60,000 bases of DNA from Strigamia acuminata (Eukaryota > Arthropoda > Chilopoda > Geophilomorpha > Linotaeniidae). This document shows positions 1-60,000 of this stretch, in pieces; the first letter of the stretch is position 1; every line of letters begins with the position of its first letter. The DNA is taken from assembly GCA_949358305.1 (NCBI GenBank), contig OX442320.1:10992259-11052258 (forward strand), written 5' to 3'. Position numbers and translations under genes: made by a program. The notes under the pieces are model-generated. The model saw only the letters and a program-made list of their open reading frames with translations, was not told the origin of the DNA and did not search any database.

Positions 1-183
1 AATTGTCATTGTGCAAGAATAAATTATGCATGAATAAATTGTAGTGAGATTTGTGTTGGAATTTCATTTGATCACTCAATTTCGAGTGTAATTACAGAAA
101 TTACTAGAAAACACTGGTGTACAAATTGTTCGTATTTGAAAATTGAGATAACATATTTGAAATACAATATTATTACAATTAAA

Positions 184-3100
184 TTAATTTGGTTTTATCG
201 GATGTTGAAAAACTTTTTTTTCTATATTTCTTGCCACACTTAATATTGACAGACCTAGCGATAAACTTAAAATATTTCCGATGTCACATATGAATGAGAT
301 AATGTCATATTCAAGTCGGTCAATAAAAATTTTAATTTTGTTTGTTTCGAAAAAATGGCCTATTGTACTGGCTGAAATTCCTCTGCCACGTGTAGTTTGT
401 ACCAAGCTAGAGTACTTAGATTCTTTGCAAGGAATGTGACATTGACATTCATCTTTAACATTTGTGTCAAGAAAAGTTTTTTTGTAGATAGAATCGGTCG
501 TTTTCGCCGATTGAGAAGTGTTGCACATGGGATATTGCAGTTGGTCTATGTACGGTAATCTGGGGAGAGAAAAATTTTGTTAGCTATGATTTATTGATTT
601 GTGCATTTTACAAATCTGTTTTTGATATTCAAAGTGAAATGTGTGTGCTCAGTTAATCACTATTAAATTGATATGAAAGTTTCAGTCTAAAACTATAGGA
701 CTCGTTGTAATAACACCCTATCTTTGACTCTTTTTCCACCCAAGATTGACTTAAAATCTCCCAACTCAAAAAACTACAAGAAAACTATAGTTCTCTTCTT
801 ATGTTTACTTCCCCAAATTAAAGTTTCACATCCCAACATATTTATTCTAATTATTGCCAAATGTATCCCAATTTCGATTTTTATTTTTATTTTTATTGTA
901 AACATAATGCTTTCATAGCTTTCGATGATGTTTCTGATCGGTGGGTACAGTTTTCGCCTTTGGTGGTACGACAACAATATCTTGCAAATATTCATCTTTG
1001 CAAACACTGGGCATTTGCTTCTTCCATGGTTCAGTCACTGTTTTCAATCTTAATATACAACAAATGATGACTGGAACTTGCACATGCCCCATGTTTGCAA
1101 GGATGTACATTTGCAAGTCTGAAGCATCATCGAGGTATTGTGTTCTCAATAAAACTAAAAATAACAATTGCGGTACTTTGCAATAATTGGGAAGAAAATA
1201 TTGGGGTGTAAACCTTTTATAAGTCCTTCTTCGGGTAAAAGTCAAAGATGGAGAGTGAATAATTTGTTGCCAAAAAAATAACTAGAATTTGTGTGAATGT
1301 GAATAAATATTTTTCCTGATGTTTGGTTTAAGAAACTTGATATTTTTATGACTAGGTGCATATACTGAATGTCAATACAAACATACCGGCATGTTAATTT
1401 TTCAGTCAGTTTTTTGCGGTAACATTGCTTTTTGCACTGATAGAAATCGTTTGGTGGCATACATTTTCGTATTGGTGTATTTATGCGGTCAAACTATTAA
1501 TAAATTTTAAAAGAATATTTGTTAGTTTATATTTTTGTTAGTTCTCGTTGACCACTTGAGTCTAATTCCATTCTATTTGTAATATGCAGTTTAGCCATTA
1601 GTTTGTGGTTTAGGGTGGCTAGTGTTTTCGTCCATCTAACAATAGCTGATGTTGTGTTTTGCCAAACCTTGTTGTTGATTAAGTGCGTTATATGTTTGGC
1701 TGCACGCACCTTTTGTTACATGTTGCTAAAGAAAACGTTAATAAATGGTTACATTATGTCTTTATATCTTGTGTTAATTTACTGTTCTTTTGTACAGCCA
1801 TTGTCTAAAAGGTGCGTTCAATTTCAAAATGTGAAAAACCGATTATAAAAAGTTGATTACAAAATCGGTTTTTAACTTTGAACGAGTTAAAAACCGATTC
1901 TATAATCAAGTTTTTGATTATCTTGAGCATGTGCAGTTATGACTTAAGTGTAAGTACATTTGAATTATTATTTATTTATTTAAGACCTGGAAATCGGCCA
2001 AACACCCGCCGCATTTGCGCGATCGAATCGGCCGCTTTCGGTGGTGGTTTTGTTTCACATATACAGTCTGATGCGCATTACAGACGACAGTTTTCATTCC
2101 CGTAGTAAAATCAATCAAGATTTACTTATACGATGGTTAAAAAGTGCTTATTGTGTAAAAGCAACAGCAATAAAGACAAAAACCATTCTTTTTATGGATT
2201 TCCAAGCAATCCTATCATCAGAAAACAATGGATTAATTGGATTGCTAACACATTTGGCCATGAGAATGTGCAGGTGAATCAATGTCAGCCATTATGGATC
2301 CAACCTAAGCTCAGAACTAGTTCCAGGTCAACTGAACTAGAGAACTGACAACGTCATACTTCCATGATTCTTTGCCTTGTCAGCACCCGGTGTTGCAATT
2401 TTTATTAAACAATGATAAAAGCTCAAATTTTATTTTTTTCTAACATGAAAGTTTTTTTTATTAGGCTCTATCAGAAAAAAATAAAATCCACTCAGTGCAC
2501 TTGACCTTTAAACACGTGTAAGTTGAGGACCTAGTCTCCTGACATGTATCCTCGTGGCTTTCTCTATTTCAATGTTCAAAAACAATAATTTTCTTGCGAC
2601 CCATTTTGACCCATAAAAACTACTTCCTTGGAACATTGTGTAAAAGCAGTCGGGTAAATGGTTTTTTGAGTTTGGATCCAATTGATGTGTTGGACTAAAG
2701 TATGACGTATTCATGTTTTCTCACTTTTATCATGCGATACCCAACACCTACTGCGACGCCACCTCCGAATGGTAATAATCCATTTGAAGTCAAATCCAAA
2801 TCTTGATCTTCTCTTGTTGTTATGAAAAACTTTGTGATACATGACAATCAATTAACATGTGAAATTAAACGTCTGATTGATGTGCTTTTTTTTACCTCGT
2901 AGTATTGGTCACATAACATCAATGTAGGAGTCATGTATATTTTCACAAGCATTGTGGATTGGCCGTTGTACAGAGTTTCATCTTGACAAAAGTAAATTGT
3001 TATTCACTCATTTTCAGTAAAATCTATCATTCAATCAGTTAATCTGCATTTTGCATGTTTAGCGGACGATAAAATGTGTTAGACCATAAGATGTACTCCA

Positions 3101-6091
3101 AATTAATCAGTCAATTCTTAGAAAAAAAACTTTTTGAATGATAAGATGCATAGGACCGAAAGATTTAAAATTTTAAAATTTAATTTTTTACTATTTTCAT
3201 AATTGCCCGAATAAATTTTATGGGTTTTCCCCAGGTTTGCCATAAGTTTGGGTTGTAAGACGCACCCAACTTTTGGTCGACTTTTCAAAGTGCGTCTTAT
3301 GGTCTGCAAAATACAGCAATATAAAATAATAAGATAAAAAAATAATAAAATAATAAAACAAAAGAAATTGAAGGAAACTGAGTTAAATCGTATAGATCAA
3401 AAATTGTTGAAAGCATCTTGTCTACAATTTTTGATACAATAAATTATTTGTATTTAGGTGTCGATTGCAATAACAAGTTTGCTTCCAACAACTGATGCTA
3501 AGGTGGATAATAAGTAATTTTGGCAATTATTTACTGCAGCATGAATTTAAAGACATACCAATTAAGTAATGTGTACATATTCCTCTTGGGGTATTTATTT
3601 TAACATCTGTAAACTGTAACTGCAAAAAGATAACATTTATAAGATGACTCTAGTAAGTTGCAAAATCCTACTTACGAAATCAGCAAAGACTACAGCTTCT
3701 AAAGAGGAAGATTGCTCCCATAGTTCTTCTATTGTGAGGTTTTCTCCTTTTAGATCTAGTAGTCTCAACATGTGAATGGGACAATCACTCTGACTCAGAT
3801 TATTTTCATCGGCATACATATTCTCCAATTCAATAATTGGAGTATCCGTCATTACACAAGCTGTTATGTTTGGAAAGGTTACATTTGCTTCGTCCGCGAC
3901 TGCAATGTTTACTCGTATAGGATATGCCAGGTAAGTCGTCAATTTGAAATAGATCATGAGCAGAAAGAGAGAGGTGCAGCCGAAATAAACAACCTTTTCC
4001 AAGTTGTTTTGAATCCCGCTGCAAGGAATTGGCTCGTTTTCTTTCAGTAGGGATGAGATGTGGCTTTTTGATTTTTGCAGATAATGCCATACTTTATTGT
4101 GAATTCTACTATTGTTCCGTGACGTTGCATTACGTTTTCGATAATTGATGATTAATGTGATCAAATCCAAAACTGAAAGTATTGACATCCCGAGGTAAAG
4201 GCCAATGCTTCCGGCTGCATCAATGAGTAGATTGACAAATTGATAAGCAAATCTTTCTTTGATGACTTCAATGACAATTGATGCTGCTTCGTTTTCGTGT
4301 TCTGTCAATGGAGCATCTGATGTAGTAGATGTGAGATATTTTATCTGCTCTTCTATTTGAGTGCACATTCGGTTGCACAAGCACTTTAATTCTGAATTTT
4401 TTTTCCATAGTTGATTACGAATGCTCATGTACAGCAGTAGGGCATCGTAGGAAGTATTGCATGTGTCGCCCATCTTTCCACCCATAAATGGGAATCTAAA
4501 TAATCAATAATATTTAATTATATTAGTATTGTGTTTGTTCTCAAGTTCATTTTAAATGGTTATTCCTGTGTCTAAAGTGATCCCTCACCTGCAGGGTTGT
4601 TGACTGTAAAAATCTTGACGGCATTTCTCGTGACATTTTATAAAATCCTTTTTGTCAATGCATGGATTAGATGATGTATTCAGAAATAGAAACTATAATT
4701 ACATACGTAAAAAAATAATCAAGATTTGCAATGTACCCTATACACTGTCCCATGAACAAAGGATTATATGGACACATATTCGTATGTTATTTCCTTTTGA
4801 TTTATGGTTTTGTGTGCTGATTGGATGACCGCAGTCACGTGCCATGCATTGCTTGCTAACTAAGGATGTTTGTTATACAGTATATATTATGTAGTTCCAT
4901 TGGTGGCAAAACACTCTGAACATGTTATCTTTAGTTCATGACTGCAATCTGTAGCCCGTACATAGGACGGGTCCCAGGAAGTTATCTGGATGGGAAAGGG
5001 GATGTAGCATTGCTTGTCAGGACCCTAAATATGTTTTTATCAACATTTTGACTATTTTTCCTAAATTTTTACCTTTTTTTTATTGTTTCTTCTAACAAAG
5101 ATTACAGTACCCATAAAATGTATGTAATGTAACACTTTGGGGAAGACGATAGGGAAATTAATCAAATGGTGATGGTAAATACCTCTTGTAAACTAAATTT
5201 ACTTCTTATTACTTCATTTGAATTGACACCGGCTTCTAATTCAGATCTACCTGGAACAGGTCTTGACACCTATAATTTTAGTAAATTTTAATATTTTAAA
5301 TTTTCTTTTGTCATTGTAGTCAAACATATTTACGAAAAGTAGGCCCGGGGGACATAATTGTGGTCGATTGAACCACATTTTCAATTTGCCGTATAAATTT
5401 CGACCCGTAATATTTTCTAGAAAACACCAAATGACTCCGTGGTAGGAGTTTGTTGCAGTTATTGGTCGATCATAACTTACCAACCGTTATAACAGCGCAG
5501 GTTCCAAACGTGGTCAATTCTTTGCCTATTTGAATATTTGGTTTGTCCATAGATTTCTGTAAAAAGTCTGGTCGTGTTTTACATTTCAGTTGGCAAAATA
5601 AATTGAGATTTCCTTACCGAAATAAATTCCGTTTTGTTTACTACAGGTTGATCAATATCCCATAATGCAGACATGTTGACATTCTCATTAGCAATTAAAT
5701 TCACCAGAATACTTTCACACTCGTCCTCAGTTTTTGGTGTTGAGTTTAAAAACTTTTTCCACGCATGTATCTTGTATGTATTTTCACGCTGGCACACTTT
5801 CAGAGCTGGGAATGACATCTCAGTTGCGTCTCTCGTATACGCGTCAGTAGCGATGGGGTTCGAAAAGAAATATTTGATTTTCTGCCCAGTTTGATAGCAA
5901 CAGACTGCGAAGCAGCTCATTAGAAGTAAACTCCAAGCAAATTTGATTGTAGCGCTTTTCATGGGATCAATTAACGTTTGTAATTCTGGAAATGATTCCT
6001 CAAACATCCAAAGTCGTGTCATTTGTTGTTGTACAATTTTACGGATTTTAGACTTTAGCGCAGCTGCTTTCCTATTCATTGCAATCCTCAT
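184..6091 (-). CDS. Two-subunit (tandem-fused) DEG/ENaC channel gene, copy A
   Basis: Twelve minus-strand exons join in phase: 5618-6091, 5481-5556, 5183-5250, 4589-4692, 3676-4495, 3559-3619, 2896-2981, 2725-2829, 2624-2694, 2506-2563, 1387-1493 and 184-559. They total 2,406 nt, or 801 residues plus stop. All introns are GT..AG. The family forms trimeric amiloride-type Na+ channels; each subunit has two membrane segments and a Cys-rich ectodomain. Subunit 1 has TM1 at about 49-72, FPALKVC at 94-100, a Cys-rich finger exon and TM2 with the GMS filter at 343-345. Subunit 2 has TM1 at about 408-432, FPN near 448, CQCHIPC after residue 714 and the GLS filter at 779-781. Subunit 1 lacks a counterpart of the phase 0-to-0 block 2506-2829. 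The start (MRI) is chosen because it aligns with copy B; an in-frame ATG lies upstream at 6163. Exons 9 and 10 are the least certain, and no HG gating motif was seen. Confidence 0.8.
560..1386. other. Last intron of copy A
   Basis: Non-coding between exons 11 and 12. Ends match the homologous intron in copy B (9,795-10,468), but about 840-1,210 has no close counterpart there and carries short inverted words such as TTTGCAA/TTGCAAA. No gene seen. Confidence 0.5.
2133..2273 (+). pseudogene. THAP-type zinc finger exon fragment
   Basis: An open exon begins with MVKKCLLCK and continues with NHSFYGFP and RKQWINWI, ending at a CAG|GTGAAT donor. THAP domains are C2CH DNA-binding modules that start near the N-terminus with Cys-x2-4-Cys, then FxxFP and an invariant Trp; all these are visible. 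The second zinc pair (Cys-x2-His) and the AVPTY motif are not found downstream, so this is at most a first exon or a broken copy. It lies antisense inside an intron of DEG/ENaC copy A, in a block (about 1,545-2,480) absent from copy B, so it probably arrived with an insertion. P-element-type transposases and cellular regulators both use THAP domains. Confidence 0.5.
3060..3310. mobile_element. Intronic MITE-like inverted repeat shared by both channel copies
   Basis: An inverted pair built on GCGTCTTATGGTCTGCAAA and its complement (GACCATAAGA near 3,080; TAAGACGCACCC at 3,257) lies in the intron between exons 6 and 7. The same arrangement is at 12,345-12,622 in copy B, so it inserted before the gene duplication. 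Confidence 0.5.
3676..4495 (-). CDS. Fusion exon: subunit 1 C-terminus + linker + subunit 2 N-terminus
   Basis: This 820-nt exon has no internal stop. It starts after an AG acceptor in phase 2 and ends at a GTAAGT donor in phase 0. In order it encodes KCLCNRMC, the second membrane segment with GLYLGMS, a basic stretch (NYRKRN), about 45 residues of linker, then LEKVVYFGCTSLF (start of a new TM1), AYP, and VTFPNITAC. In known DEG/ENaC topology both termini are cytosolic, so a linker of this length can join two subunits without an extra membrane crossing. Copy B has the same exon, also exactly 820 nt, at 12947-13766. Confidence 0.9.
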
Positions 6092-6186
6092 CGTGGCAAT
6101 GTAAGAAACTTGTAATTTCTGGTTTAAAAACTTGGGAAATGTGCTGTTTGTCCTAATTTGCATTTGCCTGCATGTTTCAATAGTGC

Positions 6187-6432
6187 AGGCATGTGCGAGA
6201 CATGTTAATGGAATAAATAATCAGTTAATTATATTTTGTAAGTGTTGACTTGGGCACGAGTCACGTTAATGGAATAAATAATTACATAATTATATTTTAT
6301 ATGTATTGAAGTGGGCGCTAGTCACGTTAATGGAATAAATAATTACATAATTATATTTTATATGTATTGAAGTGGGCGCTAGTCACGTTAATGAAATAAG
6401 TAATCAGGTGATTATAGTCTGTATGTGTTGAC
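6187..6432. repeat. 67-bp tandem repeat upstream of copy A
   Basis: About 3.7 direct copies of a ~67-bp unit containing AGTCACGTTAATGGAATAAA; the middle two are almost identical. A single diverged unit appears near 16,262-16,320 upstream of copy B. Confidence 0.85.
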
Positions 6433-6529
6433 AAGTAACACAAATATACAAAAGTAACGTAGCTACGATAGAGAATTACTAATAAAGGCCGCCAGGTGTA
6501 ATACATACTGTGCCATCTAGTGGTATTTG

Positions 6530-6860
6530 TTGTTGCATAATTTTACGAATTTTAGATTTTGCCACAGTTGCAACTGCATTTCTTCTAATTACAATTCTCA
6601 TTTTGCAAACACAAGAAGTATGAATTTCTCGTTTTAAATGGTTGAAAACTTGCTGCTGTACTAGGTTTTCAGTTGTTTTTATTGTTGGTGAAGCAGTAAA
6701 TGACAAGGGATGCATTTTCACTTGGTATTTCGTAGAACAATGCTTGTTGGGATGAGATAAGGCAGACCTTAGATTACTGACGCACACTGACTTATGGCTC
6801 TGTGTTGTGGACTGACCAAGTAATGGGAAGGTGGGAACTGAGCAGTGTAGGAATATCACG
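6530..6860 (-). pseudogene. Truncated third DEG/ENaC N-terminus with 5' flank
   Basis: Minus-strand sequence encodes MRIVIRRNAVATVAKSKIRK, close to the first residues of copy B (MRIVMRKNAVAAAVK). Similarity stops after the QQQ codons, where unrelated sequence begins. The upstream part (6,640-6,860) matches 16,740-16,900 upstream of copy B. This is a remnant of another gene copy cut just before the first membrane segment. Confidence 0.7.
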
Positions 6861-6869
6861 GAGTTGAGT

Positions 6870-7870
6870 TGTAGACTTCAGGGAGAGTGGTCATGCTCTA
6901 CACTAGTCCCGTCTTCTTCCCGGAACCGGCCGAGGTCGGTTGCTGTGCGGCCGGAGTGTATGCTGTTGGGAATTACTGACCCCTAGACAGTGTAATGAAA
7001 CGTCTAAACTACGGTGACTATCCATGGGAGCTGACAAATTTCAAAAGTACTTTTGTGTGTGACATGTTATGCAATGGGACAATAAAGAAATTACATACTA
7101 GAACTGCTGTGTACATCGAGACGAGATGTTGAATATTGAGCATAATGAGTAGAATTTTGATCTTTCCAAACACATGAATAAGTTAAGGTGATTCATTAGA
7201 GTTTATTAACCAGCATTATTACAATTATTAATTTTTATAGCAACTACATTTTTTTTTAGAAATGTCCAGCAATTGTATTTATAGATTTATAAATGTTGAT
7301 TCTGTGCTTTTTCGCATCATTACTAGGTGGCGTTAAGAGTTCGTTTCCCAATCCAACAACAAGGATGCAACTTGGAAGGTAAATAATTACCGTTGACGTT
7401 TTGTCTATAGTGCTGATTTGTTTCGACAAATGTGAAATGTCTGAATTCCTAAATGAAAGAGTGAAATCCAAAATACGATTTGGAATTTCCGCGTAGTCGC
7501 GATTTTTCTTTAAAGTTTCAAGATGGCGTCGTAACAATGAAAATGACGAGTGATGCTACATTTGATTTGATTTTAATTTTCCAGGCAAACTCAATGGGAA
7601 CCGGCGACGATCGACACTGGTGGTTGCAATTTCATTTGTTCCGTTCAAATCGAACGAATACATTTTGCAGCCTGATCGTAATAGTTCTGCGTAATTTGTT
7701 TAAGAGTAAAAAACAACATCAAGTGTGATTTTAAATAAGTTAGTACAAGATGAAATAAAATGGTGACTGACGTGCGTGATGACGGTAGAGGTCAAACCGG
7801 CGTGCCGGTATGGACTTTCAGCTTTTATTTATTTTCATTTAATCGATTTAAATTAAACAAATTTTATTTT
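6870..7870. other. Intergenic, no recognised gene
   Basis: GC-richer patch at 6,895-6,960, otherwise AT-rich. A possible plus-strand exon after an acceptor near 7,583 (open to about 7,690, ending in SSA) could belong with the membrane exon that follows, but no family is recognised. Confidence 0.3.
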
Positions 7871-7874
7871 TTAG

Positions 7875-8082
7875 ATGTTCCGAAGGAGTGGTGAGATTAC
7901 GCTGCGGGAGCGTCGTATCTGTGCCGAAGAGCACCAGCGGAGTCAAAATTACAGTGATAGTTGTTTGTCTAGTCATCATCGTCACCGTTGCTCTGTTGGC
8001 GGCCATCTTTATACATCGCAAACGGCCGAGTGCAGAATGTAACGTGCACATTTTTGATTGTATGATTTTTGGATCCCGATGA
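7875..8082 (+). CDS. Unidentified single-pass membrane exon
   Basis: After a T-rich acceptor (TTTTTTAG at 7,867-7,874) the frame reads CSEGVVRLRC, a short Ser/Lys stretch, then about 24 very hydrophobic residues (ITVIVVCLVIIVTVALLAAIF), followed by IHRKRP. The basic residues after the hydrophobic run are a typical stop-transfer signal, giving an outside-to-inside orientation. No donor is certain and the frame stops at 8,082. It could be the membrane exon of a surface receptor, possibly of the sidestep-like protein at 28.9 kb, but nothing links them directly. Confidence 0.4.
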
Positions 8083-8184
8083 AGTAAATTTGTCTCACCG
8101 CCCTTTCTTTAAATTATACTTAATTTTCAATTTTAATACCAGTAACCACTGAGAAGTAAATGGCAGAAATACCAAGAAAAAGAC

Positions 8185-8590
8185 CGATGACGTGTGATCT
8201 CCATGTATTTAATCGTATCTCTTCAAAAATTGGCCGCCGTTTACGAAATGAAGCCATCAGTCCCGTGGTTCGTCGGTATGTTGATTTTGTTTATTTTTTA
8301 ATTGTCAAATCTAAAAAAGGAATAGAAATACAAATATCGAGTTTGGAAACAATTTTTAGAGTTTTTGTTTGGTTATTTGAGGTTTATTGAGTCCAGCAGG
8401 AACTTTTCTGAGCCAAAGAAATCCAATCTGCTGTTGTTTTTCAGGTGCTAGTTTCTCACTGGTCATTTTGTCTGTAGGTGCGTTTAATTTTAAATTGATG
8501 TCTTTGATTTCGCTGATTTTCTTCTTTTCTGAGGCTGGAAATGATGATTTTCACGTCATCAAGTGGAAATCGGATTTTTGAAAATCCTCA
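8185..8590 (+). repeat. Dispersed duplication, copy 1
   Basis: About 400 bp closely matches 26,370-26,745. It contains a possible exon reading SSKIGRRLRNEA..VVRR before a GTATGT donor; several differences between copies are synonymous (Asn AAT/AAC, Ala GCC/GCT), which hints at past coding. The second half includes a TTTTTCAG acceptor-like site. Confidence 0.7.
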
Positions 8591-8716
8591 TGAATCAAGG
8601 TTGACAATTTTTATTGTTCAGTGAAGTTTATTAGTTTGTTAATCAAACGGACTACATAATATCAACATTTTACTTGCGAATAGACGAAGATTGTCAAAAT
8701 TAACTTGATTGCGCCA

Positions 8717-9200
8717 ATAAATTGTCATTGTGCGTAAGAAAATTGGAGTTACAATTGTATGGGATATTTTTTGAATACTTGTAGCACTCAAATTCGAATG
8801 TAATTACAGAAATTACTGTAAAAAATAATTTATAAATGTTAGGTGCTTGAGAATTGAAAACTCATACATTTTTTGGTTAGAATTGTGTGAATTAGGTTGC
8901 AACACTCAATTTTGCTAAAAACTATTGGTTTACAAATTAATACGGAGTAACATTTAAAATCGTAATTAAATTTGTACAGATTTTGCTCTTGTTCTTTTCT
9001 GAATATTAAAACACAATTCATTTGGTGTTTTCTGATGTTGAAAAACAATTTTTTCCCTATTTTGTTTGTTGTTAAGCTCACTATTCACACATCTAGTGAT
9101 AGACTTAAAGTATTGACATTTATTTGTAAATCGAAGAAAGCAAAATGGCTCAGTAACGAACTAGATAAAGTTTTAATTGCAATTAAAATAGGATAAATAT
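8717..9200 (-). repeat. Degenerate repeats of the channel gene 3' end
   Basis: The 3' flank at 1-180 is echoed at 8,717-8,830, 8,880-8,960 and 9,240-9,350. Within it, 9,030-9,120 resembles the last channel exon (GATGTTGAAAAAC... through the second membrane segment region) but is not open. These look like remains of one or more further gene copies. Confidence 0.6.
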
Positions 9201-10887
9201 TTAAAAAGTTGATAAATTATTATTGTGATTTATCCAGGAATAAATTGCTCGTGATTTTCGTTAGAATTGAATGAATTAGGTTGCATCACTCTATTTGATT
9301 TTGAGTCTAATTTCAGTAATTCGTATCAAATATTTGTGTGCAAATGGACAATATTTAGAAAATTTAGGTACATTTGTGAGGTAATGCTTTTATTTTTTTT
9401 TTATGTTGAAAACCCATCTGAATGATGTTATTGTTGGTGATGTTGAAAAATTAGTTTTTCCATTTTTCTTGCCACACTCAATATTGACAGACCTAGCGAT
9501 AAACTTAAAATATTTCCGATGTCACATATGAACGAGATAATGTCATATTCAAGTCGGTCAATAAAAATTTGAATTTTGTTTGTTTCGAAAAAATGGCCTA
9601 TCATAAAGGTCTGACTTTGGTGACGTGTAGATTGTTCCAAGCTAGAGTACTTCGATTCTTTGCAGGGAATGTGACATTGACAAGCATCTTTAACATTTGT
9701 GTCAAGAAAAGTCTTTTTGTAGATAAAATCAGTCGTTTTCGCCGATTGAGAAGTGTTACACATGGGATATTGCAGTTGGTCTATGTACGGTAATCTGGGA
9801 AGAGATAAATTTTGTTAGCTATGATCTAGTGGTTTGTGCGTTTTACAAATCTGTCTTCGGTATTCAAATGGAAATGTGTGCTCTGTTAATAATTATTAAA
9901 TTGATCTGAAAGTATCAGTCTAAATCGATAGGACCAGATTTAATGACTCCCTATCTTTGACTCATTTTACATCCAACTCAATAAACCCTTAATAAAACTA
10001 TAAGCTTAGTTCTCTTCTAATGTTTATTTATCCAAATAAAAGTTTCACATCCCAACATATTTACCCTAATTATTACCTTACGTACATACATTAACCAGAG
10101 GCAAAAACCATTTAAACCATTAACCAGAGGCAAAAACTGTATCCATCGGTCAGAAACACCATCGAACATTGTGTTCCTAATAAAACTAAAAACAAGAATT
10201 GGGGCACTTCGACAATAATTGGGGGGATAATGTCAGGGTGTAAAACCTTTTATTCAGGGGAATAAATATTAGTGGAGAACAATATTTTTAGTTGGGAGAC
10301 TTTAAGTCTTTCTTGGGGGGTAAAAGGAGTCAAAGATTGGGAGTGAATGATTTGTTGCCATAACAATAACTAGAATTTGTGTGAAAGAAGTGAATAATTA
10401 TTTTTTCTGATGTTTGGTTTAGGAAGTTTGATATTTTGATGACTAAGTGCATGCCAATACAAACATACCGGCAAGTTAATTTTTCATTCAGTTTTTTGCG
10501 GTAACATTGCTTTTTGCACTGATAGAAATCGTTTGGTGGCATACATTTTCGTATTGGTGTATTTATGCGGTCAAACTATTAATAAATTTAAAAAATATTT
10601 ATCAGTTTATATTTTAGTAATAATTACACATTGGCTACTTAGGCCAAGCTATGCTCTTATTGTTGTCTAATATTGTTTAATATGAACCTTTATTAACTTA
10701 TAATAAAAAATAAGATTAATAATGTATTCTTTAATTAGGGTGAACATTTTCCCATTGAACAAGTTCTTGGAACCATACTCCTTTGTAAGTCGAGGACAAG
10801 TTTCCTGACATGTATTCTCGTGGTTTTCTCTATTTCAACGTTCTTTGCGACCCATTACGACCCATAAAAACTACTCGCTTGGTACAC

Positions 10888-11573
10888 CCTAGGACGATTA
10901 CCTACAGGACTTCACATCTGCCATTTTTTTGAAATCTAAGTTGTTCTGTAGAAATGCGAATGAGCAGCAATCTGTCGTTGCATTGTTAAAACTTTTTGCG
11001 GGCAAATGGCGGACAATTGACATCCCACATTTACATTTCTGGAGGATGTTATAACATACCGTATTTTACCGAATAAGAGTCGTCCTCGAATTGTAGCCGC
11101 CCTTGAATAGTAGCCGCGGCCGAGATAGGCGACTTGATATAAGAGCCGCCCCCGAATAGTAGCCGCGGCTATATACGTTCAATGAACGTAACAGTAGGAT
11201 ATTGGCCACTATTTAAAATAAGAGCTGCCCCCGAATTAAAGCCGCAGCTCATAGTGGCAGTTTTGAATAAGAGCCGCGGCTCTTATTTGGTAAAATACGG
11301 TAGTTCAATTTTATTTAACGCTTGATTTAAAAATAATATCTAAAAATGTAATAAATAATTTTCAGATATTATTTTTAACTTAAACATAAAATATAAATGT
11401 CCTCCAAAAATCCAAATGCGGGATGTCATGTCAGTTGTCCGTCATTTGCCCGCAAAATGACGTCATTTTGTGCCGTTTCTGCTGAATGGTGCTACAATCA
11501 CAAGACAGAATCGCTTTACAGTCTAGCAATGAAATTGTGCTAGCTGTGAAGTCCTGTAGTAAATTGTCCTAGG
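10888..11573. mobile_element. Foldback/MITE element interrupting exon 9 of copy B
   Basis: Ends are inverted: CCTAGGACGATTACCTACAG at the left and its imperfect complement at the right (about 28 bp, continuing as a long imperfect inverted repeat inward). It is flanked by TACA on both sides (10,883-10,886; 11,574-11,577). Copy A is uninterrupted at the same site. A second element is nested inside. Confidence 0.85.
11059..11300. mobile_element. Nested TA-flanked MITE
   Basis: Terminal inverted repeats CCGTATTTTACCGAATAAGA and complement, flanked by TA on each side, as for Tc1/mariner-type insertions. The interior is made of GAATAGTAGCCGCGGC-like words. A related end occurs at 39,330-39,370. 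Confidence 0.8.
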
Positions 11574-11656
11574 TACATCGTATAAAAGCAGTCGGGTAAA
11601 TGGCTTTTTGAGCTTGGAACCAATTGATGTGTTTGACTAAAGTATATCGCGTTGAA

Positions 11657-11979
11657 CAGGTCGGATCACTTCATCGAATCCCGTTTTATCAAATTCTAAT
11701 TTTGTATCATTTTTTGAAATTTGTGAAAATGGGGGTTGTTTCATCGAATTTAAATTCCGCTCGGTACGTTTTATCGAATTTTCGGCCATCATGGGGGATG
11801 TTATTCACGTGGCTATGTGGTTAGGTTAGGTTGTGTTAGGTTGTTTTAGGTCAGGTTAGGTTAGGTTAGGTCAGTTTAGGTCAGGTCAGGTTAGGTTAGG
11901 TCAGGTCAGGTTATGTTGTTGGTTTTTGGATTTTTTTACTGTACCATTTCATCGATGAAACGGGATTCGATGAAGTGAC
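11657..11979. mobile_element. MITE with 9-bp target duplication in copy B intron 8
   Basis: The sequence CGCGTTGAA stands at 11,648-11,656 and 11,980-11,988. Inside, TCACTTCATCGAATCCCGTT at the left is repeated inverted at the right. Copy A has an empty site. A 9-bp duplication is typical of Mutator-like elements. The interior carries GGTTAGGTTAGG runs (11,820-11,920). Confidence 0.85.
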
Positions 11980-13794
11980 CGCGTTGAAGTTTTCTCACCT
12001 TTATTATGCGATACCCAATAGTTACTAAGACGCCACCTTCGAATGGTAATAATCCATTTGAAGTCAAATCCAAATCTTGGTCTTCTCTTGTTGTTATGAA
12101 AAACTTTGTGATACATGACAATCAATTAACATATGAAATTAAATGTCTGATTGATGTCCTATTTTTTTACCTCGTAGTATTGGTCACATAACATCAATTT
12201 AGGAGTCTCGTAATTTTTCACAAGCATTGTGGCTTGGCCGTTGTACAGAGTTTCATCTAGAAAAAAAGAGGAATTGTGACTAAATTGTTACTCACTCATT
12301 TTTAGTAAAATCCATCATTCAATCAGTATATCGGCATTTTGCCTATTTTGCGGACAATAAAATGTGTTGGACCATGAGATATAACCCAAATTTATTCTTA
12401 GAAAAAATATTTTTTAAAAATTTAAAATATAAAATTTAAAATTTAATTTTTTATTATTTTTTTTATAATTGCCCGAATTATTTTCATGGGAATGCCTGAA
12501 TTAATTGTAAGGGATTCTTCAGACTTGCTATAAATTTGGATTTTAAGACGCACTTTGAACCTTAAAACGCACCCAACTTTGGTCGACTTTTCAAAGTGCG
12601 TCTTATGGTCTGCAAATTACGGTAATGTAAAATAATATTAAAAACAAAAGAAGTCGAAGGAAACTGAGTTAAATCGTATAGATTGAAAAATGTCAAAAGC
12701 ATTTTGTATTTGTATTGAGGTGTCCATTGTAATAACAAGTTTGCTTCCAATACTGTGCCACTCGATGGGAAGGATAATAAGTAATTTTAGCAATCATCTA
12801 TTGCAGATTGAATAGTTAAGGACACACCAATTAAGTAATGTGTACATATTCCTCTTGGGGTATTTATTTTAACGTCTGAAAATTGTATCTGTCAAAAGGT
12901 AACATTTATAAGATGACTATCTGGTAAGTTGCTTAATTCTACTTACTAAATTATAGGGGATTATACTTTTTGAAGAGGAAGATTGCTTCCATAATTCTTC
13001 TACTGTGAGGTTTTTTCCTTTTAGATCTAGTAGGCTCAACTTGTGAATGGGACAATCACTCTGACTCAGATTATTTTCATCAGCATACATATTCTCTAAT
13101 TCAATAATTGTCGGATTCGTTATTATGCAAGCTGTTAAGTTTGGAAAGGTTACATTTGCTTCGTCGGCGACTTCAATGTTTGCTCGAATGGGATATGCCA
13201 TGTAAGTCATCAATTTGAAATAGATCATGACCAGAAACAGAGAGGTGCAGCCGAGATAAACAACCTTTTCCAATATGTTTTGAATACGGCTGCAAGGAAT
13301 TGGTTCGTTTTCTTTCAGTAGGGATGAGAAATGGCCTTTAGTCTTTTGCAGAAAGTGCCATACTTTGAAGTGAATTCTACTATTGTTCAGTGACGTTGCA
13401 TTACGTTTTCTATAATTGATGATTAATGTGACTAAATCCAAAACTGAAAGTATCGACATCCCGAGGTAAAGGCCAATGTTTCCGGCTGCATCAATGAGTA
13501 GATTGACAAATCCATAAGCAAATCTTTCTTTGATGACTTCAATGACAATTGATGCTGCTTCGTTTTCGTGTTCTGTCAACGGGGCATCTGATGTAGTAGA
13601 TGTGAGATATTTTATCTGCTCTTCTATTTGAGTGCACATTCGGTTGCACAAGCACTTTAATTCTGAATTTTTTTTCCATAGTTGATCACGAATGCTCACG
13701 TACAGCATTAGGGCACCAGAGGAAGTATTGCATGTGTCGCCCATCTTTCCACTCATAAATGGGAATCTAAATAATCGATAATATTTAATTATAT

Positions 13795-14048
13795 TGTGGA
13801 GTTTTTTGGGTTTGAAGGTTGATAACGATCGCTAGAGGGCGGGCGGACATACACAAATATGTCCGATAGACGTTTTCGGGGAAAAACAGCCAATTGGGCT
13901 GTTCCTTGGGGTCAGCCAATCAGAGCTGACCAATGCGATATATAAAGAGGGTTTGTTTGTGAATAAAGTTACTTGAAATTTAACTAAGCTTGTGGTCGTG
14001 TCTTGGTAATTTCGGGTCAGTTAATCTCAGTGTTTGAGATAGTTTACA
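13795..14048 (+). mobile_element. Solo LTR in copy B intron 4
   Basis: A 254-bp insertion starts TG and ends CA, is flanked by ATAT on both sides, and is absent from copy A. Inside are two CCAAT words (13,915-13,935), TATATAAAG (13,939-13,947) and an AATAAA (13,962-13,967), the order expected for an LTR promoter and poly(A) signal. No internal retrotransposon coding region is present, so it is a solo LTR left by recombination. Confidence 0.8.
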
Positions 14049-15112
14049 ATATTAGTATTGTGTTTGTTCTCAAATTCATTTTAAATGGTTATTCCTGTGT
14101 GTAAACTGATCCCTCACCTGCATGGTTGTTGATTGTAAAAATCTTGAAGGCATTTCTTGTGACATTTGATAAAATTCTTTTCGTCAATGCATGGATTAGA
14201 TGATGTATTCAGAAATATAAACTATAATTACATTTGTAAAAAAAATCAAGATTTGCAATGTACCCTATACACTGTACCATGGACACACATATCCGTGTGT
14301 TATTTCTTTTTGATTCGTGGTTTTGTGTGCTGATTGGATGACCGCAATAATGTGTCATGCATTGCTTGCTAACTAAGAATGTTTGTTATTTGCATCCCAG
14401 AATGCACTGTGGCTAAACATATTATGTTGAACCATTGGTGACAAAAAACTCTGAACATGTTATCCTTAGTTCATGACTTTACTATGTAGACCGGTTGTAG
14501 GAAGGGTCCCAGGAAGTCGTCTCGATGGGAGGGGGGATGTGACATTGCTTGTCAGGACACTAAATCTGTTTTTTTTTCAACATTTTGACTATTTTTTTAA
14601 AATTTTTACCATTTTTGGTAGTTTCTTTTAACAAATATCGTACTGTACTCATAAAGTGTTTGTGACATAACACCTTGGGAAAGACTGTAGGGAAATTAAT
14701 CAAATGGTGATGGTAAATACCTCTTGTAAACTGAATTTCTTTCTTATTACTTCATTTGAACTAGCAGTGATTGGTATATCAGATCTACCTGGAATAGGGC
14801 TTGACACCTATAATTTTATTTGAATGTTTGAAATTTGCTTTTGTCATTGTAGGCAATATATTTACTAAAAGTACACCTGGGGGACATAATTGTGGTCGAT
14901 TGAACCACATTTTCAATTTGCCATATAAATTTTGAACCTTAATATTTTCTAGAAAACACCAAATGACTCCTTAGAAGGAGTTTATTGCAGTTAATTGTCG
15001 ATCAGATCTTACCAACTGTTATCACAGCGCAGGTTCCATATATGGACAATTCATTCCTTATTTTGATATTTGGTTTGTCCATTGATTTCTGTAAGAAATC
15101 TGCAGTTTTATA

Positions 15113-15629
15113 GGTACGGCAACTATTCATCGCCCGATTTCTCATCGCGCGACTATTCATCGTTGCTAAGTCATCGCGCGGACAAGTCATCGCGCGGCCA
15201 ACTCATTGCGCAGTCAAGTCATCGCGTGAAAAGTAATCGCGTGACCAACTAATCGCGCCGACAACTGGACGGTTGTCAAGTAATCGCGCGATTTATCGCA
15301 CTTCAAAATTTTAAATAATTTTGTGTTTTTAAGATGTTTTAGGTGTGTTACAACGTAAACTTCAATGGGGCCCCACATCTAGCGCTACATAATCTACCGC
15401 GACACGATCTACCGCAACAATCCGTCCTTAAAAAATGGTTTTTATATAAAAAAAACCAGTAAGGTTAGGTTCGCGGGAATCAAGGGAATCAAGGGGGGAC
15501 GCAGCCCCCCCTTGTTAGCCCCTCCCCCCCTTCTTAGGAATTAGACAAAGATAAACGTAGTCGCAGTTTCAAAAGTCGCTGTAGATCGTGTCGCAGTAAG
15601 ATCGTGGCGCGATGAATAGTCGTGGATTT
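15113..15629. mobile_element. hAT-type MITE in copy B intron 1
   Basis: An 8-bp duplication GTTTTATA at 15,105-15,112 and 15,630-15,637 brackets the element, and ACTATTCATCGC occurs inverted at both ends. The copy A intron is 61 bp against 583 bp here. The left third is a run of related ~18-bp words with AAGTCATCGCGCG. The 8-bp duplication fits hAT elements. Confidence 0.85.
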
Positions 15630-16151
15630 GTTTTATATCATAGTTGGCAAAATAAATTGGGTTTTCCTTACCGAAATAAATTCAGTTTTGTTTAATACAG
15701 GATGATCAATATCCCATAATGCAGTCAAGTTGACATTTTTATTCTCGATTAACTTGTATAGATTGTTTATACAATCACGTGAAGTTGGTGGTGTTGAGTG
15801 TAAAATATTTTTCCACGCATGTCGTACGTATTTGTTTTCAGTCGTGCATACTTTGAAAACTGGGAATGACATCTCCGTTTCATCAATCGTGTACGCGTCA
15901 GTAGCGATGGGGTTTGAAAAGAAATATTTGATTTTCTGCCCAGTTTGATAGCAGCAGAGTGCGAGGCAGCTTGTTAAAAGTAAACTCCAAACAAATTTGA
16001 TTTTAGCGCTTTTAATGGGATCAATTAACGTTTGTAATTCTGGAAATGATTTCTCAAACATCCAAAGTCGTACCATTTGTTGTTGTACAATTTTATGCAT
16101 TTTATACTTTACCGCAGCTGCAACTGCATTCTTTCTCATTACAATCCTCAT

Positions 16152-16902
16152 TTTGCAAGCACAAGAAGTATGAATTTTCCGTTTTAAGAAGGTTGAAAAC
16201 TTGCTGCTGTTTTAGTTGACACGGTGGTGTTTTCGTATATTTTGTGTGGAAGTTTGGTTAAGAGACGGCTCAATGTAATAAGTAGTTAGGAAATTATATA
16301 CTGTAGATTTTGACATGGCTATTCTAGCAATTTGTCGGTTCAATCATATTTTATGCATATAATTTTCAAATCAAATGTCAAAATAATGAAAAGGTGGTTG
16401 TAATTATATCGTCAAAGTATGAAATATTGGTTTTTTTCCATTTTAATTTTTAATGTGTTGACTTCTTAGAAAGAACGATTTTCTGGAGCAAACTGAATCC
16501 GTGTACCGAGCTAGTAAAATGGTTTACAATTTTTATTTTCTGTTCAAAAGACGGGAAATTTGCCAAAAAGAAAAATTCATTTTTTAGAAACAAAATTGTC
16601 CAAAAAATGGAAAATAAAAATTTGGTCATTTTTCTATTTTCCTTTTTCCTATCGAATTTAGAATGCAAAAGGAAAATTTTTATTTTATGTATTTGAAAAT
16701 ATTTATTAGTAAGCGCAATTAAAATAAAAAGTACTTCGATCTGTACGAAATTTTCAATTGTTTTTATTGTTGGTGAAGCAGTAAGTGACAAGGGATGCAT
16801 TTTCACTTGGTATTTGGTAGAACAATGCTTGTTGGAATGAGAAAAGGCAGTCTTTAGATTACTGATGAACACTGACTGTACTTGTGTTGTGGACAAATCC
16901 AC
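16152..16902. other. 5' flank of channel copy B
   Basis: 16,740-16,900 matches 6,640-6,860 upstream of copy A. About 16,400-16,735 interrupts this similarity and is A/T-rich without a clear gene. Possible promoter region for copy B, but no core element can be defended. Confidence 0.4.
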
Positions 16903-16932
16903 AAATTCCTAAACAACCACTAAAAGGCAGAA

Positions 16933-17273
16933 ATGAAATTCTTTCTCTTTTTAGCAGCTCTAGTTAGTGCAAATGCTCACTTTCTGCCTTCAACACTTGA
17001 ATATTCTGTTCATTCTTCCTACAAAGACAAACAAAAATTCAACTTTAACAATTTTCTTGCATTTTTTAACAGTCTGCCTTGGCTGAAACTGAAAATTCAG
17101 GATTCGATGCAGAAGGGCACAAATTGTACCAAGGAGACATGGTTTTGGACCAAGAGCAATTGGAGGAGCTGGAGAGTCCCGTGGACACCAGGAAAGGACG
17201 ACACGACGAAAGATACCGGTGGCCAAACGAAGAGTGCAGTACAGACTGGATGCTAGCTGTAATATTACTTTAG
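16933..17273 (+). pseudogene. Astacin-family metalloprotease, 5' fragment
   Basis: Exon 1 (16,933-16,962, MKFFLFLAAL) ends at a GTTAGT donor and joins in phase 0 to exon 2 (17,073-17,273) after TTTTTTAACAG. The joined start reads as a signal peptide, then an acidic propeptide with GDMVLDQEQ and a basic stretch leading to RWPN, the conserved start of the M12A catalytic domain. The frame then runs into ECSTDW and stops at 17,273. The HExxHxxGFxHE zinc site is absent; a satellite array begins about 120 bp later. The gene is therefore truncated by the array. The possible alternative, a further intron at GCT|GTAATA, leads nowhere visible. Confidence 0.75.
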
Positions 17274-17398
17274 CACTGTACAAGTGAGATAAATTAAGAA
17301 TTTAATTTCTTGCATCAACATGAAAGCATTAGGAGAACCAAACGAAGATCCACCAGCTAAATAAGGAGCAGCAATAATACACAGTTAGTGTAAACTGT

Positions 17399-17806
17399 AA
17401 CTTCCCAAACTTTCCAAACTTTTTTTGGCACTTCCTTGACTCACCCCTAAGACACTCACCAAGTTTCAGCATCTCACACCTTCTGATACTTGAGTTACTC
17501 ACTCCCAAACAGTGCAACTTTTTTCGAACATTTCAACTTTTTCAGAAATTGCAACCCGACTTCAAACACCCATAAAAAGAAAACCATACACAGGAAACTT
17601 CCCAAACTTTTTTTGGCACTTCCTTGACTCACCCCTAAGACACTCACCAAGTTTCAGCACCTCACACCTTCTGATACTTGAGTTACTCACTCCCAAATAT
17701 AGCAACTTTTTCAGAAATTGCAACCCGACTTCAAACACCCGTAAAAAGAGAACCATACACAGGAAACTTCCCAAACTTTTTTGGCATTTTCTTGACTCAC
17801 CCCTAA
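17399..17806. repeat. 169/188-bp satellite, left block
   Basis: Head-to-tail units containing CTTCCTTGACTCACCCCTAA and CACACCTTCTGATACTTGAG. The short form lacks a ~19-bp TTTTTCGAACATTTCAAC segment. The first unit is diverged. ORFs across it are repeat artefacts. Confidence 0.95.
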
Positions 17807-18692
17807 AGGTGGGTTCACACTTGAAAGTAAAGTAAGGTAAAGTAAAGTAAGCTCAGATAAAGTAGAAGTAAGGTAACGCAAGTGTGTTCACACTTGTTTG
17901 AAGTTAAAGTAAGGATTATCTAATTTTGCAATTGCACTTTTTTGTAAAACTTTTACATATAACTAAAAGTGTTTCTAAATTTTTATTTCTTGTGTGGGTG
18001 TTTGTGTTTTTTTTCTACCTCCCTGCGCGCCTCGTCAAAGCGATGTTTGGCCGCATTCAATTGCAAAAATGCGGCCGATGTTCCGCCACATTTCCGCGAT
18101 CGAATGCAGCCGATGTTCGGCCGCATTTGAGCGATTGAATACGGCCGATGTTCCGCCACATTTCCACGATCGAATGCGGCCGATTTTCGGCCGCATTTGA
18201 GCGATCGAATGCGGCCGAACATCTCCCGCATTTGTGCGATTGAATGCGGGCGAACATCGCCCGCATTTGTGCAATCGAATGCGGGCGATGTTTGGCGAAC
18301 ATTTCGCAAAAACGTCGCAAAAACGTCGCGAATAATGATTAAAAATACCTCGCAAAAACGTCGCGAACACGTCGTGAATAACGAATAAAGATACATCGCG
18401 AATATTTCGCGAAAACATTGCGAAACCGTCGCGAATAACGAATAAAAACGTTGCTAATAATGGCGGCGAATTTAGTCTCGTTCAGTCTCGTTTAGTTTAA
18501 CCTTCTCGCGAGATTAAGACTGTTCCTGATTGGCTGGAAGTAAGCTTGCTGCGTTGCGTTACTTCCTACTTCAAAACAAATTTGAAGTAGCTTTTTTCTT
18601 ACTTTACTGCAAAAGCAATCCAACAATGCAATGCGCAGCTACATTGCGTTCCGTTACTTCATAGTGTGAACACAAGTGTGAACCAACCTCGT
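17807..18692. mobile_element. ~886-bp TIR element in satellite, copy 1
   Basis: Ends share inverted GGTTCACACTTG, with AGGTGGGTTCACACTTG at the left and its complement near 18,670-18,690. Interior: AAGTAAAG-rich subterminal repeats, about seven ~38-bp units built on GCGGCCGATGTTCGGCCGCA, then AACGTCGCGAATAACG repeats. No transposase frame is seen, so it is non-autonomous. It splits a satellite unit between CCCCTAA and GACACTCACC. Confidence 0.8.
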
Positions 18693-21600
18693 GACACTCA
18701 CCAAGTTTCAGCACCTCACACCTTCTGATACTTGAGTTACTCACTCCCAAACATAGCAACTTTTTCAGAAATTGCAACCCGACTTCAAACACCCATAAAA
18801 AGAGAACCATACACAGGAAACTTCCCAAACTTTTTTTGGCACTTCCTTCACTCACCCCTAAGACACTCACCAAGTTTCAGCACCTCACACCTTCTGATAC
18901 TTGAGTTACTCACTCCCAAATATAGCAACTTTTTCAGAAATCGCAACCCGACTTCAAACACCCATAAAAAGAGAACCATACACAGGAAACTTCCCAAACT
19001 TTTTTTGGCACTTCCTTGACTCACCCCTAAGACACTCACCAAGTTTCAGCATCTCACACCTTCTGATACTTGAGTTACTCACTCCCAAACAGTGCAACTT
19101 TTTTCGAACATTTCAACTTTTTCAGAAATTGCAACCCGACTTCAAACACCCATAAAAAGAGAACCATACACAGGAAACTTCCCAAACTTTTTTTGGCACT
19201 TCCTTGACTCACCCCTAAGACACTCACCAAGTTTCAGCACCTCACACCTTCTGATACTTGAGTTACTCACTCCCAAATATAGCAACTTTTTCAGAAATCG
19301 CAACCCGACTTCAAACACCCATAAAAAGAGAACCATACACAGGAAACTTCCCAAACTTTTTTTGGCACTTCCTTGACTCACCCCTAAGACACTCACCAAG
19401 TTTCAGCATCTCACACCTTCTGATACTTGAGTTACTCACTCCCAAACAGTGCAACTTTTTTCGAACATTTCAACTTTTTCAGAAATTGCAACCCGACTTC
19501 AAACACCCATAAAAAGAGAACCATACACAGGAAACTTCCCAAACTTTTTTTGGCACTTCCTTGACTCACCCCTAAGACACTCACCAAGTTTCAGCACCTC
19601 ACACCTTCTGATACTTGAGTTACTCACTCCCAAACACTGCAACTTTTTTCGAACATTTCAACTTTTTCAGAAATTGCAACCCGACTTCAAACACCCATAA
19701 AAAGAGAACCATACACAGGAAACTTCCCAAACTTTTTTTGGCACTTCCTTGACTCACCCCTAAGACACTCACCAAGTTTCAGCACCTCACACCTTCTGAT
19801 ACTTGAGTTACTCACTCCCAAACAGTGCAACTTTTTTCGAACATTTCAACTTTTTCAGAAATTGCAACCCGACTTCAAACACCCATAAAAAGAGAACCAT
19901 ACACAGGAAACTTCCCAAACTTTTTTTGGCACTTCCTTGACTCACCCCTAAGACACTCACCAAGTTTCAGCATCTCACACCTTCTGATACTTGAGTTACT
20001 CACTCCCAAACAGTGCAACTTTTTTCGAACATTTCAACTTTTTCAGAAATTGCAACCCGACTTCAAACACCCATAAAAAGAGAACCATACACAGGAAACT
20101 TCCCAAACTTTTTTTGGCACTTCCTTGACTCACCCCTAAGACACTCACCAAGTTTCAGCATCTCACACCTTCTGATACTTGAGTTACTCACTCCCAAACA
20201 GTGCAACTTTTTTCGAACATTTCAACTTTTTCAGAAATTGCAACCCGACTTCAAACACCCATAAAAAGAGAACCATACACAGGAAACTTCCCAAACTTTT
20301 TTTGGCACTTCCTTGACTCACCCCTAAGACACTCACCAAGTTTCAGCACCTCACACCTTCTGATACTTGAGTTACTCACTCCCAAACACTGCAACTTTTT
20401 TCGAACATTTCAACTTTTTCAGAAATTGCAACCCGACTTCAAACACCCATAAAAAGAGAACCATACACAGGAAACTTCCCAAACTTTTTTTGGCACTTCC
20501 TTGACTCACCCCTAAGACACTCACCAAGTTTCAGCATCTCACACCTTCTGATACTTGAGTTACTCACTCCCAAACAGTGCAACTTTTTTCGAACATTTCA
20601 ACTTTTTCAGAAATTGCAACCCGACTTCAAACACCCATAAAAAGAGAACCATACACAGGAAACTTCCCAAACTTTTTTTGGCACTTCCTTGACTCACCCC
20701 TAAGACACTCACCAAGTTTCAGCACCTCACACCTTCTGATACTTGAGTTACTCACTCCCAAACACTGCAACTTTTTTCGAACATTTCAACTTTTTCAGAA
20801 ATTGCAACCCGACTTCAAACACCCATAAAAAGAGAACCATACACAGGAAACTTCCCAAACTTTTTTTGGCACTTCCTTGACTCACCCCTAAGACACTCAC
20901 CAAGTTTCAGCACCTCACACCTTCTGATACTTGAGTTACTCACTCCCAAACAGTGCAACTTTTTTCGAACATTTCAACTTTTTCAGAAATTGCAACCCGA
21001 CTTCAAACACCCATAAAAAGAGAACCATACACAGGAAACTTCCCAAACTTTTTTTGGCACTTCCTTGACTCACCCCTAAGACACTCACCAAGTTTCAGCA
21101 CCTCACACCTTCTGATACTTGAGTTACTCACTCCCAAACACTGCAACTTTTTTCGAACATTTCAACTTTTTCAGAAATTGCAACCCGACTTCAAACACCC
21201 ATAAAAAGAGAACCATACACAGGAAACTTCCCAAACTTTTTTGGCATTTTCTTGACTCACCCCTAAGACACTCACCAAGTTTCAGCACCTCACACCTTCT
21301 GATACTTGAGTTACTCACTCCCAAACATTTCAACTTTTTCAGAAATTGCAACCCGACTTCAAACACCCATAAAAAGAGAACCATACACAGGAAACTTCCC
21401 AAACTTTTTTTGGCACTTCCTTGACTCACCCCTAAGACACTCACCAAGTTTCAGCACCTCACACCTTGATACTCACTCCCAAACACAGCTACTTTTTTCG
21501 AACATTTCAACTTTTTCAGAAATTGCAACCCGACTTCAAACACCCATAAAAAGAGAACCATACACAGGAAACTTCCCAAACTTTTTTTGGCACTTCCTTG

Positions 21601-22136
21601 ACTCACCCCTAAGACACTCACCAAGTTTCAGCACCTCACACTTTCTGATACTTGAGTTACTCACTGTCAAATATAGCAACTTTTTCAGAAATTGCAACCC
21701 GACTTCAAACACCCATAAAAAGAGAACCATACACAGGAAACTTCCCAAACTTTTTTTGGCACTTCCTTGACTCACCCCTAAGACACTCACCAAGTTTCAG
21801 CACCTCACACCTTCTGATACTTGAGTTACTCACTCCCAAACACTGCAACTTTTTTCGAACATTTCAACTTTTTCAGAAATTGCAACCCGACTTCAAACAC
21901 CCATAAAAAGAGAACCATACACAGGAAACTTCCCAAACTTTTTTGGCATTTTCTTGACTCACCCCTAAGACACTCACCAAGTTTCAGCACCTCACACCTT
22001 CTGATACTTGAGTTACTCACTCCCAAACATAGCAACTTTTTCAGAAATTGCAACCCGACTTCAAACACCCGTAAAAAGAGAACCATACACAGGAAACTTC
22101 CCAAACTTTTTTGGCATTTTCTTGACTCACCCCTAA
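18693..22136. repeat. 169/188-bp satellite, central block
   Basis: About 19 head-to-tail units, mostly 188 bp (spacing 188 between repeated words at 19,449, 19,825, 20,013, 20,201). Units fall into types by the word before GCAAC or GCTAC: AGTGCAAC, ACTGCAAC, ATAGCAAC (169-bp form) and ACAGCTAC. Types alternate in places, indicating higher-order structure. Confidence 0.95.
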
Positions 22137-23022
22137 AGGTGGGTTCACACTTGAAAGTAAAGTAAGGTAAAGTAAAGTAAGCTCAGATAAAGTAGAAGTA
22201 AGGTAACGCAAGTGTGTTCACACTTGTTTGAAGTTAAAGTAAGGATTATCTAATTTTGCAATTGCACTTTTTTGTAAAACTTTTACATATAACTAAAAGT
22301 GTTTCTAAATTTTTATTTCTTGTGTGGGTGTTTGTGTTTTTTTTCTACCTCCCTGCGTGCCTCGTCAAAGCGATGTTTGGCCGCATTCAATTGCAAAAAT
22401 GCGGCCGATGTTCCGCCACATTTCCGCGATCGAATGCAGCCGATGTTCGGCCGCATTTGAGCGATTGAATACGGCCGATGTTCCGCCACATTTCCACGAT
22501 CGAATGCGGCCGATTTTCGGCCGCATTTGAGCGATCGAATGCGGCCGAACATCTCCCGCATTTGTGCGATTGAATGCGGGCGAACATCGCCCGCATTTGT
22601 GCAATCGAATGCGGGCGATGTTTGGCGAACATTTCGCAAAAACGTCGCAAAAACGTCGCGAATAATGATTAAAAATACCTCGCAAAAACGTCGCGAACAC
22701 GTCGTGAATAACGAATAAAGATACATCGCGAATATTTCGCGAAAACATTGCGAAACCGTCGCGAATAACGAATAAAAACGTTGCTAATAATGGCGGCGAA
22801 TTTAGTCTCGTTCAGTCTCGTTTAGTTTAACCTTCTCGCGAGATTAAGACTGTTCCTGATTGGCTGGAAGTAAGCTTGCTGCGTTGCGTTACTTCCTACT
22901 TCAAAACAAATTTGAAGTAGCTTTTTTCTTACTTTACTGCAAAAGCAATCCAACAATGCAATGCGCAGCTACATTGCGTTCCGTTACTTCATAGTGTGAA
23001 CACAAGTGTGAACCAACCTCGT
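22137..23022. mobile_element. ~886-bp TIR element in satellite, copy 2
   Basis: Sequence matches 17,807-18,692 at a constant offset of 4,330 bp. The only difference I noticed is C at 18,028 against T at 22,358. Flanking satellite units are also shared at the same offset, so this copy arose by segmental duplication, not a new insertion. Confidence 0.9.
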
Positions 23023-25408
23023 GACACTCACCAAGTTTCAGCACCTCACACCTTCTGATACTTGAGTTACTCACTCCCAAACATAGCAACTTTTTCAGAA
23101 ATTGCAACCCGACTTCAAACACCCATAAAAAGAGAACCATACACAGGAAACTTCCCAAACTTTTTTTGGCACTTCCTTCACTCACCCCTAAGACACTCAC
23201 CAAGTTTCAGCACCTCACACCTTCTGATACTTGAGTTACTCACTCCCAAATATAGCAACTTTTTCAGAAATCGCAACCCGACTTCAAACACCCATAAAAA
23301 GAGAACCATACACAGGAAACTTCCCAAACTTTTTTTGGCACTTCCTTGACTCACCCCTAAGACACTCACCAAGTTTCAGCATCTCACACCTTCTGATACT
23401 TGAGTTACTCACTCCCAAACACTGCAACTTTTTTCGAACATTTCAACTTTTTCAGAAATTGCAACCCGACTTCAAACACCCATAAAAAGAGAACCATACA
23501 CAGGAAACTTCCCAAACTGTTTTTGGCACTTCCTTGACTCACCCCTAAGACACTCACCAAGTTTCAGCACCTCACACCTTCTGATACTCACTCCCAAACA
23601 CAGCTACTTTTTTCGAACATTTCAACTTTTTCAGAAATTGCAACCCGACTTCAAACACCCATAAAAAGAGAACCATACACAGGAAACTTCCCAAACTTTT
23701 TTTGGCACTTCCTTGACTCACCCCTAAGACACTCACCAAGTTTCAGCACCTCACACCTTCTGATACTCACTCCCAAACACAGCTACATTTTTCGAACATT
23801 TCAACTTTTTCAGAAATTGCAACCCGACTTCAAACACCCATAAAAAGAGAACCATACACAGGAAACTTCCCAAACTTTTTTTGGCATTTCCTTGACTCAC
23901 CCCTAAGACACTCACCAAGTTTCAGCACCTCACACCCTCTGATACTTGAGTTACTCACTCCCAAACACAGCTACTTTTTTCGAACATTTCAACTTTTTCA
24001 GAAATCGCAACCCGACTTCAAACACCCATAAAAAGAGAACCATACACAGGAAACTTCCCAAACTTTTTTTGGCATTTCCTTGACTCACCCCTAAGACACT
24101 CACCAAGTTTCAGCACCTCACACCCTCTGATACTTGAGTTACTCACTCCCAAACACAGCTACTTTTTTCGAACATTTCAACTTTTTCAGAAATCGCAACC
24201 CGACTTCAAACACCCATAAAAAGAGAACCATACACAGGAAACTTCCCAAACTTTTTTTGGCATTTCCTTGACTCACCCCTAAGACACTCACCAAGTTTCA
24301 GCACCTCACACCCTCTGATACTTGAGTTACTCACTCCCAAACACAGCTACTTTTTTCGAACATTTCAACTTTTTCAGAAATTGCAACCCGACTTCAAACA
24401 CCCATAAAAAGAGAACCATACACAGGAAACTTCCCAAACTTTTTTTGGCACTTCCTTGACTTACCCCTAAGACACTCACCAAGTTTCAGCACCTCACACC
24501 TTCTGATACTCACTCCCAAACACTGCAACTTTTTTCGAACATTTCAACTTTTTCAGAAATCGCAACCCGACTTCAAACACCCATAAAAAGAGAACCATAC
24601 ACAGGAAACTTCCCAAACTTTTTTTGGCACTTCCTTGACTCACCCCTAAGACACTCACCAAGTTTCAGCACCTCACACTTTCTGATACTTGAGTTACTCA
24701 CTCCCAAATATAGCAACTTTTTCAGAAATCGCAACCCGACTTCAAACACCCATAAAAAGAGAACCATACACAGGAAACTTCCCAAACTTTTTTTGGCACT
24801 TCCTTGACTCACCCCTAAGACACTCACCAAGTTTCAGCACCTCACACTTTCTGATACTTGAGTTACTCACTCCCAAACACAGCTACTTTTTTCGAACATT
24901 TCAACTTTTTCAGAAATCGCAACCCGACTTCAAACACCCATAAAAAGAGAACCATACACAGGAAACTTCCCAAACTTTTTTTGGCACTTCCTTGACTCAC
25001 CCCTAAGACACTCACCAAGTTTCAGCACCTCACACTTTCTGATACTTGAGTTACTCACTCCCAAATATAGCAACTTTTTCAGAAATCGCAACCCGAATTC
25101 AAACACCCATAAAAAGAGAACCATACACAGGAAACTTCCCAAACTTTTTTTGGCACTTCCTTGACTCACCCCTAAGACACTCACCAAGTTTCAGCACCTC
25201 ACACTTTCTGATACTTGAGTTACTCACTCCCAAACACAGCTACTTTTTTCGAACATTTCAACTTTTTCAGAAATCGCAACCCGACTTCAAACACCCATAA
25301 AAAGAGAACCATACAAAGGAAACTTCCCAAACTTTTTTGGCACTTCCTTGACTCACCCCTAAGACACTCACCAAGTTTCAGCACCTCGCACCTTCAGATA
25401 CTTGAGTT
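23023..25408. repeat. 169/188-bp satellite, right block
   Basis: About 13 units. The ACAGCTAC type dominates from 23,590 on, and several units lack ACTTGAGTT after GATACT, so this block has its own homogenised variants. Confidence 0.95.
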
Positions 25409-25735
25409 AGTTGAAATGTTCGAAAAAAGTTGCAGTGTTTGGGAGTGTGTTACTCAAGTATCAGAAGGTGCGAGGTGCTGAAACTTGGTGAGTGTCTTAA
25501 ACGTGAGTCAAGGAAGTGCCAAAAAAAGGTTTGGGAAGTTTCCTGTGTATGGTTCTCTTTTTATGGCTGGTTGAAGTCGGGTGCGATTTCGGGAAAAGTT
25601 GCAATGTTTGGGAGTGTGTAACTCAACTATCTGAAGGTGCGAGGTCCTGAAACTTGTTGAGTGGGTTAAGGAGGAGTCAAGGAATTTGTAAAAAAAAGTT
25701 TGGGGCATATCCTGTGCGTGGTTGTTGCGCAATTT
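25409..25735. repeat. Inverted satellite block
   Basis: Orientation flips at about 25,409. About 1.7 units follow in reverse, more diverged than the main array. The arms 25,360-25,409 and 25,450-25,500 can pair with a loop of about 40 nt. Confidence 0.9.
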
Positions 25736-25739
25736 CAAT

Positions 25740-26365
25740 TCGAAGTTTGGAGTCTAGGCGCAGACCTAAGTCCTAACTTTTAAACTCGTTTTTCAGGCAT
25801 TTCCGCACACTTTTGGCCCTTCTACCATACATATTCAGAATCAGCTCGCTGAGACGAACAGAATGAGCATACATTTATTAAGGTCCAGCAATATAAGCAT
25901 TATGCCGTTTAAATACTCCAACCCACTCTACACGACTCCAGAACCCATAATGGAACCATCACCGGACAATTTGTCTTAGCGGCCAAAGCAAGTTTGTGTT
26001 TGTTTTTTGTTTTTGTTTGTTTTTTGATGAGATTACATTCGATTTGCTTTTCTTTTCATACATATTTTATCATACATTTTGTGTAATTATGCCGCTAAAA
26101 TAATTCCAGTGTAATTGTAATATTCTTGCATGAATGTGTGAACGAGTCAAATTCGTATAAATATTGTGGTCGAGTCTGGACCGGTCTTAGGACCCCCTGA
26201 ATATGGTGTTTTGTCCTTATTACTATTACTTGTCGCTCGTTGTCTCGTATTGGAGAGCAGCGAGTGCAAATTACATGTTAATTACACTCCAATGTAATGA
26301 CCTTTTTTGGTTTCGTTGTGAACTTATTTTTAATAATTAGTGTTGACCGGTATGGGCTCAAAAAA
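25740..26365. other. Unique sequence, no gene seen
   Basis: AT-rich, with a GTTTGTTTTTTGTTTTTG run near 25,995. No open exon with convincing splice sites was found. Confidence 0.4.
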
Positions 26366-26369
26366 ATAC

Positions 26370-26745
26370 CATGAAAAAGACCGACGACGTGTGACTCCAT
26401 GTATTTATTTCTTCAAAAATTGGCCGCCGTTTACGAAACGAAGCTGTCAGTCACGTAGTTCGTCGGTATGTTGATTTTGTTTATTTTTTAATTGTCAAAT
26501 CTAAAAAAGGAATAGAAATACAAAAATATAGATTTGGGAAACAAATTGTAGAGTTTTTGTTTGGTTATTTGAGGTTTATTGAGTCCAGCAGGAACTTTTC
26601 TGAGCCAAAGAAATCCAATCTGCTGTTGTTTTTCAGGTGCTAGTTTCTCACTGGTCATTTTGTCTGTTCAATTTTAAATTGATGTCTTTGATTTCGCTGA
26701 TTTTCTTCAGTTCTGAGACTGGAAATGATGATTTTCACGTCATCA
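26370..26745 (+). repeat. Dispersed duplication, copy 2
   Basis: Second copy of 8,185-8,590, with small deletions (for example in GTGTGA(T)CTCCATG and the loss of a GTAGGTGCG word). See the first copy for the possible exon. Confidence 0.7.
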
Positions 26746-27267
26746 ACACTGACAATTGTGCAGTTTTTCCAACGAGACAAAAGTTAATTCGTTTTTGATT
26801 AATTGAAAAATGAAACAAAAATCGACGGATTTTAAAAAATTCGAACTTTTTTCGACATTTTCGGAATTTTTTCAAGTGATTTCCGTTTCCGATACTACTT
26901 TTAGATGGACCGGTCGTGAGTAAACTTTGACGTTTTCTCACCAGACGGAGATTTCCCGCCATTTTGATAAAATCATGTTGCGTTGATGCAGGAAACTCCG
27001 GATTAAAAGGTTTCTGTCTGCCGATATTTAGTAAGTTCACACAAGACGCTGAATAGCTAGCCAAAGGATACCTGCAGTGAGGTAAATGATTCAATTATTC
27101 TTTTTATCTTTATTTTATCACGTTTCGGTCTCAGACGTCGCAGGAAGATGGCACCGCCATCTTGGATGCGGGACTTCTTTGGGACGTTGTCCGTACACGA
27201 AAAAAGGAAGTTTCTACCACGAACACAATTTCTTAATTAATTAATTAATTTGTTTGTTTATTTTGAA

Positions 27268-27447
27268 GATGTCGAGCGATTTCATTATTCAGGGATATTT
27301 GCCGGACCGATCTTTCTATGTGAATTTCGTGCAAAATGGGAAAGTGCAAATTCATTTTGGCACTTCCGCTTTCCTGCAGTTTGAGTTTGACGATTTCCAA
27401 CGTGATGTCGAAACGCTGCGGAGAATTTTCACAGTTTTCGAATATTA
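27268..27447 (+). CDS. Unidentified exon or small ORF
   Basis: An open frame starts MSSDFIIQGYLPDRSFYV at an ATG that directly follows TTTGAAG, and runs 59 codons to FTVFEY before a TAG. Composition (FEFDDFQRDVETLRRIF) looks protein-like, and in the same frame past the TAG about 28 further codons stay open (DDYIAIAVEKEAPQ). No family is recognised. It may be another broken exon. Confidence 0.35.
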
Positions 27448-27529
27448 GTACAGCAAAAACGACGATTACATCGCTATCGCAGTCGAAAAAGAAGCGCCGC
27501 AAGTGTTCACCGAATTGACACTAGGTGGA

Positions 27530-28245
27530 AATGCAACTGAAACCGGAAAATACGAGGGAAAATCTTCCGAATTTCACCCAGAAAATCCAACCAAAAATTC
27601 ATCTCAAAATTTAACCCAAAATTTAATTGAAAATTCAACGGAAAAATTTACCTAAAAATTCAACGGAAAATTTATTTAAAAATTCAACCGAATTCGATAC
27701 TTCAAGCGCTGATGTCCTTCCCGGCTTTGAGCAGCAACAAATATTCCAACTTCCAGGACGGATTACGAGCGAAATCAATACACAAACGGTGCAAAAGTTC
27801 GTTTTAGTCTTTATATTTCGTTTTAATTTGTTGTTTTCAATGATTTTTTGATGATTTTAGTTGAACTGTAGTTTCGCAGCGTCAACTGGTGGCTGGTTCG
27901 GGAAATAGTTTGTGTAAGTTCGTTGTAGTACTGAAGGATGAAGGCAAATAACGAATTAAGAATTTTTCTTTTTTGTAAAAAATCGATAATCCTCTCTTTA
28001 TGATTTTTCATCAGAAAGACTCAACGCGCCCGCGAAAACCCATCCAGTAAATAAAAATGGACGAACAAGTGCGAGTCAAATCAAAACTTATGTTGTCATC
28101 GTCCCGAGCCGGAATTGGAAAAATGGCGCCCAAAGTCAAACGACGACAAAGAAATCAATTGTTCCCGATCAAACATGGCGGGAATGTGTGAACAACTGGA
28201 TTCTTTTGTTGGTTATTTTAACACCAGGTAAACTTGTTTTTTAGG
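27530..28245. other. No recognised gene
   Basis: 27,590-27,680 is a run of AAAATTCAACC-like words. 28,010-28,195 has a GC-richer stretch possibly exonic (TCAG acceptor near 28,014), without an assignable product. Confidence 0.3.
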
Positions 28246-28249
28246 TTGT

Positions 28250-28520
28250 TTTTACAATTTTGGATCCAAGTTTGCACGTTTTTGTAGTTTTTAAATGCAA
28301 TTTTGCTCGTTTTTGAAGTTTTAAAACGCAATTTTGCATGGTTTTGTGATTTTTAAATGCAATTTTGTTTGTTTTTAAAGTTTTAAGATCCAATTTTGCT
28401 TGTTTTTATAGCTTTTAAGATGCAATTTTGCTTATTTTTGTAGTTTTTAGCTGCAATTTTGCTTGTTTTTATAGTTTTTGATGCAATTTTACTTGTTTCT
28501 GTGGTTTTTAGAAGCTAGTT
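28250..28520. repeat. ~31-bp minisatellite
   Basis: About eight diverged copies of GCAATTTTGCTTGTTTTT(A/G)TAGTTTTTAA, probably within an intron upstream of the sidestep-like exons. Confidence 0.85.
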
Positions 28521-28918
28521 TGCTTGTTCATTTGCATTTTTGACTAGGAATAGGTATTTTTTATTTACATTTTCACTTTTAGTTGACTAGAAACAGACAT
28601 GCAAACGTCACTGACATAATTTATGATGAGAATTTGCAGATGACATTAATTCACTGCATGAAATTTTTATTGCAATTTGACAGGAAAGAGAAAGAAAAAA
28701 AGAGAAGACAAAATTTTCATAGGATAATGTGGGGAAAGTAATTCGTTTTATCTGCAAATTAGACGTGGGTTGTTTGCTTTGCGGGTTAACCATCGATATT
28801 CCAGTGCGGTTGTGAAACGATGTAATGCAATCGCACATTCACAACCGAACTGGAATATGGATGGTTGGATTCCGCAGTGGTGAATTTTTATTGTTCCTGA
28901 ATTTGTATTATTTTTAGG

Positions 28919-29560
28919 GTCGCCGTTTTGTAAAACGGGTCAAAAATGGATTTATGGAGTGGCTCGGAACGTACCGAGAATGATTTCGGTCGATTTTATT
29001 GCTGGGGAACGAACGAAATGGGAACTCAAATCGAACCATAGGATCGTAACTGTTGGTAATTATTTCTGGGTGCAAATTCCAGTACGGTTGTGAACAGATA
29101 CGTCGTTCTCAACTATACTGGAACATCCGCTACATGGTTATTTTAGATATTTTGCTTTGTTTCTAGAGGTTCCCGATCCTGTAACGAATTGTACCGTGTA
29201 CAATCGCACCTTATCGTCGTTATACGTCGAATGCCGTGCCGGAAACAATAGTGGTTTACCGCAACATTTCATATTATAGACGTTTTTGATTATTTAAACA
29301 AAAAAGTAATGGAAAATCTCGATAGATGTCGCTGCGCTCTGCGGTGTAAATTTAATTAATGATTCTTTATTCAGCTTAGATCTGCGTTAATGAGTCCTCG
29401 GCCGCTGTTTTATGTGAGTGGTTTGCAAGCACAAATGAGGCTTCGGTTGCATCTTTACGCGATAAATTCGAAAGGACGAAGTGATGTAACGGAAGTGAGT
29501 GCAGAAAATGCCCGGATGTTATTCTCAGTAGCAACCGAACTGGCGGCGGTAGTTTGCTAA
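28919..29560 (+). pseudogene. Sidestep-like Ig/FN3 fragment
   Basis: Three exon pieces. The first encodes the end of an Ig domain, ENDFGRFYCWGTNEMG, matching the D-x-G-x-x-x-C-W-G-x-N pattern of the last Ig of sidestep-family axon-guidance receptors, followed by an in-frame TAG after QIEP. The second (from 29,167, after a TTTCTAG acceptor) encodes the start of the FN3 domain: VPDPVTNCTVYNRT, then GLPQHFIL and TAG at 29,277-29,279 where the family usually has Glu. The third (about 29,378-29,560) encodes LFYVSGLQ and LYAINSKGRSDVTEV, the end of the FN3 domain. Domain order is right, but two stops break it. Confidence 0.75.
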
Positions 29561-29602
29561 TATTTTTTATTATTTGTCTGTTATTTATTGATCTTTTTTT
29601 AA

Positions 29603-29788
29603 ATGCTTGGGGTTTTTCACGTGAATTCCGATCAGGATTTTCCACCAGTTAATATAAAATGTTTAAAAACGAAGGTCAACGGCGAAATATTGAGTCAATT
29701 TTGCATAGGATCGACGCAGCACCATCAAGCGGCGTTTTTAGGTAATTTATTGAGTCACATGACGTGGGAAAATTTAAAAGTGAAACCA
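29603..29788 (+). CDS. Unidentified exon
   Basis: Open frame with DQDFPPVNIKCLKTKV and QFCIGSTQHHQAAFLGNL, ending at KP|GTAAGT. Protein-like composition and a strong donor suggest a real former exon. Family not recognised; it follows the sidestep-like exons but need not belong to them. Confidence 0.35.
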
Positions 29789-30059
29789 GTAAGTAAAGGA
29801 AATCTTATTTCTTAAGAAAAATATTTATTTTGTTTTTTTAGCTTCATATTTTTCTTCGAAAAAACATTTACAACATTGTAAACAGGTTAACCTGAATTTG
29901 AAAGTTGCGCGTAGTGCCGGTAGATGTCGGGGCGAACAGATTGCGCGCGCATTTTAGGCGTTAAAAATGGCGGTGCGAATAAGACTCGGTAGGTTTTTAG
30001 TTTTTCTATTTTTTTAAGATTTAGACAAGGTTTCAATTAAATTTTGCTATTTACGAGTA

Positions 30060-30174
30060 GGCGGGTAATACGATAAGTGCTTTGAAAAATTATTTGATGC
30101 GCCAAAGCGAAGAAAGATGAACGAAACATCCGAATGTTACCATCGTGATGAGAAAAGCACTGGAAACGAAAGTA
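30060..30174 (+). pseudogene. Unidentified exon with internal stop
   Basis: After an acceptor at 30,059 the frame reads AGNTISALKNYLMRQ SEER, then TGA, then TKHPNVTIVMRKALETKVY before a GTAAGG donor. Both sides of the TGA are in one frame, so this looks like a nonsense-mutated exon of an unrecognised gene. Confidence 0.35.
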
Positions 30175-30179
30175 TACGT

Positions 30180-31285
30180 AAGGAATTTGCTTCTACTTGT
30201 TTTAATTTTAATTAACTAATTAATTAACTCTGGGTATGTTGTTGGTTGTTGAGGTAAAGTCCAATGCTGCCACCGACATCAGAAAGGAAAGTATAAATGA
30301 AATATTCGTTAACAACTACTTGTATTCTGGGATTTATGCCGTGGGTTAAAACAATGAAGGAAAGAAATTTCAATCTCTAAGCTGTGTCAACACTAGAGAC
30401 TTCACCATTTCAAAACTTCTACCGCCATGTCCATACAAAGTGCGCTAAGCCAAGCCAATCCAAGTGAAAAAAGCTGGTTTTTATTTTGTCTTTTTTAAAA
30501 TTTTTAAAACTAATACCGCCCGGATGAATAATTATGTTAGAATTTGGGCCAGAATTTATTGATTTATTCATTTATTGATAGGAATATTGACAGGAAACTT
30601 ATCCGAGAGCGCGGAAAGACAAATTGACAAGAAAAACGAGACCGGAATTTCAGAAAGGAGTTGTTGAGCAGTGAAGTTCGGGGGCAGCGAATGAGATGTT
30701 TGAATTGGCGCTCCGATACTCTTTTTGGCAATACAATTGCAGGCATTTAGTCTTTTTCTTGTTTTGATTTGAAAGTTTAATTCAATTAGTTGTGTTCTAC
30801 ACCCCTAGAGGACTCTGTTATCAGTAAAGCGTTTGTTTTGGTCGTGCACAGTTGAAGAGGAGGACCACACAGTGCAACAATGTTGAATAGAATAAGTAAG
30901 TTGATCTATTTCATTATTATACTTAATAATTTTAATTTTTTTTATTTTATTGCGTTACACTAGGAAAAAAAATTCTTCACCCTATCGGTATTTGAATGTC
31001 TATTTTTTGGTTCATCCATGAAGTCGGAAAAATGTGGAGAAGTTTAGGGCTTCGGCTGATAGACCTTTGCCAAGGTGTATAAATATTAGTGCAAATGTTG
31101 ACGGGTGATGACAAAATCCACTAAATGTCGCTAAAATGTTGCGGATAAATTTGGTGGGTTCAGAAAATGGAAATGATTCGATTTTTCATTATGAACAATT
31201 TTATTTTTTATTTAAATTTTTATTTTCCAGATTAAAGTTAGCCAACTCGGTGTCATCATCTCATCAAAGTTTATATAAAACTTAA
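30180..31285. other. No recognised gene
   Basis: AT-rich sequence with scattered GC-richer patches (30,590-30,720, 30,830-30,895) that may be exon relics; none could be assigned. Confidence 0.3.
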
Positions 31286-31289
31286 AAAT

Positions 31290-32152
31290 ACAAATTAAAA
31301 ATACAAAACAAAAATACAAACAAAAATACAAATTAAAAATACAAAACAAAAATACAAACAAAAATACAAATTAAAAATACAAATAAAAAAATAATAATAC
31401 AACAAAAAATACAAAAATACAAATAAAAAATACAAACAAAACTACAAATAAAAAAATACAAACAAAACTACAAATAAAAAATACAAATAAAAAAATAATA
31501 ATACAACAAAAAATACAAAAATACAAATAAAAAATACAAATACAAATACAAATAAAAAAATAATAATACAACAAAAAATACAAAAATACAAATAAAAAAT
31601 AATAATACAACAAAAAATACAAAAATACAAATAAAAAAATAATAATACAACAAAAAATACAAAAATACAAATAAAAAATAATAATACAACAAAAAATACA
31701 AAAATACAAATAAAAAAATAATAATACAACAAAAAATACAAAAATACAAATAAAAAATAATAATACAACAAAAAATACAAAAATACAAATAAAAAAATAA
31801 TAATACAACAAAAAATACAAAAATACAAATAAAAAATACAAACAAAACTACAAATAAAAAATACAAATAAAAAAATAATAATACAACAAAAAATACAAAA
31901 ATACAAATAAAAAATACAAATACAAATACAAATAAAAAAATAATAATACAACAAAAAATACAAAAATACAAATAAAAAATAATAATACAACAAAAAATAC
32001 AAAAATACAAATAAAAAAATAATAATACAACAAAAAATACAAAAATACAAATAAAAAATAATAATACAACAAAAAATACAAAAATACAAATAAAAAAATA
32101 ATAATACAACAAAAAATACAAAAATACAAATACAAAATACAAATACAAATAC
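31290..32152. repeat. A-rich minisatellite
   Basis: More than twenty copies of a ~35-bp unit of the type AATACAAATAAAAAATAATA plus ACAACAAAAAATAC, nearly free of G, ending where titin-like coding sequence begins. Minus-strand ORFs rich in Phe/Tyr/Leu/Ile across it are artefacts. Confidence 0.95.
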
Positions 32153-32156
32153 AATA

Positions 32157-33420
32157 CGGAGGAGGAAGTGGTCGAAGTGCAGGAGACGACTGAAGAAGAT
32201 TTTGTCACGGAAGACGTTTCTACGGAGTTGACCATTAAGAAGAACCATTTAAGGAGACGGAGGAGAGTGTGGAGAGTTTTACATTGGTAAAGAAGGAGAA
32301 ACCACAAATCGAAGGTTAGTTTGTATAATTACGCATTTTTATAATGTTTTATTTTAATTTAGGGAATTTTGTAGTTGAGCTTTGCTTATTGTAAAGATTA
32401 TTTTTTCAGAAAAATCGTCCAAAACACTGAGCTGCTTTATGCGTAAATTGATTTAAATTATTGGTGTTAATTTTTTGATGAAATTTTTGCTGGTGTGGGC
32501 TTTAAAGCGTATTTAATGCAGTTCTGCAATTGTTTCTTTAATGCCAATTGCTCGCTTTTGTATGTTTGATGTTGATTTTTTGTGTCTTATATATTGGACA
32601 AGCAGATTTTCAACCACAGAAAGGCGAATCGAGTGAGAAACACTTGAAGAGGCAACACTTACTATACAGAAACCAAAGCCAATCACAGAACAAACAGTTG
32701 AAACCGAGATTAAGAAAGCTGTGGTTGAAGAAAAAGAGGAACCGGAAGCAAAAGAGCCGGAAGAAGGAAGCGTTACGGTCGTCAAAAAGGAGGAGGACAC
32801 GACAGTTGTTGAAGATGGCGTAAAGAAAACGATTAAGAAGACGAAAATCATTGAAAAACCAAAGGAAGAAGGAGCCAAGGAAACTGCGACGACAGTCACG
32901 TTGAAGAAACCGGAAAAGGCAACGGTAGAGGAGGAAACTGTTGAAGAAACCAAAAGAAAAAGCAAAAGAAGAGGACAAACCGGAGGAAGATATACATTAC
33001 GGGGTGACTTTGAAAAAGGCGGCTCCAAAACCGGAAGAGACCACTTTGACTATCAAGAGAGTGGTGGAAGAGAAACCACGAGTTGAGGAAGAAAATGACG
33101 AAGGAAGAAGTGGACGAAGTGCAGGAGACGACTGCGATCATTGAGAAAATGGAGCCGTAAAAACCTCAAGTTGCTGAGGTGACCGAAGAGGAAACGATTG
33201 AGGCTGCAATCACGTTGAAACCGGAGGAAAAACGTGTTGAGGAAACCGAATTAACGTTGAAAAAGGCGAGGAAAAAGAAGCGGCTGAAAGAAATGAGCGT
33301 GGAAAAGGTCGTTAAGAAAGTGGTGGCGGAAGAAGAGGTGAGTTTTAAATTGAAGAGGTTTCTGAAGTGAGTAAAACGATAGAGTTAAAACGTCCGGAGG
33401 AGGGTCCGAAAGAGATGAAA
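32157..33420 (+). pseudogene. Titin/twitchin-like PEVK-type charged region
   Basis: Glu/Lys/Val/Thr-rich coding pieces: EEEVVEVQETTEEDFVTED, KKEEDTTVVEDGVKKTIKK, EETELTLKKARKKKRLKE and VVAEEEVSFKLKR. Such EEV..TLKK repeats are typical of elastic, disordered segments of giant sarcomere proteins. The first exon shifts frame after STELTIKK and resumes as FKETEESVESF in another frame. A second copy of the EVQETT word occurs at about 33,110 with an in-frame TAA after MEP. Ig domains follow, as expected for this protein class. Exon limits are approximate. Confidence 0.65.
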
Positions 33421-33529
33421 CCGGACAAACAAGTTTTTTTTTGTTTTGTTTAATAATTAATTTTTTTTAATTTGTTTTGAAATAGTTGAATTTTATACCG
33501 GTGATGTTTTTTACGCCATTTGCAGTCAT

Positions 33530-34740
33530 TTGCAGTAACGGATGAAGGAGAGTAGACTTTGAAAGCTGAAAATGATTCGGGGAAAATTGCGACGTCGGCC
33601 ACGATCACCGTTCAAGGTAGTTTAATTGATTAATTTTGTTTTCTAATTTTTGATATCGTCGTTGTTCGAACCGAAGAAAGAAGCGGAGGGAATTCCACCG
33701 AAGTAAGTTTTTGGAGACATTCGACGATTTAGTACGGAGTTTGTGTTTGATTTGTTGTTTTGAATAAATGTAAATAATTTATTTTGACGGCAGATTGCAC
33801 CTACAAACGGTACATTCAAATTAACTGCTAAAGTTTACGGTAAACCGACACTCGAGATGACTTGGTAACGTTTAAAGCAGTTTTCCAGATCGAACTGACC
33901 AAAGGCGGGCGACGGAGATCAAGTTGAGCGAGCACATTCAGTTGGCGATCGACGGCAAAACAAAACAAAGCAAAGCAAGGTGGGAGATTCGGTTTGCACC
34001 GCTAAGTTGACCGTAGAGGAAGCGACCAACCGTCGAGTTTACGGATAAGACCACGGCTCCCGAAGACACCGATGTCACTTTACAAGTTGAGCTGTCGCGG
34101 CCGGACGTGACCGTCAAGTGGACCAAGAACGGAAAGGAAGTTAAACCGGACAGAAGACATTCTATGTCGTCGGTCGAAAAGACCATCAGGAAACTCGTTA
34201 TCAAGACGTTGGAGAATACACTTGCGTCGTCGGAAACGTGAAATCGAGCACGGAATTGAAAGTGGAATCTAAGATTTTGTTATTCTTTTTAATTTGTTTA
34301 TATTTGTTTGTTTGCAGCTGTTGAATTGACACCGACCGTTGTTGCGTGTTGATTGAGGTGGAATTCGTTGGACAGATAAACCGACATCACCCGGAATAAG
34401 TCCAGAAGCGACGGATATCGACGGATATCGACGGGTATCGACGCACATTAAAGTGAAGAAATCAGTTTGTACGTTTTGGAGATTAAATTAATTAGAATCG
34501 AATAATTTTTATTGATTTTTTTCCCGTGTACTTTGAGCGGGCGAGCCTCCAAAGGTTATCGAAGAGCTGAAAGACGTGAGTTGTGGATTCAACGAGAAGG
34601 CGAAATTTGAATGTAAATTCACCGGTACCCCGACTCCACAAGTGAAATGGTAAATGAAGAAATTAGAGGACGCATTGCATCGATTTCAATGGATTTAATT
34701 CGATTTTAGGTTTAAAAAAGGGTAAGATTTGCCGTTGAAA
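33530..34740 (+). pseudogene. Titin-like I-set Ig domains
   Basis: At least four partial I-set domains. 33,541-33,624 encodes the end of one: DEGE, TAG at 33,553-33,555 where the family has its conserved Tyr, then TLKAENDSGKIATSATITVQ. 33,793-33,866 encodes a domain start, GTFKLTAKVYGKPTLEMTW, with a stop next to Trp. 34,025-34,265 encodes VTVKWTKNGKEV and, after a frame-changing deletion, GEYTCVVGN. 34,545-34,655 encodes EKAKFECKFTGTPTPQVKW. Introns are kept between pieces, so the copy is DNA-derived, not a retrocopy. Confidence 0.75.
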
Positions 34741-34799
34741 AAGTAGTAGAAAGCGACGTTCGGGGGGGAAGCGAGATTTACGGGTTATCCGACATCCGT

Positions 34800-35570
34800 C
34801 ATCCGTCATCCCAGTCAACTGTGCGATGGAATTTCGCAGTGTTTGGACGATTCGGACGAGAGGAAATGCGCTAATTTGTTCTATCGAGGCGAGAAATGGA
34901 TGGATTTGAATTTTGATGAATTTTGATTTTTGCAGACGAATACCCGTGTTTGGTCGAGTCAATTCAAGTGCTCCGCGAATGGGACGGCAACGGGCCTGTG
35001 TGACGGCCATGCGGATTGCCCGAACGAAGAAGACGAACAAAACTGCCGCAGTATTTTTTTTTGTTGAAGTTTTAGTCGATTTTTATTTATTTATTTATTT
35101 TCAATTTTAGCTCCTCAAACTTGTCCATCGCCGAATCAAGTTACGTGCGACAACGATAAATGCATTCCTAACGTGTGGGTCTGCGATCGCGACGATGATT
35201 GCGGAGATAAATCCGACGAACCGAGCAATTGCAGTAAGATTTCGTGGATTAACGTGCGGAAAAAAGTTTTAAATTGATTTTTCTTTTTTTTAGCTGATCG
35301 GCAATGTCCGTCCAACCATTTTCGTTGCAAGTCGGGACGATGCATTCCAATGTCGTGGAAATGCGACGGCGATCACCACGTACTTGAAATGCGATAATAA
35401 TCGCTGCATTCCCGGTCGCTGGCGCTGGCGCTGCTGCGATTACGACAACGACCGCGGAGATAATTCGGACGAAATTAATTAAAATTTAATTGGAATTAAT
35501 TAACCGATTAATTGATTGATTTTTACTTAGCGGGACACCGGGGATAATTCCGACGAGAGGAATTGCGGAA
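34800..35570 (+). pseudogene. LRP-like LDL-receptor class A repeats
   Basis: A row of LDLa modules, each about 40 residues with six Cys and an acidic Ca2+ box: CDGISQCLDDSDE (34,815-34,860), FKCS..CDGHADCPNEEDE (34,950-35,040), a complete one with [19 protein letters not shown] and KSDEPSNC (35,113-35,233), then a start [18 protein letters not shown] that runs into a deletion before [12 protein letters not shown] last scrap, GDNSDERNCG, is at 35,540-35,570. Exons end with GTAAG-type donors. Such modules bind ligands in lipoprotein receptors and are followed by YWTD propellers, as here. Confidence 0.75.
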
Positions 35571-35649
35571 AATGGATTAATGGATAAATAGATTAATTAA
35601 TTAATTAATGCGCACATTTGTTGAATTGATTCATTGTGTTTGTAAACGA

Positions 35650-35960
35650 CAGGTGTTTTGGACCAACCAACACTCCAAGGCCATTCTCAGCCACATCGTG
35701 CCCAACTTGACGCTCCAGAACGCCGCCAGTCGCTTGCGCCGAGTACGGAGACGGTCTTTCAAAGAGGTGGTCACGAAATCACGAATCTGATGGAACCGCG
35801 CAGCATCGCCGTCGATTGGGTCGGCAAACACATTTATTGGGTCGACTCTGGCGCCGGTAGTATCGGGATGGCAAATTTGGACGGATCGCAGAGGAAAACG
35901 TTGATTGCCGATTTATTGGACAAACCGCACGACGTCGTCGTTGCCCCCGAATCAAAGTCT
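35650..35960 (+). pseudogene. LRP-like YWTD beta-propeller piece
   Basis: The frame contains QVFWTNQHSKAI, then (from about 35,766) ITNLMEPRSIAVDWVGKHIY with WVDSGAGSIGMANLDGSQRK and a DKPHDVVVAPESK end. This is the classical repeat of LDL-receptor propellers, where Tyr/Trp-Val/Thr-Asp starts a blade. Only about two blades of six are present. It stops in an AT-rich stretch near 35,960; dynein coding starts at 36,118 with no further LRP exon. Confidence 0.8.
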
Positions 35961-36744
35961 GTTGAAAAATTTAATTTAATTTTAACGTTTAATTTTTTTT
36001 TAAATTTTTTTAAAATGGTGTGCCGATACCGGGTCGATCGGCCCACACTCACGCCGCGTTCGGCCGAAAACACCGCAGAAAAACGTGAAAAACAATTCTA
36101 CTTTTATCTTTTCCTAGGTAATCGAATTGGCTATGAAATCGTACGCCGAAAAGACGCGGGAAGAATGGGTTTTTATCTGGCCGGGTCAGCCCACCCTGTG
36201 CATAAGTCAATACTACTGGACCGCGGACATCCACGAAGCCATCGCGGAAGGCCAAGCCGCTCTGGAGCGTTATCTGTCGGTCAATAACGACCAGATCGAC
36301 AAAATAGTTCAATTAGTTGGCGGGAATCTGACGAAACAAGTGCGGACCACGCTCGGAGCGTTGGTGGTGCTCGATGTGCACGCCAGGCACGTGTTGGTGC
36401 TGATTGTGGCGGCGCAGATCACGAACGACAACGATTTCATGTGGTTGTTGCAACTGAGGTATTACTGGGAGGAAGAGAATGTGCTGACGCGCATGATCAA
36501 CTCGTCTCTGAATTACGGCTACGAATATGTGGGAAACACGCCGCGCTTGGTGATCACGCCGCTCACCGATCGCTGTTACGGACTCTGTTTGGTGCGCTGC
36601 AGCTGTTTCTCGGCGGGGAAAACGGAAACGACCAAGGATTTGGCCAAGGCCATAGCTAATTATTGCGTCGTGTTTAACTGCTCGGACGGATTGGATTACA
36701 TCGCGTTGGGCAAGTTCTTTAAGGTAAGGTTTCGGCATAGGCAA

Positions 36745-37002
36745 ATCCAGTTTTTTTGGAGTGAAAATTCAATTTTTCGGACTGAAAATTCAATTTTTCG
36801 GACTGAAATAGTGAAAATTTAATTTTTTGAACTGAAAATTCAATTTTTTGGACTGAAAATTCAATTTTTTGGACTGAAAATTCTAAAAATTCAATTTTTT
36901 GGACTGAAAATTCTAAAAATTCAATTTTTTGGACTGAAAATTCTAAAAATTTAATTTTTTGGACTGAAAATTCTAAAAATTCAATTTTTTGGACTGAAAA
37001 TG
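36745..37002. repeat. Intronic minisatellite in dynein
   Basis: Repeats of TTTTTTGGACTGAAAATTC with or without TAAAAATTCAA, unit about 22 or 36 bp, inside the AAA1 intron. The reverse-strand ORF with repeated QKIEF is an artefact. Confidence 0.9.
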
Positions 37003-38761
37003 CATGTCTTCTGGCTCCGCCCCTGGTTTCGGCAGCTTTTGCTCGGCTTATTCGGCTTATTTTCTTTTTCCTCAAGGAATTGGCGTCTTGCGGTGCATGG
37101 GCTTGTTTCGACGAGTTCAATCGGATCGACCTGGAAGTGCTGTCGGTCGTGGCGCAACAAATCCTGACCATCCAACGCGGAATTATAGCCGGAGCAGACG
37201 AGATTCTGTTGGAGGGAACCATCATCCATTTAGACAAAGCGTGCGCCGTGTTTATCACGATGAACCCTGGCTACGCGGGACGCTCGGAGTTGCCGGATAA
37301 CCTGAAGGCCCTTTTTCGACCCGTGGCCATGATGGTGCCGGACTACGCGTTGATTTCCGAGATCGTGCTCTATTCTTTTGGGTTTGATGTTGCGCTCAAT
37401 CACCAATGTGAATCTACCCAATAAATTTTTAGCCATTGATTTGGCGCTGTTCAATGTGAGATGACAATTGTGCATAGTTTTGTATAAAATGTGCAAATTT
37501 TAATACAAAAATGTGCATTTAAATTGATTTAAATTACTTTTTCAAAGGGTATTACGTCGTATTTATTTCCCGGCATCATTTTACCGGAAACCGACTACTC
37601 GCAACTCAACCGAGCCGTCGGAGATAACTGCGAGAAAACGAATCTGCAGAACACCCAAGTGTTTGTAATGAAATGCCAACAGGTAAATACAAAACCCGAT
37701 CAATTTTTTGTTTAACCCAAAATGACTAAAAACCCAACAAAACCTCTCACGTTCCAATCAGATCTACGAAATGATGATCGTCACCGTCAGGCACGGCTTC
37801 ATGATAATCGGGCTGCCCATGGGTGGCAAAACGTGCGCTTACCGCACTCTGGCGACTGCGTTGGGCGACATGAACGAAAGAGTAAAAAAATTAAAAATGT
37901 CTAATTATTTTTTTTTTTTTCAGGGTGAAAACGACGAACAGAAGGTGCAGATCACGATCATCAATCCAAAAGCCATCACAATGGGTCAGTTGTACGGCCA
38001 ATTCGATCCCATGACCCACGAATGGTCGGATGGAATCCGGATGGAATCCTAGCCGTCAGTTATCGCAATTTTGCCGTCTCGCCGGTACGCATTTGTTCCG
38101 TAAAGCGCCACGGTGTTACGGAAAATGATTCTCTTTAGACTCCGGATCGGAAATGGCTGATATTTGACGGTCCGGTCGACGCCATTTGGATCGAGAACGT
38201 GAACACGGTTTTGGACGACAATAAGAAATTGTGTTTGATGAGCGGGGAGATCATCCAGCTCGCTTCGACCACCAATTTGATCTTTGAGCCGATGGATTTG
38301 GAAGCGGCTTCACCCGCCACGGTGAATGATTCGTTGGTTTGAGTTGTTGGTTCGGGGTTTTTGATGGGAATTTTTAGGTGTCGCGATGCGGGATGATTTT
38401 TATGGAGTCGTCGTCGCTCGGGTGGCGGCCATTTTTGGCGTCGTGGCTGAATACGAATACGCTTCCGGAGCAAGTGAATGACGAGTTGCAGGAATATTAC
38501 GTGAGGTTGTTCGAGCGGTTTGTGCCCATTTTGATGCAGTTTATTCGAAAAAGTGGAGCTAAAGTAATGGATTTGCGTTTGGTTTGGTTTGATTTTTTTT
38601 TAGGGTTAAATATTGGTTTTTGTGGCAGGAATTGGTTCAGTCTTCGGATTCCAACTTGGCGATGTCTTTGCGGAATTTGTTGGATTGTTTTTTAATTAAA
38701 TTCAAAGACGAGAAATTCTCCAAACAAGTGACGGGAAAGGGGTTACAATAACTGTCGCGGA

Positions 38762-39885
38762 ATGAATGAGCGCTTATTCAGTCCACGGCTGATCATTCCG
38801 CGCCTGTTCAGTCGTGGTAATGAGAATTCCGCGCTCAGGCAATTCCAGAACTGAATAAGCGCGGAATTCTCTGCAGCACACCATTCCGCGCTTATTCAGT
38901 TCTTGAATTGCCTGAGCGCGGAATGGTGTGCTGTAGAGAATTCCGCGCTTATTCAGTTCTGGAATTGCAAGAACTGAATAAGCGCGGAATGGTGTTCTGT
39001 AGGAGACGGGAGGGGGCTTCACTGCAATGCGCGTTTGTTTAATTTTCGTCGTAATTTGCTGATTTCTTCCTTTTAACTAAATTTAATGAGAAATATAACG
39101 ACGCCAACGTTTTCAGCGGCAGATTACACATAGGATTCATGTGTTAAATATTCATAAAGGTCAATTTTGGAAATTAGTCTTTTTTTTAAATTTCAAAATT
39201 AAATTCTATTTTGGTCACGGCTTCCGCCAGGTAAAGCTCTAGTTTGTTTACAATTCGTGGTCAATCGAAATTCAAAATGAAAATGGTGAACATGACATAA
39301 ATCACCGATTTTTTACAGAAAAAATGACTACCGTATTTTATCAATTAAGAGCTGCGGCTCTTATTCAAAACTGCAATTTGTGTTAGCAATTACAATTTCG
39401 GTTTTCAAACATGCTGGTGGCGCCCAGATCGTGTCGTTAAACAAACATTTTTCAAGTGTGAGAACGTTTATCCAACGGACTTTCAACGTGGGAATACGTA
39501 CGAATACGTACGTATATTCAGCGGTGGATTGGTTTTGTACCTGTTCGTATTGTCCGCCGCAATAATCAAAAATAAACCCCAATTCAATGTCAATTCCGCG
39601 TTTATTCAGTTGCAATTATTTACCAATTCCGCGCTTATTCAGTTTGCAATCATTTACCAATTCCGCGCTTATTCAGTTTGCAATCATTTACCAATTCCGC
39701 GCTTATTCAGTTTGCAATCATTTACCAATTCCGCGCTTATTCAGTTAACAATGTTTACATTCCTCACTTATTCAACAATTGACTTCAAAATTCCGCTTCA
39801 TTTCGCGTTAGATCAGTTTACTGAAAACGGGTCTGTGAAAAAAAAAATTATTCCGCGCCAATTCATTTCGCGCCAGTTATGAAAC
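38762..39885. mobile_element. Composite inverted-repeat element in dynein intron
   Basis: 38,762-39,010 is a set of direct and inverted copies of ATTCCGCGCTTATTCAGTT able to form a long hairpin. 39,590-39,755 is four to five direct ~34-bp copies of AATTCCGCGCTTATTCAGTT plus TGCAATCATTTACC. Between them, 39,330-39,370 has a CCGTATTTTA..CTCTTATT palindrome like the MITE at 11,059. Both ends use the same word, so this may be one element of about 1.1 kb. It separates dynein exons ending at about 38,750 and starting at 40,164. Confidence 0.6.
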
Positions 39886-39954
39886 CCCCGGGAAAGGAAG
39901 TGAAAACATACTGCGAAGTAATTAAGTTGAGATTTTCAAATTTGTCACTTTTTA

Positions 39955-40155
39955 ATAGCTTTTTTTCTGCATTTTCCCCTTTTTTTCTGCATTTTTCACT
40001 TTTTAATCGCATTTTTCTGCATTTTTCACTTTTTAATCGCATTTTTCTGCATTTTTCGCATTTTTCTGCATTTTTCACTTTTTAATCGCTTTTTTCTGCA
40101 TTTTTCGCATTTTTCAGCATTTTTCACTTTTTAATCGCTTTTTTCTGCATTTTTA
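39955..40155. repeat. ~31-bp minisatellite
   Basis: Copies of TTTTTCACTTTTTAATCGCA plus TTTTTCTGCA, in the intron just before the exon at 40,164. Confidence 0.85.
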
Positions 40156-42229
40156 TTTGCCAGGGCGCCTTTTGGTTTTCCCTCACTTGGTCTATCGGAG
40201 CCACACTCGACTCAAACGGCCGGGATCATTTCAATCTCCTGTTTAAGGAGATCCAGAAGGTACATCAAAGAATTTAACTTTTAAAATGTTTTAAATTTTT
40301 TTTTTTTAAATTGTAAATTTAGGGGCCGTTATCGGACAAAACGAAAAAGAAGTATGCGTTGCTCGACTGGGTTCCGGCACCTCCGGACGTGTACGAGATG
40401 ACCATGCCGGACGAAGGGACAATCTACGATTACAAATTTGTCCGCGAAGACCGTCCGTGCAGATGGCAGCACTGGAACGAAACGATATTGGACACGCCTC
40501 CGATCGCACCGGAAGCCCAAATCCAAAACATAATCATCCCAACCGCCGAAACCGCTCGATGCACGGAACTACTCAAGCTATTAGTCTTCAACCAGAAACC
40601 CGTTCTGCTCCTCGGACCGACGGGCACCGGCAAATCCGTCTACGTAACCGTAAAAACGGAAATTAAAAATACAGAAATTGCAAACAATTAATTAATTAAT
40701 TAATATTTCTAGGAATTTCTATTGAAACGTTTGAATCAAAACTTGTTCCGACCACTCATCATCAATTTCTCGGCGCAAACGAGCGCGAATCAGACGCAGG
40801 ACATAATAATGATCAAACTGGACAAACGGCGGAAAGGCGTGTTCGGGCCCCCGATGGGCAAAAAAGTGATCATCTTCGTGGACGACCTCAACATGCCCGT
40901 GCGCGAGACGTACGGCGCGCAACCGCCCATCGAAATACTCAGGCAGTGGCTCAACCATTGGAATTGGTACGACCGGAAGGAGGTCATCGCCATGGGGCCG
41001 CCGGGCGGCGGGCGCAATCCGGTCACGCCGCGGTTTCTGCGCCGTTTTAACCAAATCACGTGATGATGACCATTTTTAAGAGCATCATGAGGTGGCATTT
41101 GGACACCAAGTAATTAATTTAATTTAATTTAATTTAATTTAATTTAAATTTTAATTTAATTAATTTTTTTGTTTGTAATTTAATTTAATTGATTTTTTGT
41201 TTGTAGGGGTTTTAGTAAGGAATTTAATCCGGCTAAGGATCAGCTGATTGAAGCGACGCCCACGAAGTCTCACTACCTGTTTAATTTGCGAGATTTTACG
41301 AGAGTGATGCAGGGCGTTCTGTTTTCCGTTCCGGAGACGATGAAAAATTTGGACGCGATGAAACGACTGTGGGTACACGAGGTGTTTGTCTCCCGTTGAT
41401 AGAGAAATGAGAAATTTGTTTTTATGTTTACTCATTCTTATGTTTTGTATTTTTTAGATTATGCGCGTTTATTATGACCGAGCGAGCATGGCTTTTCTCC
41501 TGCATCTACCAAGTGAGCCAGGACAGACTAGAAATTGATTTGAGCGAACTCTGCTCGCGGTTTGTCACGGCCGAGGATGATGGAGTGGTAAACACAACCA
41601 ACAAGCAACAAGCAACAAGCAACCCCTGATACTTCGCTGCAGAGCAAAGTACAGTATTACAGTGAAGCATCAGAAATATTTTTTTTAAAAAATTTCTTTG
41701 ATTTTTAGATCGTGGAGAACGATTTGCGAAGTTTGATGTGCTGCGATTTCGCGGAAAAAGGGAACAACCGATATTACTCGGAAGTTGTGGATTTGCACGC
41801 GTTGCGAGTGGTGGCCGAGGGGTACTTGAACGACTTCAACAGTCAGAGCAAGAAGCCGATGCGATTGGTTCTTTTCAAGTAAATTGAAGCGAGAGGTTGG
41901 AAATGTGATTTGAAATGCGATTTTGTGTTTTGGCAGATTTGCGATCGAACATTTGTGTCGCATCGCTCGCGTCGTCAAGCAGCCGAGCGGGCATGCGCTG
42001 CTGGTGGGCGTCGGCGGGTCCGGCAGGCAATCGCTGACGCGTCTGGCGTCTGGCGCACATAATGGAATACGACGTGTTCCAGATCGAAATCACGAAAACG
42101 TACTCGATGGTTGAGTGGCGCGATGACATGAAGCACCTCCTGCAAAAGTCCACTTATACGGAACAACATATGGCGTTCCTTTTCACCGACACTTTGGATG
42201 TTTGTTGGAGAATTTATCTTTTTTTCTCT

Positions 42230-42660
42230 CGCTAGCTCTTCGCAATTGTTCCGAAATGATCATCGACGACATTGTCGTGAATAGTATGATCTGCGATGGA
42301 CACAACGATTGCTGGGATCGATCCGACGAACAAGATTGTTTCACGGGTTCGTAACGGCTCGAATCGAAATCAATGAATGCGTGGTTGATTTTTTGTTTTG
42401 TTTTTTTGAAGCTGGGTCAACTACGTGTCCGGCAAATGCGCTTTAGTGTCGGAACGGGCGTTGTATACCCGTTAATTGGCGGTGCGATCGCGACGACGAT
42501 TGCAACGATGCGGAAAACGGAGGCTTGAGCTCGGATGAACAGAATTGCAGTAATTTAATTTCGATTTAATTTTGTGTTTTAAATTTTTTTTTTTTCAGAA
42601 TACACGTGCAGACCGGACCAATTTAGATGTAATTCGCCGAATTGCATCCCCGCCACCAAA
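42230..42660 (+). pseudogene. LDLa block, copy 1
   Basis: Begins directly after the dynein fragment. LDLa modules: [15 protein letters not shown] with [17 protein letters not shown] (internally shortened, 42,240-42,343), then CPANALQCRNGRC with [20 protein letters not shown] (42,425-42,550), the fullest version of this module in the window, then [18 protein letters not shown] (42,600-42,655) cut at its Trp. Introns with TTTTAG/TTTCAG acceptors lie between. Matches two further copies at 44.3 and 47.1 kb. Confidence 0.75.
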
Positions 42661-42837
42661 CGAACGCATGAATAATGCAACAAATAGCAAAGAAAAGAAA
42701 AGAACTGCGCAATACTGTATGCCATCAATGTCAATCACCAATCACCAAGCGCGGTGCTCGTGTCCACTTTTGCATTTGCCATTTTGACCTAATTGAACAA
42801 ATTTAATTTTTTTAAATTCTAGCAAAGAAGAAAAATA

Positions 42838-43140
42838 ATGCAATATCACAGTGGATACGGCTGGAATGTGCAAGATGGCGCCTTCTATCGCCAGCGGATT
42901 GAGTCATTTGCGTATGGAAATTGTGGGGACTCAATTCGGGGTAATGAGGAAATGTGGGGAAAAGTGGATTTTTTTGGTAGATTTTCATTTTTTTGCGTTT
43001 TATTTTCATTTTTTTAAGGGAAACCCGTCATTGCTCATCGCGATTTGAAATTGTACCTGTGTCATCGCTGATTTGGGGCTTGCCGTCCGCCATGATGCTG
43101 CTACGGACACCGTTGATATCCTGCCAAGGTTTTGTGCTGC
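42838..43140 (+). pseudogene. Type I TGF-beta/activin receptor kinase fragment
   Basis: One exon encodes MAPSIASGLSHLRMEIVGTQ before a GTAATG donor; the next (from about 43,019) encodes [11 protein letters not shown], then after loss of about ten codons [25 protein letters not shown] is the catalytic loop, and DLG is the type I receptor version of DFG. The lost segment normally carries the Asn that helps bind Mg2+, so the kinase could not work. Sequence after 43,140 is unrelated. Only about 90 residues of the kinase domain remain. Confidence 0.85.
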
Positions 43141-43369
43141 AGAGTAATTGCTTCGGAATTTTATGGCCATGTGGATGGATAGCTGTTTTCGTTTGTTGTT
43201 TTTTGTTTGTTTTTTCATGTTTTTGCTTTATCGTTTCAGACACTTCGAATGCGGTGTTAGTGCCGTCTCCTGCGGGTCCGTGAATGTTGGAAGTGCACGT
43301 GGATTGATCATTGTTGTGGGGCCCCGCGCGCGAGTGCTTGAAAGTAGTGTCGATATATGTGCAGATACA

Positions 43370-43560
43370 ATACAAATTAAAAATACAAATAAAAAAATAC
43401 AAATAAACAAATACAAATACAAAAATACAAAACAAAAATACAAATAAAAAAATACAAATAAAAAAATATAAAACAAAAATACAAATAAAAAAATACAAAT
43501 AAAAAAATACAAAAAAACAACAAAAAATACAAAAATACATAAATACAAATAAAAACTAAT
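43370..43560. repeat. A-rich minisatellite, second locus
   Basis: AAATACAAATAAAAAAATAC-type units, like 31,290-32,152. Confidence 0.9.
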
Positions 43561-43617
43561 AAACATCTAATAAATCGTGTTTTTCGGAGATCTTGCAAAA
43601 AAAAAAAAAATAAACAT

Positions 43618-43872
43618 AGGTGTTGCACAGGTGTTGCATAAGTGTTGCATTAGTGTTGCATAAGTGTTGCATAGGTGTTTCTAAGTGTTGCATAGGTGTT
43701 GCAAAGTATTGCATAGATGTTGCAATGGTTGTATAGGTATTGCATAAGTGTTGCATAGGTGTTTCTAAGTGTTGCTTGGGTGTTGCATAGGTATTGCATA
43801 GGTGTTGTATAGTGTTGCTTAGATGTTGCATGGGTGTTGTATAGTGTCAAGTGTTGTATAGGTTTTGTATAG
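43618..43872. repeat. 11-bp minisatellite
   Basis: More than twenty copies of GTGTTGCATAG and close variants (GTATTGCATAG, GTGTTTCTAA), immediately before an LDLa exon. Confidence 0.95.
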
Positions 43873-43875
43873 AAA

Positions 43876-44715
43876 ACCAACTGCTCGAGCTTGGAATTGG
43901 GTTGCATTCCGTTTCACTTCACGTGCGACAATATGGCCGAATGTCTGGACAGCAGCGACGAGGAACTCACTTTTTGCGGTAAATTCAAAATAAATGTTTT
44001 TTTATTGAGATTAATTTATTTGAAAGCAGCCACGCGGTCGTGTCGAGACTCGAGAGGGTTATTATGATTGCACACAACAATCGCTGCGTGTTGCGAGGGA
44101 AAATGTGCAACGAGGAAGACGATTGTGGCGATTTTAGCGGCGAATACAATTGCACTTGTTCGGACGATCAGTTCATGTGCATCAACAAGGCGCATCGTTG
44201 CGATTTTGACCCCGACTGTCCCGACGTGAGCGACGAAATAGATTGCCGTAAGCTTTGCCCGATCGGTTTTGATGTTTGTTCGAAAATTAATCCGTTTTTC
44301 TCTCGCTAGCCCCTCGCAATTGTTCCGAAATGATCATCGACTACATTGTCGTAAATAGTAATTGCGACCACACGACCGCATGCATTCATCGTCACTGGAT
44401 CTGCGATGGATGCAACGATTGCTGGGATCGATCTGACGAACAAGATTGTCCCACGGGTTCGTAATGGCTCGAATCGAAATAAATAAATAAATGCGTGGTT
44501 AATGTTTTTTTTTTAGGTTGGGTCAACCACGTGTCTGGCAAATGCGTTCCAGTGTCGGAATGGGCGTTGTACACCCGACGACAGTGATGCAGAAAGCGGA
44601 GGCTTGAGTTCGGATGAACAGAATTGCAGAAATCTAATTTTGATTTAATTTTTTTTTTTGAAAAATTGTTTATTTTGTATTTTTTAAGAATACATACATG
44701 CAGACCGGACCGGAC
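43876..44715 (+). pseudogene. LDLa block, copy 2
   Basis: Modules in order: [18 protein letters not shown] with [11 protein letters not shown] (43,878-43,980); a diverged one (44,030-44,140); [20 protein letters not shown] with [10 protein letters not shown] (44,150-44,250); [14 protein letters not shown] with [10 protein letters not shown] and [11 protein letters not shown] (44,315-44,457); [15 protein letters not shown] joined to DDSDAESGG (44,530-44,628), missing the Trp-Lys-Cys-Asp centre; and a start of CRPD near 44,698 where a GGACC repeat breaks it. Membrane or secreted LRP-like origin. Confidence 0.75.
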
Positions 44716-44789
44716 CGGACCGAACCGATTGGGGCGACCGTCCGCACATTGGCAAAGCGGGCGTGGACGGAAGTCCACTCACGAGCGCT

Positions 44790-45095
44790 CGTAACGAAGG
44801 AGGAAGTGGTCGAACTGCAGGAGACGACTGCGATGATTAAGAAAATGGAGGCACAAAAACCGAGGAAACCGAATTAACGATCAAAAGAAGGTGCAGAAAG
44901 AAACGGCCAAAGAAATGAGAGAACCAAAAACGATTCAAAAGGTGAAGAAAGTAACGGAGAATAAAAGCCAAAACGAATAACAACCGAAGTAAAAATTGAG
45001 AAATTGAGCGGTTTTGTTACTGAAGAGGAAGAAAAGAGTTAAGTAAAGCAGAAGAAATTGCCGACAGAAGAAGCGAAGCGGCGAAGACAATATTC
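44790..45095 (+). pseudogene. Third copy of the titin-like charged exon
   Basis: 44,796-44,860 matches 33,100-33,150 and 32,157-32,200 (GGAAGTGGTCGAACTGCAGG, then ACGACTGCGATGATTAAGAA). It continues Lys/Glu-rich with several stops (TAA at about 44,875 and later). Confidence 0.65.
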
Positions 45096-45483
45096 TCCAT
45101 GCAAGAGAGTTTGAATGTATGTTGTTGAAATTGATAGTATGCTGAACGATTTCACTTGACGGTTTCTCAGGTGGAGTCGTCGTTTAAAGATTTAACAGAG
45201 TATTGCGATTTTCTTGCGTAGGGAAGCAATAGAGGTAGGGCAAATTATTGCTGACATTTGTGTGGGTGAATTTGATAGAAAATGAGTTGCAAAATCAATG
45301 AGATGTTGCGAAAGGTGAAATTGTTGCTCACAGCTTTCACCGTTTCAGATTGCGAGATGGAAATATTTTGTTGAGAAAGAAATCGTTTCAGAAAGCGAAC
45401 AGAAGGTTTTTAAACAAATGTATTCACCTGCAGAATCGAAAGCCAAAGATAGATAGGGTGAGAAAGTAAAGCTAAAGTTGAAG

Positions 45484-46680
45484 CAGAGGCCATTGAGATA
45501 GATAGATGTCCGAAATTGTAGATGTACTGCAACATTTGGATCTCTGCCATAGTAATATAAGACAAATTAAAAAATATGAATCGTGGCCATTCTGGGAATT
45601 GTTTTGGAAGAAGGTGAAGGAAGCCGCACCAAAGAACTTTCAACAAAGTAAGTCGGAAAAACAAAAGACTAAATTTCTGGTTCGAAGAGTGTCTGTCTGA
45701 CATTTATTTGTATGTTTGTAGTTTGTGCATCAGGATTAGTTTGCTTTTCTGCTTCTTCAAATGGACCAGAGAGGTGGAATTTGATGTTTACATACATTCA
45801 GTACTTTGTTTAATAGTTTTTAATTTGACACATTTCTCTCGTGGACAGATAACACGAATAATTTAACCAAATAGAAAGTTTTATATCTCGGATCATTTTA
45901 AATGGGAACGTTGCTGCGGATACTTTCTACTACGTGAATGAATTGTATGTTATGTTCTTATCTTTCGTTGTATCTCTGTATTTAGCGGTTTACTGGTCGC
46001 TTATGTGTTCTTCGAGAGAGTTAGCAGAACGGGATATAATTGAGTTTCATCGATATTTAAGGTAAATGCATTTATAAAGTGTAATTTTAATTTAATTTAA
46101 TGTTGGTTTGGTTTTTTTTTAGTCTCATGCACAAACAAATCGAATAATTCCATTTGATATCCATTCAAGTGTATTGTTGAGGAGAGTCATAAGTGCTTGG
46201 AATAATGACTGGATACGTGTTAGCTTTAAAGAACGAGATGTCGTCTTTTACGAATGAGGTAAAATCATTTCTTTGATAGAAAGTGGCAATACTTGGGTGG
46301 GTGGTTGGCACTGTGTTGACCATGAGCGTGCTGTTTGGATTTAGCGAGTTTATTTCGAGTGGCACCAGTACGTCGATAGCGGAAAGATGTTTGTACTGCG
46401 ATCGAGGACTGTCTCGGAAAGTAAAAAGTTTGTTTTAGGATTCGTTGATTTACATTTGTTCGGGAGAGCATTAGTTCCATTAGGAAGATTAACTTATTGC
46501 GCTTATGCTATAATATGTTAATGTTTTCTGCATCGAGGGGGCAGAGTACATTTAGTTCTATTTGGATAGTAGTGAGCAGTTTATTTTTGTTCTAATTGCT
46601 CTTATTTATTCTTTATCTTTATTTTAGATATTTTTTTGAATATGAGGCCAGAGCTGAGGAAGATGAACATCTTGAAGCAT
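45484..46680 (+). repeat. Inverted-repeat arm 1, with exon relics
   Basis: Plus-strand copy of the sequence found reversed at 51,570-52,745. Exon pieces: LQHLDLCHSNIRQIKKYES followed by WPFWELFWKK (45,528-45,650); a hydrophobic one, NELYVMFLSFVVSLYLAVYW then SLMCSSRELAERD (45,940-46,070); and LMHKQIE (46,122-46,150). An additional ~330 bp (46,215-46,545) is absent from the other arm. This copy has a TAA in the last exon where arm 2 reads EDF. Confidence 0.8.
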
Positions 46681-46689
46681 GAAGAAATT

Positions 46690-46985
46690 AAACGTTTATT
46701 AATATTAATATTAGATTGTGTTAGTTGTAAAATAACTAGGGTATTTAGTTTATATTATTGTTTTTTTAAAATTTATTTAAAAAGTTTTTGAAATGTAGAT
46801 TTTCAATATCTTATGTAGATTGTCTGATCGTAGATCTTATTTATTTTAACAAATTTATAGCATTGAATAATTGCTGTTAAATGCGTGTGTAACTTAGAAT
46901 GGATGTGTGGTTTGAATATTGTAGCATGAACTGTTGGTCTTAATTAAGCTTAAATAAATTAAAACAGTTTAAGTTTTTTAATTGT
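46690..46985. other. AT-rich, no gene seen
   Basis: No open exon; separates the inverted-repeat arm from an LDLa copy whose left edge is abrupt at about 46,992. Confidence 0.4.
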
Positions 46986-46991
46986 TCATGT

Positions 46992-47505
46992 GCCGCATCG
47001 GTACGTGCATCAACAAGGCGCATCGTTGCGATTTTGACCCCGACTGTCCCGACGTGAGCGACGAAATGGATTGCCGTAAGCTTTGCCCGATCGGTTTTGA
47101 TGTTTGCTCGAAAATTAATCCGTTTTTCTCTCGCTAGCCTCTCGCAATTGTTCCGAAATGATCATCGGCGACAATTGTGACCACACGACCGCATGCATTC
47201 ATCGTCACTGGATCTGCGATGGACACAACGATTGCTGGGATCGATCTTACGGGTTCGTAATGGCTCTAATCGATATAAATGAATGTTTTGAGGTTGGGTC
47301 AACCACGTTTCTGGCAAATGCGTTCCAGTGTCGGAACGGGCGTTGTACACCCGACGACAGTGATGCAGAAAACGGAGGCTTGAGTTCGGATGAACAGAAT
47401 TGCAGAAATTTAATTTTGATTTAATTTTTTAAGAACACACATGCAGACCGGACCAATTTAGATGTAATTCGTCAACTTGCATTCCCGCCATCTGGAGGTG
47501 CGATC
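46992..47505 (+). pseudogene. LDLa block, copy 3
   Basis: Closely matches 44,177-44,640, including the same internal deletion ([17 protein letters not shown]), so copies 2 and 3 derive from each other. It has lost the intron-side words and part of the DEQDC box near 47,240, and the ORF 47,158-47,424 runs through former intron. It ends with [16 protein letters not shown] near 47,500, better preserved than in copy 2. Confidence 0.75.
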
Positions 47506-47509
47506 GCCC

Positions 47510-48035
47510 TCTCTCTTTTAAGTTTAAATTTAATGCATGTGCTTTCTGTATTAACTTTTTACATTAAAGTTAATATAATTTTACCATGTTTATTATTTTC
47601 TTTGTTTTTGTGTGTTGTTGGAATTCCACTTGATATTTTTATTAAATTAAATGAATTTAATGTTTTTATTTTTGTTTAGTTTGTTCTTTTATATATATAT
47701 TCTACAGGAGCCCAGGATTTAAAGTCAGGCGACAAAAAATGGCTAAAAATGGTCGTTTTTCTTAAAAAATGGCCAATTTTAGCCATTTTTATTGGTAAAA
47801 ATAACCATTTTCATCATCGAAACGTTACAAGTTGTAACGTTTCAATGACGTTTTTTAACGGAACCGGTTATTTTGAAAATTCCCGCTTCCCGGTACTGTT
47901 ATTTCTCACTGCTTCTTGTTGCACATCCTTTATCTATCTAATCCTACTACTTGTTATATATTAATTAATATGCAAGAAACTTTAGAAAAGAGAAGATAAC
48001 ACATTATATTAAATAACAACTAACCTTATATATAT
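47510..48035. other. AT-rich, no gene seen
   Basis: Contains an inverted TTGGCCATTTTTAGCC-like motif at 47,735-47,815 and a TATATATATA run near 47,690. No coding exon recognised. Confidence 0.4.
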
Positions 48036-48039
48036 ATCC

Positions 48040-48373
48040 TAGAGTGTCCTGGATTCGAACTCGGGCATGCAACATCACTAGAACTGACCATCTATACCTC
48101 TGAGCCACAAGTCCTTGTTAGAAATCTTCTCTCTAATTTCCTTACTTGTAAGATTCTTCTAAGATTCTTCTAAGATTCTTAGATTTTAAAATGGTAGGAA
48201 CTTTACAGATGTTCTTGTGGCTCTGTCGGTTTGGCTTCGGTCTTTAAACTCAAGCATCGTGTGTTCGAATCCAAGTTAGGACGTCGATTTTCTCTTTTTC
48301 TTTTTTAATTAGTTCTTCCCTATAGTAAATACAAGTAGGGATATTAGATGTAAGATTTTTAGATTTCTAACAG

Positions 48374-48407
<34 letters not shown>

Positions 48408-49090
48408 TGCACTAGAATTAAATAAAAGATATAATAAGGAGTAGTGGCTCAGTGGTATCGGTAGTTGGTTCTGGAGATGTTATTTCCGAGTTCAAATCCA
48501 GGACTCTCTAGAATACGTGTAAAATTATTTTATACATTATTATCTTCTATTTTCTAGTAGTTTCTTACACTCTAATATATAAGAAAGAGAATTAAATCAA
48601 AGAGACACAGTGAGGAGTAGTAGCTTAGAGGTCTAGGTGTCTAGTAGGGCAGTATTCTAGATGTTGTGTGTCTGAGTTCAAATCCAGAACTGTTCTGAAT
48701 ACAAGTATAAAATTATTTAAGGACATTTTATTCTCTATTTTCTAATAGTTTAAATAAGTTAAATGTATAAATAGGTGAATTAAACGTAGGATTTATATAG
48801 AAGAGCAGTGGCTCGATGGCTAGAGTGCTCAGTGGACACAAGTTCTGGATGTTATGTGTCTGAGTTCAAGTCCAGAACGATTCTGAATACAAGTGTAAAA
48901 TTATTTAAGGACATTTTATTCTCTATTTTCTAGTAGTTTAAATAAGTTAAATATATAAATAAGAGAATTAAACGTAGAATTTATGTAGAGGAGCGGTGGC
49001 TCGATGGCTAGAGTGCCCAGTGTTATTGGACTCTATCTCGGTGGACACAAGTTCTGGTTCAACGCCCGGAAAGTCTATACCGAGTAAGAA
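48040..49090. mobile_element. Cluster of six tRNA-derived SINE-like units
   Basis: Six segments carry Pol III A-box and B-box pairs at tRNA spacing. One is on the minus strand (48,040-48,120: TGGCTCAGAGG and GAGTTCGAATCC). Five are on the plus strand with B boxes near 48,261, 48,488, 48,674, 48,861 and 49,056 (GAGTTCAAATCC types). The last four lie head to tail every ~172-189 bp and share a tail with TATTCTCTATTTTCTAGTAG. A ~26-A run at 48,379-48,405 precedes the array. None shows a paired acceptor stem, so these are not functional tRNA genes. Confidence 0.7.
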
Positions 49091-49145
49091 AAAAATATAC
49101 TGGAAACTTTCAAAAGTCAAAATTCGAGCCAACAATCCAAAACCG

Positions 49146-49236
49146 CGCAGCGGCGCGCAGCGGCGAGCAGCGGCGAGCAGCGGCGAGCAGCGTCGAGCAG
49201 CGTCGCGCAGCGTCGCGCATCGACGCGCTCATCTGC
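49146..49236. repeat. 10-bp GC-rich minisatellite
   Basis: About nine copies of CAGCGGCGAG/CAGCGTCGCG, directly after the last SINE-like unit; followed by CGAAGCGAG repeats to 49,270. Confidence 0.9.
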
Positions 49237-49383
49237 GGACTCTGCGAGCGAAGCGAGCGAAGCGAGCTTAATATCTAAACACTAACGAAATTAGTTAAAA
49301 TAATATAGGAATATATTTTCCTCGGAATTGCGCCTGCGGCGCAATTCCTCGGACATTTTATTTCTTTTTTTTTTTTAATAAAA

Positions 49384-49643
49384 TCACAACACTAAGCACA
49401 ACGCTGAACACCACACGAGGCACCACACGAGGCACGACGCAAAGCACGACGCGAGGAACGACGCTGGACACAACGCGAGGCACGACGCGAGGCACGACGC
49501 TGGGCACGACACTGGACACGACGCGAGGCACGACGCTGGGCACGACACTGGGAACGACGCAAAACACGACGCTGGGCACGACGCGAAACACGACGCTAGG
49601 CACGACGCAAAACACGACGCGAAACACGACGCTAAGCACGAGC
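49384..49643. repeat. 12-bp minisatellite
   Basis: About 21 copies of GCACGACGCTGG and variants (GCACGACGCGAG, ACACGACGCAAA). The reverse-strand Ala/Ser/Cys/Leu-rich ORFs are artefacts. Confidence 0.95.
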
Positions 49644-50660
49644 CATGACGGAAAGAAATAAGAGACGACAGAAGAAAGAAAGGAATACAAGACAAAAAAG
49701 AAACCACAAGCCAAGAAAGGAAAAGACGCACGACGCAAGAGAGAAAGAAAGGCACGACGCAACAATAGAGGAAACGAAGAGACACGACGAGAAGAGAAAA
49801 GCAGAGAAACAACAGAAGAAAAACGATGAAACGATCGGAATTGCGTATTTTTCAGAATTCCCAGTTTTAAAATTAACATAATCGAAACCAGATAACACAA
49901 CCTAATCAAGGTCAAACAACTCAACCTAATCTGACCTAACCTAACCTAACAATGGCAAACATTGGAGCAGATGTAAACAAGAGTCAAATAAACGACAAAT
50001 AAAAATACAATACAAAATAAAATAAATACAATATTTATTAACAAAAAAAAAATTTATTTAAAACTTTACTAACAAGAATATACTACATAATAATAACAAA
50101 TATAAAAAATTCATTTTCATAAAAAAAAAAATTAAAGAGAAAAGAAACGAGCGAATGAAGAGAAACGAAAAGAATGAAAAGAGAAAAAAAACAACAACGA
50201 ATGAAAGAAGAGAAAAGAAACGGATGAGAGAAGAAAATCAACAAATGAAAGAAGAAAAAGAACAAGTGAAAGATAAAAAACAACGAGTGAAAAGAAAAAC
50301 AACGAGTAACAAAGAGAAGAGAAAAGAAACGAGTAAGAGAAGGAAAAAGAGACGAGTGAGAGAAGAGAGAAGAAAAACGAGAGAAAGAATAAAACTAGAA
50401 TAAAAACACAAGAAGGGACCTTAAAAGATCATACACACGAGATAACGTGACGAAATAGAAAAGAATAAATCATAACAGGAAAAAAAAACATAAAAGGATA
50501 GAGAATACAATACGAGGATAGAAAAAATAATGACAAAAAGAAAGCAAATGAAATAAAGAACAGACAACACAAAAAAAAAACGCGACGAAATAAAAACCAC
50601 GAGAAAGAATAGAAGACGAATGAAGCGAGAAACAACGAAAAATAAAAGAGGAAATTTGTT
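49644..50660. repeat. Long polypurine (GA-rich) tract
   Basis: Plus strand is strongly purine-biased, with AAGAGAAAAGAAACGA-like words, interrupted by ~49,840-50,110 of ordinary AT-rich sequence including a CTAACCTAACCTAAC run. The degenerate word GAGAAAAGAAACGAGTGA recurs. Confidence 0.85.
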
Positions 50661-50751
50661 TAAGCATAACAAAATACGAATAAAATAGTACTTAGTAAGA
50701 CGATGTAGAGGTGACGGCCAATCCAGCAATTATTTAGCCAAAACTTAACGT

Positions 50752-50885
50752 CGAGATGGTGGCAAAAGTTCCATCGTACGATCTACACGTAAACCTCGGA
50801 GGTGGGTGACTCGAAGCGATGCATCGTAGAGAGAAAAAAGCAGCGAAACTGTCTTGGACGTCGAGTCTTTACCGTTCCTAAAAGC
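50752..50885 (-). repeat. Dispersed repeat, copy 1 (with 55,640-55,768)
   Basis: Shared words include GTGGCAAAAGTTCCATC, CTACACGTAAA and CTCGGAGGTGG. On the minus strand both copies are partly open (LFSLxDAS, HLRxLRVD). May be a 5' region common to the two minus-strand broken genes nearby. Confidence 0.7.
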
Positions 50886-51296
50886 AGAAAAGTGACAAAA
50901 AATAAAATAAAATAAAACAAAGATATCCTTAGAAATACATGAAAAAGAAATTGCCAATTCTAAAATTACATAACAAATATAATTTCTAAGATTTCAACGT
51001 CGTTTTACCCGATAAGTTGTTTGCAAAAATTTTAGATTTAAAACTAATAATTTTCAATAATTGTCTTTGTCTAAATGTTCGAAATAAAATTAAGATATCC
51101 TCAAATTCGTTACGTCGAACGTCGGAATTGGCTTCAATCACTCTAAACACGCAGTTAACTCGATTATAAATATGTTTTCTATCGTTAAAAGGGGTATATA
51201 TGAAATAAACTCACCTGAGCACGGAATTTTAGGCGTAGAATTCAAACTCACGTCGCAAATTTAGCCTACTCTTCTAGAAAACCGACGAAGCAAGCT

Positions 51297-51385
51297 GAAA
51301 CGCGCGTGCGCAGAGTTAATAACTTTACAGCCAATCAAAACGGTTCCAATATTTATATGCAAATATATTTAAATTTTTTTCTTCT
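51297..51385. repeat. Dispersed repeat, copy 1 (with 53,566-53,655)
   Basis: Both contain CAGAGTTAATAACTTTACAG, then CCAATCAAAACGGTTCC and TTTATATGCAAATATATT, almost unchanged, ending in a T-rich run. The CCAAT word followed by TTTATATG could be a promoter-like unit that was copied. Confidence 0.75.
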
Positions 51386-51569
51386 TCCTTTCTTTCAACA
51401 AATTTCTATTACAAATGACAAATTAAGAAAGAATTTAGATAAATATCAAACAATTCGTTAATGTCTAAAACAATTTAAAGGATAAAAATCTTTGTAAAAA
51501 ATAAAGTTTTTATATACATCGAGAATAGATTGTTTATTATCCCGAAAACGCGTACGACGAAATAAGAAT

Positions 51570-52914
51570 TCCAAAAAAAAAATATCTAAAATAAAGATAA
51601 AGAATAAATAACAGCAATTAGAACAAAAATAAACTACTCACAACTATCCAAATAGAACTAAATGTACTCACACGTATCCAGTCATGACTCTCCTCAACAA
51701 TACGCTTGCGTGTATATCAAATGGAAGTCTTCGATTTGTTTGTGCATGAGACTAAAAAAAAAACCAAACCAACATTAAATTATAATGAAAATTAATATAA
51801 AAGTAATTGTAATCGATTGAAAAAATGATTCCCAATCCCAAAATTAGTTTTAGTTTGTATCCAGACAATAGTCAAGTTTTAATCGTTTCATGCCGAAATG
51901 TAAAACTAAATTGAACACAAAGTACAAGATTATTCAAGCAATAAAGTATAATTGCAAAAATATATTTTAACCAAATTTTGTACAATGTTTCAGTTAAATT
52001 TCACTATGCTCACTCTATCGAGTTAAGTTTGATGGTTTGATACCAATTCTCTTTGCAAAATTCAGACATTTCTACAACCAAACAGCAACAATGCCAATTA
52101 TAAATGCATAAACAGGAGTGACTCAACAATTATAATTGCTTAAAATTAAAATTACACTTTATAAATGAATTTACCTTAAATATCGATGAAACCCAATTAT
52201 ATTCCGTTCTGCTAACACTCTCGAAGAACACATAAGCGACCAGTAAACCGCTAAATACAGAGATACAACTTACGATAAGAACGTAACATACAATTCATTC
52301 ATTCAATTCATTACCTCATCTAATAGAAAGTATCCGCAGCAACTTTCTTTCAATTTCTCGAAATTATTCGTGTTATCTGTCCACGAGAGAAATGTGTCAA
52401 ATTAAAAACTATTAAACAAAGTACTGAATGTATGTAAACATCAAATTCCACCTCTCTGGTCCGTTGACAACAATGTGCAGTCGTTTGAAAAAGCAGAAAA
52501 GCAAACTAATCCTGATGCACAAACTACAAACATACAAATAAATGTGAGACACTCTTTCGAACCAGAAATTTAGTCTTTTGTTTTTCCGACTTACTTTGTT
52601 GAAAGTTCTTTGGTGCGGCTTCCTTCACCTTCTTCCAAAACAATTCCCAGAATGGCCACGATTCATATTTTTTAATTTGTCTTATATTACTATGGCAGAG
52701 ATCCAAATGTTGCAGTGATGCGTTTTGGCAACACACACAAGTAACTTTCGCATTCTGGTTAATACAGATCTATAGCAAAATTCAAGTTTAAGCAAAATGT
52801 ATTCAAAATGTATTTAAAGTACACTTACAAAGTGATTATTTCTCCAACTGAACACGCCGATGGTACGCAAACTCCTGTACTAACTGTAGAGTTGGATAAA
52901 TATAAATGAAAATC
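51570..52914 (-). pseudogene. NRF-6-like N-terminal exon and inverted-repeat arm 2
   Basis: Exon 52,829-52,914 encodes FHLYLSNSTVSTGVCVPSAC followed by SVGEI. The GVCVPSxCS motif is the hallmark of the NRF (nose resistant to fluoxetine) domain at the N-terminus of some acyltransferase-3 membrane proteins. It is followed by an exon (about 52,563-52,755) with QHLDLCHSN and ESWPFWELFWKKV, a hydrophobic exon (about 52,165-52,290) and LMHKQIEDFHLIY with a stop (51,700-51,745). The first two exons do not join in phase (2 to 0), so a piece is missing or the copy is broken. Only the NRF motif is recognised; the rest is assigned by linkage. Confidence 0.5.
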
Positions 52915-52919
52915 CTAAA

Positions 52920-53755
52920 AAGAAAAAAGAAATTTTAGTTCATCTGTAATTGGAAAATTGAAACCAGTCTTATTCAAAGTTATTTAGGAGAAAATTCCCC
53001 AATTCATTATGCAAACTTGATTAATTCGTATGAAAAATGTCAATTTGACCCCAATAATTTAATATCGTTATAAAAGTAACGGAAAATATCAGATAAACTC
53101 AAATCCTAATCATTGAGATGTAGAAAATAGAGTATACAGCAAAGCTTGCATAATCTTTACAAAAACGTACTATTTACCTGAATGCTTTTAGTATTATTCC
53201 GTTAAAAGAATACATTTCCTTGTTGAATGCCAGCAGGAAGCATATCCATTGAATCCCCACACTGAAACCCTATTTAATAAATAAATATTTACCACAACAA
53301 AAATTAATAAATAAAAATAAATATCTTACTTTGAAAACCCCATATCACGCAAATACGAAGGCAGAAAAACTTAAGCCTTTCATCGAAAGCGTCGCAACCC
53401 GAATACGTAGCGAGTTAGTTGTTCACCCGCCGCATTCAAACAAAGAGAAATTGCCAATTGTTGCCGTCCATTTATTTTAGTGCTTGCAAAATAAAATTAA
53501 TGATATTTAACAAACAAAAAAATTAAAATATACTACCGAGACACCAATAATAACGAAGCTAGCTGAAACGCAGAGTTAATAACTTTACAGCCAATCAAAA
53601 CGGTTCCAATATTTATATGCAAATATATTTAAATTTTTTTTTTTTCCTTTTCCTTCAACAAATAGAAAAAATATAAATCACTTTTTCAAAAATATAAAAA
53701 AAAAATCAAAAATATAAATCACTTTTTCAGTATTTTTAACTCACAACTGTGACGG
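52920..53755. other. No recognised gene
   Basis: AT-rich; includes the promoter-like repeat at 53,566-53,655. A minus-strand exon-like patch near 53,200-53,275 could not be assigned. Confidence 0.35.
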
Positions 53756-53769
53756 ACTACGATATACTA

Positions 53770-55500
53770 TTAGACAGCGTTTCCTTGCACGATGAGGGAG
53801 GGACCCGGTTGCTGGTCCTTCGGAGGCGATACTCCCAAAGGAATATCCGGATTGGTTAATTGTTTGATTTGATGCATCACTCCTGATTTGAAAAAAAATA
53901 AATAAATATATATAAATTTGCATTTAACATAGAAATGTGCATTTCTCGTTGCTTACCTTCTCGCCGAAAGTACACTCCAAAGATATCGGGCAACTTTTGC
54001 ATCAAAACGTCGGCTAATTGCTAAATACAATCTTTAAATCGTGAGATGACATCATGACAGCAATGTGACTTGATACTTGCTGATTCTTCAATACATCTTT
54101 TAGAAGTTCTGAATTAGCAAAGAATACCATTTATGCCTAACTGCTGGACCAGTCTGTTCGGAGATACAAAAATAAGAAAGCTGACGATACGCTTGACACA
54201 ATTGTAACTCTCAGATGAGCTGTAAACCATGTAAACCTCATATAAAACTGCAAACAACGATTTTATAAACGATATTGCCAATTCCCTGTCGTCTTGCAAA
54301 CAGTCTATTCGAGAATCATTACTCCGTAAACTGGAATTTGATGCTACAAAACAAAACAAAAATTCATTAGACCCACCTACATTTTTTACAACCATTTTTT
54401 TGAATCATTACCAGAACTAACTAACTCCAAGATGATTGATTAACTCGCCTTTGTACATTGTACATTGTACCGGTGTCCTCATTGATTTGCTGCATGGAAT
54501 TAAAATAAATCAATTGTATAGGTTCGTATGGCCCATTGTAGAAAAGCGGATTTCGTCTTATTCAAAGCAAATAAACGTTTCTATACTGCAAACAAAGGTC
54601 CACCCAAACCACCTTACCTCTATTATCTTGCTATCAATGCTTGTGTATGGGTAAAGCCATAAGCCCCTGTCTATCATCTCTCCATTGCCAGATGACCGCA
54701 TCAGTGGGAAGTCGAGGCATCAATTCCCTACGCAAATTCACTCCATTGTAACTACAATTACCCAATTAAAGATGTGATTTCGTAAAGCTCCTGCGGGCTC
54801 TTTATACTCGTTTCCGAAGACCCCATGAGCAAGTAGCACAACGTATCTGCAATATCTAATCAAAAAAAAGTTATTCACACTCACGTAATATCATTTTATT
54901 TTCAAAGAGATTAATTAATTAATACTTTGTTTGTGCAGTTTGACGGCCAACTCGGGACACTTGGCACACATCAACGACAACATGCGTACAGGTATTACCA
55001 TTATGAATGTACTGGTACTGACAACCGGAGGAGAAACTACTCGTACCAGCTAAAATAAACAAAACCAATCGGTCCAATTATTAGTTAACCTGCAAGTTTC
55101 ACGTCAAAACATTACCAGTTGACATGGCTAGCAATTTCCTGCAACACTTTCGGATCTTGCTGCTAATTATCGACCAGTCGGGAAAAGCATAAACAAACAA
55201 ACACTTTCTACACATTTCTTGTCCTCATGAGTCAATCTGGCACTAACAAGTAAGTAAGGGCAAAGAATTGGCAACAAAATGGAATTAATCATCCGCGCTG
55301 ATGTTCTGACAAACGTTTGCTGAGCATTTATGGAGAAGAAATCGAAATACGTTAAGCACGCTTGAAAAACAAAACCAAAACAATTAATCAGTCACTGAAT
55401 ACCAATCGAAACACTCTCGCTTACCGCTTGCAGAATGGCTTTACTGTGCTCGACCAATGGGAGTACACATTGTGAGGTGCCTTTTTGAGTGCAACTCGAG
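53770..55500 (-). pseudogene. TRIP12: TRIP12-type E3 ubiquitin ligase, ARM + WWE portion
   Basis: Minus-strand pieces follow TRIP12 order: HSKAILQA (about 55,440), FFSINAQ and, past an in-frame TAA, FHFVANSLPLLT (55,250-55,345), RLTHEDKKCVESVC, LVDN and DPKVLQEIAS (55,120-55,250), STFIMV and [20 protein letters not shown] (54,930-55,040), IADTLCYLL and SPQELYEITSLI (54,770-54,855), then the WWE domain with IWQWRDDR, a +1 shift in a G run, PYTSIDSKIIE, and INEDTGT (54,450-54,720). Next are DDRELAISFIKSLFAVLYEV (54,230-54,300), [36 protein letters not shown] and GVMHQIKQL (53,840-54,075). The frame ends at 53,770. The HECT catalytic domain is absent. Stops and indels show decay. Confidence 0.88.
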
Positions 55501-55639
55501 TATACATTTAACTTTCGATTCGAATTATCGTTGTATCCGGGTTTTTCAAAGATTTCTGCGGGGAAATGATTAGAAATTCTTCAATTTTCTTCTTTTACTT
55601 AAAGAATTTGCGAACACTTACCTCGAACCTGAAAACTGA

Positions 55640-55768
55640 CGACGAGGTGGTGGCAAAAGTTCCATCTACAGTCTACACGTAAATCTCGGAGGTGGCTGAC
55701 TCGATGCGATGCATCGCACAGAGAAAAAAGCTCCGTGCTTTTGTATACTGTCTTTACCATTCCTAAAA
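55640..55768 (-). repeat. Dispersed repeat, copy 2 (with 50,752-50,885)
   Basis: Second copy, just upstream of the TRIP12 fragment on the minus strand. See copy 1. Confidence 0.7.
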
Positions 55769-55869
55769 TACAAAAAACAAAAAACAAATTTAGAAAAGAA
55801 AAATCGATCCAAAGATCAAAACTCGATATCGGCGTTTACCTTCCCAGTCGTAGTTGTGCGCTTCCTTGA

Positions 55870-56085
55870 TCCGGAAATGGAAACTATCGCCGACAACGGA
55901 CAGCGAGGCGGATTTTGAAACAACGGAGATGGATACTAGCGCCACCACCGGAAATGGAAACTAGCGCCACCACCGGAAATGGAAACTAACGCCACCACCG
56001 GAAATTGAAACCAGCGCCGACAACGGACATCGAGATGAATATAGAAACCAGCACCGCCTGGAAATGGAAACTAGCGCGGAAATGT
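55870..56085. repeat. 25-bp minisatellite
   Basis: About six copies of GAAACTAGCGCCACCACCGG plus AAATG, with variants GCGCCGACAACGGA. Confidence 0.9.
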
Positions 56086-56089
56086 TTGT

Positions 56090-56425
56090 TTTTGTTTGTG
56101 TATTATTGGTATTTTGTTTGTGTTTTGTTTGTTTGTGTTGTATTTATGTTGTGTTTGCTTTTCAAACACTGACGGTGTTCCTCGTGCACGGGGCCCCTGC
56201 AACTATGCGCTCTTCAAAACACATTCTCTTCTTCGTTTTTTTGTCTCTTCTTCCTTTTTCTTTTCTTTTCTTCCTTTTTCTTTTCTTTTCTTCGTTTTTC
56301 ATTTTTCTTCGTTCTTCGTTTTTCTTTGTTTTTCTTTGTTCTTCTTCTTCGTTAGTCTTCTACTTCGTTCTTCTTCATTTTGCTTCGTTTTTCTTTGTTT
56401 TTTTTCGTTCTTTTCGTTCTATTAT
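56090..56425. repeat. GT-rich then polypyrimidine tract
   Basis: TTTGTTTGTGTT repeats to 56,160, then from 56,218 CTTCTTCGTTTTTC-type repeats. Phe/Ser-rich ORFs here are composition artefacts. Confidence 0.85.
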
Positions 56426-56556
56426 GTGAATTGCTCCCTATTGGATCCCAATTAAGGAGGTACTGGAGTGTCTGCACTCCATCTTCTTCTTGTTAAATTG
56501 TGACGCTGATCCAACCATCAGCGCCCCTTATGTAAAATTGCAAATAAAAATCACTT

Positions 56557-56766
56557 ATGTTAAGTTTCCTACACAATATGGCTGCTCCAATTTACATCCA
56601 ACTCCATCATCCACATGAACCTCAGGAAAACATATTAGTTCTTCATGTAATACATGGGACGCTGTATTCCCGCGTCTCTGGGCAGCGTCTCGCATTCCAC
56701 GAACGTGTGCAGAAACGAGCTGAGGTTCTCACTCGTCTTGGTCAAGCTATATACAAATTACGATAA
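56557..56766 (+). CDS. Small unrecognised ORF
   Basis: A 69-codon frame begins MLSFLHNMAAPIYIQLHHPH. It has no low-complexity bias, contains HERVQKRAEVLTRLGQAIYK near its end, and stops with TAA. No family recognised and no splice or promoter signals tie it to a gene. Confidence 0.25.
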   Translation: MLSFLHNMAAPIYIQLHHPHEPQENILVLHVIHGTLYSRVSGQRLAFHERVQKRAEVLTRLGQAIYKLR

Positions 56767-56929
56767 ATATGTGTTCTAAATTTCACTTATCTGCATTTAC
56801 ATCGATGTCTAATCGTAGTCGACCTTGTTTATCCATTTCTTTTGCTTTGGTGCAAAACGAAGGACCAAAAACAGCGGACATCGACTTCAATTCATCTCAC
56901 TAGCAAATAAAATTCGATAATAATTCTAT

Positions 56930-57475
56930 TCTATACTCTTGTTCGACTCAAAAGGTTGCCCTTCTCCCATTGGCCGAGCCGTATCACTGGTGTAGTGATC
57001 CAAAAATGTAGACCCAAACACCAGAAATGCCTAGGCAACGGCCAAAAATTCAAACTTGTTTTCTTTCCAGACATAATAACCGATAAACAGAACAAACATG
57101 AGTTTTTCAGTTATATGTGCATATACTCTTTCCACACTCAAAATGCACCCTCTGAAGCTTGGCTCCCATTGGCCACCAATCAACTGCAGTACTGAGGATT
57201 AGTACACCAGTGATATGGTGGCCAATGGGAGCCAAGCTTCAGAGGGTGCATTTTGAGTGTGGAAAGAGTATAGAAATGTTATTTCCGAAAAGGAAATAAC
57301 ATTTCTTTATAAAAATAATCAAAATTATATCATCTTAAATGGTAATAGCAATCACAAAACATAATAAAAATAAAAACTACTTCTCCTAGTGGTAGTAATA
57401 CAGACTGGAGTTAGCAGTAATGCGGCTCGGCCAATGGGAGAAGGGCACCCTTTTTAGTCGAACAAGAGAATAGGA
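56930..57475. mobile_element. Nested-palindrome foldback element
   Basis: The outer arms (CTCTTGTTCGACTAAAA-type, with GCCCTTCTCCCATTGGCCGAGCC) at 56,935-56,990 and 57,420-57,472 are inverted. Inside, 57,120-57,178 and 57,214-57,275 form an almost perfect second inverted pair (CACTCAAAATGCACCCTCTG through CCATTGGCCACCA). Both arm pairs share TCCCATTGGCC. No coding capacity. Confidence 0.85.
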
Positions 57476-57479
57476 AGAG

Positions 57480-57690
57480 TTAAGTCTGAATTTTCCTACA
57501 TTTTAGACAATGCTTTCCGGAAATCTTCTACTTCCTCTCACACGCCCTCGTCCAATTGCGTCGCAGCAAACGCGAATGAAATGATGTCTCTCTTGGAGCG
57601 ACGTCTACTTCGGAACGCTCACGTTCACCTTACTTCCTGTTGCCACGACTAAATGCTTAGGGAACGCCGCCGTGTCGTAACTCCTGAGTT
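57480..57690. other. No recognised gene
   Basis: Short, moderately GC-rich stretch without a defensible exon. Confidence 0.3.
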
Positions 57691-57692
57691 AA

Positions 57693-57755
57693 AATATTTA
57701 AAAATAAATTTAAATAAATAAATAAATAGATAAATAAATAAATAGATAAATAAAT
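57693..57755. repeat. AAAT/AGAT microsatellite
   Basis: Runs of AAATAAATAAATAGATAAAT. Confidence 0.95.
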
Positions 57756-57842
57756 ATTCTCATTTTCGTATTGCGTGTGTTTGCTGTCCTGGTTGTGCGT
57801 CTGTGCCTCTGATCGCTCGTTCTTCTGTTGATTGCTCGGAGT

Positions 57843-58122
57843 TTATTTCTTTCTTTCTTCGTCGCTCAGTTTCTTCCGAGGGTGAGACTTCAAAACTTTC
57901 TTGCGTTTTCGCGGGATCCATGTCTTTGTGGGCTCGTTGGCACTTTCTCTCGCTTCAGCCGGCGATTTCTCACGTTCGTCCTTTCCTTTTTGTCCAGTAA
58001 TCGTTCCACGTCTTTCGATTCGGGCTTGAAAAATGTTTCCAGCAGCTTTTTCCATCGTTTCCGTCGCGCCTTTGATCACCATCGTCATTGGACTGGTGTC
58101 GAACGTGCTCCTCGAAGGTCCC
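57843..58122 (-). CDS. Unidentified basic exon
   Basis: After an acceptor (TTTGCAG, exon start about 58,122) the frame reads GPSRSTFDTSPMTMVIKGAT, ETMEKAAGNIF, then a Lys/Arg/Glu-rich tail ending ..EERKK and stop. An alternative frame after NIF reads FKPESKDVERLLDKKE, which looks equally protein-like and could mean a one-base shift. No family recognised. Confidence 0.3.
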
Positions 58123-58509
58123 TGCAAATAAATTAAAAAATTAAAATTAAATAAACAAAACAAACACGATCGGCCTGTACAATACTTGATCTCTCTGCTA
58201 TCCAATTGAGAGCTCCATCTCCCTCTCATATGCTGAAACTGTCTCAAGCTCCATCTTCCGATCTCGAATGAAAAACCGAACAAAATGAAAAAGGGGGAAG
58301 AAAATTATCCATCCACCCCACTATGAAATTCTGAAGCAATTAGTACAAAACCACTTGGCCCAAATAATAAAGCAAAAAACGCAAACTTTCAGTCATCTAA
58401 CATTGGCAAAGAATATGTTAATGACAAATTAGACAAGTTATTTTATTTTGAGGAATCATCAATCTGGATTCCTATCTCCGAGGAGAACAATCGTGCTGTG
58501 CACGCAACA

Positions 58510-58665
58510 AGAAAAAAAGAAAACGTCCGTTATGTATTACAGTCAGCAGTTTGTTACATATTGGCGGATATGCAACAAATAGTGCTGACTATCAATAAAC
58601 AAACAAGCGTGTGTTCATTACGTATCCGCCAATACGTAACAAACACACACTCGGTTATCCTACAT
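58510..58665. repeat. Imperfect inverted repeat
   Basis: ACATATTGGCGGATATGCAA (58,556-58,575) pairs with ACGTATCCGCCAATACGTAA (58,619-58,640). Possibly the end of a small element. Confidence 0.5.
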
Positions 58666-58791
58666 AATCGGCTGTTTTCAGTTTAATCCTGTTGAGAACA
58701 CCGCACGATTGTTTTCGCTTGGGCGAAAGGAATGCAAGTCGAAATCCTGGACAAAATCCAATTAAGAATAAAAGTGTGAAACTTTGCGTCA

Positions 58792-60000
58792 AACTAATTC
58801 CTTGGGAACTGATTTCGTCAAAACATTTCTCTTGGAAAAGAATGACGTTGAGACGATTCCTCGGAGACACCACCGAGGAGACGAACTCCGTGAGGACAAC
58901 GCACTTACATAGAACTAGTACATTCGTAGAAACGACTCTGTGTAGCTCGTTCGGTCTAGATACGAGCTGCACGGAGACTTACTCCGAGAAGACGCACTTA
59001 CATAGAACTTGTACATTCTTAGAAACGAAACCACTCTGTGTACGTAGTTCAGTCTAGATACGAGCTGCACGGAAACGAAATCCAATGGCAGCGAACTCCG
59101 TGGATACGAAACGACGAAAGCATTTCTGTGGAGGCGAGCACCGACGAAACCAGTTCCCTGGAAACAAACGAATACCCACGAAACCAATCCGCGAAAACAA
59201 ATTATGCAAAAACTAATAAAAAATTAAAGTCAACCCATTTCAACTAATTCCTTGGGAAGTAATTTCGTCGAAACATTTCTCTTGGAGAAGAATGACGTTG
59301 AGACGATTCCTCGGAAACACCACCGAGAAGACGAACTCCGTGAGGACAACGCACTTACGTAGAACTAGTACATTCGTAGAAACAAAACTACTCTGTGTAG
59401 GTCGTTCGGTATAGATACGAGCTGCACGGAGACTTACTCCGAGAGACGCACTTCCATAGAACTAGTACATTCGTAGAAACGAAACCACTCTGTGCACGTA
59501 GTTCCGTCTAGATACAAGCTGCACGGAAACGAAATCCAATGGCAGCGAACTCCGTGGATACGAAACGACGACAGCAAATCCGTGGAGGCGAGCACCGACG
59601 AAACCAGTTCCCTGGAAACAAACGAATACCCACGAAACCAATTCCGCGAAAACAAATTATACAAAAACTAGGAAAAAATTAAAGTCAACCCATTTCAACT
59701 AATTCCTTGAGAAGTAATTTCGTCGAAACGTTTCTCTTGGAAAAGAATGACGTTGAGACGATTCCTTGGAGACACCACCGAGAAGACGAACTCCGTGAGG
59801 ACAACGCACTGACGTAGAACTAGTACATTCGTAGAAACGAAACTACTCTGTGTATGTCGTTCGGTATAGATACGAGCTGCACGGAGACTTACTCCGAGAG
59901 ACGCACTTTCATAGAACTAGTACATTCGTAGAAACGAAACCACTCTGTGTACGTAGTTCGGTCTAGATACGAGCTGCACGGAAACGAAATCCAATGGCAG
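58792..60000. repeat. ~450-bp tandem array, open at the window end
   Basis: The word AACTAATTCCTTG recurs at 58,792, 59,242 and 59,697. Each unit contains an internal ~110-bp duplication around GATACGAGCTGCACGGA and GAACTAGTACATTCGTAGAA. The third unit is cut by the window edge. ORFs on both strands differ between units and are not conserved as protein. Confidence 0.95.

What the first reader, a model, noticed from the sequence alone, without database searches (positions are those of the whole stretch)
184..6091. One gene encoding two DEG/ENaC channel subunits in tandem
Twelve exons give a single 801-residue frame with four membrane segments, two FP-x-x-x-C post-TM1 motifs and two GxS filters. 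The join between subunits lies inside one uninterrupted 820-nt exon, so it does not depend on splice prediction. DEG/ENaC channels are trimers of separate subunits; a natural covalent dimer would constrain stoichiometry (for example, one fused pair plus one single subunit, or three fused pairs). I do not know of a described natural concatemer.
Basis: partly seen in the sequence, partly recalled or inferred. Interest (0 to 1): 0.9.

Follow-up and report, generated by a model that had tools for sequence, protein, structure and literature searches.

The report
Centipede channels fused in subunit pairs
A soil centipede carries a large family of genes that each encode two sodium-channel subunits joined end to end, although channels of this type are known as assemblies of three separate subunits, so it offers a natural test of how such channels assemble.

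Summary
On the minus strand, 6091-184 is one intact gene: 11 exons (reader: 12), 792 residues (801), two complete DEG/ENaC subunits, with the join inside one 820-nt exon, 4495-3676. An intact paralogue lies beside it at 16151-9428. Chromosome sizes point to the centipede Strigamia acuminata. I counted 160 loci spanning the TM2-linker-TM1 join, 150 stop-free; 5 of 6 further candidates fetched outside that count were fused too. Both halves have the intron-phase series 0,1,0,0,2. The 19 sampled second halves form one clade (100/99), mostly mirroring the first halves: one old fusion, then duplication largely as a unit. The linker is basic and 37-53 residues long in 29 of 29 sampled, under modest constraint. 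A pore residue separates the halves: G in 28 of 28 located first halves and 8 of 8 single genes, N or S in 18 of 18 located second halves. Expression, assembly and function are untested. None of my paper searches showed a natural concatemer; preprints and most subscription papers were not searchable.

The parts
184..6091 (-). Gene A: whole coding span of the tandem-subunit DEG/ENaC gene, 11 exons, 792 aa
   Evidence: Pfam ASC 2.3e-28
5618..6091 (-). Gene A exon 1 (474 nt): N terminus and TM1 of subunit 1 (TM1 at 5953-5897), FPALKVC motif
5481..5556 (-). Gene A exon 2 (76 nt), extracellular domain 1
5334..5416 (-). Gene A exon 3 (83 nt), extracellular domain 1
5183..5269 (-). Gene A exon 4 (87 nt), extracellular domain 1
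4589..4692 (-). Gene A exon 5 (104 nt), extracellular domain 1
3676..4495 (-). Gene A exon 6, the fused exon (820 nt): end of ECD1, TM2 of subunit 1 (4227-4171, GMS filter), linker, TM1 of subunit 2 (4002-3946), FPNITAC motif
4003..4140 (-). Gene A linker (residues 394-439) between the two subunits; basic; no Met and no stop
3559..3619 (-). Gene A exon 7 (61 nt), extracellular domain 2
2896..2981 (-). Gene A exon 8 (86 nt), extracellular domain 2
2725..2829 (-). Gene A exon 9 (105 nt), extracellular domain 2
1387..1493 (-). Gene A exon 10 (107 nt), extracellular domain 2
184..559 (-). Gene A exon 11 (376 nt): end of ECD2, TM2 of subunit 2 (291-235, GLS filter), stop
9428..16151 (-). Gene B: neighbouring paralogue, same 11-exon model, 791 aa
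   Evidence: Pfam ASC 6.5e-24
12947..13766 (-). Gene B fused exon (820 nt)

Best explanation
The gene encodes one four-pass membrane protein made of two DEG/ENaC subunits in series: cytosolic N terminus, TM1, extracellular domain, TM2, basic cytosolic linker, TM1', extracellular domain', TM2'. It belongs to a large family of such double subunits in the centipede Strigamia acuminata. The family most likely arose when two tandem single-subunit genes with the same exon plan fused by loss of the first stop codon and the DNA between them, so that the last (TM2) exon of one became continuous with the first (TM1) exon of the next. The fused unit then duplicated largely as a whole. Shown here: gene structure, in-frame fusion, the family, common origin of the sampled second halves, a constrained linker, a half-specific pore residue. 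Inferred: that the protein is made as one chain, that it forms cation channels, and that it is sensory, like its closest solved relatives, the single-subunit centipede antennal channels BRTNaC1 and PDPNaC1. Assembly is a guess. I think a three-fold pore most likely, with the tandem filling two positions and the third filled by a single subunit or by one domain of a second tandem (about 0.5 together). A pseudo-tetramer of two tandems (0.15), a six-domain assembly of three tandems (0.2) and cleavage in the linker to release free subunits (0.1) are the alternatives.
For: Intact 792- and 791-residue models. 160 junction-spanning loci by my counting rule, 150 stop-free, and 5 of 6 further candidates fused. 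29 chosen members aligned at 20-84% identity to gene A, with invariant TM2 glycines and the invariant P and C of the second post-TM1 motif. Intron phases 0,1,0,0,2 in both halves of gene A. 126 of 160 fused exons have a second-half-type TM2 exon downstream on the same strand within 30 kb, median 2.3 kb (no chance control was run for this pairing). Second halves form one clade, 100/99, 19 of 19 sampled. Linker dN/dS 0.60 over 18 close copies and 0.25 between genes A and B, on few sites. Linker 37-53 residues in 29 of 29, net positive in 29 of 29. The second TM2 glycine is G in 28 of 28 located first halves and 8 of 8 singles, N or S in 18 of 18 located second halves. Closest solved relatives are BRTNaC1 and PDPNaC1.
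Against: No transcript, protein or electrophysiological evidence. 20 of 29 sampled linkers contain a Met, so an internal start for a free second subunit is not excluded in those; genes A and B have none. dN/dS between A and B is 0.63 overall, and 0.90 and 1.35 in the first and last segments, so constraint is modest. First halves are not separated from single genes in the tree, and the second half of L062 groups with gene B (97/83) while its first half lies outside A, B and L020 (100/96), so the halves have not always travelled together. 34 of 160 fused exons had no second-half exon found. The first half of L040 and the second half of L041 were not modelled within the DNA held. The AlphaFold model of the fused exon was poor (mean pLDDT 57.5, pTM 0.27) and says nothing about assembly.
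Confidence: 0.85

Rival explanations
1. The fused frame exists, but the cell makes two separate subunits from it, by an internal promoter, alternative poly(A) use, internal translation start or proteolysis in the linker.
For: 20 of 29 sampled linkers contain Met. The linker is basic and variable in sequence. In Drosophila a DEG/ENaC gene is co-transcribed in an operon-like fashion (PMC2827562, start of the abstract in the listing; a reference title seen).
Against: The linkers of genes A and B hold no Met, and the next Met in gene A lies inside TM1' (sequence), so a free second subunit started there would be truncated. If the halves were released separately, the join would not need to stay open at 150 of 160 loci or keep a length of 37-53 residues in members only 20-28% identical to gene A.
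Confidence: 0.1
2. A gene-prediction or assembly artefact: two neighbouring single genes misread as one.
For: Misjoined tandem genes are common in automatic annotation (recalled). The gene lies in a duplicated stretch.
Against: The join lies inside one uninterrupted open exon and needs no splice prediction. It recurs at 160 counted loci on seven contigs and in genes found without the fused-exon queries. The assembly has a stated QV of 59.6 (PMC10556566, passages seen).
Confidence: 0.02
3. A decaying copy or pseudogene family with no function.
For: dN/dS of 0.63 between A and B is high, and 1.35 in the last segment. 10 of 160 counted loci carry in-frame stops. Degenerate fragments lie near genes A and B.
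Against: Two intact 11-exon genes in this window. 150 of 160 counted loci stop-free. Conserved cysteines, TM2 motifs and half-specific residues across members only 20-28% identical. dN/dS 0.26-0.66 in the five segments of the fused exon over 18 copies.
Confidence: 0.03

Closest known systems
[quoted passage not shown]
   Same: Best sequence matches among solved structures for the fused exon (7.5e-30 and 2.1e-23), for the second-half TM2 exon (1.9e-13 and 8e-12) and for gene A (PDPNaC1 1.8e-14 over residues 45-399). Both are reported from centipede antennae (PMC12714832 passages; PMC12804983 passages).
   Different: Single-subunit chains of 421-431 residues; PDPNaC1 assembles as a homotrimer (abstract start of PMC12714832). 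Here two subunits are on one chain.
ASIC, ENaC, FaNaC and pickpocket channels (DEG/ENaC, PF00858)
   Same: Each half has TM1, a cysteine-rich ectodomain, TM2 with GxS, and the FP-x4-C motif.
   Different: The family is described as having two membrane helices per subunit (PMC3583452 passage) and as forming trimers of individual subunits (PMC10148893 passages).
Engineered ASIC1a concatemers
   Same: DEG/ENaC subunits joined head to tail; trimeric and tetrameric constructs gave functional channels, and a table also gives pH and amiloride values for the dimeric one (PMC4529235 passages).
   Different: Laboratory constructs of one identical subunit; here the two joined subunits are natural, about 22% identical, and in a fixed order.
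Two-pore-domain potassium channels and two-domain TPC channels (recalled)
   Same: Natural fusion or duplication of subunits that reduces the number of chains per pore.
   Different: Those channels have four-fold or pseudo-four-fold pores, which two-domain chains fill evenly. DEG/ENaC pores are three-fold, which two-domain chains cannot fill without a remainder.

Membership tests
DEG/ENaC (PF00858) | Sequence match to the family profile in both halves | tested here: met
   Exon 1 frame 8.4e-10, fused exon frame 6e-10, exon 11 frame 1.1e-9; whole protein 2.3e-28; gene B 6.5e-24
DEG/ENaC (PF00858) | GxS selectivity-filter motif in TM2 (motif meaning recalled) | tested here: met
   Motif located in 28 of 29 first halves (27 GxS, 1 GxA) and 18 of 19 second halves (17 GxS, 1 AxS); not located: N_L062 (begins E, so my pattern missed it; GMS visible) and C_L061 (fetched stretch ends short)
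DEG/ENaC (PF00858) | Post-TM1 FP-x4-C type motif in both halves (recalled as a family motif) | tested here: met
   FPALKVC and FPNITAC in gene A; P and C of the second one invariant in 29 of 29 fused exons; P and C of the first one invariant in 6 of 6 first exons
DEG/ENaC (PF00858) | One subunit with two membrane helices per polypeptide | tested here: not met
   Four hydrophobic segments and two subunits in one frame in genes A and B; family description seen
DEG/ENaC (PF00858) | Trimeric assembly around one cation pore | not testable with these tools
   Needs biochemistry or cryo-EM; the only structure job gave pTM 0.27
DEG/ENaC (PF00858) | Na+-selective, amiloride-sensitive current | not testable with these tools
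   Needs electrophysiology
Natural channel concatemer (tandem-subunit channel) | Two complete, homologous pore-forming subunits in one uninterrupted frame | tested here: met
Natural channel concatemer (tandem-subunit channel) | Made and kept as one chain in the cell | not testable with these tools
   No RNA or protein data held here

The most novel reading that the evidence does not exclude
A natural family of more than 160 tandem-subunit DEG/ENaC receptors in which the fused pair carries two permanently different pore domains (second TM2 glycine kept in the first half, replaced by Asn or Ser in the second), so that the pore is built asymmetrically and cannot be a simple homotrimer. The channels would either recruit an obligate third single subunit as a shared co-receptor, or depart from the trimer as a dimer of tandems or a six-domain assembly, and would form a main receptor repertoire of an eyeless (recalled) soil predator.
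Probability: 0.4. Interest if true: 0.95.

Novelty: new variant of a known kind. Interest (0 to 1): 0.82.

Why it matters
DEG/ENaC channels are described as trimers of separate two-helix subunits (passages), and their stoichiometry has been probed with artificial concatemers (PMC4529235, passages). Here evolution seems to have made the concatemer and kept it through more than a hundred duplications and large divergence. A two-subunit chain does not divide evenly into a three-fold pore, so the family makes assembly directly testable: what fills the third place, or is the pore not three-fold? Its nearest solved relatives are heat- and acid-sensing channels of centipede antennae, so it may also be a large, unrecognised sensory receptor family that rests on fused genes. 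Annotation that treats two ASC domains in one gene model as an error (recalled practice) could have hidden it.

Tried and rejected
Global protein search with the 792-residue model: 5402 candidates, none at E <= 0.001; I take this to mean that the collection lacks animal proteins of this kind, not that relatives are absent. AlphaFold of the fused exon with 29 rows: mean pLDDT 57.5, pTM 0.27; no fold search was run on it. The argument 'no Met in the linker, so no free second subunit' holds for genes A and B but fails as a general one (20 of 29 linkers contain Met). Larger concatemers (three subunits): the closest neighbouring counted fused exons are 4.6 kb apart, which gives no sign of triples. 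Telomere repeats: TTAGGC 2 matches, TTAGGG 0, TTAGG thousands and at the start of C1. A first tree with 7 second halves was superseded by the larger one. One script misread strands and failed; redone. Rfam: 0 matches in the window. One candidate fused exon was not fused: L076, upstream of the single gene L004, is a first exon with TM1 only.

The spliced aligner is my own script. Controls on unrelated, antisense and reversed DNA scored 86-124 with the gene A query and 52-66 with the profile, against 365 or more and 380 or more at the true loci; the profile was built partly from L037, L039 and L042, so only L040, L041 and L075 are outside tests of it. Half by half, with a profile from A, B and L038 only, the six distant loci scored 224-518 against 115-165 for reversed DNA. 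The aligner adds spurious micro-exons at distant loci, so only the parts named in the report are trusted.

Full report
What is in the window. On the minus strand, 6091-184, lies a complete gene of 11 exons with GT-AG introns and one 2379-nt frame. Its 792-residue product has four hydrophobic segments and matches Pfam ASC (PF00858) at 2.3e-28; the frames holding exon 1, the fused exon and exon 11 each match on their own at about 1e-9. The join between the two subunits, TM2 of the first and TM1 of the second, lies inside one 820-nt exon (4495-3676) that is open throughout. About 9 kb away, fused exon to fused exon, is a neighbouring paralogue, gene B (16151-9428), with the same 11 exons and an intact 791-residue frame.

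Where it comes from. The genome has 237,517,015 bases in 157 contigs. The telomere repeat TTAGG, typical of arthropods (recalled), starts contig C1, while TTAGGG gave no match. The solved structures closest in sequence are centipede channels. The genome note of the centipede Strigamia acuminata gives 237.5 Mb, 158 scaffolds and chromosome lengths 66.99, 37.79, 19.35, 16.99, 16.15, 14.72, 12.25, 10.36, 10.34, 9.84 and 9.63 Mb (PMC10556566, passages seen). The eight contig lengths I saw agree (66.99, 37.79, 19.34, 16.99, 16.15, 14.71, 12.25 and 9.84 Mb). The window's contig C9 is then chromosome 7. This identification rests on sizes, not on a name in the tool.

It is a family. A protein search of the genome with the fused exon gave 140 matches, 23-100% identical, and one with a distant member gave 143. 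I copied all 140 rows and 33 rows that I judged by eye not to overlap them, dropping its other 110. I counted as junction-spanning those that cover TM2 and the following TM1: 132 + 28 = 160 loci, genes A and B included, 150 without a stop in the matched stretch, on seven contigs (60 on C6, 43 on C1). Only the best candidates are scored by that tool, so this is a lower bound. Six candidates outside the count were fetched. A cluster of second-half-like TM2 exons on C5 had no fused-exon match, yet the one gene of it that I read (L075) has an 822-nt open exon running from TM2 through a linker into TM1. Four of five other frames, picked because a PF00858 match lay in an open frame of 283 residues or more, also run TM2-linker-TM1 (L077-L080); the fifth (L076) is a TM1-only first exon. 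I aligned 29 chosen members, two from the window and 27 others. All are continuous across the join, at 20-84% identity to gene A, and the invariant columns include cysteines, TM2 glycines and the P and C of the second post-TM1 motif.

Whole genes, not stray exons. Of the 160 fused exons, 126 have a second-half-type TM2 exon downstream on the same strand within 30 kb and with no other counted fused exon between them, at a median of 2.3 kb; 110 lie within 5 kb (from all 150 rows and 86 of the 150 rows; no chance control was run). The 34 others include members whose second half those two queries are too distant to find: L040 is among the 34, yet the spliced aligner finds its second half. Gene A and L038 (50% identical in the fused exon) have intron phases 0,1,0,0,2 before and 0,1,0,0,2 after the fused exon, apart from one extra terminal micro-exon added in L038. 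L042 has the series in both halves apart from spurious micro-exons in and before its first half; L039 and L040 show it in the second half, with a spurious exon added, and L041 in the first half. The first half of L040 and the second half of L041 were not found in the stretch held, and the first halves of L037 and L039 contain implausible micro-exons.

How it arose. Each half repeats one six-part exon plan, and the fused exon equals the last (TM2) exon of one subunit plus the first (TM1) exon of the next. The eight DEG/ENaC loci that I treated as single genes (L001-L008, the eight best PF00858 matches) end 7 to 20 residues after the matched TM2 stretch. None lies within 198 kb of a counted fused exon, and L004's contig has none. 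Those partly resolved show a TM1 exon ending in phase 0 and a last exon starting in phase 2 (L002, L005, L008). The simplest history is fusion of two tandem single genes by loss of the first stop codon and the DNA between them. In a tree of 29 first halves, 19 second halves and 8 singles (118 columns), the second halves form one clade with support 100/99 and in 100% of 200 bootstrap trees. First halves and singles are not separated. Read by eye, the same subgroups appear in both halves: {A, B, L020, L062, L038}, {L037, L042, L046, L061}, {L047, L048, L051, L052, L055} and {L054, L059} (with L050 in the first-half tree only, since its second half was not fetched). Support is high for most, but 89/79 and 83/24 for two second-half groups. 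That is what one old fusion followed by duplication as a unit predicts. One contrary detail: the second half of L062 groups with gene B (97/83) while its first half lies outside A, B and L020 (100/96), so exchange between copies has probably occurred. The pairing of L059 with its second half spans about 21 kb and is assumed. Halves of gene A are 22% identical (79 of 352 aligned positions).

Constraint. Over 18 close, stop-free copies (of 20 held; 2 had a stop) mean dN/dS is 0.66 before TM2, 0.30 in TM2, 0.60 in the linker, 0.26 in TM1' and 0.36 after it. Between genes A and B it is 0.63 overall, 0.25 in the linker (few sites), 0.90 in the first segment and 1.35 in the last one. So there is purifying selection on the join, but the family evolves fast. 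The linker, by alignment columns, is 37-53 residues long with a median of 48 (29 of 29) and net positive in 29 of 29, which fits a cytosolic stretch between two subunits whose termini are both cytosolic. Genes A and B have no Met in it, but 20 of the 29 sampled members do.

The halves are different. The TM2 motif D-x-G-G-x6-G-x-S keeps G at the second glycine in 28 of 28 first halves in which my pattern located it and in 8 of 8 singles, whereas 18 of 18 located second halves have N (17) or S (1). Not located: one first half, N_L062, whose visible motif also has G, and one second half, C_L061, whose fetched stretch ends early. The four first halves found later (L077-L080) have G too. The leading D (compare the gate residue Asp433 of chicken ASIC1, passage; the alignment to it is mine, recalled) is kept in nearly all. 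Both halves therefore look like working pore domains, but not interchangeable ones.

What it probably does. The closest solved relatives are BRTNaC1 and PDPNaC1, single-subunit channels from centipede antennae: one a proton-dependent heat receptor, the other a proton-gated sodium channel that forms a homotrimer (PMC12714832, abstract start and passages; PMC12804983, passages). The S. maritima genome paper lists sodium transport and taste among functions enriched in lineage-specific duplicates; its main text as held has no hit for ENaC, pickpocket, degenerin or amiloride, and it reports no opsins (PMC4244043, passages). A sensory role is therefore likely but inferred. On assembly I favour a three-fold pore in which a tandem supplies two domains, but no result here decides it. 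Artificial ASIC1a concatemers gave functional channels (PMC4529235, passages), so a tandem is physically workable.

Is it known? Ten searches of one open-access library were made; five of them carried a term for fusion, tandem or two domains. I saw listings, not all papers, and no listing showed a natural DEG/ENaC concatemer. The review PMC10148893 has no hit for concatemer, fusion, fused or tandem in its main text, and PMC9151784, on six new myriapod genomes, has none for ENaC, sodium channel, pickpocket or amiloride. Preprints and most subscription papers were not searched, and 10.1093/gbe/evw249, recalled as the spider-mite chemoreceptor paper, is not held. By domain the halves are DEG/ENaC; as a polypeptide it breaks the two-helix, one-subunit description of the family. 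I file it as a new variant of a known kind.

Noticed in passing
window 6659-6525 (-): A truncated copy of the start of the gene's exon 1 just upstream of gene A (reads MRIV...KSKIRKIMQQQ, then diverges), 87% identical over 135 nt to the stretch at the start of gene B; the frame has no Pfam match. Probably a remnant of another copy.
   Followed up: partly
window 9114-9017 (-): A second, 73% identical partial copy of the 3' end of exon 11 downstream of gene B.
   Followed up: no
window 17301-25325: A large satellite-like array with a repeat spacing of about 188 nt (also 169 and 179), many units 96-100% identical, beside gene B; two frames with the same translation, 17983-18453 and 22313-22783, lie within it and have no Pfam match (one tested).
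   Followed up: partly
window 36118-37424 (+): Exons of a dynein heavy chain (Pfam AAA_6, 2.4e-50 and 6.6e-22).
   Followed up: partly
window 35646-36287 (+): A low-density lipoprotein receptor class B repeat (1.2e-12) directly upstream of, and overlapping in another frame, the dynein-like frames; gene boundary not worked out.
   Followed up: no
window 31371-32328 (-): Low-complexity repeat whose frames read as FFICIFVFFVVLL-like strings.
   Followed up: no
G000 C4:3023084-3050592; C6:2863787 and 2938112 with C3:11014335: Fused-exon matches with equal scores: three copies on C4 about 13 kb apart (366.7 bits each) and a trio across C6 and C3 (78.9 bits each), which suggests very recent duplications.
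   Followed up: no
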